Origin: Henckelia pumila
Lineage: Eukaryota; Streptophyta; Magnoliopsida; Lamiales; Gesneriaceae
Direction: 5' to 3'
DNA: 64,000 nt
NCBI RefSeq assembly: GCF_033568475.1
Contig: NC_133121.1
Coordinates: 2,666,001-2,730,000 of the forward strand
Below the pieces are notes generated by a model, which had not been told where the DNA came from, ran no database searches, and saw only the letters and a list, made by a program, of their open reading frames with translations. Position numbers and translations under genes: made by a program. Shown here one piece after another: positions 1-64,000 of the stretch (position 1 is the stretch's first letter; the number at the start of each line of letters is the position of its first letter).

Positions 1-764
1 TGTAACATGCACAAGTTATTTAATTTATGGTAGTGTATTTATTACTATTCTAGTACAGATGAAGTAAGATATTCCCTCTACATATGTTTCATGCTCATTG
101 CTACTTTCCATATAGCAAGACATGATAAACTAAATTGAAATTCTGCAAAACCTATACATATTTGGTTTGCTTCGAATTTCAGCACAATCAGAACCACATG
201 GTCATGGGCTTATTGCTACTCCATCTTTAACAGCATTTAGAAACCAAAAGCAGGCAAATCTGCTAACACCCCTAGTAATGTAAACAATCTTCTACAGGTT
301 TAATCCATGTTAAAAGCAAATACCCCACCTTTATAATTTACATAATTATAATTGCACAAAGCTCCTATTTGACAGACTCACGAGTAGAGACGGATCTCCT
401 ATTCGACTCGCCATGCTCGGTACGCTGCCTACAAATGAAGGGTAAATTGAGCTTCAACAGAATATTCAAGACACAATAGCATCTCTAAGACTAAATCGTC
501 AGTGTGAAAATAACTTGTGTAACAATAGAAGCGCAAGTTGCCTAATTTAATCAATTCCATTAAATTACAATTACTTTTGTGCAATTCCACCAAAATATCA
601 CATCTTATTAGTTCAGCAGTGCTCATTCACGGCCCTAGGTGGACCAGAAAAAAAATTCTGAACGAAAAATCGCCATTACAAAGACTCACACTTCCGATTA
701 CATCGAATTGAGCTAAAAACCAAGAGCAACAGCGATCAAACTAACCACGACACAGCTAAATTAT
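1..764. other. Gene-poor stretch, probably intron 1 or downstream part of the SKIP16-like locus
   Basis: No exon could be recognised here. Family members have an intron right after the coding stretch that ends at 910, and downstream exons would lie at lower coordinates. So this AT-rich stretch is most simply intron sequence of the minus-strand F-box locus, with its next exons outside the window. Only the donor site at 909-908 supports this; no acceptor was identified. Confidence 0.35.
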
Positions 765-909
765 TTAGAAAACAATAAAAATGAAAACTTTAATTATGTC
801 TTGATTGAGCATATGATGACAAGTCAATGCTTCACAATTACATTTCAAAACAAAAACAAAAATTGCAAGCACACACATATGTTCGCGCGTATCAAAGCAT
901 TCATGTAAC

Positions 910-1094
910 CTTAAAAGAAGCGATCGGATTGCCATCGGGATCGAGAGGGGAGGAGAGATTGAGCAGAATCGGGCCCAAAGGGAGTCGTCGGATGCCCAAA
1001 CCCGAAGCCTTCCACTGACACAGCAAAAGGATGCGACGTCCAATTTCGATAGAATTTCGTGCATCGCCAGCCCGTCCATCTTCTCCAGCCCCAT
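910..1094 (-). pseudogene. SKIP16: First exon of a SKIP16-like F-box protein, with an apparent frame-breaking deletion
   Basis: Read on the minus strand from the ATG at 1094-1092, the exon begins MGLEKMDGLAMHEILSKL and continues to RVWASDDSLWARFCS. This matches the N-terminal F-box of Arabidopsis SKIP16, an SCF adaptor that binds SKP1/ASK and carries a DUF525/ApaG domain further downstream. After WARFCS the family continues xxLNxSxPLDPxGxPxxSFK, but here that continuation (LNLSSPLDPDGNP, then SFK and a GT donor at 909-908) lies in another frame. Aligning the two halves implies about 10 bases missing at the junction near 965-975, where the intact sequence would have had a short CTCAAT-type repeat. 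Read straight through, the exon gives a protein truncated soon after the F-box. It could be a pseudogene, a recent null allele or an assembly error. Other exons are not visible. Confidence 0.6.
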
Positions 1095-1149
1095 TTATCC
1101 ACCAATTCTCAGCTTTTCTCACCACTTGTTCTTCTGCTGCCAATATCAC

Positions 1150-3249
1150 TCAAAATGACGGCCCCTTTTTGCCCATTTCTCTATTCCAATTGCATGAAGA
1201 AAAATCGTAAAAAAACGAATATAAAATATGATTGTATATATATATTTTTTTAAAAAAAAACTACTGCATATAAATTGAATTTTCTATTACCCAATTTGAT
1301 ATTTGTTCATGGTTGTTTTTTAGATTTTAAAAATTATTGGTATCAAAGTTTACGATTAAAATTCTTATTATATTTTTATATAATTTATTTTTGAAATAAT
1401 TACTTATATTTTTCAAGATTTAGTTGATATGAGTATATTAGTCAAAAAAAAATGTGTTGAATTATATATTTAAGAAATATTGAAAAAAGAAATACAGTCT
1501 ATATATTTGAGAGGGGTGAAGCATTAGTCGGTTCATTGAATTGAATTGAATTAATAAAATGAGGGAGAAGAGAAGTCCCTAATTATTACTATTATTAAAT
1601 TAAAAATTAAATGTGCAAAAACTACACTGATAGAATAACATAGCATTTTTCATGATTCAGTTCGGAAAGTACATCATTAGTTTTATGTTTTGTACAGAAA
1701 TGTACGTTGCATCAAAAGTATTTTAGAGACCTTATTAAAATAAGGGTAAATTATTTTAAAATCTACAAACTCAAACATTTCTTTCTCTTAATTCCCTATA
1801 CTCACATTTTTTTGTTTCAAATCTCTAGTGGTCCCCAAATTTGAATACCACCCACCCATTACTTGGTACTTTCTGTTTTCAATCTTAATTCTTGAATGTT
1901 TTTTTATCAGTGCGTGTAATTTGTGTGTTCATGTATGACAGTCGTTATTATCGTGACTTATAACTCATCTGATATTAGATTTTAAAGTTTAGAACAAAAT
2001 TTTAGGTACGAAACTAAAATATGACAATCGACCTCGCAACTCATGCGTAGTCCAAACTCAGATCAGTGAACCAAGAGATGCATGCAATTGTTTATTAGTT
2101 TTGTGGGTAAGGTTTGGTGAACATTAGAAAAAGGTTATTTTCATCACCAACTTTATCGGGCCCTTATGGGGAAAGAGTCGTTCAATTTTCAACCACTTCT
2201 TTATCGGGCCCTTATGGGGAAAGAGTCGTTCAATTTTCAACCACTTCATCTCATTCCTCCCTTTTTTTTTACCCCACAAAATTAGTACATATAAATCATC
2301 ACAATATTGACATATGAGTAGAATTTCCGTCGATTAGGCAAGAAAAATGATTCTGATTTAATGTATTATACAAGAATGAAACTTATGTTTTTCAAAATAT
2401 TTTTTTTTAAAAAAAAAAGGAAAATAGCCCTCATGGATACAGAATCCATTCCCTAAAAAAAATATAAAAAAAATAACAAGAAAATAAAAATAGCCCTCAT
2501 GGGTCCATTCCCTACTCGTCTTCTTGGACTAGAGACTTGTTCAAATTGACCTTGGATGAAGACCATAATAATTGTTTAAGCATTGAATCTTGAATCTATC
2601 TAGATATGTCAATCTATAGTTTCTGGACCGGACTGCCCAATTTCAAAAGGGCTTACCAACAAAATAGCCCACTTGTGTTCGATTGACAATTATAAGCCCA
2701 AACTCAAATTTTGGGCCTCGTGATTTTAGCCTATCCCAATACTCGTAAGAAAAAAGATACATAAAAAAATAACAATAACAATAAAATTATTAGGCATGAA
2801 GTATTCAAGTCTTTGTCTTTATCGATGACGAATGCTAATTACTTTTTTAGTAGTGAATGATTTCATTGGTTTGTTTTTATTAATATTCTAATAATATTCA
2901 GTATTAAATCATATATATATATGACGCATTTTGGTTCAAAAAGCAGTGACGTGGGTTGGAATTGATATTTTTAAGCGATTGCAATGCGATAAACAACATA
3001 AATAATCTAAAAAATCTTGTGATTCATGAGTCAATTTTTCCGGATAGAGTTTTTATCCGATTCATAAAAGTTTTTTTTAAATATTCCTATTATTATTTTT
3101 CACTTAAAAGTATCATGATTTTTTATTTATATTATTAAGAAATATTATTTAATATTTGTTAATTGTAATAAAAAAATATTATATTTTTTTTGTTAAAAAC
3201 ATATTGTGTAATATATATTGATGAAAAGTATTATATTTTTTAAAAAAAA
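1150..3249. other. AT-rich intergenic spacer
   Basis: No gene was recognised. The region has long A/T runs and low-complexity stretches. It holds the 49-bp tandem duplication listed separately and, around 2424-2513, a second small duplication of a segment starting 'atagccctcatgg'. Open frames here are short and lack any family signature. Confidence 0.6.
2150..2246 (+). repeat. Perfect 49-bp tandem duplication
   Basis: Two adjacent copies of a unit containing TTATCGGGCCCTTATGGGG and ending CAACCACTTC are directly visible and essentially identical, so the duplication is recent. It lies inside a short open frame that has no other support. Confidence 0.85.
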
Positions 3250-3517
3250 AGATAAATTACTACAGTATATATATATACAATTTTGCTATCCTGCCCACCC
3301 AACGTGCCCACCTAATGTGCCCACCATGATGTGGCACTCAACTATTGGATGTTAATGTGCCCACCATGATGTGGCACTCAACTATTGGATGTGATGAATT
3401 GTGCGTCCAATAGTTGAGTGCCACCTCATGGTGAGCACATTAGGTGGGCACGGTGGGTGGGCAGGATAGCAAAACTCTATATATATATATATATAGCTGC
3501 GCTGTAGTAATTTAACT
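3250..3517. mobile_element. Foldback MITE with long inverted repeats
   Basis: The ends are inverted copies: the left starts near 3250 with taaattactacag and the right ends near 3517 with ctgtagtaattta, about 16 bp with one mismatch. Inside, after a TA-rich stretch, the left arm (ttgctatcctgcccacc, with gtgcccacctaatgtgccca following) is the complement of the right arm (gtgggtgggcaggatagcaa). Part of the left arm, gcccaccatgatgtggcact and the following 20 bases, is duplicated in tandem. There is no coding capacity. The superfamily is not certain because the target duplication is obscured by A/T-rich flanks. Confidence 0.75.
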
Positions 3518-5299
3518 TTTTTTAAAAAATAAAAAATAAATTAAATGACAGAAACAATCGATCGTTACCTTTTTTATAATATTTTTTTCGGTCTACTTTA
3601 TCTAATGACTTTGTTATATATTTACCCACCTAACTAAATGAATAAGTTGTCCAAAAAATTAAATGCTTAACTTGATTAATACCTAACAATGCAGAGTGCA
3701 CATCCAACGATTTAGAGTTCAACCAACCCTATTTATTTCTAATCATATCAAACTCCATAAAACGGATTTTTAGATTTGATTTTTGTTACCAAATAAAAAT
3801 AATCTTTTGGATCAACTTAATCCATATTTATAATGAAAAATAAAATATTTTACACAAAAAATAATTTTTTTTTTAATTCGTCTTAAATTTCATTCATGAG
3901 ACGATCACATATTAATTTATGTTAAATAAATTCTCAAACAAATCTAATAAGTCCATAGGCGAACCGAGTACATGAGGTTGTAGACATTTGAACATTATGC
4001 TCTCAAATCATCGGTTGCATTCGGGTTTTTTATTTTTTGTAAGTTTGCTTTAATTTTCCAAAATTAAAATCGTGGAGTATGAATTCAAATGAAAGGTAAA
4101 TAATTTACAATATTTAACATTTTTAATATGCAATCAAATAGTAAAGTATAACTATCAAATTTTTAAAAAATTTCTTGCTCAACCGCAGCTGATTAAACTA
4201 AATTTATAAATATTTATTTTCCCCTTTCCTTTAAAATCCGCGTTTATCATAAACAAATATTTTTTATGGATTTTCGATCATTTATAACTATCACATATTA
4301 ATAAAAGTATTTCTTTGTTTATCCATATATACTTTATAATATTAAAATGATCGTATCAACTACGATACAGAAAAAATATCATAACAAAAGGGCATTTTTA
4401 AAAATATTTTGATAATAACACAATCTCTAGATATTTCTCATATAAAAATTACCAGTTTCCAAAAAAAAAAAAACATATTCAAATCACTGATAAAGAAAAA
4501 CTTACAAGTCGAATCAAGAATTTATATATATACATATACATATATATATGTGTGTGTGTGTGATGTATTGATTTTCTTAATAAAAAAAACTCGTATTTTG
4601 ATACTGATTATAGGATAGATTGATTCCTGTTTATAAAATATTATATAGTTAATAATAATGACGCCACTCAAAATTTTATCAAATATATTGCAGCTCAAAC
4701 ATTGTGCTTTGGTGTAAAAAAAAAACATTGTATTTTAGTGGTTCTCATAATATTTTCAATTACCATTCCTCGAACAAATATTTGTTGCTCAAACACTGAA
4801 TTTCAATTGATCTAATAATAGTTATGGCTTATTAACACACACCTTAAAGTTTTCAAATAGATAGATACCATAATAATAGACACACCATCTTGTAAAAAAA
4901 GGATACACGATTCTTTTTCTTATATTACAATTTGGGAGATATGAAATATGTTATGTCTTATAATAAGAGCTTATGAAATAGTTACGAGGTGAATCAATAT
5001 CAATAGTAAAAAAATATATATCGTGTTGATTTATGAGTCACTTATACATATTATATATCATATTTTCAAAGTTATATAAAATATTTTGATAATGAAAACT
5101 AAATAATCGTCTAGTGTCAATTATTCGAAGAAGATTATCGTAATTATTATCATGATTGGATTCCAGTTTGTCTTGTTTCAAATTGCAATTACAAAACTTC
5201 GTAGTTATATTGTTTCCACCAAGAGAGTTTATTCGACTCGCTAACTAAAGAAATCTTATTCGAATAGTTTACACTAGACGATTGTTTAGTTTTCACTGT

Positions 5300-5343
<44 letters not shown>

Positions 5344-5540
5344 ACATATTTAATATTTTTATTATATTATATATATGAATACGTTGTAAGGATCGAAATT
5401 TAGGAAACTTAAATTTTTTAAAATAAAAGATTTCGAAAACATAAAAAAAAAATACGAGAATTAAAAAAGTCAATTGTCCTTAATCCTTTATGTAATAGTA
5501 GATTAGCACTAAAACAACCACTTTGAAATAAAATAATACA
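3518..5540. other. AT-rich intergenic spacer with microsatellites
   Basis: No gene was recognised. It contains a TA/TG dinucleotide stretch near 4524-4562 and an AT dinucleotide run at about 5304-5341. The right end leads into the pyrimidine/purine-biased leader of the RING-H2 gene. Confidence 0.6.
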
Positions 5541-7088
5541 AGAAAGGCTGAGCATTAGCTCCGCCGCTTATTCTCAAGCGCCTCTCTCTCACACACGAAC
5601 ACACACATGGCGACCCCCTTTAGCTTCTTTGTCTTGTCGTGGCTGTATCCTTTAATCTCTCTTGCATGTGAAACCGTCATCTCACCATTAAAACACCTAA
5701 AAAATATTATTGAATTTTCTTTTTTTACTGCAAGCAAATACACCGATTAAAATAGTTGAGATTTCTTGAAACGCTTCTCACTCTCCACCAACTGCCCTTT
5801 ATCAAAAACTCCACCGTAAAGAAAAGAAAAGGAAAGAGGAAACAAAAAAAAAAAAAAAGGAGAAGACAAATTACCCGGCTCCAGTTCCTTCGATCATCCG
5901 CTTTCCACCGGGTTTTTTATTGACCCTTTCGAAAATTTGTTCGTTTTATTGGATTTTTTTGGTTTTTTTCTCATGTGGTACCTGTAGAAATTGCGTGGTT
6001 CTTGAATTGAATTTGTTGGATTGTTTTGTTGAGATCGAAAATCTTTTGAAAAGGGATCTGTGATGTAGGGTCTGCAGTTGTACGATTTAGTTTGTTGCCC
6101 AGTAGCTTGTGAATTTGGAAGTTTAGTTCTTGATTGTTGGATGGGCTATGTTTATTGTTGAAATTTAGTCTTTGATCTTTGATGGATTCAAAGTTTCTAC
6201 TAGTGGGTCATTCAGTTTTTGTGTAAAATGATTGGTCAGAGTTTCTAACTTGGGTCGATGCTCACAAAGTTGCAATCTTTTTCGCTGTCCGTGTTTTGCT
6301 GTTTATTCTACCGGGCGTCATTTTTTCTTTCTTGTTCTTTTCCGATGGAGATATGTTCACGAACTTTTGAATCAGCTGATGATCGCCCTCTGTCATTCAA
6401 TAAAATCAAAGAGTTTGTGGTTTTATCTTAATTTTTTTGGTATTGTTTTGACTGTAGCTCTTCAATATTCACGCTTCAGCTTCCGATTGTTTATTTGATA
6501 AAGCTTCCTATTGATTTTATTTTGGTTGTTTCTTCGCGTAGTCAATTTCAAACTAATTGTGTATGTGAGAAAAAAATTGAATAGCCACTTAGTATCTTTG
6601 CCAGCTCTTAAATATAGTGGCGTCACATTTTTTAAGTATTGTTTATCAAAAACATTTGTCTTAGTTAATGGAGTATAATACCACATTGTCTGGCTTGCTT
6701 CAAGTTGACAAATAACCGATGAAGTTGCATTCTTTTCGACAATTTCTGATTCTGAAGTAAAATTAACTTTCAGGTTGCCTTTTTATGCAAGACTTGTTCT
6801 TTATGTCAATGGTTTTAATGTTGTGTCATGTATGTCGAGAACTGAGAATGACTAAATTTGCAGATTATCAGATCCCTGCTATTTTTCTGTTTTCAATATG
6901 ATAGAGGCACATAGTATTTGATCTTGTATTTTTTTTTAAAATTTTATTAATCACATTCCCTTTACTTTGTATCTTGCAACAGAGTGCCTTCATTATCTTT
7001 CTTATTCATCTGAAGATCTGTGCAAACTTTCCGGCAATATTCTATACCAGTTTACAGCTCCGTAGAAGTCTGAGATATAATAAGAGAT
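5541..7088 (+). other. Probable 5' UTR and leader intron of the RING-H2 gene
   Basis: No conserved protein is encoded. The stretch has CT- and GA-rich segments typical of plant leaders (5570-5610 and 5820-5870) and then T-rich intron-like sequence. A good acceptor (ttgcaacag) lies at about 6973-6981, roughly 107 bp before the ATG at 7089. The first-exon donor cannot be fixed from sequence alone. Confidence 0.4.
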
Positions 7089-10000
7089 ATGCAAGGGGAA
7101 AGAAGTTCCCTTGATTCTTTTCCTGAAACAATTGACTTGAATCAGGGATCTATTCCCAATGACGGCTCTGTGGATCACTCCTCTTCTTGGGATAACCTGC
7201 TGACTCCAGTTGAAACTCGATTGTCCAATTACATGGTTGCCTCTGGTGGCAGTAATATTAGTTCCACAAATGCTGTTAGCAGTCGTGCTCAGAGTTTTAG
7301 TGGTTGGGACCAAGGTGAATCCAGCTCAAGTGCAAATAATCCACAGGATCGTACTTACGATCATTCAAAAATGAGGCTTGGATGGTCATCCTCTTTTGGT
7401 CCTTGTTCCGAGTCTGATGCAAGGACAGACAATTTATCTTTTGAACCATCTGGTTTCAGTAATGCTAGTTATGCCGGCAATCAGGTGACTGGAATATCTC
7501 CAAGAATGCAAAATTACAGCTCCAATCTTGGTTCACTGGATGCACCTTCAAGTCATGGACCTATGAGGGAAAGTGATGGCCATGGAAGTCTAGGGGCTAG
7601 CTTACCTCATCATCTGTATAAGTCTGGCCAATCAGAGGCAGTGAAAACTTCGAATTTTTATGGTTCTTCCAGCGCAGCAGCTGCTTCTGGAAGTTCTAGT
7701 ACGTTTTTCGAGATAAATAATGCATCAGCTTCATCTGCAGGTCCTTGGGGTTCATCCTGCAAGCGAAAGACTGTTGAAGGCAATTCAGGACAATTTTGTC
7801 ATGGTGGGAGTTCGAGCTCGAATCAGCCAGTGGAGAACTTGAAGCAGAATCCTATCCATGGTTGTTACTCTGGTCCAGGAAGCTTAAGCATATCATCTGA
7901 ACCTCTGAATTTGTCTCTAACTAATCGCTCAGAGCAACTAAATTCAAGAGGGGTTGGAATGAGTAGGGCAACCCCTGCTACTTATTCGTCAAGTGTTCCA
8001 GGAATTCCAGAAAGCTTGGGCAGAAATCCTGTTGGAAGATCGAATGCCAGACACCATGATTTGGTTCGATTTGATGCGGCTAGAGGCATTCCTCTGAGGC
8101 GTCCGACTGCTTATGCTACCCAGCCGCTTCCAAGACCTTTCTCAAGTAGTGAATCTTTAGAGTTGAGATCACCAGTTGTAGTGCCAATAAATCCAGGCAA
8201 CACCCTTAATCAATCTCATATAATACCTGTATCTGAGGATTTAGGTACACATCCTTACCCTTGGAATAGATCTTTCAGCACACGAGGTGGCAGCTCCTCA
8301 AGGTCATATGTTCCCCCTGGAGAAAGGGGTTCTGTGGTGCATGATGAAGTTAGTGCCAGAAGCTCTCTCAGAAATAATCCTGATTTTCACATGCTTGTTT
8401 CTGTTCCTGAGACAAGAAATGTTCCACAAGACCAAATTGACTGGAGTTTTGCCCCTGGAACTTCTACATCTTCTAGAAATCAGTCATTTACTTCTCGGAT
8501 TGGCCCAGGTTCTGGTGCGCGTGCATCTCCCGTAGGCTTGTTGCCTCATCAGATGCAAAGATCTCAAGCCCATCAGAGATTCTCGGAATTTTTTCCTTGG
8601 AACCCCACTCCACAAATTGAATCTGATTCCGGACTTCGGAGAAGTCCTTTTGTGCCTTTCCCTTCTGCCTCATTTTCAGGAGATGAGCCACCGAGTACTA
8701 GTCTTGGACAGCATCAGTCAGATCAACGGCCAGCAGCGTTCTCGATTGGTACGTCAAGTGATGATGCTAGCGGTTGGCATGCTTTAGCTGCTGTTGAGGG
8801 AAGGCATAGACTGGTATGCGCCCTTTATTGAAGTTGTAACTGATGTGATGAATACTTAAAATTTTCAAACAGAAAATCCTTGTGTTTCTTTAAACATTTT
8901 TGCGCTCTGAAAATCCTATGACCTGCACCGATGGCTCATAAACCAAAAGTAGTAACTATTCATAGAGTAACATTGAATTGTTTTAAGCAATAACCCTTTT
9001 AAGTTCTATATCTCAACAATAAGAATTACTTTATTTCTGGTCCAATCATTTATGAACGTACACATATTTTTGTTTACTCTGATGTAAAACTTTTTCATTG
9101 CAAACTGGCTGCTCTTTGTTTTCATTCGTTCTTTCTGCCTCATCGAGTCTTCCCGTTTGTGGAAGCATATAATGAGGTATTTTATGTTCAATTCTTGGGA
9201 ATCTGACCATTGATGAAAATCCCGTTTAATCAATTGAGAAGTCTTTTATATCCTGTGACTGGCATATATTTTGTGATTAATTTCATTAACTACTTCTTGT
9301 GCCTACTTGGTTCCTTTGTGCTTTGAATGAGATTCCTGTAAGTTCCATTGGTTTGTGCTACTTACTCTTTCTCCTCTTTAATTTAGCAGATCCGTCAAGT
9401 CTTGAGTGCCATGCGAAGGGGTGTCCACTTACAACCTGAGGTTTGTTCTGGATCAGCAATTTAGATTTCTTTCATTCACATGTTATCAAATTTATTAATT
9501 TATTTTTTTCAAAAAAAAAATCCAAAGTGCTACTAAATTTTAAAATCAATATATGGTTGATTTTTTTAGGGAGAACTTTTATATGATTTTCAAAGCTACC
9601 GGATTATAATCCTAGATTCAAATTGAGATTGGGGTTATTTACGTAAATTTACTTGTGGAATGTCTGTTTGTGCCTTTTTGTTTATTTATTTTTATCAAGT
9701 TTAAAATTATTTTTCAAATCTATATTTGGAGTCTCAAAATTGTCAATATATGGTTGATTTTTTTAGGGAGAACTTTTATTTGATTTTCAAAGCTACCGTA
9801 TTATAATCCTAGATTCAAATTGAGATTGGGGTTATTTACGGAAATTTACTTGTGGAATGTCTGTTTGTGCCTTTTTATTTATTTATTTTTATCAAGTTTA
9901 AAATTATTTTTCAAATCTATATTTGGAGTCTCAAAATTGGTATGCCTGGCGTGGTTTCTCATAAGTAATATTAAATAGACAAATATACAGAGAGCTTTTC

Positions 10001-11016
10001 CTAATTATCCTTCTCATCATTTTCTTGTAATTTGGAGTAAATGTTATGTTTGGAAATAGACATTTGGATTACAGGCCCAAATGAGATGTCATGAGGTGTT
10101 TTGTCTTGATATATATAGGGAGGATTTTACAAATTTTCATTTTATAATTTTACTTTTTAAGTGAATTTATAATTTCTGAAAGTATAGTTCGAATTTGCTT
10201 GTTTGGAAGCACACAATTGGAGTCTAAAACGAAAAAGTATGATGTGCACTCGCCTAATATATAGAGAGATATGCCTATGGAGCACACAGAAGTCTCTGAC
10301 AGTGGTGGATTGTACGACTCGACTAGGCAGACGTTGGCACATGCAATCCAAGGCCTTTGAAATATTTTTTCTTGCCTTTCTGTAGCATAAGTAGCACATT
10401 ATTTTTCTAGGGTAATGGTGGATGATGTAAATATATGTTGATACTTTCCAGGATTATATGCTGATCGACCCTTTTATTAATGGATTCGTGGAGATGCATG
10501 ACCGGCATAGAGACATGAGGCTGGATGTGGACAACATGTCTTATGAAGTACTCTAGTTTACTTTAATACTCTTTACACTCTTGGATTTTCGAGAGAAGTT
10601 TTGGGGTTAGCATCTCTCAACATTTCGACTGTCTGTGATAGGAATTGCTTGCTTTGGAGGAACGTATGGGGAATGTCAGCACCGGATTGAGCGAGGAGAA
10701 AATCTTGGCCTTGATGAAACAGAGGAAGTATAGAGTATTCGGCGTCACGCTGAATTTGGAGCCATGCTGTATATGTCAGGTTAGATCCATGAACCTGCTA
10801 AATTTTCTGTTTGCATCCCATACTTTTCATTCAAAAGGATCGACTCTGAGCTTTTTCTTTTTCGCTTCCACTCGACTATACCAGGAAGAATACATTGATG
10901 GAGATGATATTGGGATATCTGATTGTGGGCATGAGTTTCATATCAACTGCATCAAGCAATGGTTGACACTAAAGAACTTGTGTCCCATTTGTAAAACAAC
11001 GGCTTTGGAAGTTTGA
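7089..11016 (+). CDS. MBR2: RING-H2 E3 ubiquitin ligase, MBR1/MBR2 (RHG1A) family
   Basis: Predicted exons 7089-8813, 9390-9440, 10452-10547, 10642-10779 and 10885-11016 join in frame with GT-AG borders to give about 713 residues. The start MQGERSSLDSFPET matches the family N-terminus. Residues 1-575 are a long Ser/Gly/Asn-rich disordered region. The conserved C-terminal part follows: IRQVLSAMRRG, then EMHDRHRDMRLDVDNMSYE, ELLALEERMGNVSTGLSEE, and a RING-H2 finger. In the finger, CCIC supplies the first Cys pair, DCGHEFHINC the central Cys-His-His-Cys and CPIC the last pair. The finger is split by an intron right after the first Cys pair. In Arabidopsis, MBR1 and MBR2 ubiquitinate the Mediator subunit MED25 and promote flowering; that role here is inferred from family. 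A 197-bp duplication lies in the intron before the third coding exon from the end. Confidence 0.9.
9546..9939 (+). repeat. Two tandem copies of a 197-bp unit in an intron of the RING-H2 gene
   Basis: The unit starts 'tcaatatatggttgattttt' and ends '...gagtctcaaaattg'. The copies cover about 9546-9742 and 9743-9939 and differ at only a few positions (for example ccggattat versus ccgtattat). The high identity points to a recent local duplication. It lies in the intron between the exons ending at 9440 and starting at 10452. Confidence 0.9.
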
Positions 11017-11611
11017 GAGAGAGAAAAAACGTTTGTTGTGGGGGCGAGCGTAAACTATTCCCTCTCGAGGACTCTTTTGTTTTGTTTTTTAATATTTGGT
11101 TGGCACGGCTTAAAGCACGCTAGTTCGACCCTAAGATCCTTTTGTTTTCCTACCCGCCAATCTTGCGGGTTTGAAGCATGAAAGGTTGTGCTTTCTGGGA
11201 TGAGTAGCGAAGCCGACGACTCTGCAATGATGGTATAAATTCAAACTCTGTTAATTATATTGAAAAAAAAAAAAGAAACCTTGATTTTATGAAATATTAG
11301 AAGCAATAAATTGGCAGTGGGAGACATTTGGTTATAGATATTCAATTGTTCGAATGGTCTTTTAAGGTTGGCATCTTCTTTCCTTTTATTACAGGACAAA
11401 GATTTGAATACTGTTGTCTTCTCTTGTTTCAATCATGCATTGCAAACTTTAATTTATAGTCCTGTGTACCATTATTTCAATATACCAGTGAATTGCGTGT
11501 CTTTTTTTTAAGGTATCATTGTGTAGATTGGTAATATAATTTCAAGGTTTCACTATCGCAAATCTTTCAATAAATGTAAAGATTGGCCTCTTAAATCCGG
11601 ATTATTTCAAC

Positions 11612-11755
11612 ATACCTATACAGACATTATCCTCGTGATAGATCTAAGGGTGATAATTTATCAATATATGCGGGTCCACTAAAAAATCATGGATCCCATA
11701 TTTATTGATAAATTAACCGTTAGATACATGTTAAAGTAGTGTCTGTATAGGTAGG
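11612..11755 (+). mobile_element. Short MITE, copy A of a local family
   Basis: About 144 bp with imperfect inverted ends (atacctatacagaca at the left, tgtctgtataggta at the right). Shared internal blocks (gatagatctaaggg, then cgggtccactaaa, then attgataaat) recur in reverse orientation in the element at 12814-12962, so both belong to one family. No coding capacity. Confidence 0.7.
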
Positions 11756-12813
11756 ATCTCACTTACCACTAAACCCCGCCCCTGAACCCCCATCTCTTAC
11801 CAAATTTTGCTTCAAATTATCATGAAGTGTTATGGAGGAATCTCAAATTAAAAAAAGAGGAAAATACTCAAGATTTGGTCTTTGCCATCTTGAATCATGT
11901 CATTGGCATCTGATTCGAATAAAAGTAATGCCATCAATAGGAATTCCCATGTTTGTTGTCCCGAGTTAGATACTTGAATTCTTTTGCCCACTATTCTTGT
12001 TCTCTTATGGCTATGTTTATGTGGTGCAAAAATGAGTTGGGCATTTTGAGGACCATTCCCTATATCTAAAGGGAAAAGGCCAAAGCCCATGTGAGAATCC
12101 ACTTATATGATCTTTATTTACAACCACGTGGCACTATCGTGACTCATAAATTATTGATCTTCTTCATCATAATCATCATATCATAATATAAAAGTAGGAA
12201 TAATAATAATAATAATAAGAATTAAAAAAAAAAACCCACTACTTTGTCTTCCATCCACTCACTCCCCTCATTCATTTGGACTAAGGTGATTTTGTAAATC
12301 CATATGTTTATGATATATGGTAAATCTAAGAGCGCATGTTGCGATTTCTAGTATATGTATCACGAAATCAAATGAAAAAAAGATGTATGACTATGAAAAT
12401 TCAAAACACAAAGTTAGAAAGAGCATTTGAGTGGATACCCCATACATAATTGTTATTATTCCTTGTAAACATATAGAGCACATGGAACCCCACCTCCAAC
12501 CCCAAAGTCCATTATTGCTACTAGTCTATGGTCAAAAGGAAGGTGAACCATCAATATATGTGTGATGTATCTTGCTTCATTCATCGTCTTTCTCCACAAT
12601 TAGGGCCACCATCCGACTTTTATTTTATAAATTTATGGCCATCTCTTAATAAGTTTCACTGATTAATTTTTTTTATTAGAGAAAATAAAAATATATATCT
12701 TCTTGAGGAAACATATTAGATCGCCATTGACCCCAACTGTTTTTTGTGCGTGATATTTAATAGTTTCTATCTAAATGCAAAAATATGACCACCTATAAAT
12801 TGGTATATGAGAT

Positions 12814-12962
12814 CCTACCTATATAGTCAATGCCTCAACCCAGATTCAAGGGTTGAGATTTATCAATACGTGTGGGGCCTACAATTTGTTTAGTAGACCC
12901 CGCAAATATTGATCAATATCTACCCTTAGATCTATCATTGGGGTAGTGCCAATATAGGTAGG
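12814..12962 (-). mobile_element. Short MITE, copy B of the same family, opposite orientation
   Basis: About 149 bp with inverted ends cctacctatata and aataggtagg-like (right end atataggtagg). Its reverse complement carries the blocks gatagatctaaggg, cggggtctactaaa and attgataaat in the same order as copy A. The two copies are clearly diverged, so the family is not newly active. Confidence 0.7.
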
Positions 12963-12996
12963 ATGAAATGATCCCTATAAATTTGTGTCTTAAGGT

Positions 12997-13356
12997 ACCG
13001 TTTGGTATAAGTACAGTTAGTACTTGTACAATTTATCCTATCCAATCTCATGTTTTTCTCGTCATATTATTTATGCATATATTAATTATTTATTTTACAT
13101 CAATCAAATCATTACTAATTTATCTTACATCAATCAAATCATTGAATTTAAATTACTATATTACCCTTATAAATAATATTATTCATATTTTATTTATTTT
13201 TAAAAGAACATAATGGTAATTTAAATTTTTAATATAAAATTCAATCAATCAAATCAAATAAACTATAATCTATCAATCAAATAAAATACTAAATATTTTA
13301 TATTACATTATATTACTTATCCAAGTATTATGTATCTTATCCTCGAACCAAACGGT
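12997..13356. mobile_element. MITE with ACCGTTTGGT inverted ends (PIF/Harbinger-like or hAT-like)
   Basis: The segment starts ACCGTTTGGT and ends ACCAAACGGT, a perfect 10-bp inverted terminal repeat, and is about 360 bp long. The interior is AT-rich with no coding potential. The 'accgtttggt' end motif is common among plant non-autonomous DNA elements. Superfamily is uncertain because the target duplication is not clear. Confidence 0.65.
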
Positions 13357-13660
13357 GATATTATTATATATTTAATAAGAGACATCTATCTCATCATGTG
13401 ATCCAAATTAATTTGTAACAAATTAACATGGCATTAATCAAGCAAGTGCATCTTACAAGAAGCATAAATTTTCTACTAATTTGCAATATATCGAATAAAC
13501 GTCCAATATTATACTTAAAGAAATTTTTTTGGCAAAATTCTTTTTTGATGGATTAAACTTAAAGAAAACAAAAACGTTACATACAAAAATACATGCATCA
13601 TCAAAATATCATATGTACTTGTAAGTGATTTGTTTGTTTTTTCAAATATTTTCTAATTAA

Positions 13661-14908
13661 TCAAAACAAAACGACGTCGCTGCAATGAAAATCGCATGAA
13701 TTTTCCATGGGGTCCTGGGGCCACGAGTCGCGGAGCAATTTCAGCAGCATTTGCGCCTTCCGCTTAGCTCTCACCGTGCAATCGCTCTGCACCAGCAGCA
13801 GCAGCTGAGTCAACACGCCGGCCGCTAACGCGTCCTTCTGAGCCTTCTCCGCCGCCGAGCACAGAGAGAGCAGAGCTCCGGCTGCATACTCGGTGGCGCG
13901 GTCGGAGACCTTCAAGATGATTTTCACCAGTAAGGGGACCATCATGGCTTGCGAGGCGAAGGCATTGCAACCTGATTGGATCCGACATAAAAGTTCCACC
14001 GTCGCCAGTGCTCTCTCGGTGTCGCACTTATCGAACTCCACCAGCCTGTCCACCAGAGCCTCCACCGCACCTGCCGCAATAGCCTTGTGCCTGTGCTGCT
14101 TCGCGAGACACAACGCGAACAGAGATTTGATCCCGATCTTCAAAGCCCTGGGATACGCCAGTGGATATTTCAAAATCCCTACGATTCCGTCAAACACTCC
14201 TTCGACGCCGCTGATTTGTGCTCGCAGCTCAGGCAACCTTATCCCAGCCACGACACTCTCGATCATAGCAGCTGAGTTCACTCGAACGTCGATCGAGGAA
14301 TGGAACAGTAAATTCACCAAAAAACGAATCCGATTCGAATCAGCTGCCACGTACATACAATCCTCCTCGTTCAGCGACAACATCGCCAAAATGGCGAGCG
14401 ATTCGTGATTCAACTCAGACGAATCACAGTCTACACTCGAAAACACGATTGAAAGCAGAATCTCACGTCCATTACTCGCAACAATAACCGCCCGATTCTT
14501 CTCCGAGTCACGCGCCAGTCCTCTAAGCCTCCTCAACGCCGAGATTCTCAAGCTCGACGGAGCCGAAGCTGACGAAGCCTGGTCCAGCAGTGTCCGAACC
14601 AAATTGGGGTCCGCCGGTTGCTTCGGAGTAGGAATACGCTCCACTCCAAACGACCGGTTCGCCACACACCACTCCTGAATCAGCCTCCGGAGAGTGTGAT
14701 TGGGTATGAGCGTAAAGTCCGCCAACGAAACCCGTGTGACCGGGCACGTGGTATTCCCGGTTCCCACCCACGATTCTATACTTGAACGGTCGAACGTTTG
14801 ACCGGTAGAAACAGTAACCGGGTCACGCATCAGCTCTAAAGAAATCGGGCATCGGAAATGGTACGGGATCTGTACGACGTCGTCCAACGGCTGCAAACTA
14901 CGAGGCAT
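13661..14908 (-). CDS. PUB25/26: U-box E3 ubiquitin ligase with ARM repeats, PUB25/PUB26 type
   Basis: Single-exon gene of 415 residues. The start at 14908 gives MPRSLQPLDDVVQIPYHF, matching family N-termini; an upstream in-frame extension is rejected. The U-box covers about residues 14-88 (FRCPISLELMRDPVTVSTGQ, then TTCPVTR and NHTLRRLIQEWC), followed by RIPTPKQPADP. ARM-like helices fill about 110-390, including RRLRGLARDSEKNRAVI, RALKIGIKSLFALCL, RATEYAAGALLSLC and TVRAKRKAQMLLKLLRDSWP. In Arabidopsis, PUB25 and PUB26 ubiquitinate BIK1 in immune signalling and MYB15 in the cold response; function here is inferred from family. Stress-type W-box cores lie upstream. No truncation or odd residue was seen. 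Confidence 0.93.
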   Translation of the reverse strand: MPRSLQPLDDVVQIPYHFRCPISLELMRDPVTVSTGQTFDRSSIESWVGTGNTTCPVTRVSLADFTLIPNHTLRRLIQEWCVANRSFGVERIPTPKQPADPNLVRTLLDQASSASAPSSLRISALRRLRGLARDSEKNRAVIVASNGREILLSIVFSSVDCDSSELNHESLAILAMLSLNEEDCMYVAADSNRIRFLVNLLFHSSIDVRVNSAAMIESVVAGIRLPELRAQISGVEGVFDGIVGILKYPLAYPRALKIGIKSLFALCLAKQHRHKAIAAGAVEALVDRLVEFDKCDTERALATVELLCRIQSGCNAFASQAMMVPLLVKIILKVSDRATEYAAGALLSLCSAAEKAQKDALAAGVLTQLLLLVQSDCTVRAKRKAQMLLKLLRDSWPQDPMENSCDFHCSDVVLF

Positions 14909-17627
14909 GTTTCTTATCACCTTTCTTTCTTTTCCCCAACTGTGTGCTAATATAATATATGTTAGCTGTGCGTGTAAAATTTTCAAGAAAATGAGAAACA
15001 AATAGGTAGAAGTCTAGAAAGAAACGATCTCCCAAATGAGAGAAGGCTTCGAATTCTCTTTTAACTTTGTTGGGGGAGGTGAGGTATTGATGCAAAATGG
15101 GAACAGAGAGACATTTCTCTGAGTTTTTATTCTGCCCAATTTGTACTACTACTCCTACATCCATGCTCCACACGTGTGGTTTCTTGACTCAGGCTGAGTT
15201 GTTAACCATGGTTAGTTTGGTGGGGTTTTTAGTCAAAGAGAATTTTTTGAGGAGGGGGACCCGAGGCCAAGTGGAGGGCCCCAATTCCATTTTGATGTTT
15301 ACTTCAGTGGGAATCAATGTTTTGAGGTGGATTGTGCTTAGTGGAATTTGGTGAGTCTTGGCATTGTACATATGCCTTTGTTATCTTGTATTTTTTTCGA
15401 GTTTTTATTTTGTATTTTTACCATTTCTATTGATTTAAGTTTCAAATTCTAAGAAAAAAACTAAGCATAAGAATTTGAAGATGATGTTATTGAAATAACG
15501 CGTTAATAACTTATGTTTAAGTTCTTGAATTATGCGGACTACATAGGGTGTCAAATAAATTTCTTCCATGAATATGGGTTTATATCATCAGTTTAATTAA
15601 TGGTTACGAAGACATTTTATTTAAAATAGTAATTTGCACCCTGTAACCCTAAATTCTGACACCTCTCTCATTTTAAAATATGACTACATATACATAATAT
15701 TTCTTTGAGTAAACCATAGGATATTTTACTAGTAGTTGGCGCTTGAAGCCTTGAACACATGTAGAGAGTGGAACATTTATTTATGTAAAGGTTGAGATTT
15801 CCAAGAAAAAATAGAGTGGCAGAGGTGTGTGTTTTTAAAATGCAAGATCTCGTACATAACACCCAAATCTGGAAAATACAAGGGTTCCCATTGGGGCGTG
15901 GTTGACCAGTAAATTGGATTGGATGAATTTAGTGCTGGTGAGTTGGGAAGATTCCAGACAATGCCAAAACCTATCACCAATTCCAAAATTAAATGCTCTC
16001 GGAAGAAAATAATTTGGCAACCCAATGCCCTTAAATAAATGATCTGGGTAAATTTTGACTCCACACCTTTAGTAAGAATTAGAGAAATTTTGAACATTTA
16101 TCTTTTTATGCACAATTACACGAAAATTCCTTTAAAAAAACAGAACAAAACATAAATAAAAAAGACATAGTGCTAACAAAATTAGAGGTTGTCCCATCGA
16201 ATCAAATAATTTTTTTTTTAAAATCCAGCTGGTATATGTGGGCGGAGGCTTATTTTAGCGAGGGTCGGTAGTCAGCTGAAGTGATTCGTGGTCAAAGGTC
16301 AAAGATCAACGCAGAATGTGCGCATCTCTCTCTCCCTCTCTATCCCAAAACCTAAGCAAAACACCTTTTTATTTCGTTTGTTTACTTTTCCACGCCAATT
16401 CTGACCACATCTTTTTTATTGGAATCGAATCCTTATTTTTTTATATTTATTTTAGAGGGGCAAAAGCCTCAAAGATTATGAATCCCAGCACAGCACCAAC
16501 ATCTACACCGTTGATAGGTGATAATGTTATTTTTTTTGGTTGGGTTCGGAAGCCAAGATTTGGTTTCAAAACTTAGATATTTGGTTTCAATTTCATTTGT
16601 ATGAGGTGAAATCAAAGTAAAGAAATTTCAATTTTAAATCTCAAAATGTGTATAAATTACAAAACTACATTTGAATTCAATAGATCTCATTCTATTTTTT
16701 TTTTTAAATTCTCAAGCATCTAATTACGAGAATATCTTTGAAAATATCATTATGTGCGTCAATTTAAGTGTGCATCTAAAGTTAAATACCATCGTTGCAA
16801 CATTTTTTTTTTGTGTGAAAATTTAAATCCTGAAAATTTAATTTTTAAAGTATAATATTGATAGGATTGTGTTTCTCTAAAAATTATTAAATTGTAAGAT
16901 AAAAAGTTAATTAATGATGGAGATGGGACAAGGGAAAGGGTGTGGAGAAGTATTAGGCGTGTGGGAGGCACAGGGACTATGTAATGCCTGTGGTCAACCG
17001 GGCAAAGATTGGGGTGCAGCTTATAACCTTTGATTCTCCAATGCACGCACGTGTGCCAGCTAATCCACACCATATTTTACTTTTTTTTTTTTTTTTTTCC
17101 ATTTTCATTCAATACAGTTGGCAGGTTCAATTCCGTAAAATAGATCACTTATTCGATTTAACTAATAAAAAAAACATTATTTTTTATGTAAAAAATATAA
17201 CTTAGGTTGTATCACTCGTCTCATAAATATAAATTTGTGTGACATTGCTACAACTATATGAAATCTCTACATAAAGCATTTGAGTTGCAAGTGCTCGACG
17301 ATATCAGTTCCGTTCCATTATTCAATATCATCACAAAACTCTTTAACTTGAAAATCGCACTTAGATATCAGTAGTCATGACAGCAAATCTAACCGAACAA
17401 GATTACATGAGCTGATGAGCAGAGCAAAATCTTGAAGAACCAACTTTTTATGTCCTTAAATCAACTCCCACAATTACCATGTGATATATACCACATCAAT
17501 ACATGAACAGTATTTCCAATAATAGATTCATAGTTTATCCAAATGATCCCCCTAGCTACATCTCCATGGTGAGTTGAAACAAAAATATATATAAGTTTTG
17601 TATGTTTTCATTAGGCCCAAGAGACAT
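14909..17627. other. Upstream flank of the U-box gene and AT-rich spacer
   Basis: No further gene was recognised. Short open frames around 15777-16097 on the minus strand and 16316-16576 on the plus strand match no family I know. Poly-A/T runs are frequent. Confidence 0.5.
15184..15236 (-). promoter_or_regulatory. Candidate W-box pair upstream of the U-box gene
   Basis: A TTGACT core on the plus strand (15184-15189) and one on the minus strand (complement of AGTCAA, 15231-15236) lie about 280-330 bp upstream of the U-box start codon. WRKY factors bind TTGAC(C/T). A further GGTCAAAGGTCAAAG block sits near 16291. These are motif matches only. Confidence 0.3.
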
Positions 17628-17804
17628 TAGGGATGACAATTTCTTCCGAATCCGATGGGGAACCCGATATCCGACCCGAACGGAGGAGGGTATGAAGACA
17701 TTTTTTGGATCCGATTAAATAAATGGGTAAATGGGTATGGGGATCTCGTAAATGGGGATGAAGGAGGATGTAGTGGTATCCTATCGATACCGACCCGATA
17801 CCCG

Positions 17805-17844
<40 letters not shown>

Positions 17845-18274
17845 TACATACACATATTAATTTATATTAAATAAATGCTAATTTAATTTTTTTTGTTGAA
17901 TTATGTTAGTTGGATGAAATAATGAAAATTATTAATATAAAACTAATACTATTTTTTAGAAGTTTTATTTTTTATATAAGTCTTTGGTTGTAAATTTCTT
18001 CGGTGTTTTATTTTTTTATTATCTTAAAAATTTTGATATAAAAATCTAGTAAATAAGTATAGTTTTATCAAATAATTAAAATTTAAAAAAAATTATTTTT
18101 ATGGAGTATATACAATAAATGAGTATATGGGTAGGGTATGGATATCCGATCATCCGACGGGTATGAGAATGAAGATGAAATTAAATATCCGATGGGTATG
18201 GGGATGGATTTAATAAATGAGTATGAGAATGGAAGCACGATATCCTACCCATAACCGACTCATTGTCATTCCTA
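17628..18274. mobile_element. Non-autonomous hAT-type element with 8-bp target duplication
   Basis: The 13-bp inverted ends are TAGGGATGACAAT at 17628 and ATTGTCATTCCTA ending at 18274, with one mismatch. They are flanked by agagacat (17620-17627) and agagacaa (18275-18282), an 8-bp target duplication matching at 7 of 8 positions and typical of hAT elements. The subterminal parts are rich in CCGAT/CCCGA words on one side and their complements on the other; the middle is AT-rich with an AT microsatellite. No transposase is present, so it depends on an autonomous hAT elsewhere. Confidence 0.8.
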
Positions 18275-18486
18275 AGAGACAAGAGTTGAGACCACCTTCA
18301 TGTTCGACAAGGTTCCTTAATCTAGGTTCAAAAATAAACCACAAGCTCACATGGGCTACGGCTTACGGGCCTTAATTTTATTTGGAAATTGGGTTGAAGT
18401 CCAGTATGAATGCAAAAAAAAAAGATTTGGACAGAAGGCCCAGAACTTAAAAAAAGAAGCCCGGATCCGAATTTAAAGAGGTATTA
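18275..18486. other. Short spacer before the tRNA gene
   Basis: No gene was recognised between the hAT-type element and the tRNA. The A-rich run near 18414-18424 lies 3' of the minus-strand tRNA; on the transcribed strand it is a T-run and could serve as the Pol III terminator region, although it is about 60 bp beyond the tRNA end. Confidence 0.3.
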
Positions 18487-18559
18487 CACGCCCGGTGGGA
18501 TTCGAACCCACAATCGCCTGATTAGAAGTCAGACGCCTTATCCATTAGGCCACGGGCGC
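18487..18559 (-). tRNA. tRNA-Arg (anticodon UCU)
   Basis: The minus strand folds as a full cloverleaf of 73 nt without CCA. The acceptor stem is GCGCCCG paired with CGGGCGT and followed by discriminator G. The anticodon arm is CTGAC-TTCTAA-TCAG with TCT as anticodon, and the T arm contains GTTCGAATCC (B box). The A box TGGCCTAATGG is in place. No intron is visible. It is a single nuclear tRNA gene with no tRNA cluster around it. Confidence 0.95.
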
Positions 18560-19859
18560 TTCTTTAGCGACGTGTTGCTTGTTACTTTTATTTTTAAATT
18601 TTTTTTATTGTCACTCTTTTCCTTAAAAACATTTGAAGAGTTAATTAACTGGTAGGGTTTTCTATGCGAAAATTAAGCCATAGATATATGTCCACTTGCC
18701 CCGTCGCTTTTCTTAGTAGGTTTATATCATTATATGCTGAGTTCTCGACGAGTTATTCACATTTTTTTTTCCCGATGAACCACTGTTCTAATTTTGTGAG
18801 ATAATGAATTTCAATATGTCAATAGATATTGATACAAACTGTTTCAAGTGCATTCGTTCATTATCCTATTCAGGATCAAGTTTAGGACGAAACTTCAAAG
18901 GTGATGTTGATGTAATCTCTTCCTTCTAGCTTGTGGGATCTCTCGATCTAGTTTAGGTAAATGAATGATCTTGTCATGTTTCATTTGCATTTACCAGATT
19001 CAGTAGATGGATATATGTAATAATATATGTTTTTGGCTTTTTCCCATCGACATGCCCGAGTGGGTATTGCAGGAATCATGTGTTAGCATGATCATGATAT
19101 CGCTTACTTTCAATGATTGTATCCGATTCCTTGTGTTAATTGAATTTCTCTATGATATAATTCTTTCAACTTTTTACAAGTAGCTAGCTGCCTTTGTTGC
19201 TTATGGGGCCAGCGAATCAGACGTGCAAGGCACTCCGTGTTCTGTTTATGCTCTAGATTTAGTGCATATAAAATGCATAATTTGTTAGTGAAATATTTGA
19301 AGTGTGAATCTGAAATAACACTAATATTTATGAGTGGATTTCAAATCCACCATAATCATAATTGAATTCACATAAGTTGAATTAGGTGTGATTAATTGGT
19401 ATATTTAAAATTCATTCGATGTTTCAGAGCTTCTCTTTTTTCTTTGGGAGTTATGGTAGAGAATTTGTAGTGTTCAACAACCGATTTACTGGGTTTGGAG
19501 AGATAAATTTATCGTACAAAAGTGCGTCGAATCAAATTCATCAAGCTATATAGCCCAAAAATATTGGTAATCCAATCCTTTGGTTTAGACGCCACCACCA
19601 AATTAGTTCAAATCAGTGTGTTGCGTAATGCAAGGTGGTGTTATGATGATGGTTGCTGAAATTAGAATGATATATTAAGTTAAATTCCGAAGTTGAATTT
19701 AGTTCTAATTTCTCTGAAGAGCACGAGCCTCAAAACATGTTTTCATCGAACCACTTCCAATACTTGAACAAAAATATCGAGATTGTAACATTTAAGAAAG
19801 ACAACGATATGACATGCACAACACTTTGGTTTTTATAGTCTGGCAAGGTCTTTTATTTT
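18560..19859. other. Intergenic stretch, no gene seen
   Basis: AT-rich sequence of about 1.3 kb. No exon, RNA gene or terminal-repeat element was recognised. Confidence 0.5.
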
Positions 19860-20701
19860 TAGGGGTGGAATAGGGTCAGGACCCGTCTCGGACTCCCGTA
19901 AACCCCCTACCCAACTCCCGTTCCGAAAATAATCGGGTTTTTTTTTTTCGATCCCGTACCCGAAACATTTCGGGACCCGATTATTCGGGATCCCGAATGT
20001 TCGGGATTTCGTCGGATAGGAAGAGAAAATCCCGAATTTTTTTTCATGTTCAAGATTTCGTTCAAACAATAAAAAAAAATGTGATAATTTTATTAAATAT
20101 AGTATTAGAAACTTTTATTTATAAATAAAAAATAAATATTCAACTTAAAACATATAATATTAAAATATTCCATATAATGTTTCAAAGTTTTGTTAAAAAA
20201 AAAATGTATCGGATAATTATTAATAAAATGTTCGGATATAATTACTAAATAAATTTTGTTAAATAGATTGTCAAATTAATTTCTTGAGTCTTGTTATAAT
20301 TAGATAATTATAAATATGAATTAATTAAATTATTAATTTAATTTTTTTAAAAAATACACAAAAATAAAATGGCATTTCGTGATTTTAAAATTTGATCGTC
20401 CCAACAATAAAAATTATGCGAATTAAGTCCACATTTAAGTGTTATATGAGTTGAAATCTAATAATATTTAGCTTATTATATTAATAAAGTTATTAATAAA
20501 ATATATTATTATATTATTTCGGGATGTGTCGGGAATCCCATTGGGATAAGGTTTTATTCCCGATCCCGCTCCCGATATTAATCGGGATGAGAAAAATCCC
20601 GAAAGTTTGGGTCGAAAAAATTTCGGGTTGGAATTTTTTCGGGACGAGAATGAGATGAGATTCGGGAAGGGTCGGGATTTCGGGAATTTTTGCTATCCCT
20701 A
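19860..20701. mobile_element. Second non-autonomous hAT-type element with perfect 8-bp target duplication
   Basis: The element starts TAGGGGTGGAAT and ends TTGCTATCCCTA, imperfect inverted ends related to those of the element at 17628-18274. It is flanked by perfect direct repeats TTTATTTT (19852-19859 and 20702-20709). Both subterminal zones are packed with CCCGA/TCGGG words in inverted arrangement, and the centre is AT-rich. It is 842 bp long with no transposase. Confidence 0.8.
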
Positions 20702-21054
20702 TTTATTTTTGCTTGCTTATAAGAATATGGTATTTGATTTCATTTGGTGGGATTTACTAAGATCTACTTTTAAAATTTTAAAAAATGGATCAAAATAAAA
20801 ATTTATATAGCTAAGAAGGGAATTTGAAATTAAAATGACAAATTTAAAGGTTTTAACTTTTGACTACAAACATGTGTGTACGTGTGAGTTGTTTAATTCA
20901 ATAATAAACATTATTCCTCTATAGCGCTAATGCAATTTGCTTTGTCACATTCTTTACCTATCTCTTGAATCGAAGGAGTTTATCTATCGTGGTTGATGAA
21001 TATAGCTATTCGTGATGTTTCTAATAAATAGTTTATGTCGATTAAAAAAAACAT

Positions 21055-21353
21055 TACTCCTCCGTTACATTCATTTAATTTACATATTTTGTTTATTTCA
21101 AATATATAAAATAATCACCCTTACTTAATGTTTTTTCTCTTATTCTTTTACCAATTTCTCTCTATAATATTATCATTAAATACTTATATAACTATTTTAT
21201 TATATTACAATCATAATTAATTATTGATAAAAATTAATGTGAAAAACGTGCACCTATTTATATTAATAATATCATTTATACAATTATTTTATTATATTAA
21301 AATCAATAAAAATAAATGTGAAAAACGTACACTATTCTAATAGCGACGGAATT
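21055..21353. mobile_element. Stowaway-like MITE relic
   Basis: The left end TACTCCTCCGTTACAT and the right end TAGCGACGGA resemble the CTCCCTCCGT terminal motif of Stowaway (Tc1/mariner) MITEs. The interior is AT-rich, with a repeated block around 'gtgaaaaacgt(g/a)cac' at about 21239-21330. The ends are imperfect, so this is a decayed copy. Confidence 0.45.
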
Positions 21354-21360
21354 ATATCAC

Positions 21361-21429
21361 TTAATTTCCTTTTTTTTAGTACCTATTTATATATGATTAG
21401 GAGCCGGGAGACTCTGGGGGGCTTTAGTG

Positions 21430-21476
<47 letters not shown>

Positions 21477-21511
21477 CAAATATAAATAGGTACTAAAAAA
21501 AAAGGAAATTA
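21361..21511. repeat. Foldback element with about 39-bp inverted arms
   Basis: The left arm begins ttaatttccttttttttagt (21361-21399) and the right arm (21473-21511) is close to its reverse complement, ending aaaggaaattaa. The loop contains a poly-A run and an AT microsatellite. The transcript would form a strong hairpin. Superfamily not assigned. Confidence 0.7.
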
Positions 21512-21703
21512 ATTGATATCTTCTTCGCCTTCCTTGCACTTTTCCAATGGGGGCGTGGACTCCCGCAGCTTGAATCCTTAAAATATTGAAACAAGATCCT
21601 TTCCCCATTTCACGTCTCATCTTGCTATTTCATCAGATGTAAAGATCGGCTTTTTAATTTTCCTTTCCCTAAAAATAAATAGCTGGGTCTATACTCAACA
21701 ATC

Positions 21704-24392
<2,689 letters not shown>

Positions 24393-25392
24393 AATTTTTT
24401 GGCAGATCATTTAAGGCTTCACAGCAACAGCTAATTTGCGGATCATCTCTTCCTCAGATCTTAGAAGGGATCATAGTTCATTGTAGACATTCAAATTCAC
24501 CCGTAGAGAGCCATCCGTGTGAGATTATTTACATTATTTTGGCTGTGAATGAATGTGATCAACCTTTAATACACGTCATGTCAGCTCATTTTTCAATTTA
24601 ATTATAGAAATTAATTGCTACACAACATATTTAAAAAAAATGTCACTGATATTTAGGTAATGAATTAAATTATAGTACCAGCAGAAGTCACAAGCACTAG
24701 TGATATATAACAAAACATTCATTAGCTCAAGGCATATCATGAATTTCAAATTTATTATTCAAGGAAAGCGTTAATTAGTTTAATTTTCTTCATCCAAGTT
24801 ATAATATTATTCAAAGAACACGTGTGTGTATGTTTTACACCCTTCGTCCCAATTATATAATTTACGTTTTTTTTTGTTTGTCTCAAATATAGAGTTATAT
24901 GTCATATTTAGTAATATTTTTTTACGCTCCTTTACTAATATACCTTTATTAACTATACAATTTATATAAAATTTATTTTTTCAGTGATTTTTTTTTAAAC
25001 TATATAATCAGAACGAAGAAAATATTCTTTTATATATTTCATAAGCTGAGGGGGGATTACATTACAATTTACAAGACAAAACATTCTTTGTAATTAAGTA
25101 GCAGCAAAATTTGTCAATGAAATGAAATTCCGTAAAGGCTGCGGGCGGGGTGGGTCTCTTCCATCACATTCACATGAATAAAACCGTATTATTCCCTCCA
25201 TCCACTCCGCGGCGTACATTTCGCTCCTCAATTTCCCCCCTTTCCTCCGCTCGATTTCGAAGAATCACCACCTGCGATTCTGCTCTCAGTGCATGCATAC
25301 TCTGTTTTACGTGGGGGTTTGGTGATTCAGGATTGTAATTTATGATTCCGTTGATTGACGATTTTCAGCTCAATTGAAGCTTCGATCATTTG
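24393..25392. other. Spacer between fucosyltransferase and ceramide synthase genes
   Basis: It contains the 3' UTR of the fucosyltransferase gene and a decayed Stowaway-like MITE at 24840-25019 (ends CCTTCGTCCC and GAACGAAG). The probable CT-rich leader of the ceramide synthase gene is near 25190-25380. Confidence 0.5.
24840..25019. mobile_element. Stowaway-like MITE relic
   Basis: The left end reads CCTTCGTCCCAATTATATAA. The right end, read as complement, is TTCGTTCTGATTATATAG, an imperfect inverted pair of the Stowaway kind. The interior is AT-rich and non-coding. Confidence 0.5.
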
Positions 25393-28300
25393 ATGGACTC
25401 GATCTGGGCGCACGATGGCGTTCCCGGAGTTTCGCATTTCATTCTCGCGCTTTGCTTCGGTTTTTTGTTCGTTGCTGCTAGGTTCATCCTAGACAGATTC
25501 ATTTTTCGCGTAAGATTTCACGGTCATTTGATTTTCCTTGTCTGTGGGGAGGAAATATGCGTCAATTGCATTTGTATGGGTGATCACTGGCGGTGGTTGC
25601 TTTTTAACTGTTTTGGATTCTAGCTGAGCAGTGAGAAAGAGCTCGTGCATTGAGTTGTTTCTTTGTAAATTGACCTAGGTTGTCAACGATGTAGATTGTT
25701 GTTATTCATAGAACCTATTTTCGTGATTTTGAGAAGGAAATTCTGCTGTTATCCGTCACTTATTGTTCGATGAACAGTTCAATTCAAGTAGTGTACTCTA
25801 TGATAGGGAGCTCTGGATAATTTTTCTTGGGTGTATGATATGCATCCATATTGTTGGTGTCTTAGTTTGTGTCATCGGTTAAACTGGGAGTACTTTATAT
25901 AGACAAGCACAAAACTTCCCACTTGAGCTAGCTTTTGAGTTGAGTTAGGTCCAACTCTCATTTCGTAACATGGTATCAGGGCCCGGGTTCCACCGTTATG
26001 TGTTGGACGACCCATAGTTGGCCTCACCCGTCCATAGTTGACCACCCGTTAATATCTCCACGCTCCGTTTCATTACTGGGCGTGAGAGGTGTGTGTTGAT
26101 GTCTTAGTTTGTGTCCCACATCGGTTAGCTAAATAACCTGAGAGCCTTTTATAGACAAGGGCAAACCTCACCTTTTGAGTTAGGTCCAAGTCTCATTTCT
26201 TAACACATATGTAGTGAAGTTTTGGTAACTTTGAAATGTTTTTTTTCTCTTCCAGAGACTGGCTATCTTATTGTTGAGCAGAGGAACTACTCTGAAAATT
26301 AATAAAGAGACAGAGAAGAAGATTGTAAAATGTTCGGAGTCCATGTGGAAATTTACGTACTATGCTACTGTTGAGTTTGGCGTTTTGATTAGTTTCTACC
26401 ACGAACCATGGTTCACGGACATTAAGGAGTACTTTAGAGGCTGGCCTGATCAAGAGCTGACGTAAGGTTTCAATTATACTAGATTGGTTCTATTAATAGT
26501 TGTATGAAACTTGTATCGATTCTCTTGAGAGAGGGATGAAGTCTTTACTCATGCTATGATTTATGTATTTCCATATGGGTTCATGGATTTTATGGCTGTC
26601 CTATTGCCTTCTGTGTAAATATGAATATGCTGTCATTTGGTTACATAAGATTAATCTTATATGATGTGTGCTAGTAAATTTTTTAATTAGTGAAATTGTG
26701 TGAACTCATTTAGTTCTTATTTTGTTTGATCTCTTGCTATAACATGTTCGTGATGCGGTGATTTGATGATAAATATTGAATAGGATTGCAGAAGAAAAAT
26801 ATATTGATTACTGTGTCTCAAGATAATTATATCTTCTGTCCCAATGTAACCTGTTATCACTAAGCACAGAATTTGTGGAAAATGCATTGTTCAAAGAAAC
26901 AGTTTTAAGCACTTTTTTAGGTTGATCGCGTGAAATTTTAACAGTTCTTACCCACATGTCCAATGACGAATAGCTTTCCACATATAGACAATTTTGAACC
27001 AGCTTCTTACAATCCAGAAAAGTTGCTAATGTAACATTATGGCCTTTCCTGACGGTTAATAGCCCACAATAATTTGAAACTGTTGGAATTTATTGATTTA
27101 AAAGTTTTTCATAGTTGCTCCTCACACTTCAGATAGGCTGCATAAACATCTGTTTCATGGTTCTCAGTACAGAGGCTATTGACAGATGCTGTTCATCGTA
27201 TCTAATTAGCGTTGTATTGAAAATTCCAGGCTTCCCATAAAACTCATCTATATGGCCCAATGTGGATTTTACCTTTATAGTATTGCTGCCATCCTTACCT
27301 GGGAAACCCGAAGGAAAGATTTCGCTGTCATGATGTCTCATCACGTTGTTACTGTGATCCTGATTTCATATTCATACATAACGAGGTATCATTTTGCTCC
27401 GTCTACTTCTCATGGTTACTAAAATTTTGGGATCATTGCAGCTTTTTACATAACTAGGATATGCTTGGTAAATCAGCCTTCTGGAATATGAACATATCTT
27501 GCAGGCTTCACACGGACAGAAATCATGATAACTAAATGCGGATTCTTTTAACATATGAAATTATATCGTGTATTTAATCTACTCTTTGTCATTGCCAGAT
27601 ATTATTTTTAAGATGTTTAATTTTTTTTCTTCTTTTCAAAAATCCACATTTTAATTATTTTTATCTCACTTTCCTTTTATATGAAATTTTTTAACAGAAA
27701 TAAACTTTAATTTTCATGTGATTAAGATATAGAATCAAAATAAATAGGTGAGGTAACTATAGTTCAGAATTCAGATGTATTAAATCAATGGTGAGTATGA
27801 ATACAGGTTCTTTCGTTCTGGAGTAGTTGTTCTCGCATTGCATGATGCCAGTGATGTATTCATGGAAGCTGCTAAGGTTTTTAAATATTCTGAGAGAGAG
27901 TTTGGAGCTAGTTTGTTCTTTGGGTTGTTTGCCCTGACATGGCTTCTACTTAGGCTCGTATACTTTCCATTTTGGGTCATAAGAGCATCAAGGTAAGCAT
28001 CAGACATGACTTAAAACTTCATTTGTGATTATGGTGTTCTTTCTGCTCTAATTCCGTTCCTTGTCTATTCCTCAGCTACCACTTAATTGCATTCTTGAAC
28101 CTCACGGAGACATATAATATGGTGTCATATTACATCTTCAATACAATGCTATTGACTTTGTTTGTTTTTCACATTTACTGGTGGATCCTCATATGCTCCA
28201 TGATCACTAGACAGTTGAAAAACAGAGGAAAAGTAGGAGAAGATATACGATCAGGTAGGCAACCTTCTGCTGCTATCTGAGATTTAACTAACTTCAAGTA

Positions 28301-28413
28301 GGAACTTGTTTCCTAATTGTGTATTCACAAGTCAAACCGGTTTGATACGCCATTCATTCGTGTTGTTTTAACTCTTTTCAATCCTTTCAACAGATTCAGA
28401 AGATGATAACTAG
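25393..28413 (+). CDS. LOH2: Ceramide synthase (LAG1/TLC domain), LOH2 type
   Basis: Six predicted exons (25393-25509, 26256-26461, 27230-27385, 27807-27992, 28076-28254, 28394-28413) give 287 residues. The start is MDSIWAHDGVPG. Several membrane helices are visible, the first at about 14-34. The Lag1p/TLC signature is complete: MMSHHVVTVILISYSY (His-145, His-146), then VVVLALHDASDVFMEAAKVF with HD (172-173) and SD (175-176). The C-terminus, RSDSEDDN after KNRGKVGEDI, is the acidic ER tail found in plant LOH proteins. The enzyme N-acylates sphingoid bases with acyl-CoA in the ER. WETRRKDFAVMMSHH and the overall similarity favour LOH2 (C16, dihydroxy bases) over LOH1/LOH3; that substrate choice is inferred. 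A small LTR element lies in intron 1 and should be removed by splicing. Confidence 0.9.
25852..26205 (+). mobile_element. TRIM (terminal-repeat retrotransposon in miniature) in intron 1 of the ceramide synthase gene
   Basis: The element is 354 bp. Its left LTR is 25852-25970 and its right LTR 26094-26205; both run TGTTG...AACA and share blocks such as gtcttagtttgtgtc and gagttaggtccaa. A primer-binding site TGGTATCAGGGC (initiator Met-tRNA type) follows the left LTR at 25971. Perfect 5-bp target duplications CATAT flank it (25847-25851 and 26206-26210). It has no coding capacity, as is normal for TRIMs. The LTRs are clearly diverged from each other, so it is an old fossil insertion. Confidence 0.85.
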
Positions 28414-29315
28414 TTGGGGATTCTTGCTCCTAGTGAACCCTGTCCTTTGACAACGGATGATCGCTGTCGCTCTCTAATTGGTTTGATCGGTTACTTCATA
28501 GAATTCTTGGCACTCTATATGGTCTCTATCATTCTTGCTGTATTTGGGCTGGTACTGGAGCACATGATATTTCACGTCTGAGATTGCGAATTCGCATTTG
28601 GGTGTAAAAAATAATATGAGTTTCTTGTGTAAATGTACATCATCCTACTAGCCAAATTGAAAATTATCGGAAGCACAGAATAAACTCATCTCCTCTTCCC
28701 ATTTGAAAATTATCAAAATCATAATACCATTATAAATGCAAGCGGCGTTTAAGGAAACACATGTCTCGAGGTTAATAAATCATCATATAGAATTGATGTT
28801 CCGCATAATTACTTGGGATAATGGTATTAGTAGGGGAATATTATAATTAATGTCATATAAATATAGGTATTTTTATTATGAAATAAAAACCGACAGACCA
28901 TGGAGAATATATAAAAATAAAAATAAAAAAGGAAACCCCCCTTTAAGGTTAACATAAAAAAACTATTTTGTAGCCCTCATCTGAACCAAGTGGGCTCGGT
29001 TTCGTACCCCTTTGGATAATAGCAGATAAGCACTTTTGTCGTCATCCTATATTGACCGTCAAAACTACCGCGTGACGATATGATGTCATCGTGCCAACTC
29101 ATCAACAACCAGGATTTACAAATAACTGACACGCCATCCTGGGAAATTTCCCACGTGCCTCAACGAACTGAACCTTTTAGCTCTCCGTGTGAAAACAGAG
29201 TACTTTTTTAGAAACATAAGTTCACTAATATATATACCTTTGGCCTTATTTGCATACAAAACTTGAATTTCGGACTGCAATTCTTGATTCTGTCCAAGCT
29301 TCAGAGAACACACAC
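28414..29315. other. Spacer and ERF promoter region
   Basis: 3' flank of the ceramide synthase gene followed by the upstream region of the ERF gene. No other gene was recognised. Confidence 0.5.
29052..29236 (+). promoter_or_regulatory. Promoter elements of the ERF gene: W-box pair and TATA box
   Basis: TTGACCGTCAA at 29052-29062 contains two facing TTGAC cores (W-box type). TGACG and TGATGTCA-like words follow at about 29073-29088. A TATA box, TATATATA, lies at 29229-29236, about 80 bp before the start codon. A stress-inducible promoter would fit an ERF109-like gene; this is motif inference only. Confidence 0.45.
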
Positions 29316-30107
29316 ATGCATACATCATCCAAGAGAATCAAACAGCAAGGGGATAATAACACTAATGATGGTAACAGCTCAGTGACAATGGCGGCGGCGA
29401 GGCTCACAAGTGATGAGGAAGTTTCCATCATGGTGGCAGCTTTGAAGAATGTTATAACTGGTGGCGGCGCCTTTGCGGCGGAATCATCATCGACCAACCA
29501 CACCGCCGCCGCCGGGACTTCTTCTTCTTCTTCCGCCAGTTTCACCACTGGTGCTGTTTCTTTCTCAGTTTCTGAAGACTTGGAAACTTGCGGGTTCTGT
29601 AGGATTAAAGGGTGTTTGGGTTGCCATTTTTTCGGCGAAGAGGAGAAGGACAAAGGCGCGAAGAAGAGGAAGAAGAAGATTTACAGAGGGGTGAGGCAGC
29701 GGCCTTGGGGGAAGTGGGCGGCGGAGATACGGGACCCACACAAGGCGACGCGTGTGTGGCTGGGGACTTTTGAAACGGCGGAGGGAGCGGCGCGAGCTTA
29801 TGATGAAGCGGCTATTAGGTTCCGCGGCCCCAGAGCTAAGCTTAATTTTCCATTTTCCGATTACACTTCCGGCGCCAACACCGAATCCAGCACGACGGCG
29901 GTCCAGCGGCCAAATTTGCCGCAGCAACATCAAGAAAATGTGATCGATGAAATGCCGACGAGAAATTATAATCATGGCAACAATGATCAGAAGCATTTCT
30001 GGGAAATGGTGATTGGTGATGAAGAAATTCAAGAGTGGATGAAGATGATGGATTTTAATGGAGATTCATCGGATTCCGCTGACGGCAATTTTCAAACTCT
30101 AAAATAA
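29316..30107 (+). CDS. ERF109: AP2/ERF transcription factor, ERF109-like (group X)
   Basis: Single-exon gene of 263 residues. The first true ATG is at 29316 ([11 protein letters not shown], a family-type start). Order of parts: a conserved helix [14 protein letters not shown] (about 34-47), a Ser/Ala-rich spacer, and the group X Cys motif C-x2-C-x4-C-x2-C (residues 92-103, [12 protein letters not shown]). A basic nuclear-localisation run KKRKKK and the AP2 domain at about 123-180 ([19 protein letters not shown] through [11 protein letters not shown]) follow, then an acidic tail with [14 protein letters not shown]2 domains of this kind bind GCC-box DNA. Arabidopsis ERF109 (RRTF1) responds to jasmonate, wounding and redox stress; that role is inferred. 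Confidence 0.9.
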
Positions 30108-32063
30108 TATCATCGAGGAAAAAAATCTCAACTTTTTTTTTGGAGAGGAGCCCATTTGATATTATTTGTTTCAAAATTGGGTTTCGTACGTCTTTCGTTA
30201 GAACCTATCTAAATTTTTTTTAGGAAATATGTACCAAAAAATACCATTCCATTTGAATTATTACACAACATTTCATCACCTCGCTCCTTGTTTCATCTTA
30301 CAATTGATTCATGTTTGACTCGATTGCTTCAATATTTATCATTATCTTTTATATGAACTTTGAAATTTCGGAGGAGACTGCGATGCAATGCACAGTTTTT
30401 TGGGAACAGTTTCATCATTTCAAAACATGCGAATAAGATGTGTTATTTTAAAATTGACAATTTTGTAGTTGTTTATCCATTTCCAACGCACTAGCTTATT
30501 ATACGTAACATTAAAAAAAAAAAAACATTATTAGTCACATGCTACAACTACAAAACGTGTTAAAAAAGTTACCAATAAAGAAATGCTGCAAAACTATATA
30601 GTTTGTGCTTACATATTAAACATGTGCAACATATTATATATCTGATGAGGGTGATGGGCGGGCCACTGCCAACTTCCAGTGAAGTCTCATCACACTAAAG
30701 TTGACGGCAGATCCCCTTATCATTACTTTTTTAAAGAAGAAGATTCCGACGGCCAATGGCTTTTTATATATTTTTATTCGTATTTTGTTTTCATTAATTT
30801 TAGTAAGATTTTCATTATTTACAAGCAAAGAGGGTTATTTTATTTTATTTTTCAAAATGATCTTTTGACATATGAGATATACAAAGATTAAATAAATGAT
30901 AAAAATATAAAAGATTGTGTTGTTTATTCACTATTGATTAAGGTTCTAAAAAGCGTGAAGCGCGTCGAAACGTGGAGGTCAAGCTTCAAGTTTTTCAAGC
31001 TTAAAACGAGATTAAGCGTGAAAAAATGTTTTCAATTTTTACTATAATTTTAATTATTTTTAAGACAAACATTAAATAAAATGTTATATTAATCATAAAT
31101 ATATGATTTAATAGATAATTCAAAATCTAAACTATAAATATACATATTTATAAAAATGTGTTCATTTTAAAAAATAAATGAAATATTTCATTCTAAAAAG
31201 CGGTCTCTTACTCGAGCTTAAGCGAGATTAAACGTCGCTTAAGCGAGCACTGCTATTGGTAGTTGCGTCTCACCCGGTTTGACAGAAATGAAGGTGTAGC
31301 TAAAAAGAAAGGGGCATCACTAGCTTCACATTCGGAGTAAATATATATATATTGTTTTTCAAAGAAGATATATAATTTAAGGTTTTTTTTGTTCATCTAA
31401 ATATAAAACTTAAACTCTAAAATTATCCTATTAACATTGTTTTGAGTTTTTCCCGCTCGAGAGTACAAAATTAGAATCGAATCCAACTCATGTAATATGA
31501 TACTTGAGCTCGTCTCGGCTCGTATGCCCCCTAAAGCCAAGAGCCCTTCAGTTTTTACCTTTGATCCTAATGTGAGGTGAAGAAATAAATAATATTACTT
31601 ATATAATAAAAATTGGATTAAATTTGTCAATAATTCATAGTCTATTTTTTTTATATAAAAGACCTAAAATTTGGGAAAACTTTCAAGATCTCTTTTTCAA
31701 TAAATAAAGAGTGGATTGATTTAATAAAGCCCAATAAAAGATTTAGTCTGGCCCAAATTGCAAATACGAAATTACATTGGGCCAATTCGAAGGAAAACCA
31801 TTTAAGTGGAACACCCGCCGTTTTCCGCGCTCGGGACGCATACTTTGTTTCCTTAAACACCAAGCAATCTACGCCAACTGGATCATGTCGGAAAATTCCA
31901 GTTTATATAAACACTAACCGCCTCCTTTTATTTTTAAATTTGCACTACTTTCCCAAATCGGAACTTCGATTTCTGCAGTTTGCATCTTCCAGAATTTGAG
32001 ATTTTTTCGAATTCCTTGAATTTGAAGGGTTCGGAGCCATATTGTTCTTAGGAATCATCAGCT
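30108..32063. other. AT-rich spacer
   Basis: No gene was recognised. Around 30941-31250 there is a decayed repeat rich in GCTTAAGCG/AAGCG words, starting 'ggttctaaaaagcg' and with 'ttctaaaaagcgg' again near 31190. It has no clean terminal repeats and was not classified. The right end holds promoter motifs of the VID27-like gene. Confidence 0.5.
31726..31910 (+). promoter_or_regulatory. Site II (TGGGCC/T) cluster and TATA box of the VID27-like gene
   Basis: AGCCCA at about 31729, GGCCCA near 31751 and TGGGCC near 31778 form a cluster of site II-type words. A TATATAA box follows at 31904-31910, about 150 bp before the start codon. Site II clusters are typical of growth-related and housekeeping plant genes. 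Confidence 0.35.
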
Positions 32064-34489
32064 ATGGGTGGTTCTCACAGCCGCGAAGGACTCGACCTTT
32101 CGGATTCGTCGGATTACTCCGACGAGGATGTGGTCGAGAAGGAGATCATTTCTGAAATTTATGCTGATGCGGAAGATTGGAGTCCAACAATGAGTACCAC
32201 AGCAGTGGATGAAGTTGATTCTCGGCTTCGGGATTTAAAGCTGAAATATGGGAAAATCTCGTCCCCTTCTGTTCAGAAAACTGATGGAAAACCCTTAAAC
32301 TCCGTTAAGCTTTATGTACATATTGGTGGAAATACGCCGAAGGCCAAATGGGTAGTTTCAGAGAAGCTTACTTCTTATAAATTTGTTAAGAAGTTGAATA
32401 TTGGAGATGGAGATGAGGAAGACGAGGATGATGAAGTTGAATCATGGGGTGGTGTGGGATTTTGGTTTTTGAAGGTGGGGAAGAAAATTAGGGTGAAGGT
32501 GTCCACTGATATGCAGGTGAAGTTTTTTGGGGATCAGAGGAGGGTTGATTTTGTGGATGGGGGAGTTTGGGCTCTGAATTTTTTTACTGATGAAGAGTAC
32601 AGGAGTTTCGTTACTAAATTTCAGGATTTTTTGTTCGAAAATGTTTATGGGTTGAGGTCCACAGAGGAAAATAAAGTGAAGGTTTATGGGAAAGATTTCA
32701 TTGGATGGTTGAAGCCAGAGGAATCCGATGATTCTATATGGGAGGATGCAGCTGATGGCATCTGGAAGACTCCAGAGAAAGGGCAGGTGGCATTCCCTGC
32801 TCGGGATTTGTCGGAGGAATTCGAGGAGGCATCCACCGGTGGTGGCATTCAAAGCTTGGCTCTAGGTGCATTGGATAACAGTTTCTTGGTTGATGATTCT
32901 GGTGTTCAGGTCGTGAAGAACTTTAGCCATGGGATCCATGGAAAGGGAGTCTATGTAAAGTTCGATGACTGGAGATTGGGGTCAGGTGGGAAGTCTACTC
33001 CCAAAAAGGCCCTTTTGATGAGGGCGGAGACAAACATGATGCTGATGAGTCCGATGGAAGGCAAACCCCACTCTTCGGGGCTTCACCAATTGGACATTGA
33101 GACTGGGAAGATTGTTACAGATTGGAAGTTTGAGAAGGATGGTGCCGATATCACGATGAAAGATATAACCAGCGATGCAAAGGGATCACAGTTAGACCCA
33201 TCCGAGTCAACTTTCTTAGGTCTGGATGATAACAGATTGTGTCAATGGGATATGCGAGATAAGAAGGGGATAGTCCAAAAGATAGCAAGTGCGAATTCTC
33301 CTGTGCTTCAATGGAGCCAAGGGCATCAGTTCTCAAGAGGAACGAATTTTCAATGTTTTGCAACCTCTGGAGACGGGTCGATTGTTGTTGGCTCGCTTGA
33401 TGGTAAAATAAGATTATACTCGAGGACTACTATGAGGCAGGCAAAAACAGCTTTCCCCGGGCTTGGTTCACCTATTACATCGGTTGATGTTACATACGAT
33501 GGGAAGTGGGTATTGGGCACTACAGACACTTATCTGATCTTGATATGCACTTTATTCACGGATAAGGATGGGAAAACAAAAACGGGTTTTAGCGGTCGGA
33601 TGGGGAATAAAATTCCGGCTCCAAGGTTACTGAAGCTGAACCCTGTGGATGCACATTTGGCTGGATCCGATAATAAGTTCCATGCTGGCCATTTCTCTTG
33701 GGTAAGTCTTCTGCATTTCATTAACAAGTAGCCGCAGATTTGCCTGACTTGTTTCTACATAACCAAATATGTCATCATTCTCTTAGAACTTTTATGTCTC
33801 GGAAAGTGATACATTTAATGCTAGACTGGCGGGTTAAATAGCATATAGAACAGCGTATAATCTAATGGAGATGAAATGTCCATAAGTTTTAATCTTCAGA
33901 ATAATATTTTAAAATGCTGAGACAATTTCATGGCAAAAGAAGCATTTGTATCACAAGGAAATTGTTGGAGTTTTATCTGTCAATTTGAAAATAAGAATGC
34001 TTTTGGGGTGGTGTGGCTTATTGATTTCTCATGTATTTTTAAGCACAAATTTAAATGCAATTATGCCAGCTTGTCCTGCATGAAATTCTCGTTAGCTAAA
34101 CAGGGATTTTATACTCTGTTTTGGCTGTGAATTCGATATAGCTTGCATGTCCTTAATTCTCAATCCAACAATGTCATCTAACATTGCATATTTCCTTATT
34201 TGATCAGGTCACTGAAAGTGGGAAGCAAGAAAAACATTTGGTCGCAACCGTGGGCAAGTTCAGTGTAATATGGAATTTTCAGCAAGTTAGGAACAGCGCA
34301 CATATTTGCTATCAGAATCAGCAAGGACTCAAGAGTTGCTACTGCTACAAAATAGTGCCCAAGAATGAATCCATTATTGAAAGTCGGTTCATGCACGATA
34401 AGTTCGCATTCAACAACTCGCCAGAAGCTCCACTGGTTGTGGCCACCCCGATGAAAGTTACATCCGTCAGCATGTTTGGGAAGAGATGA
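32064..34489 (+). CDS. VID27-family protein (CYPRO4-like)
   Basis: Two predicted exons (32064-33701 and 34208-34489) give 639 residues. The start MGGSHSREG carries a Gly at position 2 that could be N-myristoylated. An acidic N-terminal part ([17 protein letters not shown]) is followed by a PH-like region at about 85-225 with the acidic insert [20 protein letters not shown]-terminal VID27 beta-propeller-like domain fills about 270-639, with [49 protein letters not shown] and [23 protein letters not shown]27 in yeast is linked to vacuolar import and degradation of fructose-1,6-bisphosphatase; the plant role is poorly known. The gene looks intact. Confidence 0.9.
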
Positions 34490-35133
34490 AACATACATTG
34501 GATTAAGCATTGATGGTGTTTGTAAGTTTGCATATCGGGCATGTAAAGAGAATTTCCTTTGTTTTTTTTTTCGATTGTTGGGCGTTACCACATTGTAATT
34601 TGTATCCTGCCACACTGATTATTTTTAAGCTTCGAATACAGATGTAAAGAACTCTATTTAGTTACTTATATCTTCTTTAAGAGTGATCTAGTTTGTTCAT
34701 TTTTTTTAAATAAGTTTGTTCATTTATTACGCACCTTTGTTATTGCATTTTATTGTACGACCCAAACATCAATAACATAGTTTAGTTCGTATTCCAAGTT
34801 TTAGCACCTCAGTTTATTTATCAATATTTCATAAGTTTTATGTGCTTAAACTTTAGCTCAAGAAACTTCTATATGATGTTAAACGTGTACTACACATCGA
34901 TCTCAAATTGAGAAGTTGAAAACGCCGAGCAGAAGTCGATAGGTTTGATAAAATTTGAGATGAGATTTGATACTGAAATAAGAGTGGGATGACCACACAA
35001 GTTCTATTCGATAATAAAGTTGTAGACAATTGTGAAATAATAGTACAAATAGCATCTTCATTCTGTCAATTAAGGAAGGAAACTTCACGAGATGGTATCA
35101 CAAGGCAGACCTTAAAAGTAAAAAGTTTTCACC
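34490..35133. other. Spacer between converging VID27-like and CGI121 genes
   Basis: 3' flanks of both genes. Nothing else was recognised. Confidence 0.55.
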
Positions 35134-36580
35134 TCACAATGCATCTCGTGCAGCAATTCTGCATGTTATGGCATCTGCGAGAGAAGATATTCCAAGCTCT
35201 TGCTCCGAAATTTTGTAGTGCTGTATAGATATCGAGTTACCAAACAAACATCAATAACTTTGAGTATGTTAAAAATAATTCTACAGCAGAGATGGATGGA
35301 GGATGGAGGATGGAGGATGGAGAAGGAACCTTTTGAATTTGACCTTGGTTTGCCCGTGTTTCCAATTCCTCCAAGTCGATTTCAATTCCCTTTACAAGTC
35401 CTTTTATGGTTGTCATCTGGTGAAACATAAAATTTTTCAGTTGCAATTATCTATTAAGTCTATAAGAAAACTGCACGACTGCACGTAGTAAATGCAACAG
35501 TCTCACCTCATCAACAGAAGCACCAAAACGAGCCACAAGGATGTAATTTGTAGTATCAGATATGCCGCATCTTTTCAAGGATTCTGATATCTAGAACAGA
35601 CAGAAGAAACATTATTACTTGAATAGAACCAGAAAATCATGATGATGAGTTACTAGTTTTCTTACATGCTTAGAACCTGAGAAATTGTAAACAAGTTCAG
35701 AATGGAGAGTGCGTGTCGTCAATGACTCTCGTGATTTGGCTATGACGGTCTTGTGGGCAGCAGCTAGAACAGGGAAAATGTCTGGTATCTGCATCAATTC
35801 TAGATGGCATTAAAAAAAGCTCAAAAAAGCTGATGCAACAAAAACTAAAAGGGAAAGAGGTGTTGATTCATGCACTAGATGGGCTTACAAGTGAAGCGTT
35901 GATAAATGCTGCTTCTGGGTTCAATGTTCCCGTTTGCATCAAATCCAAGAGGTCCCTACAAAAGCACATTATGCGCTTGAATCTATTGAAAGTTTCTACC
36001 AAAATATTTTTTTTATAAGTTCCCATAAGACTATAACACAGAGGAATAGTTTCAAAGAATCTAAACATTTTACTTTCCAAATCCTTTTTTTTTTCCCGAT
36101 AAAAATGAAAAGATCTCTCAGTTTTCACCTTATATTACTAGCCTGTCAGTTCCTTCTCAAACCCATTAAAGTACCCACTCCCAAAAACCCTCTTAAACCA
36201 AAAGATATCACTATGACAATCAATGGAAAGATGCCAAAATGAATAGCATAAACATTTGCATGCAAAAATACGAACAAATCGACCATTGACATAATAATCA
36301 AAGATGCAAGGTGCACATGTGCCATGGAACCTAGGCTGATGCCCTGACATAATGAAGAGCACTAGAGAATAAAATCTAATACGTGCTTCACAAAGCATTA
36401 AACAACAGTAAAACAAGGACAAATAATGAGAAAATATAGTTTTGACTTAAAATGAACAATCCCATAATCTGAGGCAATTTAAAACAAGCATCAACGAAAC
36501 AAAAAAGCATACTTGGAGTTGGTGACGTCGCTGAAGAGAGCCAAAGAGAGGGTGGTGCCACCAATTTCGAAAACCTTCAT
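35134..36580 (-). CDS. CGI121: KEOPS/EKC complex subunit CGI121 (TPRKB homologue)
   Basis: Six predicted minus-strand exons (36513-36580, 35889-35955, 35666-35788, 35507-35590, 35330-35416, 35134-35220) join in frame to 171 residues, close to the 175 of human TPRKB. The protein begins MKVFEIGGTTLSLALFSDVT. It continues LLDLMQTGTLNPEAAFINAS, then FPVLAAAHKTVIAKSRESL, TRTLHSELVYNFSGSKH and RCGISDTTNYILVARFG. It ends SLADAITCRIAARDAL. CGI121 binds the kinase BUD32 and carries tRNA to KEOPS, which makes the N6-threonylcarbamoyl-adenosine at position 37 of ANN-decoding tRNAs. All borders are GT-AG. A ggatggagg microsatellite lies in intron 5. Short exons make this gene easy to miss. Confidence 0.9.
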
Positions 36581-37591
36581 ACTTGCTTTGACAAAGTCAA
36601 GCTTATGAACAATGAACGGGTTGGAGGTTGTGCGATTCAGCTAAAAGGGCAAATCTTGCACAGAGACTGTTAATCACCTGACCGAAGAGAAATCCACTTT
36701 TCTTAGTGAGGCGACCCACCGAAGATGATGAACTCAATGAATTTTGCAGTTTAGGGATGGATGATTGTGGGCTTTTTCTTTGCCCATTTAGGGCTGGATG
36801 GTGTGGGCTTTTAGGATTGAATTTTGCAAAGGCCCATTAGTGATCACCTAAATCTATATAAAAATATAAAAAAATAATTTTATTTTATTTTTTTTGACGG
36901 AAAAAATAATTTTATTTTATAAAATCGGTTAATCGAATTTATAAAATTAAAGATGAACCGAACCGATGTAACCGATTTGGCCGATTTTTTAGAAATTAAA
37001 ACTGAAATTTTGAATTTTATCGATTAATTCATTTTAACCGAATTTATGCTAACTCCTAATTATTAGTAGTTAACTTATATGTATTTGGTCGGCATGGCAT
37101 AATCTTTACGATTAGACTTTGATTAAATTGTCAAACCTCCTCCCCTGCCCCTATTTTGTTACTTTAAAACAACTTTATTACTATATGTATGAATGTGTTG
37201 ATTGTATTTGGATCAATAGATCTGATACATGAATTTAACTCGAGTGATTTCACGATATACTTCGTATTAAATTACTCAATTTTAAAGTGGGATTTCAAAT
37301 CAAATTTCTGAAAACTTATACACAGCTGAAATTTTAGATTTCGTTTGAATACATGAATTTCAAATGTATTTTTAATTTTTTAAAAACCAATATGAAATTA
37401 AAGTGAATTTTATGTTACTCAATAACGATGTTATTTAAAATTTATTCATAAATAATTAAAATTCTAGATCAAATTATCCTAACATTTGGGATTAGGCCGG
37501 TGGTTGAATGCTATATAAATTCTTATCAACCCATTCGTCGGTAGCTCCTCTTCTCCCCCAAAGATTTGTCTTCTTTCAATCCTTATATGGA
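36581..37591. other. Divergent intergenic region between CGI121 and the DnaJ zinc-finger gene
   Basis: The two flanking genes are transcribed away from each other. The left part carries site II motifs, listed separately. The middle (about 36930-37030) is AT-rich with TCGGTTAA/CCGAACCGA words of an old repeat fragment. A TATATAAAT box at 37512-37520 serves the right-hand gene. Confidence 0.5.
36767..36838 (-). promoter_or_regulatory. Site II cluster upstream of CGI121
   Basis: Four TGGGC-type words lie within about 70 bp (TGTGGGCTT near 36767, GCCCAT near 36783, TGTGGGCTT near 36802, GGCCCATT near 36831), roughly 190-260 bp upstream of the CGI121 start codon. Such clusters are usual in promoters of plant translation- and tRNA-related genes. 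Confidence 0.45.
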
Positions 37592-39283
37592 ATGTTGCCC
37601 TTAAACCCCAGCTCCATTTCCCCTCTCCCAAGATCTCTAATCCCATCTCTTCCCCAGCTCTCTTCTCCTCCGACCGCCGCCGCCTTCCGCTGCCGTGCCT
37701 CCGCAGAGAACGCGGCCCCGCGGTGGTGGTTCAGCTTTCCTTCTGCACCCGACGCCTCTGCGGTCATTGGGAAGATCGGCCAGGGTTTATCGGAAAACAT
37801 TGGCTCCACCACTGCCAGCAATAGTGCTAGCAAGAACACTAAGATTAATGCCAAGGAGAAGTGGTCGCGCGACCGTGAGAGCTACCTGACTGACAATGAC
37901 GATGCCCTACCTCTTCCCATGACTTACCCGAATACTTCCCCGGTGACGCCCGAGGAAATCGAAAAGAGGCTGCAATGCGATCCCGAAATACAGGTTTCTT
38001 TTTATTCTAGGCGTAGCCCTCTCTACTTTCTTTAGAAATGCTTTGCTAGATATATAATCGTATGAAGTCCTATTAAGGTGATTTTCTGAAGTTAGTCTTG
38101 ATTTTCTTGGTTATAGAATGTGTAATCTTCAATTTTTATCCTTCATGGTGTGAAGATTTGATTTTTGGGTGTTGCATCGTCTGTTTTGATCCAAAAAAAA
38201 AAAAATTAATATCTTGATCCTGTAAAATGAGGGATTTCAAAACTAAGGCGATTATGTTTGATATTATCTCTTAGAGAGGTGTTTGATGCGTTTTATAAAA
38301 TTCACAAGAAGCTAAGTTATGCATTGTCATTTGTAAAAGCATATTGTGTTCGTCCTATACTTCAACTATATCACATGTTTTCTTATAAAGATATCCATTG
38401 GAATGTATTCTGTGATCCCAGGATTGTAAGCCAATGGTTTATGAATGGACTGGGAAGTGCCGTAGTTGCCAAGGAACGGGATTAGTGAGCTACTATAACA
38501 AAAAAGGGAAGGAGACAATCTGCAAGTGCATACCTTGCCTTGGTGTTGGTAATATTATTTTTCCATGGAATGTTTTTCCTTTTCTGATTAGGCTTTATCC
38601 GATTCTTTATTCATGATTGAAGAAGATTGAGAAAGGATAACCCCTTTATGTGTGAAAATAACTGAGCATGGCGGTTAACTGTTTAGATAAGTGGTGGAGC
38701 AGTTGATTTACCAAAATCAGATAGAGGTCGAATCTCACTGCCTTTGTATCCAAAATAAGCTTACTGATAACTGTTAATTTGACTAGGAATCCATTGAGAG
38801 CAGCTCTGCGTTGCAGTCTCGGTACTTAATGTGTTTAATAACCTACAACTTGTTTCCCCCTTTCTATGCACGATATTAGCACTGAAGACATTTTTAATTC
38901 TTTAGTAGCTGATCGAAAAACTTTTATGTGCTAAATGGACCGTGTTCATTGAGGGATTGGAAGATGCTTGTTTTCGTTTCTCCAAATGAATATCTTGTTA
39001 AGAGCATGAAAGAACTTTAACTTTTGATTCTTGTTTTTGAGGTGTAGACCAAGAAATCTCATGTGATCCCATACTCTTCCTAGCTGGAATTTACCATTAA
39101 ATTTGATGTTTCTTCAGTAAATGATGGCATGTGGAATTTTCACTATTCCAATTCAGGGTATTCAGGCACTTGCACAAACATGGCATTCACAACTTGTATG
39201 TTTTTGCAGGATATGTACACAAGATAACAACACGAACTGATATTGATGTGATGGAGGATTTGGATAATGGAAAACCACCTTGA
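37592..39283 (+). CDS. Plastid-type DnaJ cysteine-rich zinc-finger protein (BSD2/LQY1-like superfamily)
   Basis: Three predicted exons (37592-37993, 38422-38548, 39210-39283) give 200 residues. The ATG at 37592 is chosen because the earlier in-frame ATG (37508) lies upstream of a TATA box at 37512-37520. Residues 1 to about 45 are rich in Ser, Pro and Ala with few acidic residues, like a chloroplast transit peptide. The conserved core has [33 protein letters not shown] and [13 protein letters not shown]. It holds two DnaJ zinc-finger half-motifs: CRSCQGTG, and CIPCLGVG after TICK. The C-terminus is [12 protein letters not shown]. There is no J domain. Proteins of this group act as plastid chaperones or redox factors, for example in Rubisco or photosystem assembly; the exact role here is unknown. 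Confidence 0.85.
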
Positions 39284-39917
39284 TGTCTAACCCCACAAAT
39301 TTCTTGATCGTTATTCTTGCATATGCACCAATGTCGCACTCTTCCGGCATCTGTTGTTGCAATTGATGAAGAGAAAAACATAAAAAAATGTTAGCTAGGA
39401 AACATTATCCTATCCATTGGGATAATGTTAGCTAGATATGTCGGAACTTGTTCATAAGGGCTGAGGGAAAGAAAATGATGTATTTTTCGTTATGGATTGA
39501 TAAGAATCCTTCTTGTGCAACTCGTCGGGACTTTACGTTAATTAAAATTGTTATGCCATATAACTTTGTGGCATATCAGAATCTTCCAAACCTTTTTTTA
39601 CCCATCAACTGCTTGAGAAAAACTATAAATTAAATCGAAAGTACCACGTATGGAAATTTAGAACTAGAGTCTCGAATTTGAAAGTAAAATGTCAAGGCAA
39701 ATTAATTTGGTACAGTAACTTTTGCCATTTGAAGAAGATACAACTGATGGAAATAAATTTGATAATTTATCATCTCTACTTTTGCCACAAATTCTTTCCA
39801 ATAATCTTGACCATATATATACCACATCGAGCCTGTCATCACAGAACAGGTGACTTTGGGGAGGGAGGCATCACCATCAAAACACCTTATACAAACAGCT
39901 TCGACCGGTCGTGACAT
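39284..39917. other. Spacer between two converging genes
   Basis: 3' flanks of the DnaJ zinc-finger gene and of the PPR gene. No further feature was seen. Confidence 0.55.
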
Positions 39918-41789
39918 TTACCAGTAGTCATTACATGAGCATTTTCCATCCTTGAAATGATGGAATCTTTTGTTGTCTCTGACAATCAACTCCCTGCCAA
40001 CAATTCTTGACATGATCTTAATAGCATTGTGACAATCACCACAAATACGTAGGTTCTTAATGATCCGAAGGGGTGTCCTTGCAGGAGTACTAATCAGACC
40101 ATAGGCAATTGCTAGTCGTTCACTATGGTAAAGCAAAGCTTGCTCCTTTGCCTCCTGATCAATGTCATGGAGAACATATCTAGTGTCAGGCACATAAACT
40201 TGCTCTTTTTTCGCAGCCAGCAACTTCTCATCGTCCTTGTATAGAGTTGGGCTACGAAACTCCGGTATCCTGTTCCTCCCAACAAGCATGTTAATTGCAG
40301 ACTGCTTCTTTGGCGGCGGAGTGGGGATCTTGTTGGCTATAGCCTTTGAAGGGTCAAGGCTGACCATCAACTCCTCGGCGTGATCTTCAAGATCAATGTC
40401 TCCATGTATACGAGCATAATTCATCAATGCCTCCCAGATAATGGCAGTAGGCTCAAATGGAAGAGTTTCAATATATGCCACAACCTCTGCCAGATGCCCA
40501 GACTTCCCAAGGACACCAATAAGTCCCAAATAATGTTCAATCCCTGGAGTAATCCCATAATCAGCCTTCATTGATTCAAAATGTAAAAAACCCTCTTCAA
40601 TAGCTTCAGCACTAGCACAAGCCTCGAAAACAGCCATAAAAGTTTGCTCAGTCGGTCGTACCCCCAGCTTCCTCATCTGTTCAAACATTGCCAACCCGTC
40701 ATCACCAAGTCCATTCACTGCATACCCACTAATCATCAGGTGCCAAGAATCTATGTTCCTATCAGGCATGTGATCAAAAACTCTACGTGCATCAGTCATA
40801 CTCCCACACTTTGAATACATATCAAGAACTTTATTATTCAGTTGCAAATCACTCCTAAAAGTAGACCGCAAAAAGTAGTCATGAACTTTCTTTGCCTCCT
40901 CAAATTTCTTCAATCTCCCACACAATGCGAAAAGCAAACTGAAACATTCGGCATTAGCGGGAACCCCCTTGTCCATATGTTCAATCACTTCTTTAAGCTT
41001 CCCCTCGCGACATAGACTCAAAATGTCAACAATATCGGAAGGCTCGACGGAACTCGTTGATTGATTATTCACCACAGGACCTTGATTCTGTACTTGGCCA
41101 GCAGCCGTTTGCCCATGTGATCCCCATTGATTCTGGATTTGTCTTTGAGGATACCCCTGATTAAAGTTCTGGTTATAATCACCACTCCTCGGATTTGCAC
41201 CCCCTTGCTGCGGATAATCAGGACTCTGATTATAGTTTTGAGGATAACCCTGGTTCCGCTGATAAACACCTTGCGGAGGATAATTCCTGGTAAAATTTGT
41301 ATTTTGATTTTCAGCATATCCTTGATTTTGATGGTTATTCCACTGATTAGCATTTCCACGGGGAGATGGATAATTCTGGTTCTGACTTGGAGAATTCGCG
41401 CTAGGGTCAGAACCTCCCTGCTGGTAATATCCCTGACCTGGATTCACATTTCTTTCATTTGCATAACCCTGATTCAGATTCTGAAAATCATTGTTTCGGT
41501 GAGTACCATGGTTTCCAAAGCCATTGTTTCGCGAAGCCCACTGATTTTCAGGGTTTTGATTGAAACCCAAAGATGAAGAAGAAGAAGAAGACCGAGAAAT
41601 CGGCCTCTGGAAATCTTCTGGCGCAGCTGAGGTAGAGAGGCTTCTCGGAGTGGGGAGCGACAGGTTTAAGGTTACGGTTCGTAATTTGGGGTTTGAATTG
41701 AATGCGACAGATGGGCTTACCTTACAGAGACGAGCAGCAATATTTGAAGAAAATCCAGCCCTGCGAATCGCCATTAGAGGTGACACCAT
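39918..41789 (-). CDS. DYW2: DYW-type PPR RNA-editing factor, DYW2 (At2g15690) type
   Basis: Single-exon gene of 623 residues. The first ATG in the frame is at 41789 ([20 protein letters not shown]), a likely mitochondrial or dual targeting peptide. Residues of about 70-235 form a low-complexity Asn/Gln/Gly/Pro/Tyr region, as in Arabidopsis DYW2. Only a few PPR repeats follow at about 245-440 ([19 protein letters not shown], then [20 protein letters not shown]). The DYW deaminase domain comes next, with zinc/catalytic His-Glu in [10 protein letters not shown] and Cys in CGDCH. The protein ends CSCNDYW with the full DYW tail. DYW2 is a shared trans factor that lends its deaminase to E+ PPR proteins, with NUWA, in both organelles. 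The gene looks intact. Confidence 0.92.
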
Positions 41790-41822
41790 TATCGCTGTGA
41801 AGTAAAGTGAAGCGAAATGCTT

Positions 41823-41831
41823 AAACCCTAA
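41823..41831 (-). promoter_or_regulatory. Telo-box upstream of DYW2
   Basis: AAACCCTAA on the plus strand (TTAGGGTTT on the gene strand) lies about 35 bp before the start codon, probably in the 5' leader or proximal promoter. Telo-boxes are common near plant housekeeping and organelle-protein genes. Confidence 0.4.
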
Positions 41832-41837
41832 TCTCAA

Positions 41838-43092
41838 TGCTGTGGTGACAACCTTATTCGGGGCTTTATCCTTCGGATCTGGGCGAAAAGCACTATATTA
41901 TATTTAAATAATAATTATTAATAAAATATTCAAGATACAAATTACAAGATAAATTTTGTTAAATATATGGACACAATGAATATCTTATTTATATATTTGT
42001 TTCAATTAAATAAATAATTATAAATATACATTAATTAAACTATTAATTATTTTTTTTAAAAAAAACGAAACAATAAAATATTATTTTGTTATTTTACTAT
42101 TATATAATCACAATTATAAACAATTATGCAAATTAAACCCTCTTTTCGGAGCTTTTGAAATTCGCGAAGACACAAACCCTACTTAGTCATTATTGATAGT
42201 TCTAGACCCCATTTTTAACTTTTTAACTCCCAATTAAGTTTTTTTTATCATGTTTTGACCTTTTAAACATAGTTAGATAGTGATGGGAAGAATTTTTAAA
42301 AATCATTTTTCAACTTTTGGTTAACAAAATTTTACAAAATTTAAATTTTTTATTAACGAAAAAGCTAATAAATGTTTTTAAAAAAAAGCTCACTCGAACA
42401 CTATTTTAGGTGGGTGTATTCAATCCGGACTTTTAATGACTTTTTAGAAATGATAGAATTTTATGGAGTTGATAGACTTTTATGGAGTTGTAGAATCTTT
42501 ATAGATTTTGAAAAAAATTCCATAGACTCTAGTAGACTTTTTTGAAGAATTCTGTGGACTTTTATAAACTTTTTCCATAGCTTATTATTGACTTTTTATG
42601 CTCAATCAATATTTTTCATATAAAACTTTTTGTATTTAAGTTTATAAATCCTTTTTTATTAACTTTCAAAAACATGAATCAACCGCTTATATTGATACGA
42701 AATCAGAATTTTTTGTTGTGCCAATTCCAAATTTATAAATAATGAGCAATATTTTTTTTACTAATATATAATAACAAGTTTATATCTATAATTAAAAAAA
42801 TATAAATGACCAATTAAAATACCCAACAATAACATTTTCAGCAGTCTTTTTCTAACAGAAACATTTGCTTTTAGGGAAACAAATTACTGAACGAGCAGAC
42901 GATGAATGAATGTCATTCTTATTTTTTTTCTTAATTTGTTGTACTCAGAATCTCAATTGAATATATAGCTTGTATGTATACCACAACATATACCAATCCA
43001 CTCCTCTTTCGTCTTTCCATGGCAATCCCAAATCCATAAGCATTCAAAATTTCCCACAGGATGAACCAACTTCGGCCATACAATGTATATTG
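41838..43092. other. AT-rich repeat-derived spacer
   Basis: No gene was recognised. From about 42412 it carries the left part of an older repeat made of GGTGTATTCAATC and tatggagtt/gacttttta words, whose counterpart appears beyond the copia element at about 48450-48650. Confidence 0.5.
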
Positions 43093-43538
43093 TGTTGGTC
43101 CCAGGTGTGACATCACGAGATAGAAAAAATAGACACCAAGATTTACGTGGAAAACCTCCAAAAATATTAGGATAAAAACCACGGGCAAGACCAAAAGATT
43201 TCACTATAATATTTGGAGAATTACAACCTCTCTCTGTGTTTCCAAAGAGACACTCACTCTCTTAATACAGGAGAAAACCTATCTCACAAATATATATAGA
43301 ATTAATTAGGAAAAGAGAAGAACTCAAGAATCAGAGAAATGAACTTGAGATGGGATGCTTTTCATTCCAAGAGAATGCACCTATTTATAGGTGCAATCTC
43401 TCGGTTATAAATGTGAAGGAAAAATCTCAATTGAATTTTCCTTCATTTTTGTACGCACAAGTGTAATGAGTGTTGTCTCATTTTTCAACACTTGCTGCCA
43501 CCAATTGCCACCTACCATTTGACTATTCAAACCCAACA
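43093..43538 (-). repeat. Left (3') LTR of the minus-strand copia element
   Basis: 446 bp from TGTTGGTCCCAGG to AAACCCAACA. It is the 3' LTR in the element's own orientation. It is paired with the copy at 47648-48093. Confidence 0.92.
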
Positions 43539-46500
43539 TTTCTCCCACATGGAGATTTGATTGAGAATCAAACACGTCTCCACACGTCCTTTCAATCTTG
43601 CCATTTCCTGCTGCTTACGTTTCTGCTAGGCCACTTGAGGATCTACACCATTCGAACTTATCATTATTCACTGGCTTGGTCAGAAAATCAGCTAAGTTAT
43701 CCTTCGTATGGATCTTCAGCATGTCCACACTTCCTTCCTCTACTACTTCCCGTACAAAGTGAAATTGTACTCCAATGTGTTTAGTCCTGGAATGAAAGGC
43801 TGGATTCCTTGCAATGTGCAAGGCACTCTGACTGTCACAAAACAGAGGAATCTTTTCTTGTTTGTGCCCAAGCTCCTCCAATAACCTTTTAATCCATATT
43901 GCCTCTTTGCAAGCTTGAGTAGCTGCCATGTATTCTGCCTCCGTTGTAGATAATGCCACAACTGTTTGCAGTTTTGAAATCCAGCTGACTGCACCTCCTG
44001 CAACTGTAAACACATAACCAGTAGTAGATTTTCTCTTATCTGGATCACCTGCGTAGTCTGAATCCACATAGCCCTTGAGTGTAAAATCTGATCCTCCAAA
44101 ACATAATGCAGCTTCTGAGGTACCCTTAATGTATCTAAGGATCCTCTTAACCGTGCTCCAATGCTCTTGTCCAGGATTTGCCATATACCGACTGACTGCT
44201 CCCACTGCTTGTGTAATGTCTGGTCTTGTACAAATCATGGCGAACATTAAACTTCCCACTGCTGATGCATACGGTACTCGAGACATCTCCATCTTCTCTG
44301 CTTCACTGCTAGGACACATCTCAGAAGATAACTTGAAGTTAATAGGAAGAGGGGTTGAAACTGGCTTACTATCTTGCATGTTGAAGCGCTGCAAGACTTT
44401 CTTCAAATAATTTTTCTGGGAAAGCCAAATCTTCCTATTGCTTCTGTCTCGGTGAACTTGCATCCCTAGAATCTTGTTTGCTGGTCCCAAGTCCTTCATA
44501 TCAAATTTCCTAGCCAACTGTGCCTTCAATTCTTGGACCCGATCTTTGTTGGGGCCTGCTACCAACATGTCATCCACGTACAACAGCAAAATGATATAAT
44601 CATCATCATCAGACCTCTTGAAATACGTACAAGGGTCTGCACTGAGTCTGTTGTACCCAAGGCTCATGATATAGGAATCAAATCTCTTGTACCAACACCT
44701 CGGCGCCTGTTTGAGACCGTACAGAGATTTATTCAACTTGCAAACCAAGTTCTCTTTGCCTTTTTCTGCAAAACCTTCTGGCTGGAGCATATAGATTTCT
44801 TCTTCAAAATCGCCATTAAGAAATGCTGTTTTCACATCTAGCTGTTCCAGATATAGGTCAAACACCGCACACAATGCCAATACTACTCTGACTGTTGAAA
44901 GTCGAACCACAAGAGAAAATATCTCATTGAAGTCAATACCTTCTTTCTGAGCATACCCTTTGACAACCAATCTCGCACGATACCGCTCCACTTGGTTATT
45001 GCCATCACGCTTGATCTTATAGACCCATCTGTTACCGATAGCTTTCCTCCCTCGTGGTAGTGTAACAAGATCCCAAGTTTTGTTTCTGTCCAATGCTTCC
45101 AATTCTTCCTGCATCGCTGTCATCCACAGGGATACATCTGAGCTTTGAGTAGCCTCATGAAAACTCGATGGATCACCATCCTCTGTTAACAGACAATATG
45201 CAATGTTGCTTTCGGTGACATAATCTGAAAGTCATCCTGGTGGTCTTCTCTCTCGAGTTGACTGCCTCACTTTGGAAACCTCTGACTCAACTGGTTCTTG
45301 TTCTTCGTGCTCTGGTACTGCTTCACAAGAAACTTGATCTTCGTCTGTCTTATTTTCCACCTGAATGATAGTAGTTTCTGAATTCAGTGTGTCTTTGTCT
45401 CCCTTCACTTTATCTTCCTCGAAGATAACATCTCTGCTGATGATAAGCTTGTGGACAGTAGGATCCCACAAGCGAAACCCCTTTATTCCATCAGCATAGC
45501 CCAAGAAGATACACTTTCTAGATTTGGAATCCAACTTTGATCTTTCTTGTTCATTGTACAACACGTACACCGGACTTCCAAATGTATGTAACCGAGAATA
45601 ATTAGCTGGCTTGCCAGTCCACACCTCCATTGGAGTCTTCAAATCAATCGCCACTGAAGGAGAACGATTGATGATATAAGAAGCGGTTTTGACTGCTTCT
45701 GCCCAAAATGACTTTGGTAGACCCGCAGTACTCAACATGGCCCTTGTTCTGTTCAACAACGTTTTGTTCATCTGCTCTGCCACTCCATTCTGCTGAGGCG
45801 TGTAAGCCGTCGTGAACTGTCTTTTGATGCCCTCATGCTGACAGAATGCATCAAATTCATCACTGGTATATTCTCCTCCATTGTCAGTCCTCAAACACTT
45901 GATTTTCTTATCAGAATCAAGTTCAACCCGCGCTTTGAAAACTTTGAAGGCTTCGAAAACATCTGACTTCTTCTTGATTGGATACACCCAACATCTTCTA
46001 GAGAAATCATCAATAAACAAGACAAAGTATCTCGCTCTTCCTAGGGACACCACCGGTGCTTGCCAAACATCAGAATGAATCAGCTCCAATATGCCTTTGC
46101 TTTTGGCAGTAGATGTGCCAAACTTCAATCTGTGTTGTTTACTGGTAACACAATGCTCACAAAAGGGTAGAATCACTTTTGTAAGCCCTGACAACAGCTT
46201 CCGTTCTGAGAGAATCTTCATTCCTCGTTCTGACATATGTCCAAGCTTTCTATGCCACAACACTGTTGATTCTTCTCCCGAACCAATTGATGCAACAGCT
46301 AGTTCCGCCTCTTTGTGTGTTTTCCCCAACAATACATACAGATTTGCAGCAACCTTTTCTGCCTTCATAACCACAAGCGCGCCTTTCACAATTTTCATGA
46401 TCCCTTTCTCAATACGAGTTTTGCACCCAATATCATCCAATTGCCCCAAAGACAAAAGATTTTTTGTCAGGCCCTTCACATGTCGTACCTCCTGTATGGT

Positions 46501-47647
46501 GCGAATAGTACCATCAAACATTTTGATTTTAATGGTACCAACCCCAGCGATTTCCAAGGCATGATCATTTCCCATGAATACAGATCCTCCCGAGATTGGT
46601 TCATACTGGTCGAACCATTCTCTCCTTGACGTCATATGCCACGTCGCTCCTGAATCCATAATCCATGCATCACAAAATTTGTATCTGCCTTCCGCAACCG
46701 TTGCTGCTTTGCTGAATAATATTTCACCACCGCCTGAAGTACTGGCCACATTTCCTTGAGATCCTTTATCGATGCTCTTCGTACACTCTATCTTGAAGTG
46801 CCCTTTACCGCCACATTTAAAGCAGTAAATATTCTTCTTCTTACTTCTTGACTTGGATCTACCATATCTGTGGCTTCCACTGGAGTCACGCTCTGTCAAT
46901 CTTCCTCTCGTCATCGGTAAAGCCTCTGCTTGCTTCGATGTTGCCAACCTATCTTCCTTGTTCCTTCGACGACTCTCTTCTCCAAGAACCGCAGTTAAGA
47001 CGTCGTCAAAATTTAAATTATCCGAAAGAACATTGTTGGTAACATTGATGATGAGCTGATCGTATGAATCTGGTAGACTTTGAAGTAGAAGCTTCGCACG
47101 TTCTTTTTCATCTATTTTATGCCCCATAGACGTGAGCCGGGAAAATAGAGTATTCAGTGTATTGATATGGTCGGTCATCGATGAGGATTCCGCCATCCGA
47201 AGAGTATAAAGCTTTCTCTTTAGGAAAATTTTGTTGTGTAGTGACTTGACCTCGTACAATTTTGTCAGAGTATCCCAAATAACTTTTGCGCTTTTTATTT
47301 CAGAGATACTTGACAAAACTTCATCCGCTATAGCCAAGTGCAAATTGGCAACAACATTGTGATTCATCTCGTTCCACTTTTGATCGTCCGTGACATCCGC
47401 CGGTCTATCTCCAATAGCTGCCAAACAACGTTTCTTTGTTAGAATTGCTTGCACCTTCAATTTCCACAGCAAAAAATTGCTTCCATTGAACTTTTCTATC
47501 TCGTATTTTGCCGTCATCTTGACTACAAGAATCCTGCCTTATAAAATCTTCAAAAAATCTTTTCTGATGTGGAAGATCAGTCACAGCTGCAACCACAGAG
47601 CATACTCAGAATTTTAAAAAATTTTATGCCAAGGCTCTGATACCATT

Positions 47648-48093
47648 TGTTGGTCCCAGGTGCGGCATCACGAGATAGAAACTATGGAAATTAAATAAAA
47701 TAGACACCAAGATTTACGTGAAAACCCCCCAAAAATATTAGGGTAAAAACCACGGGCAAGACCAAAAGATTTCACCATAATATTTGGAGAATTACAACCT
47801 CTCTCTGTGTTTCCAAAGAGACACTCACTCTCTTAATACAGGAAAAAACCTATCTCACAAATATATATAGAATTAATTAGGAAAAGAGAAGAACTCAAGA
47901 ATCAGAGAAATGAACTTGAGATGGGATGCTTTTCATTCCAAGAGAATGCACCTATTTATAGGTGCAATCTCTCGGCTATAAATGTGAAGGAAAATTCTCA
48001 TTTTTGTACGCACAAGTGTAATGAGTGTTGTCTCATTTTCAAACACTTGCTGCCACCAATTGCCACCTACCATTTGACTATTCAAACCCAACA
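47648..48093 (-). repeat. Right (5') LTR of the minus-strand copia element
   Basis: 446 bp, same ends as the left LTR. It is the 5' LTR in the element's own orientation, next to the primer-binding site at about 47629-47646. Confidence 0.92.
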
Positions 48094-48628
48094 TATTGGG
48101 TTATTTTCAAATGCTTCTCTCTGAACACCAATTATGTAGGTTAATCAAACACAATTGAAAACAATTTCAAAATCGGTAAAACACAAAAATCATCTAAAAA
48201 ATTATTGTTTATCGTGTAAGATTATACACAATATAAACTACCAGTTATCATATTCTTAAAAGAAGGCAAAAAGAAGAAGCAAAAGAAGAAGAAACGAATT
48301 TTATACCTTTGGATGGAAGGAAGACGATAAGAGGTGAAGAGAAAACCTGGCCGTTTGAGATAGTAGAAAAAAATCTGTCAAAATCTTTGGTCTAATGGAA
48401 AGACAATTGTAGACTTTTTTTGATGGTACCTTGTGTTTGAATATTTGTACATAAACATTTTAATTAGAATCATTAAAAATCCATGAAATTATTCAATACC
48501 TCTTGATTTTTATAGAGTTTTAAAAAGTTAAGATTGAATACCAGTTGACTTTTTAAAACTCTATAAAAATCTCTTTTGAATACCACCATAATTTTATGGA
48601 GTTTTTAAAAGTCTAGATTGAATACCTC

Positions 48629-50755
48629 TAGACTTTTAAACTTCATATTACTACAATATATTGACAAATTTTATTGATAAAATTAGACTCTACAAGAAAT
48701 ATGAATTTTTGCAGCGTTGCATTAACAAATATCGCACAATAAAAACATGTTAATATAATTATTTATAGCACACTTATAAAAATGACTAAAGGAGCTGTTA
48801 ATAATATTAGGTGTATACATACAACAGCTTGTGTTAATTACACATTGTTGTATTTTAAGATCTACAACGGTTTACATTAATTCAAAGCTGCCAAAAAAAA
48901 AAAACCTACCGAAATTTGATTTCCTTCTATATCTTCTTCTTCATTTGTTGTTGTTGTTTTTTTTTTTTTATTTTATTTAAGATTTCCTTCTTTTCTTATT
49001 TGTCCCAAGAGTAGAAATTCCTTTCCCAAATTTCCCTAAATCTGAAGACAAGATAGAAGAAGATGAAGAAGAAGAACGGCCCCTCTGTCCCAGAATTGAT
49101 AGAAGAAGAACGCCCCTAAATATCTTCCCAGACTTCGTATCCGCTGAATTCCCAAATTTTCAGCCGTTGAAAGCCCCTCTGCCACTGTGATTTGGTTGAG
49201 TTTTGCCTTTGCCTTCAAGCCTTCAATCGTTTGTGAGTTTTTTTTTTCTTTTCTCTTTTTTTTTTCCCCCGAATTCTCTGTCGGTGTCCCTTTTTCGCTC
49301 TATAACTGGCAATTTGCTTATGGGTGTGTTGCATGCGCATCTCTGTTTTTTTTTCTTTGCTGCTTTATTCGCCTGGGAGCTGCGGTACAGAGGACTTGTG
49401 TGTTCCTGTTGATTATATTTGTCGTAGAATGATGTGGTCTTCGATAACCATCGATGAGTCTCATCGCGATTGTTCAAAATTTGGGGTAAATTTCACTTTG
49501 TTTCATCCTTTAGTTGTTTTCAGACCTTAATTGTTCCGTCGATCAAAGACTCGAAGTGGATTCAGAATCTTTTGAAGGGATCTGATAATTTCAATCAAAA
49601 TTTGATTTTTTTTCCCATGTCCAGTGCTATTGCTCCGCGCACATTGTTTTAAGGATGCTCATTTTTTTTTATTTGTTCTTCTCCCCTTTCTTTTAGTTCT
49701 TTGTATGGAATTTATAATCATTACATAGGACCAAGGTTTTGATTGTTGGCATTTCATTTTCTTGATCCTCTTGGGCATAATTTAAATAACACAAGTTGAT
49801 AGCAAGCTTTAAAAATTTTGGATTTTTGAAGAGATCTGTTATTGTAAGAGATCACCGACAATATCTTTTCTTGTGTAGATAAACAAGGCAAAGTTAATAT
49901 GTGACTGTCTAGCATCAAAAGGCTTTGATTTAAAGTTTGAAGAAGCATTTTGTTCTTTACTTATTTGGTAGGTACAACTTTTTATTTTGCTTTTGTGGCA
50001 TTAGTTTTTATTTTCTCCTTGCCTTTTTTTAAAACCAGATTGAGTAATTTCGAGTCTTATAATCCAGAGTGCTGAAGCCACAGCGGCTGAAAGATTAAGG
50101 TAATTAGAGGTGAGCTCTAATCCCAGCTCACAAAAGTCACTGCAAGAAGAAAATAAAAAAAATTCAAGTGCATATCTAAAAACCACTGTTACATGTGCAA
50201 TTATTGCTATATTCCATGCAGCTTGTGAAATTATAATGCCCAAGGGGGGATTAAAAAAAATCAAGGGCTTTGATACCATAAACACGTAAAGAAGATGGAA
50301 GAAGAATGAATTATATTCCTTCTTTGATGTACAACAATTGTATACAGTAAATTTACAAGATAAAAGGGGAAACTAATCCTATAATGGAATAATAAATATT
50401 ACATCTTAAATACAAAATCCTATAATGGAGTAGTAAATATTACATGTTAAATTCATAATATAAGAATCATGCTATCAATTTTAAATAAAAAATCTCGATT
50501 TTAATTTTTTTTTTTTGAAATATTTAGATTATTATACTTGAAATATGTTTCTCTATGTATAATAAATATTTAAAAGTCGGTAATAACAATCTTTGGATTT
50601 GAATGCATAATCCGGCTAGCTTTAATGAATAATATTGGGCCAATCTTTCAAAGTTGACCTACCCAAAAGACTAGCAAATTTGTATAAATGTGTTCGAATG
50701 CAAAATAGCAAAAGCAAAGCATAAACACAAATACTAAGAGTGCTCTGATTTTTAG
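48629..50755. other. Spacer left of the SLF-like gene, with relics of mobile elements
   Basis: Around 48690-48720 the text 'ctctacaagaaatatgaatt' followed by 'ttgcagcg' resembles the CACTACAAGAAA end of CACTA/EnSpm elements. The following 200 bp and the poly-T-rich leader-like sequence at about 48950-49640 could be the start of such an element or of an unrecognised transcript. At about 50261-50330 a tail 'gctttgataccataaacacg' looks like a primer-binding site plus LTR end of a fossil copia fragment. No intact gene was found. Confidence 0.4.
50683..50689 (+). promoter_or_regulatory. TATA box of the SLF-like F-box gene
   Basis: TATAAAT lies 67 bp before the start codon at 50756, a normal spacing for a short plant leader. 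A TTGACC word lies just upstream, near 50654. Confidence 0.55.
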
Positions 50756-51910
50756 ATGGCGAAACATGGATTGCCGGAGGATGTGCTGATTGAAATTATG
50801 GTGCGTCTCCCCGTGAAATCCATACAAAGATTCAAATGCGTTTCAAAATCTTGGCGTGATTTGATTAAGAGCTCTATATTCATCAAAAAGCATCAGAAAC
50901 GCGACGTCAGGAAACATGTGCTTCTTGTGAAACGCTATTTACATCTACATGAATATGGAGCCAAAAATGTATTTTCCTTCCATGATCCAGATTTCCCACA
51001 AGTTTTGGTATCGCCGGATCTGTCCGTCCCTATTCCGGATATTGTACCGCAGATTAACATACAACGAATGTGCTTTGCCACAGTTCATGGTCCTTGCAAT
51101 GGCCTTGTTTGTGTGACATTAGATGAAACCGTTTTCTTGTTCAACCCGGCATTGCGAGAATTCAGATCGCTTCCTCTCTGGAACATCGTGTATCCAGATC
51201 CGCGTTACGTTATCACCAATTTAGATAACGGGTTTGGGTTTGACCCAAATACTGATGCTTACAAGGTTGTCCGAATCTGGCAAATCTGTCATTCACGGGG
51301 CCGCTATAGAGATAGGTCCAAGTACCCTTTGAATGAGACGCTGAGGTTTGATTTGTACAATTCGACCTCGAATTCATGGAAGCAGATTGATCCTGAATTG
51401 CCTAATGTAGATATGGTTTTGTGGTTTCCCTGTTTCCAACTCTTCTTTAACAACTCCATTCACTGGTGTGCATCTACCCTGGAGAATCAATCCGGGTGCA
51501 ATATCCTTTGTTTCGACACGAGCACCGACGCTTTTCGACTGATGGACTATCCTGATCACGGTTTAGACGATGCAGCTGGATACCTCAGGGGCCTGATGGT
51601 GTTGAACGAGAGCCTCGCGATATTTTTTTATCCACCTAAAGAAGCAGTCCATATTTGGGTGATGAAGGAATACGGGGTGAAGGAATCGTGGACCAAACAG
51701 TTCGTCATCGGTCCTCATGACTCTATTGTTTGCCCACTTTTGTGTCTCGGAGATGAACGGTTGCTGTGTGAATCTGAGAATGGCCAGTTGGCTGTTGGGT
51801 CACTCGACCAAAACCATTTCAAGGAATTTCAATTCCATGGGCATCAAAATTATCTCAGAGCCTTGGTTTACGAGGAATGTTTGATAGATTTGGAAATGCT
51901 AATTCCATAG
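50756..51910 (+). CDS. SLF-like: S-locus F-box (SLF)-like protein
   Basis: Single-exon gene of 384 residues, the usual SLF length and structure. The F-box is at about 4-44 (LPEDVLIEIMVRLPVKSIQRFKCVSKSW in two adjoining parts). The F-box-associated domain follows, with SLF-type landmarks: VSPDLSVPIPD, HGPCNGLVCV, FLFNPALREFRSLP, GFGFDPNTDAYKVVRI, NILCFDTSTDAFR, IWVMKEYGVKESW, and a tail resembling HGxxxxLRxxVYxESLxxxxxIP. SLFs form SCF complexes in pollen that ubiquitinate non-self S-RNases. The gene lies 839 bp upstream of, and on the same strand as, an S-RNase-type gene, which supports the SLF reading over a generic F-box gene. It could also be a non-S SLF-like paralogue. The reading frame is intact. 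Confidence 0.85.
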   Translation: MAKHGLPEDVLIEIMVRLPVKSIQRFKCVSKSWRDLIKSSIFIKKHQKRDVRKHVLLVKRYLHLHEYGAKNVFSFHDPDFPQVLVSPDLSVPIPDIVPQINIQRMCFATVHGPCNGLVCVTLDETVFLFNPALREFRSLPLWNIVYPDPRYVITNLDNGFGFDPNTDAYKVVRIWQICHSRGRYRDRSKYPLNETLRFDLYNSTSNSWKQIDPELPNVDMVLWFPCFQLFFNNSIHWCASTLENQSGCNILCFDTSTDAFRLMDYPDHGLDDAAGYLRGLMVLNESLAIFFYPPKEAVHIWVMKEYGVKESWTKQFVIGPHDSIVCPLLCLGDERLLCESENGQLAVGSLDQNHFKEFQFHGHQNYLRALVYEECLIDLEMLIP

Positions 51911-52749
51911 CACTTGTCATTCTGTTTAATTTTATTAGACATGTTTGTTTTAATTATCTAAATTCCATCTGCATGATGTTTAATCATCGTGGTAGTGTGA
52001 AATTTGTTACCGATCCATAAATTTCTTGCACTTATGATACTAGTTATTGAACAAATATGTTCTGGTGATCGTATTTCAAAATGTTAACTAGCCGAATTAA
52101 ATCTCGTTGGATGGGACATCATTGATAAAATGGAAAATATCACTAAATTGGCAGTACAACACTTGAAAGGAAACTCGGCACATGCAGCTAGCCTTTTATT
52201 AAACCTTCTCTGGCCTATTATTCAACATCACCTAATATATATTGGTTTTTAGTTAAATATGTATATTGGTTTTTAGTTAAATTCTATAATAAATGTCTTG
52301 TTCTTTACAGATTTTATTGGAAATTAATGTCGATGTCATCCGTTTCAGGAGGGAGGCGTGCCAATATTGATTTAAACTAATTGTGTCTATTTTGTTACAT
52401 GTGCTGTGCTTAGAGGGAAATCCTAAACTTGATAATTCCATGCATCGGTAAAAATCAATCATATATATTTACAACTACAAACAGAGAATGACACAAAAGT
52501 CATTTAGCCACATATAGTTATTCTCTTCATTTGTAATGTTATATATTTTGGTTGCTTCAATTTCAAATACGTTTGGTAAAATTTGTGGAAATGCGTGTGA
52601 ATTTTCTTCACCTTTCACCATCCATCTTTGTCCTTTGTGTTTGGCTTTGGGATTTTCATAAAAAAAAAAATAGCGTGATTTTGATCTCTATATATAGAAG
52701 ATGCATGAAACTCATTTCGATATAATATTCACGTTAAAAATTTATATTA
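51911..52749. other. Spacer between SLF-like and S-RNase-type genes
   Basis: 3' flank of the F-box gene and promoter of the ribonuclease gene. A roughly 24-bp tandem duplication (tatattggtttttagttaaa twice) lies near 52237-52282. A TATATATA box is at 52689-52696, about 54 bp before the start codon. Confidence 0.55.
52689..52696 (+). promoter_or_regulatory. TATA box of the S-RNase-type gene
   Basis: TATATATA in the context ctctatatatagaag, about 54 bp upstream of the ATG at 52750. The spacing implies a leader of about 25-30 nt. Confidence 0.55.
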
Positions 52750-53634
52750 ATGGCTACTAAACTCTCTTGCTTTCTGACCATCCTGGTTTTCCTTTCGGCT
52801 TTCAACTACCCTTCGGTTACTCAGGCTTTTGATTTCTTCAATCTGGTTTTACAGTGGCCTAACACTGTCTGCCACTATTCAAATTGCTACAGAATTCCTT
52901 TGCCACAGGACTTTACGATTCACGGGTTATGGCCGGAGAACTACACTTCCCAATTGCGACAATGTCCTCATCATCTTGGGCCCGTTCACCAGTCTATCCG
53001 TGTACGTATTAATATTTAAATAAATATAACATATTAATTAATATACTCCATATCTTTACTTAATATATATGCCTGTGTGCACTGTGCACAGTGCACGTAC
53101 ATGTACGCATGTGCATATTTTCGGTTTACTTTGGAGTCCTTATAAAGTTAAAATTTAACTCTTTAATTGACTCGTAGACTGCTATTTAATTTACGTGTAT
53201 GGTATATGTAGAATGCTACCTTGAAGCAAATGTTGAATGCAAGCTGGCCGGACCTGTTTCTCCCTATCACCATGTTCGGCGAAAGGTTTTGGTATCGACA
53301 ATGGTATGACCACGGTACTTGTTGTGCAAATCTATACAACCGGGAAGAATACTTACAAAAGGCGTTGGATTTAAAACCAAGATTCAATCTGTTGGCCATT
53401 CTTGGACAAAATGGCATAACTCCGCAAACACAACACACGGTTTCGAGGGACAAAATTAATTCGTCCATAGTAGCAGCTACAGGTCATGTCCCAATACTCA
53501 AATGCTCCTACCGTACTAATTGGTTAAAAGAAATAGTGATATGCTTCAATCCCAGTGGTGTGTTTGTGATTTCGTGTCCCCCACTTCCCCCTGGAAGCCG
53601 AGTAATTTGCCCCAACTATGTGATGTTCCCATAA
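52750..53634 (+). CDS. S-RNase-like: S-RNase-type T2 ribonuclease (class III, one intron)
   Basis: Two predicted exons (52750-53001, 53212-53634), with a phase-0 donor gtacgt and acceptor tatgtag, give 224 residues. A signal peptide covers about 1-26, then the mature start FDFFNLVLQWPNTVCH, typical of S-RNases. Active-site block 1 is FTIHGLWP (55-62, His-58). Block 2 is FWYRQWYDHGTC (110-121, His-118); the family normally has Glu where Gln-114 lies and often Lys where Asp-117 lies. Further landmarks are NASWPDLF, LKEIVICFNPSG and Cys residues in SCPP and ICPNY. The single intron falls in the hypervariable zone between the two blocks, as in S-RNases. The mature protein has about 16 Lys+Arg against 11 Asp+Glu, so it is basic. 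Potential N-glycosylation sites are Asn-64, 85, 93 and 167. S-RNases are secreted in the style and degrade RNA in self pollen tubes. A class III non-S paralogue cannot be excluded. Confidence 0.87.
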
Positions 53635-53714
53635 AAATATAATATATATTGTAAGATCAGTATAATAATCAATGCATGTATATATACATGCAACTACGAA
53701 TCTACGATGCTTGT

Positions 53715-53720
53715 AATAAA
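53715..53720 (+). terminator. Polyadenylation signal of the S-RNase-type gene, next to a retrotransposon
   Basis: AATAAA lies 81 bp after the stop codon and 26 bp before the left edge of the copia element. The cleavage site would fall at or inside the insertion boundary. Confidence 0.45.
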
Positions 53721-53746
53721 AATATTATCAGTACTTATCTGCGAAT

Positions 53747-54520
53747 TGTTGGAAATATTGTGTGGACAAGTGTTGGAAAAATGAGATGGTGAATGAGGGT
53801 GAATGAGGCTTTATGCTCATTGTCCCACATTGACAAAATGTGGGAATAAATTGCACTATATATTGTCAAAATTTAGACAATGGGTTGGGGTCCCAAGGGA
53901 TACTCATGTTTGTTAAAGGGAGCGGACTTAGTCTAGGCTAGGTTCGAACCATTAGCCACACGCGCGCGCGCCGTCCGTCCGTCCGAACCGTGGGTTGGGC
54001 TGGCTTTAACATGAATATAAACTTTTTGGACAAAATAAATTAATTATTGAACAATCTGAGTGCATGAAAGTATGCAACTCTTCAGCCGAATCAATGCAAC
54101 TTTTTGTTCCGAACCAGTGCATCTTTTCGGCTGAAAGAGTGCGTCCTTTCGGTCCTAACCATTGCAACTGTTCGGCCGTGCATGCATCGAACTGGTGCGA
54201 CTGTCCGAGGCATCCTTCCAACATCTATAAATAGACCCCGTCTGTGATCATTCATACTCGCTCATTTCTGACTCATTTCTCTTCCTCTTGCATACTCATA
54301 TTCGAGTGGTCTGAGTTTCTTAAACACTTTGAGTGTTCAAAAGATTCTTCGGTTTGTAGTGCTACTACTGAAGTTGCTGGTTAGCGTTCTATCTTGGAAG
54401 ACGATTTGATCAAACCCGTAAGCACCTAGGCGGGCAAATTTGTCTTAAAGATATAGAGTCAAACTCTCGGCTCGCTACGTTCTGGGTTGCTGCGTCTATA
54501 CTGTTGAAGGTTGGATAACA
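53747..54520 (+). repeat. 5' LTR of the plus-strand copia element
   Basis: 774 bp, TGTTGG to GGATAACA. It contains a tataaatag promoter box near 54223 (ctataaatagaccccg) and a CG-rich tract near 53960-53990. Confidence 0.92.
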
Positions 54521-57500
54521 AGTTTAAGACAAAGTTTTTGATCATGGCTGCTGTTCCAACTCCTCCTGTTACGCTGCCCCCACCACCACCACCTGTTACG
54601 CCGCCACCGGCTGTTGTCACGGCCCCTGCTGCTTCTACTGCACATGCCGAGAGACCTGAGAAGTTCTCCGGTTCTGACTTCAAAACATGGCAGCAGAAGA
54701 TGTTGTTCTACCTCACAACACTTCATCTTGCAAGGTTTTTGAAGGAAACTGTTGCTGTTCCGGCACCGGATGCTGACACACAAACAATGTCTGCCTTTGA
54801 TGCATGGTGTCACAGTGACTTCTTGTGCCGAAATTACATACTGAATGGGTTGGACAATACGCTGTATAGTGTATATTCTGCAACCAAGACTGCTAAGGAA
54901 CTGTGGGAATCCTTAGAGAAAAAGTACAAGACAGAGGATGCTGGCACGAAGAAGTTCGTAGTCGGTAAGTTTCTCGAGTTTAAAATGGTTGATGCCAAGA
55001 CGGTGATTAGCAAAGTGCAAGAGTTCCAAATCATCCTCCATGATATAATGACTGAAGGGATGATGGTCAGCGAGTCCTTCCAAGTGGCTGCATTAATCGA
55101 GAAATTTCCACCTTTATGGAAGGAGTTCAAGAATTACTTGAAGCACAAACGCAAGGAAATGGGGCTCCAAGACTTGATCGTCAGACTGCGAATTGAAGAA
55201 GACAATCGCAAAGCGGAGATCAAAGCTGGTAAGATGCCAATGGAAGCGAAGGCAAATTTGGTGGAGCCAAACGCTATAAAGAAAAGAAAGCATTTTGGAA
55301 AAGATACAAAGCAAGGGATGCACAAGAAATGGAAAGGAACCTGCTGGAACTGTGGAAAGTCGAACCACAAAGCCAAGGATTGTCGCTTACCGAAGAAGGA
55401 CAATCAGTACCGGGCAAATATGGTCCAACACAGATTTGTCCGAGATAGATTTGTCCGAGATAGATTTGTCAGCAGTAGTCTTTGAGGCTAACATGGTTGA
55501 TCATCCCAAAGAATGGTTTATCGACACCGGAGCTACACGACATGTCTGTGCTGACAAGGATCTATTCTCAAAGTATACTCCTATAAGTGGACGAGAGCTC
55601 TATATGGGTAACAATGCGACTTCTAAGATCGTTGGATTAGGCAAAGTGGTGATCAAGATGACTTCGGGAAAAGAGCTTACTCTCATCGATGTTCTCCATG
55701 TTCCGGACATAAGAAAGAATCTTGTATCGGGGTCTAGACTGGTCAAGGCCGGATTTAGAATAGTGTTTGAAGCCGGCAAAGTTGTAATCATGAAAAATGG
55801 ACAGTTCCTAGGAAAAGGATATATAGAAAAGGGACTGTTCAAAATGAATGTAATGACTGTACTTCGTGATCTTGAAAGTAATAAAGTTAATGCTTTGAAT
55901 TACTTGGTTGAATGTTCTAATTTATGGCATACTAGATTAGGACATGTTAACTTCAACACTTTGCAAAAACTTGGAAAACTAAATCTTATTCCAAGGACTA
56001 AGATTGATTCAAACTATAAATGTGAAGTATGTGTTGAAGCTAAATTAACTAAAGTACCTTTTCACACAGTGGAAAGAAGTACAATACCTCTAGAACTAAT
56101 TCACACCGATGTTTGTGATTTAAAGTTTGTACAAACTAGAGGTGGGAAAAAGTACTTTATTACATTCATAGATGATTGCACAAGATTCTGCTATGTGTTT
56201 CTTTTAAGAAGCAAAGATGAAGCTCTTGAAGCATTTAAGACCTATAAGACTGAAGTCGAAAATCAATTAGGCAAACGAATCAAGAAAATTCGTAGTGATA
56301 GAGGAGGTGAATATGTTACTCCGTTTGAAGAATTTTGCAATGAATCTGGCATTATTCATCAAACAACTGCTCCTTATTCACCACAATCTAATGGCATTGC
56401 GGAAAGGAAAAACCGTACTCTGAAAGAAATGATGAATGCCATGCTAATAAGTTCTGGACTTCCCCAAAACTTGTGGGGGGAAGCAATACTTTCGGCAAAT
56501 CATATACTTAACAAAATTCCACATAAAAAGAAGAATGAAACTCCTTACAAATTGTGGAAAGGACATAAGCCCTCATACAAATACTTGAAAGTGTGGGGGT
56601 GTTTGGCGAAAGTAGAAATACCAAAGCCAAAACAAGTGAAGATCGGACCTAAGACTGTAGATTGCATCTTCATTGGATATGCAAACAACAGTAGTGCATA
56701 TAGATTCCTAGTGCACAAGTCAGTGATTCCTGATATACATGAAAATACAATTATTGAATCAAGGAATGCTGCATTTTTTGAGAACATCTTTCCTTCTAAG
56801 GAAGAGAAAGAAACGAGTTCTATTAAACGAGCTCATGAATCTACAAATGAGGAAACTCATGAAAACGAAGAACCAAGGCGTAGTAAGAGAGCTAAGATAG
56901 CTAAAACTTTTGGTCCTGATTTTCTTAGTTATGCTATAGAAAATGATCCAAGGACTTTAAGTGAAGCGCTATCCAGTCCTGATGCTCCACTTTGGAAAGA
57001 GGCCATAAAAAGCGAAATAGATTCCATCATGCAAAATCATACTTGGGAGTTAGTAGATATCCCACCGGAAAGCAAACCTTTAGGATGCAAATGGATCCTA
57101 AAAATAAAATACAAAGCTGATGGATCTGTTGAAAAATACAAAGCAAGGTTAGTGGCCAAAAGATTTAGACAAAAAGAAGGGTTGGATTTCTTCGACACAT
57201 ATTCACCTGTTACGAGAATAACGTCTATTCGAGTACTTATAGCAATTGTTGCTTTAAATAATCTCGAAATACATCAAATGGATGTTAAAACGGCCTTTTT
57301 AAATGGTGAGTTAGAGGAAGAAATATATATGGCACAACCTGAAGGATTTATTGCTCCCGGTCAAGAAAAGAAAGTGTGTCGCCTCATTAAATCATTGTAT
57401 GGGCTCAAACAAGCTCCTAAACAATGGCACGAAAAGTTTGACAAAACAATGATGTCAAATGGATTCAAGATTAATGAGTGTGATAAATGTGTTTATATAA

Positions 57501-59041
57501 AAGGCACACATGACTCATATGTAATTGTTTGTCTATATGTAGACGACATGCTCATAATGGGTAGTAATCATGATATCATCATGAAAACTAAGAAAATGTT
57601 GACAAAACATTTTGATATGAAAGATATGGGAGAAGCAGACGTTATCTTAGGAATTAAGATTGTAAAAGCGCCTGAAGGAATTATCCTAACACAATCTCAT
57701 TACATTGAGAAAGTACTTAGGAAATTCAATGCATATGACGTCACACCGTTAAGATCACCTGTGGATTTAAGTTTACATTTATCCAAAAATCGAGGTGAAC
57801 CCGTATCTCAACAGCAATATGCAAGGATAATTGGGAGTCTAATGTATATTACAAATTGTACTCGTCCTGATATTGCATACTCAATAAATAAATTGAGTAG
57901 ATTTACAAGTAATCCTAGTCATGATCATTGGAAAGCGTTAGAAAGAGTATTTAAATACTTAAAGTACTCAATGGACTATGGATTACATTATAGCACATTT
58001 CCTTCCGTACTAGAAGGATACTGTGATGCCAATTGGATATCCGACACAAAAGACTCTAAATCCACAAGTGGATATGTGTTCACCATCGGTGGAGGAGCTG
58101 TGTCGTGGAAATCCTCTAAACAAACGTGTATAGCTCGTTCAACTATGGAATCGGAATTCATAGCTCTAGACAAAGCGGGAGAAGAAGCGGAATGACTTCG
58201 TAATTTCCTAGAGGATATTCCGTGTTGGATGAAACCAGTGCCAACAATTATGATACATTGCGATAGTCAAGCGGCTATTGGTAGGGCACAAAGTAGTATG
58301 TATAATGGTAAGTCAAGACACATACGTCGAAGACATAATACCATTAGGCAGTTGATCTCAAATGGAGTTATCGCAGTTGATTATGTAAAATCAAAAGATA
58401 ACTTAGCCGATCCGTTGACAAAAGGTTTAGGACGAGATCAAGTTAACTGCTTATCAAGAGGAATGAGATTAAAACCTACAAAATTAAAGAATATTCATAG
58501 CGGAAACCCAACCTTGTAGATTGGAGATCCCAAGATCTTGGTTCAATGGGACAATCAAGTTATGAACGTTCACGTGCACTCAGAACTTTGTTCTACTCTC
58601 ATTCCTAGGATAAAAGTGCAACCTGTGCAAGTAGTGAGGGTAAGTTTTAACAAACTTTTAATGATTCCTATATTTCTCTAAGAAATAAAGTATGACAGGA
58701 TACTCATATACTAGGAGGTCACCTATTTAAGTGTGAAGACGGGCCGCTTCAACGAAACACTTAAGAATCCAAGATGTTGTCCAGGGCCAAAACGGACAAA
58801 ACCATGAGAACAAATAAAGTGTGAGAAAAATTATTGTGTGAATATTGTTGTCTTGGTTTACATCAACGGCTGAATAGTTCAAGACATCACGTTCACTAGG
58901 CAGCCTAGTAAATCCGATAGTATTTCACTAAGGAAGGTTCAAAGCCGCAAGCTACCTCTCCCCATACAATAATTTTTCGAAAAGAAACTCTGTTTTAGCA
59001 TATGCATACATATTCGCATAAATCACATTCATGTGGGGGAT

Positions 59042-59865
59042 TGTTGGAAATATTGTGTGGACAAGTGTTGGAAAAATGAGATGGTGAATGAGGGTGAATG
59101 AGGCTTTATGCTCATTGTCCCACATTGACAAAATGTGGGAATAAATTGCACTATATATTGTCAAAATTTAGACAATGGGTTGGGGTCCCAAGGGATACCC
59201 ATGTTTGTTAAAGGGAGCGGACTTAGTCTAGGCTAGGTTCGAACCATTAGCCACACGCGCGCGCGCCGCCGCCGTCCGACCGGCCGGCCCGGCTCGGCAC
59301 GGACCATGGGCGTGGGCGTGGGCTGGGCTGGGCTGGCTTTAACATGAATATAAACTTTTTGGACAAAATAAATTAATTATTTTATTAATTATTGAACAAT
59401 CTGAGTGCATGAAAGTATGCAACTCTTCAGCCGAATCAGTGCAACTTTTTGTTCTGAACCAGTGCATCTTTTCGGCTGAAAGAGTGCGTCCTTTCGGTCC
59501 TAACCATTGCAACTGTTCGGCCGTGCATGCATCGAACTGGTGCGACTATTCGAGGCATCCTTCCAACATCTATAAATAGACCCCGTCTGTGATCATTCAT
59601 ACTCGCTCATTTCTGACTCATTTCTCTTCCTCTTGCATACTCATATTCGAGTGGTCTGAGTTTCTTAAACACTTTGAGTGTTCAAAAGATTCTTCGGTTT
59701 GTAGTGCTACTACTGAAGTTGCTGGTTAGCGTTCTATCTTGGGAGACGATTTGATCAAACCCGTAAGCACCTAGGCGGGCAAATTTGTCTTAAAGATAGA
59801 GAGTCAAACTCTCGGCTCGCTACGTTCTGGGTTGCTGTGTCTATACTGTTGAAGGTTGGATAACA
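59042..59865 (+). repeat. 3' LTR of the plus-strand copia element
   Basis: 824 bp. It is the same sequence as the 5' LTR apart from a handful of substitutions, a longer CG-rich tract near 59255-59335 and a 12-bp duplication near 59370-59395. Confidence 0.92.
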
Positions 59866-59870
59866 CGAAT

Positions 59871-60068
59871 TATTATGATAAATTTGACATATATAATTTA
59901 TCAACTAATTATGCAAATTTCTACTCTACGTGCATACAGAGCCGCCTAGATCACATTTTCATTTATTTTTTTAGTGATTAATTCTCAATGCTATTATTCT
60001 TATATATACTATTAATTTAAGTATCCCAAATGGCTAGCTAATTTCGAAAATATAATCATGATTGGATA

Positions 60069-60099
<31 letters not shown>

Positions 60100-61699
60100 A
60101 TCACATGAATTAGTTTTAATTTACAGTCTTCTAATAATTAATTTTCAACAAATTAAAGTTTAAAAAACTATATGTATACTGCGTGTATATATTATTTCTG
60201 TATTGATTATTTCAGAATTAAATCTAATTTTTTTCGTTTAGCAATATAAAGTCGAAAATTGCTTTTATGTTTATTGCGTTTTTTTTTTCTTCTACTAGGT
60301 CGACAATTAGAAATGCATTAATTTTCAAAGACGACATAAATTCAAAATCTTGAAATAGCCAATTACGAAGTGTCGAAGCGACGAAGCATATTGAAAAACA
60401 TTTCCCAAATAAAAGAAATTATATACATTTATTTGTAAAATTAATTAAACATATATGAACAAAAATCTATTGATTATTATATAATATTTTAATTAAATAT
60501 TTATATTTAAAATTCTCAACATATATATCCTAAAGCATCACCATACGGACATCAATTTAACAACAACAATAACAATAACAACAACAACAACAATAATAAT
60601 AATAATAATAATAATAATAAAGAGACAATGAACAGATAACGTACATTCACAAACATAATATTTGAAAAATAACTAGATACTACAGGCCCTTCGAAATTTT
60701 CCTGTCAATTTCTATAATTTCCCTGTCATCATTGCGTGTATTTGATCAATTTTTACCAAAATCAGTAATTAATAATGAACAATCATATAAGCACTATAGA
60801 TATATATAGTAAGCCAGTTCATTGTATTATGATCAATTTTTTAACAAATTAAAGAGCCGAAACCTTATCTAGCTAGTCCATGCTAATTAACAAATTTTGG
60901 TTCTTGTTCTTTTTTTTTTTTTTTTCAAAATGATATATATACATATATAGATATGCCAAATATGCTTTTCAATGTCCCGAAATCATTTTAAACAATTTTC
61001 CCGAAAAAACACTCTAAAAATTAGGAAAACGAAACCTAGCTAAGATTGACCAAAATTGTACACCTATAGTGGCAATAAAGAAACAAAAATGTGCCCGTCA
61101 AAAAAAAGAAACAAAAATGTGCATGCATGCGTGAAGACTGAAGAGTCTTTTTTTATGTATGTATTAATGTATATTGTGTATTGCGTGTTTGATGAAATAT
61201 CTGTGCGAAGAATATTTTTCAAAAAATATTTGTAGAATTTATTGAGATCTTCAAAATATATTGTCGGGTCCCAATGGCAGACGAAAAAACATTTATATAT
61301 CTAAGACTTATTTGCATGATAATTTGGCTCAAAAGTCTCCCTCTATGTATATAATTCTAAGTTACTTCATTGTTCGTATATATCTCCACATTTTTCCAAG
61401 CTTGGGTACAAAATAAAACAGTTTATATGTGCATTATGATGCCTCGTAGCATAAAAATAAATGCTAATTATTAGTAGAAAATTTGAATTTTTTGTCAAAT
61501 GGTACCCGAAGTTGTCATTCACACCTTATAAGTCATATCTATATATCGTAATTTTGTTTAAAATTTAATGAAGTTCAATCTTTCGATCAAGTTTTTTCAA
61601 TTGCTTGGATTTATACATCTATCACTTCCCCGCGGTCCCAAACAGTAGAATCAATGGTGCTATCAAAAAATTTAGAACAAACTCTCAAGAAAACTAAAC
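59871..61699. other. AT-rich spacer right of the S-RNase-type gene
   Basis: No gene was recognised. It contains an AT dinucleotide run near 60069-60092, an AAC/AAT trinucleotide array near 60562-60622 and several poly-T runs. Confidence 0.55.
60562..60622 (+). repeat. AAC/AAT trinucleotide microsatellite
   Basis: A run of aac and aat triplets ending in about a dozen uninterrupted aat units. Confidence 0.85.
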
Positions 61700-61702
61700 C
61701 CT

Positions 61703-64000
61703 GGTGATAGGTTACATCTAAAAATTCAACTGGGCCTGAGCCCAATCATTAAGGTCCACTCCGAATATTTTTAAGGCTCAAGCTTAGTTAAATATTATAT
61801 ATATTTAATTCAAGCAGGCCCTGAATTCTACAAAAGCCCATAAGAGGCTCAAGCCCATAAAGCTCTCCAAATATCTATAAATAGCTCAAGTCACCTCATT
61901 ATTAAGGTACACACTTTCTTTAGCACTATATTGCTCTACTCTCGATTATTATTCCTTGAGTAATAACTGACTTGAGCGTCGGAGTGCCTTCGCCGGGAAC
62001 CCGCCCGGCTCCTCTGATTTTGTTTGTGACGTAGGAACAACCCACTGTAGATCTCCACCGCGAACATACAAGGATCCGTTGATACTCCAGACTTTGCGGA
62101 AGCAACGTGTCATATACAAGTGATTTTTGGCTACATCAGCTTGGCGCCGTCTGTGGGAACCCGTTCACTACGTCATTGAGAACACATATTACTTCAAAAA
62201 TGTCTCAAGGAAATATTAACAATGGAAACGCACCGTCGAGTATTACTCTCACCCGTGAAGACTTGACTGCGCTAATGGAAAACACAGCCGCACTCGCAGC
62301 AAAAGATGCAGTTGCTCAGTACCTAGAAACCCGCAAGCGCAAAAGCAGCAAGAAAAATGCTCAGACTGAAGGCTCGTCATCTCTTGATCCTAATAACGGA
62401 GACCCAAATAATGATAAATCTAAAGTGAATGATAAAGATCAAGGGGGGACCAAGAAAAATACTACTCAGAAAGACGGTGAAGCAAGTGTTCACACAGTTC
62501 ATGACACATCTGGCGAAAACAAGATCGTTAATCCAACTCGGAAGGATGGATCTCGCACACATGTAACTGGAGAGAATATGTCTGCAATTTTGCCCTCACG
62601 TCGAAGCCCCTTCACTGATAACATATTATCTGAAGCATTACCAAAGGGAGTCAAAATCCCCAGCTTACCTGAGTTCGATGGAACGAGTGACCCCCAAGAC
62701 CATATTGACAAATTCTACGCGAAAGCGGATTTGTACGATATCACAGATGCTGCATACTGTAAAATTTTCCGAACAACATTATCAGGAAGAGCACTCACAT
62801 GGTTCAACAAGTTACCCTCTGGATCTATTGCCAATTTGGAGCAACTTACTGACTGCTTCATCCAGCAATTCTCAATTAACAAAAAATACCCAAAAACAGC
62901 AGCGTACTTGTTCACAGTCATTCAAAAAGAAGGAGAAAGTTTGAGGGACTATGTTCGGCGATTTACTCATGCAGTGCACGAAGTCTTACACGTGAACCAT
63001 GATTTGTTAGCTGGAATAATGCAGCAAAATTTGCGCCATCGGAAGTTCAAAGAATCAATAGCGGGAAGGCCGCCCAAAAACCTAGAGGAATTACTGGAAA
63101 GAGCTGAGAAATACATACGGGTTGAAGAATCTGTAGAGCCACATTACTTGAATAAAATAAAAAGAGAAGAAGATAAATCAGATATTAGAAAGCGAGACGA
63201 GAAGCGAACAGCACAGAGCCCCCGCCTCCAGAATACACCCCTCAATGCACGACTGACCGATATTCTGGTAGTGGCTGAAAAACAAGGATTGTTGCGTCCC
63301 CCTCGCCCAATGCAAAATAACCCAAAGCGCCAGCGTTCGGACAAGTACTGCCATTTTCATAAATATAAAGGTCATACTACAGAAGATTGCTTTAGTTTGC
63401 GAGCAGAAATTGAAAAACTCATAAAACGCGGGCATTTGGGAAATTTTGTGGACAAGTCCCGCGGTGAGAAGAGAGATGACAGGCGTCGGGACGAACAACC
63501 AAAACGTGACTATCAAAAGCAACATGATGAAACTGGGAAACAACATGAACGAGCTGATGAAAATTTGCCCTCGGGAGGGGTAATCGCCGTAATCACTGGG
63601 GGGCCTGCTTGTGGCGACTCGAACAATGCAAGAAAAGCTCTTCTGCGGGCAGCAAAAGGAACCAACAATTTATCTAGCCCCACATCCTTGTCGATATATG
63701 AAATTGGAACCATCCAAGAGGAATTATCATTCAGTGACAAAGATCTGGAGAACCCTCGGGGCACCCATAATGATGCTTTAATTATCTCAGCCACAATCTC
63801 CAATTTTTGGGTAAAGAAAATTCTAGTGGATTCAGGAAGTTCAGCCGACATAATTTTTCATGATGCATTCGTGAAGTTGGGTATTAGTAATGCACAGTTA
63901 GCTCCAGTCAACACTCCACTAGTTGGATTTTCCGGAGAAATAGTTGAAGCTTTGGGAGAAGTAACGCTTCCTCTTTCCTTGGGTTCTTACCCCAAAAGGT
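61703..64000 (+). mobile_element. Ty3/gypsy LTR retrotransposon of the Tat kind, cut by the window end
   Basis: The 5' LTR is about 61703-62135; its left edge is approximate, its right end is ...GGCTACA, and it contains a ctataaatag promoter box near 61875. It is followed by the primer-binding site TTGGCGCCGTCTGTGGGA (62141-62158), the type found in Tat/Retand-like gypsy elements. The gag frame opens at 62200 (MSQGNINNGN). It holds the gag core (LPEFDGTSDPQDHIDKFYAK; ALTWFNKLPSGSI; EGESLRDYVRRF), then the Cys/His block CHFHKYKGHTTEDC, and a protease active site VDSGSSADII near 63825. The remainder and the second LTR are outside the window, so wholeness and age cannot be judged. Confidence 0.85.

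Follow-up and report, generated by a model that had tools for sequence, protein, structure and literature searches.

A probable S-like locus in Henckelia pumila: SLF-type F-box genes linked to a class III T2 ribonuclease with a changed active site

Introduction

Type-1 S-loci, as known from the Plantaginaceae, Solanaceae, Rosaceae and other families, join two gene families in tight linkage with transposable elements nearby: SLF-type F-box genes, and a basic, secreted T2 ribonuclease (RNase) whose gene has one intron. In a functional type-1 S-locus the RNase is linked to many SLFs, and the numbers given in PMC6784882, PMC4451870 and PMC12403065 are 16–20 for Petunia and 37 for A. majus. PMC4451870 also describes a single pollen gene, SFB, in Prunus, so having few SLFs does not by itself rule out an S-locus. 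Finding one SLF next to one S-RNase does not suffice to call one. Further marks of a functional type-1 S-locus are RNase expression confined to the style and SLF expression confined to pollen, high polymorphism among alleles, suppressed recombination and cosegregation with incompatibility. As defined in PMC8774079, a type-1 S-like locus combines an S-like RNase with few, closely linked SLF-subfamily genes outside the S-locus of that genome. The Antirrhinum hispanicum locus on chromosome 7 (AhChr7-SLFL1, AhChr7-S-like-RNase; Zhao et al. 2021, PMC8774079) spans 33 kb and is described with one S-like SLF, a further copy that is a pseudogene, and an S-like RNase of weak expression. Possible relict S-loci of cotton, cacao, citrus and bean, in which class III RNases lie by S-locus-type F-box genes, are described with 6–15 F-box loci, at least two of them with stops, and 2–3 RNases (Ramanauskas and Igic 2017, PMC5598434).

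Here we analyse a window of 64,000 nucleotides from Henckelia pumila (contig NC_133121.1, here C2, positions 2,666,001 to 2,730,000 of the forward strand), in which unprefixed positions are numbered from the first letter. It contains one SLF and the RNase of a locus (C2:2.717–2.750 Mb) in which two SLFs and one RNase were found. This locus has the gene families, linkage, neighbouring transposable elements and RNase structure of a type-1 S-locus, but it differs in its two SLFs, its altered active site and the presence of a better S-locus candidate in the same genome. Its kind is already described in Antirrhinum, where the chromosome 7 locus of A. hispanicum is the best precedent: in both, an SLF-subfamily gene and a second copy lie by one class III RNase within about 33 kb, separate from a large multi-SLF S-locus, although both SLF copies are open here whereas one is a pseudogene there. 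In the active site of the window RNase, Asp replaces Lys; the comparison with A. hispanicum drew on the published description of that locus. The class III RNase by S-locus-type F-box genes also recalls the possible relict loci described in PMC5598434, but the Henckelia locus, with open frames in all three genes, is smaller.

Results

The two genes lie head to tail on one strand, the RNase downstream, across a gap of 839 bp, and are flanked to the left and to the right by Copia elements.

43089–48094, − strand: Copia LTR retrotransposon (LTRs 43089–43539 and 47645–48094, K 0.031), 2.7 kb left of the SLF
49439–51956, + strand: stretch common to the window SLF and the second SLF at C2:2749074 (blastn and tblastn on fetched loci)
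50683–50688, + strand: TATA-like box 5′ of the SLF (string match only)
50756–51910, + strand: S-like SLF gene, intronless, encoding an F-box and FBA protein of 384 aa (single open frame, Pfam, TIGR01640, clade)
52689–52694, + strand: TATA-like box 5′ of the RNase (string match only)
52750–53001, + strand: S-like RNase exon 1, with likely signal peptide, C-x4-C, the FTIHGLWPEN active-site segment and the first catalytic His (sequence, PF00445)
53002–53211, + strand: single phase-0 GT-AG intron separating the two active-site segments (sequence)
53212–53634, + strand: S-like RNase exon 2, with FWYRQWYDHGTCC and the second catalytic His (sequence, PF00445, alignment)
53745–59865, + strand: Copia LTR retrotransposon (LTRs 53745–54520 and 59040–59865, K 0.017), starting 110 bp past the RNase stop

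An earlier note on this DNA had described an SLF-type F-box gene, a one-intron, basic, secreted T2 RNase, their spacing and orientation, and retrotransposons on both sides. This description holds: both genes are intact, the F-box gene falls in the SLF-subfamily clade, the RNase is of class III, and gap and strand are as described. A tblastn search with both proteins revealed no further convincing piece of either gene within the window (best other E 0.12).

The product of the window SLF matches the F-box (E 6.8e-11) and FBA_1 (E 2.8e-9) domains of Pfam and F_box_assoc_1 of NCBIfam (TIGR01640, E 2.5e-26); a PDB search with a cut-off of E 0.1 gave no match. In a tree built from 23 of 30 fetched loci, all from the window's own genome and none from another species, 15 of 15 SLF-type rows form one clade (support 100/99) apart from 8 other F-box proteins, which places this FBA-type F-box protein in the SLF subfamily. 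Within that clade, the window SLF, C2:2749 and C4:155837 form a separate group, again with support of 100/99. The tree includes some truncated frames and omits the near-copies L039, L044 and L045, the broken or split L046, L047 and L050, and L055.

The earlier note had proposed a search for more SLF copies nearby, and there is one, 87% identical to the window SLF, at C2:2749074–2750225, 32 kb away and beyond the window. Identity between the two loci is 85.6% over 49439–50243 and 93.1% over 50629–51956. Neither blastn nor tblastn on the fetched loci detected an RNase match beside the second SLF, indicating that the RNase lies outside the duplicated unit. Both C2 copies are open frames that differ mostly outside the F-box, and their omega of 0.83 (bootstrap 0.51–1.43) is not distinguishable from neutral. 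Between the window SLF and the open copy at C4:155 Mb, dS is 0.46 and omega 0.43 (bootstrap 0.31–0.59). The SLF pair probably still encodes SCF adaptors that can bind some S-RNases.

The window RNase has 224 aa, nine cysteines, a mature pI of 8.75 and, by eye, a likely signal peptide; PF00445 is matched by exon 1 (4.7e-10) and exon 2 (1.6e-23). By sequence it is a T2 RNase like the SF11-RNase of Nicotiana alata (PDB 1ioo, E 3e-25), and resembles it in the FTIHGLWPDN and HG[ST]CC motifs and in having Gln where Glu is usual. Of the residues expected in an active RNase T2, the two catalytic histidines are present (IHGLWP, DHGTCC) and the Lys beside the second is absent: Asp (GAC, 53308–53310) precedes this His, unlike in SF11-RNase, which retains Lys, as do 13 of the 13 other rows covering the column in the 15-row exon-2 alignment. 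In RNase T2 enzymes, activity depends on this Lys. Because Asp stands where this active-site Lys is usual, the window RNase is probably weak or inactive. Among the papers listed in a literature search, none joined RNase Rh with Lys108.

Intron position, pI and the exon-2 tree place the window RNase in class III. Its only intron, in phase 0, falls between the first and the second active-site segment, the pattern of PMC5598434, whose position numbers were matched by place rather than by alignment. Its mature pI exceeds the 7.5 expected of class III; PMC5598434 gives a range of 8.10–9.73 for S-RNases, and pI ranges of class III RNases are also given in PMC4451870. Amino acid patterns 1 and 2 are expected in class III and pattern 4 is not (PMC4451870); compared by example rather than by the full sets of allowed letters, the protein reads FTIHGLWPEN and WPDLFLP, with nothing like the CPSSNG example. 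In the exon-2 tree the window RNase groups with class III, apart from the class I rows (split 93/92), in a short alignment of 15 rows and 131 columns with one functional S-RNase (SF11, on a long branch). The tree uses one piece per copy; further pieces of L012, L014, L017 and L023, the C2:179.689 Mb copy and all exon-1 pieces are omitted, and, as in the SLF tree, the rows include no Antirrhinum S-RNase or SLF. The nearest RNases of the same genome in exon 2 are dead copies at C2:196.67 Mb, not the S-RNase candidate on C4, while exon 1 is closer to broken copies at C4:155.85 Mb (54–57% identity) than to the C4:67.569 Mb gene (47%). Grouping with non-S class III RNases, which the earlier note held would speak against an S-locus, is thus half borne out.

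We searched the whole 885 Mb genome; only the best candidates were scored (107 of 209 for SLF), so that SLF and RNase counts are lower bounds. At C4:67.57–69.49 Mb there are at least 17 SLF-type places over 1.92 Mb, several of them incomplete or broken. Two, at C4:69.489 and 69.491 Mb, form an inverted copy of two other places, 99.2–99.6% alike over the main stretches, which may be an assembly artefact. The same region contains, at C4:67.569 Mb, an open two-exon class III RNase with the standard active-site motif FWEYEWDKHGTC and a phase-0 intron likewise between the two active-site segments. Among the best candidates scored, uninterrupted class III exon 2 copies were found twice in the genome, in the window and at this C4 locus. 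With at least 17 SLF-type places there against two at the window locus, C4:67.57–69.49 Mb is a far better S-locus candidate than the window pair, while the window locus has the composition of a type-1 S-like locus. SLF and class III RNase sequences also occur together at C4:155.84–155.86 Mb, where an open SLF copy lies 13 kb from broken RNase pieces (C4:155.85 Mb). Other related copies are broken as well: RNase pieces at C2:194.78 and C2:196.67 Mb, and an SLF at C2:184.79 Mb. The active-site substitution, the second SLF and the larger C4 SLF/RNase cluster were absent from the earlier note.

The genes flanking the pair were compared with the rest of the genome.

13661–14917, − strand: U-box E3 gene (PUB), with a close paralogue at C4:69252596–69253840 within the S-locus span (genome search)
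29316–30104, + strand: AP2/ERF gene, whose highest-scoring partner, with 51% over 213 aa, lies at C3:42.207 Mb (genome search)
32061–33728, + strand: VID27-like gene, partner at C3:42.218 Mb (genome search)

The U-box paralogue is 75% identical, the next best match being 37%, and is the sole close one among the best candidates scored; dS for the pair is 0.89 (bootstrap 0.71–1.11). One of seven flanking genes tested (the U-box gene) is therefore shared with the C4 S-locus span, and two of seven (VID27-like and ERF) pair with C3:42.2 Mb, where no SLF or RNase appears among the matches listed. The AP2/ERF gene has a further partner at C4:206.05 Mb (67% over 178 aa). The SLF at C4:155.839 Mb, like the broken one at C2:184.796 Mb, is directly followed by broken VID27-like pieces; none of the papers listed in a literature search named VID27 or CYPRO4 as an S-locus neighbour, which is a weak negative. 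The 585-aa exon of the RING gene matched a near copy at a distance of 84 kb and, at 26%, one other sequence, and no informative partner was found for the PPR gene (next best 43%, among the best 70 of 1119 candidates), the exon at 21704–22138 or the 37.5-kb gene.

Discussion

The SLF-subfamily F-box gene, the class III RNase, the C4 cluster with the other open RNase and the common U-box gene together make it highly probable that the window pair belongs to a type-1 S-like locus, a paralogue made by duplication of an ancestral S-locus and kept beside the likely real one. SLF, class III RNase and U-box gene are all common to the C4 span, the last being one marker of seven. An S-locus region would have been duplicated with these three genes in both copies, the split being roughly as old as, or a little older than, the genome-scale duplication to which the C3:42.2 Mb block would also go back; this date is suggested because dS is 0.89 for the U-box pair and 1.1–1.5 for the SLFs, values by the Nei–Gojobori method, which nears saturation above 1. 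With two working loci in a genome, competitive interaction would be expected to break self-incompatibility (PMC8774079), so the extra copy would have been disarmed. This would have happened through the RNase, by the exchange of Lys for Asp, and the RNase may also be little expressed, by analogy with the Antirrhinum chromosome 7 S-like locus. The SLF later gave rise to another copy at a distance of 32 kb, and decayed copies of the pair exist elsewhere in the genome. Such duplicates form a graded series in one genome, from the full candidate at C4:67.57–69.49 Mb, through the intact window pair with its changed active site and the open SLF with broken RNase at C4:155.84 Mb, to dead copies at C2:184.79, 194.78 and 196.67 Mb, so that the proposed disarming of extra S-loci to keep or regain self-incompatibility is directly testable in one species. 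Of the earlier note's 'candidate self-incompatibility locus or relic', family identity and the link to the S-locus stand and 'relic' came close; the S-locus itself was set aside after the whole-genome searches, given the C4 cluster, the two SLFs and the lost Lys.

Whether the locus still has a function separates this reading from one in which a pair of the same origin is a dying relic, its genes merely unbroken so far and without present function, which we consider possible though rather doubtful. The near-neutral omega of the SLF sisters, the broken state of the related copies and the young Copia insertion 110 bp past the RNase would suit such a relic. Against it stand the SLF omega of 0.43 to the open C4:155 copy and a simulation of an unselected RNase frame in which indels were not counted: of 4000 runs at 0.2 changes per site, a value near half the dS between the SLF and that copy, just 0.3% stayed free of stops. 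At 0.04 changes per site 29% of frames stayed stop-free, so a recent release from selection is possible. Between RNase exon 1 and the C4:155.85 Mb copy, dS is 0.98 (0.55–1.95), compared with 0.46 for the SLFs, so the simulation may place the split of the RNases too late. Selection probably kept the RNase frame open during part of its history, which implies that the protein has, or had until recently, some role. Under the S-like locus reading its present role would be that of a weak or non-catalytic secreted RNase-like protein. That the RNase, disarmed at its active site instead of through gene loss, and its own SLFs are kept as a small separate module outside self-incompatibility seems to us unlikely; such a module would pair the secreted protein with a private SCF partner, free of self-recognition, and could for example act in the style as a guard or decoy, or keep foreign pollen in check.

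A still weaker case can be made for a second working S-locus, acting in self-incompatibility or interspecific pollen rejection. The open frames, TATA-like boxes, likely signal peptide, basic pI and both catalytic histidines would suit it, as would the divergence of the two SLFs mostly outside the F-box and the single pollen gene described for Prunus (PMC4451870). Two SLFs against at least 17 places at C4, the missing active-site Lys and the expected loss of incompatibility with two working loci make it very improbable. Both trees, and the recurrence of the linkage elsewhere in the genome, refute the idea that generic, unrelated F-box and T2 RNase genes merely happen to lie side by side: F-box genes are abundant (111 matches to the SLF query in the genome), but this one lies in the SLF clade, the RNase is of class III, SLF-type genes are few in 885 Mb, and the two families occur together at two further places. 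The earlier note had likewise held that chance hardly explains linkage together with family identity. The compactness that it pointed out is not peculiar to the window, since the C4 RNase lies about 1.7 kb from its nearest SLF.

Structure of the SLF/RNase pair

The interval 50756-53634 had been proposed in the earlier note as a compact SLF/S-RNase pair, a candidate self-incompatibility locus or relic. Our analysis bears out the positions of both genes, which lie on the same strand with 839 bp between them.

50756-51910, same strand as the RNase: SLF-type F-box gene, one open frame of 384 aa with F-box and FBA domains
52750-53001 and 53212-53634, same strand as the F-box gene: exons of a class III T2 RNase with a phase-0 GT-AG intron, product 224 aa

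The RNase product has a pI of 8.75 and nine cysteines, and it likely carries a signal peptide, as judged by eye. Retrotransposons do flank the pair on both sides: a Copia element (LTR pair K 0.031) lies 2.7 kb to the left and another (K 0.017) 110 bp to the right. No further convincing piece of either gene was found by tblastn in the 64-kb window. A genome search with the SLF protein uncovered a sister gene on the same contig (C2:2749074-2750225), which is open and 87% identical to the window SLF. The stretch between the RNase and this second SLF (C2:2730001-2749000) contains long open retrotransposon frames, Gypsy- and Copia-polyprotein-like by eye.

Copies elsewhere in the genome and the likely S-locus

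The searched assembly, in which the window occupies C2:2666001-2730000, comprises 885 Mb in 133 contigs; four of these (C1-C4, 183-234 Mb each) together account for ~822 Mb, and the species may therefore have four very large chromosomes. An SLF protein query gave at least 111 genome matches (best 107 of 209 candidates scored). At least 17 SLF-type places, 40-52% identical to the window SLF in the main piece, occupy 1.92 Mb at C4:67.57-69.49 Mb. A further open copy at C4:155837471 is 67% identical, and the remaining F-box genes among the candidates scored reach at most 37% where the match covers at least 300 residues. A PF00445 search returned at least 28 exon-level matches, and exon 2 of the two open RNase genes (window and C4:67.569 Mb) retrieved 13 and 14 matches among those listed. 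Among these matches only the two query genes are uninterrupted class III genes. The others are either class I-like genes or broken copies, the latter at C4:67.556, C4:67.737-67.739, C2:194.784 and C2:196.67 Mb.

The C4:67.57-69.49 Mb cluster combines 17 SLF-type places, of which several are incomplete or broken, with RNase pseudogenes and a single open RNase. It has the shape of type-1 S-loci as described in two reports (PMC8774079, PMC6784882), and its gene content makes it the likely real S-locus of the plant. Its candidate S-RNase at C4:67.569 Mb, probably the true pistil determinant, is open, with two exons, a phase-0 intron, the motif FWEYEWDKHGTC and a standard active site, and stands head-to-head with an open SLF ~1.7 kb away (C4:67568983-67572616). 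Two of the 17 places (C4:69.489-69.493 Mb) form an inverted near-copy of two others (C4:68.544-68.549 Mb), 0.94 Mb distant and 99.2-99.6% alike across the main stretches; either part of the S-locus was recently duplicated in inverted orientation or this is an artefact of the assembly.

At C4:155837471-155856000, broken VID27 pieces come immediately after the open SLF, and 13 kb on lie RNase exon-1 copies (C4:155.852 and C4:155.855 Mb) with a stop in each; no exon 2 was found beside them in the PF00445 and exon-2 genome searches. Judged from sequence, this is a second S-like locus, the term for an S-like RNase linked to few SLF-subfamily genes outside the S-locus of the same genome; here the SLF outlived the RNase. 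Several class III exon-1 copies in series with a broken exon 2 at C2:194783142-194786890 have the appearance of a decayed tandem RNase cluster; no SLF lies near it among the SLF-query matches listed.

Phylogenetic position

The F-box tree holds 23 proteins out of 30 loci fetched, all from this genome with no Antirrhinum rows, and sets 15 SLF-type rows apart from 8 others (support 100/99). Among the SLF-type rows, the window SLF groups with its sister and the C4:155.84 Mb copy (100/99), and this clade stands next to the C4 S-locus groups rather than among them; the branching order of those groups is not supported. The RNase tree, built from exon 2 only (15 rows, 131 columns, no Antirrhinum rows), places the window RNase with the class III set, class I rows being separate (93/92). 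It lies closest to the two dead C2:196.67 Mb copies (86/89), followed by the C4 RNase; SF11 and MC1 have long branches and unsure placement. For exon 1, the broken C4:155.85 Mb copies are nearest (54-57%), with C4:67.569 Mb at 47%.

A probable S-like locus with an altered active site

Among described systems, the window locus most resembles the chromosome 7 S-like locus of Antirrhinum hispanicum, and we read it as the same kind. There, a weakly expressed S-like RNase shares 33 kb with an S-like SLF and an SLF pseudogene, and the S-locus of the genus is on chromosome 8 (PMC8774079); the window locus spans ~33 kb from first to second SLF. In Petunia, the A. majus version of the chromosome 7 SLF could still break incompatibility, which it did through inactivation of one S-RNase (PMC8774079). 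The window RNase may likewise be expressed at a low level, and the locus may still have a function.

The active-site segment of the window RNase, FWYRQWYDHGTCC, keeps both catalytic histidines. It has Gln for Glu, as do Nicotiana SF11-RNase and the C2:196.67 Mb copies. Directly ahead of the second His, the window RNase alone has Asp, where 13 of the 13 other rows covering the column have Lys. This Lys presumably helps catalysis, and the window enzyme would have weak activity. In a fish enzyme, changes of another His in the active-site segment are reported most likely to lower activity, with comparable changes present in some plant S-RNases (PMC2720953). We read the window locus as disarmed, at least in part, by its active-site change.

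Selection

The SLF sisters have a dN/dS of 0.83 (0.51-1.43); split by region, and on few changes, it is 0.26 over alignment codons 1-60 (F-box region) and 0.96 over the rest. With the C4:155 copy used to polarise the changes, 9 synonymous and 19 other changes fall on the window lineage and 7 and 22 on the sister lineage (11 sites ambiguous), and neither lineage departs from neutral. Between the window SLF and the C4:155 copy, dN/dS is 0.43 (0.31-0.59). In 4000 simulations without selection, the RNase frame stayed stop-free in 0.3% of cases at 0.2 changes per site (half of the SLF dS to the C4:155 copy), in 4.9% at 0.1 and in 29% at 0.04. Exon 1 against the broken C4:155.85 Mb copy gives dS 0.98 (0.55-1.95) and dN/dS 0.36 (0.16-0.73) over 81 codons. 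On these results, selection probably acted on the window RNase during part of the period after its split from this copy; it may have been released recently.

Flanking genes and duplication history

Seven flanking genes were searched against the genome. For the U-box gene, the matches listed include a single close paralogue, which lies within the S-locus span at C4:69.2526 Mb (75% over 415 aa, next-best match 37%; dS 0.89, 0.71-1.11). The best-scoring partners of the VID27-like gene (dS 1.00, 0.80-1.29) and the ERF gene lie at C3:42.218 and C3:42.207 Mb, and the ERF gene also matches C4:206.05 Mb (67% over 178 aa); no SLF or RNase was among the genome-search matches listed at C3:42.2 Mb. The window SLF has a dS of 1.1-1.5, near saturation, against four S-locus SLFs, 0.46 against the C4:155.84 Mb copy and 0.08 against its sister. 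The window locus would have originated in a genome-scale duplication. Two SLFs, the one at C4:155.839 Mb and a broken one at C2:184.796 Mb, have VID27 pieces directly behind them, and the RNase pseudogenes at C2:196.67 Mb have a VID27 copy ~120 kb away; linkage of SLF, RNase and VID27 thus recurs in several duplicates.

Among the genome matches listed there was no informative partner for the PPR gene, the exon 21704-22138 (whose gene weakly matches a fucosyltransferase) or the 37.5-kb gene. The RING gene has, upstream of its RING-H2 exon, a 585-aa exon with no Pfam match (7074-8831); a copy of this 585-aa exon, 98% identical, lies at C2:2589360-2591021, 84 kb upstream, so the left flank itself was duplicated recently. 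Between the 585-aa exon and the RING exon, 9546-9939 is a 197-bp tandem duplication, 98% identical.
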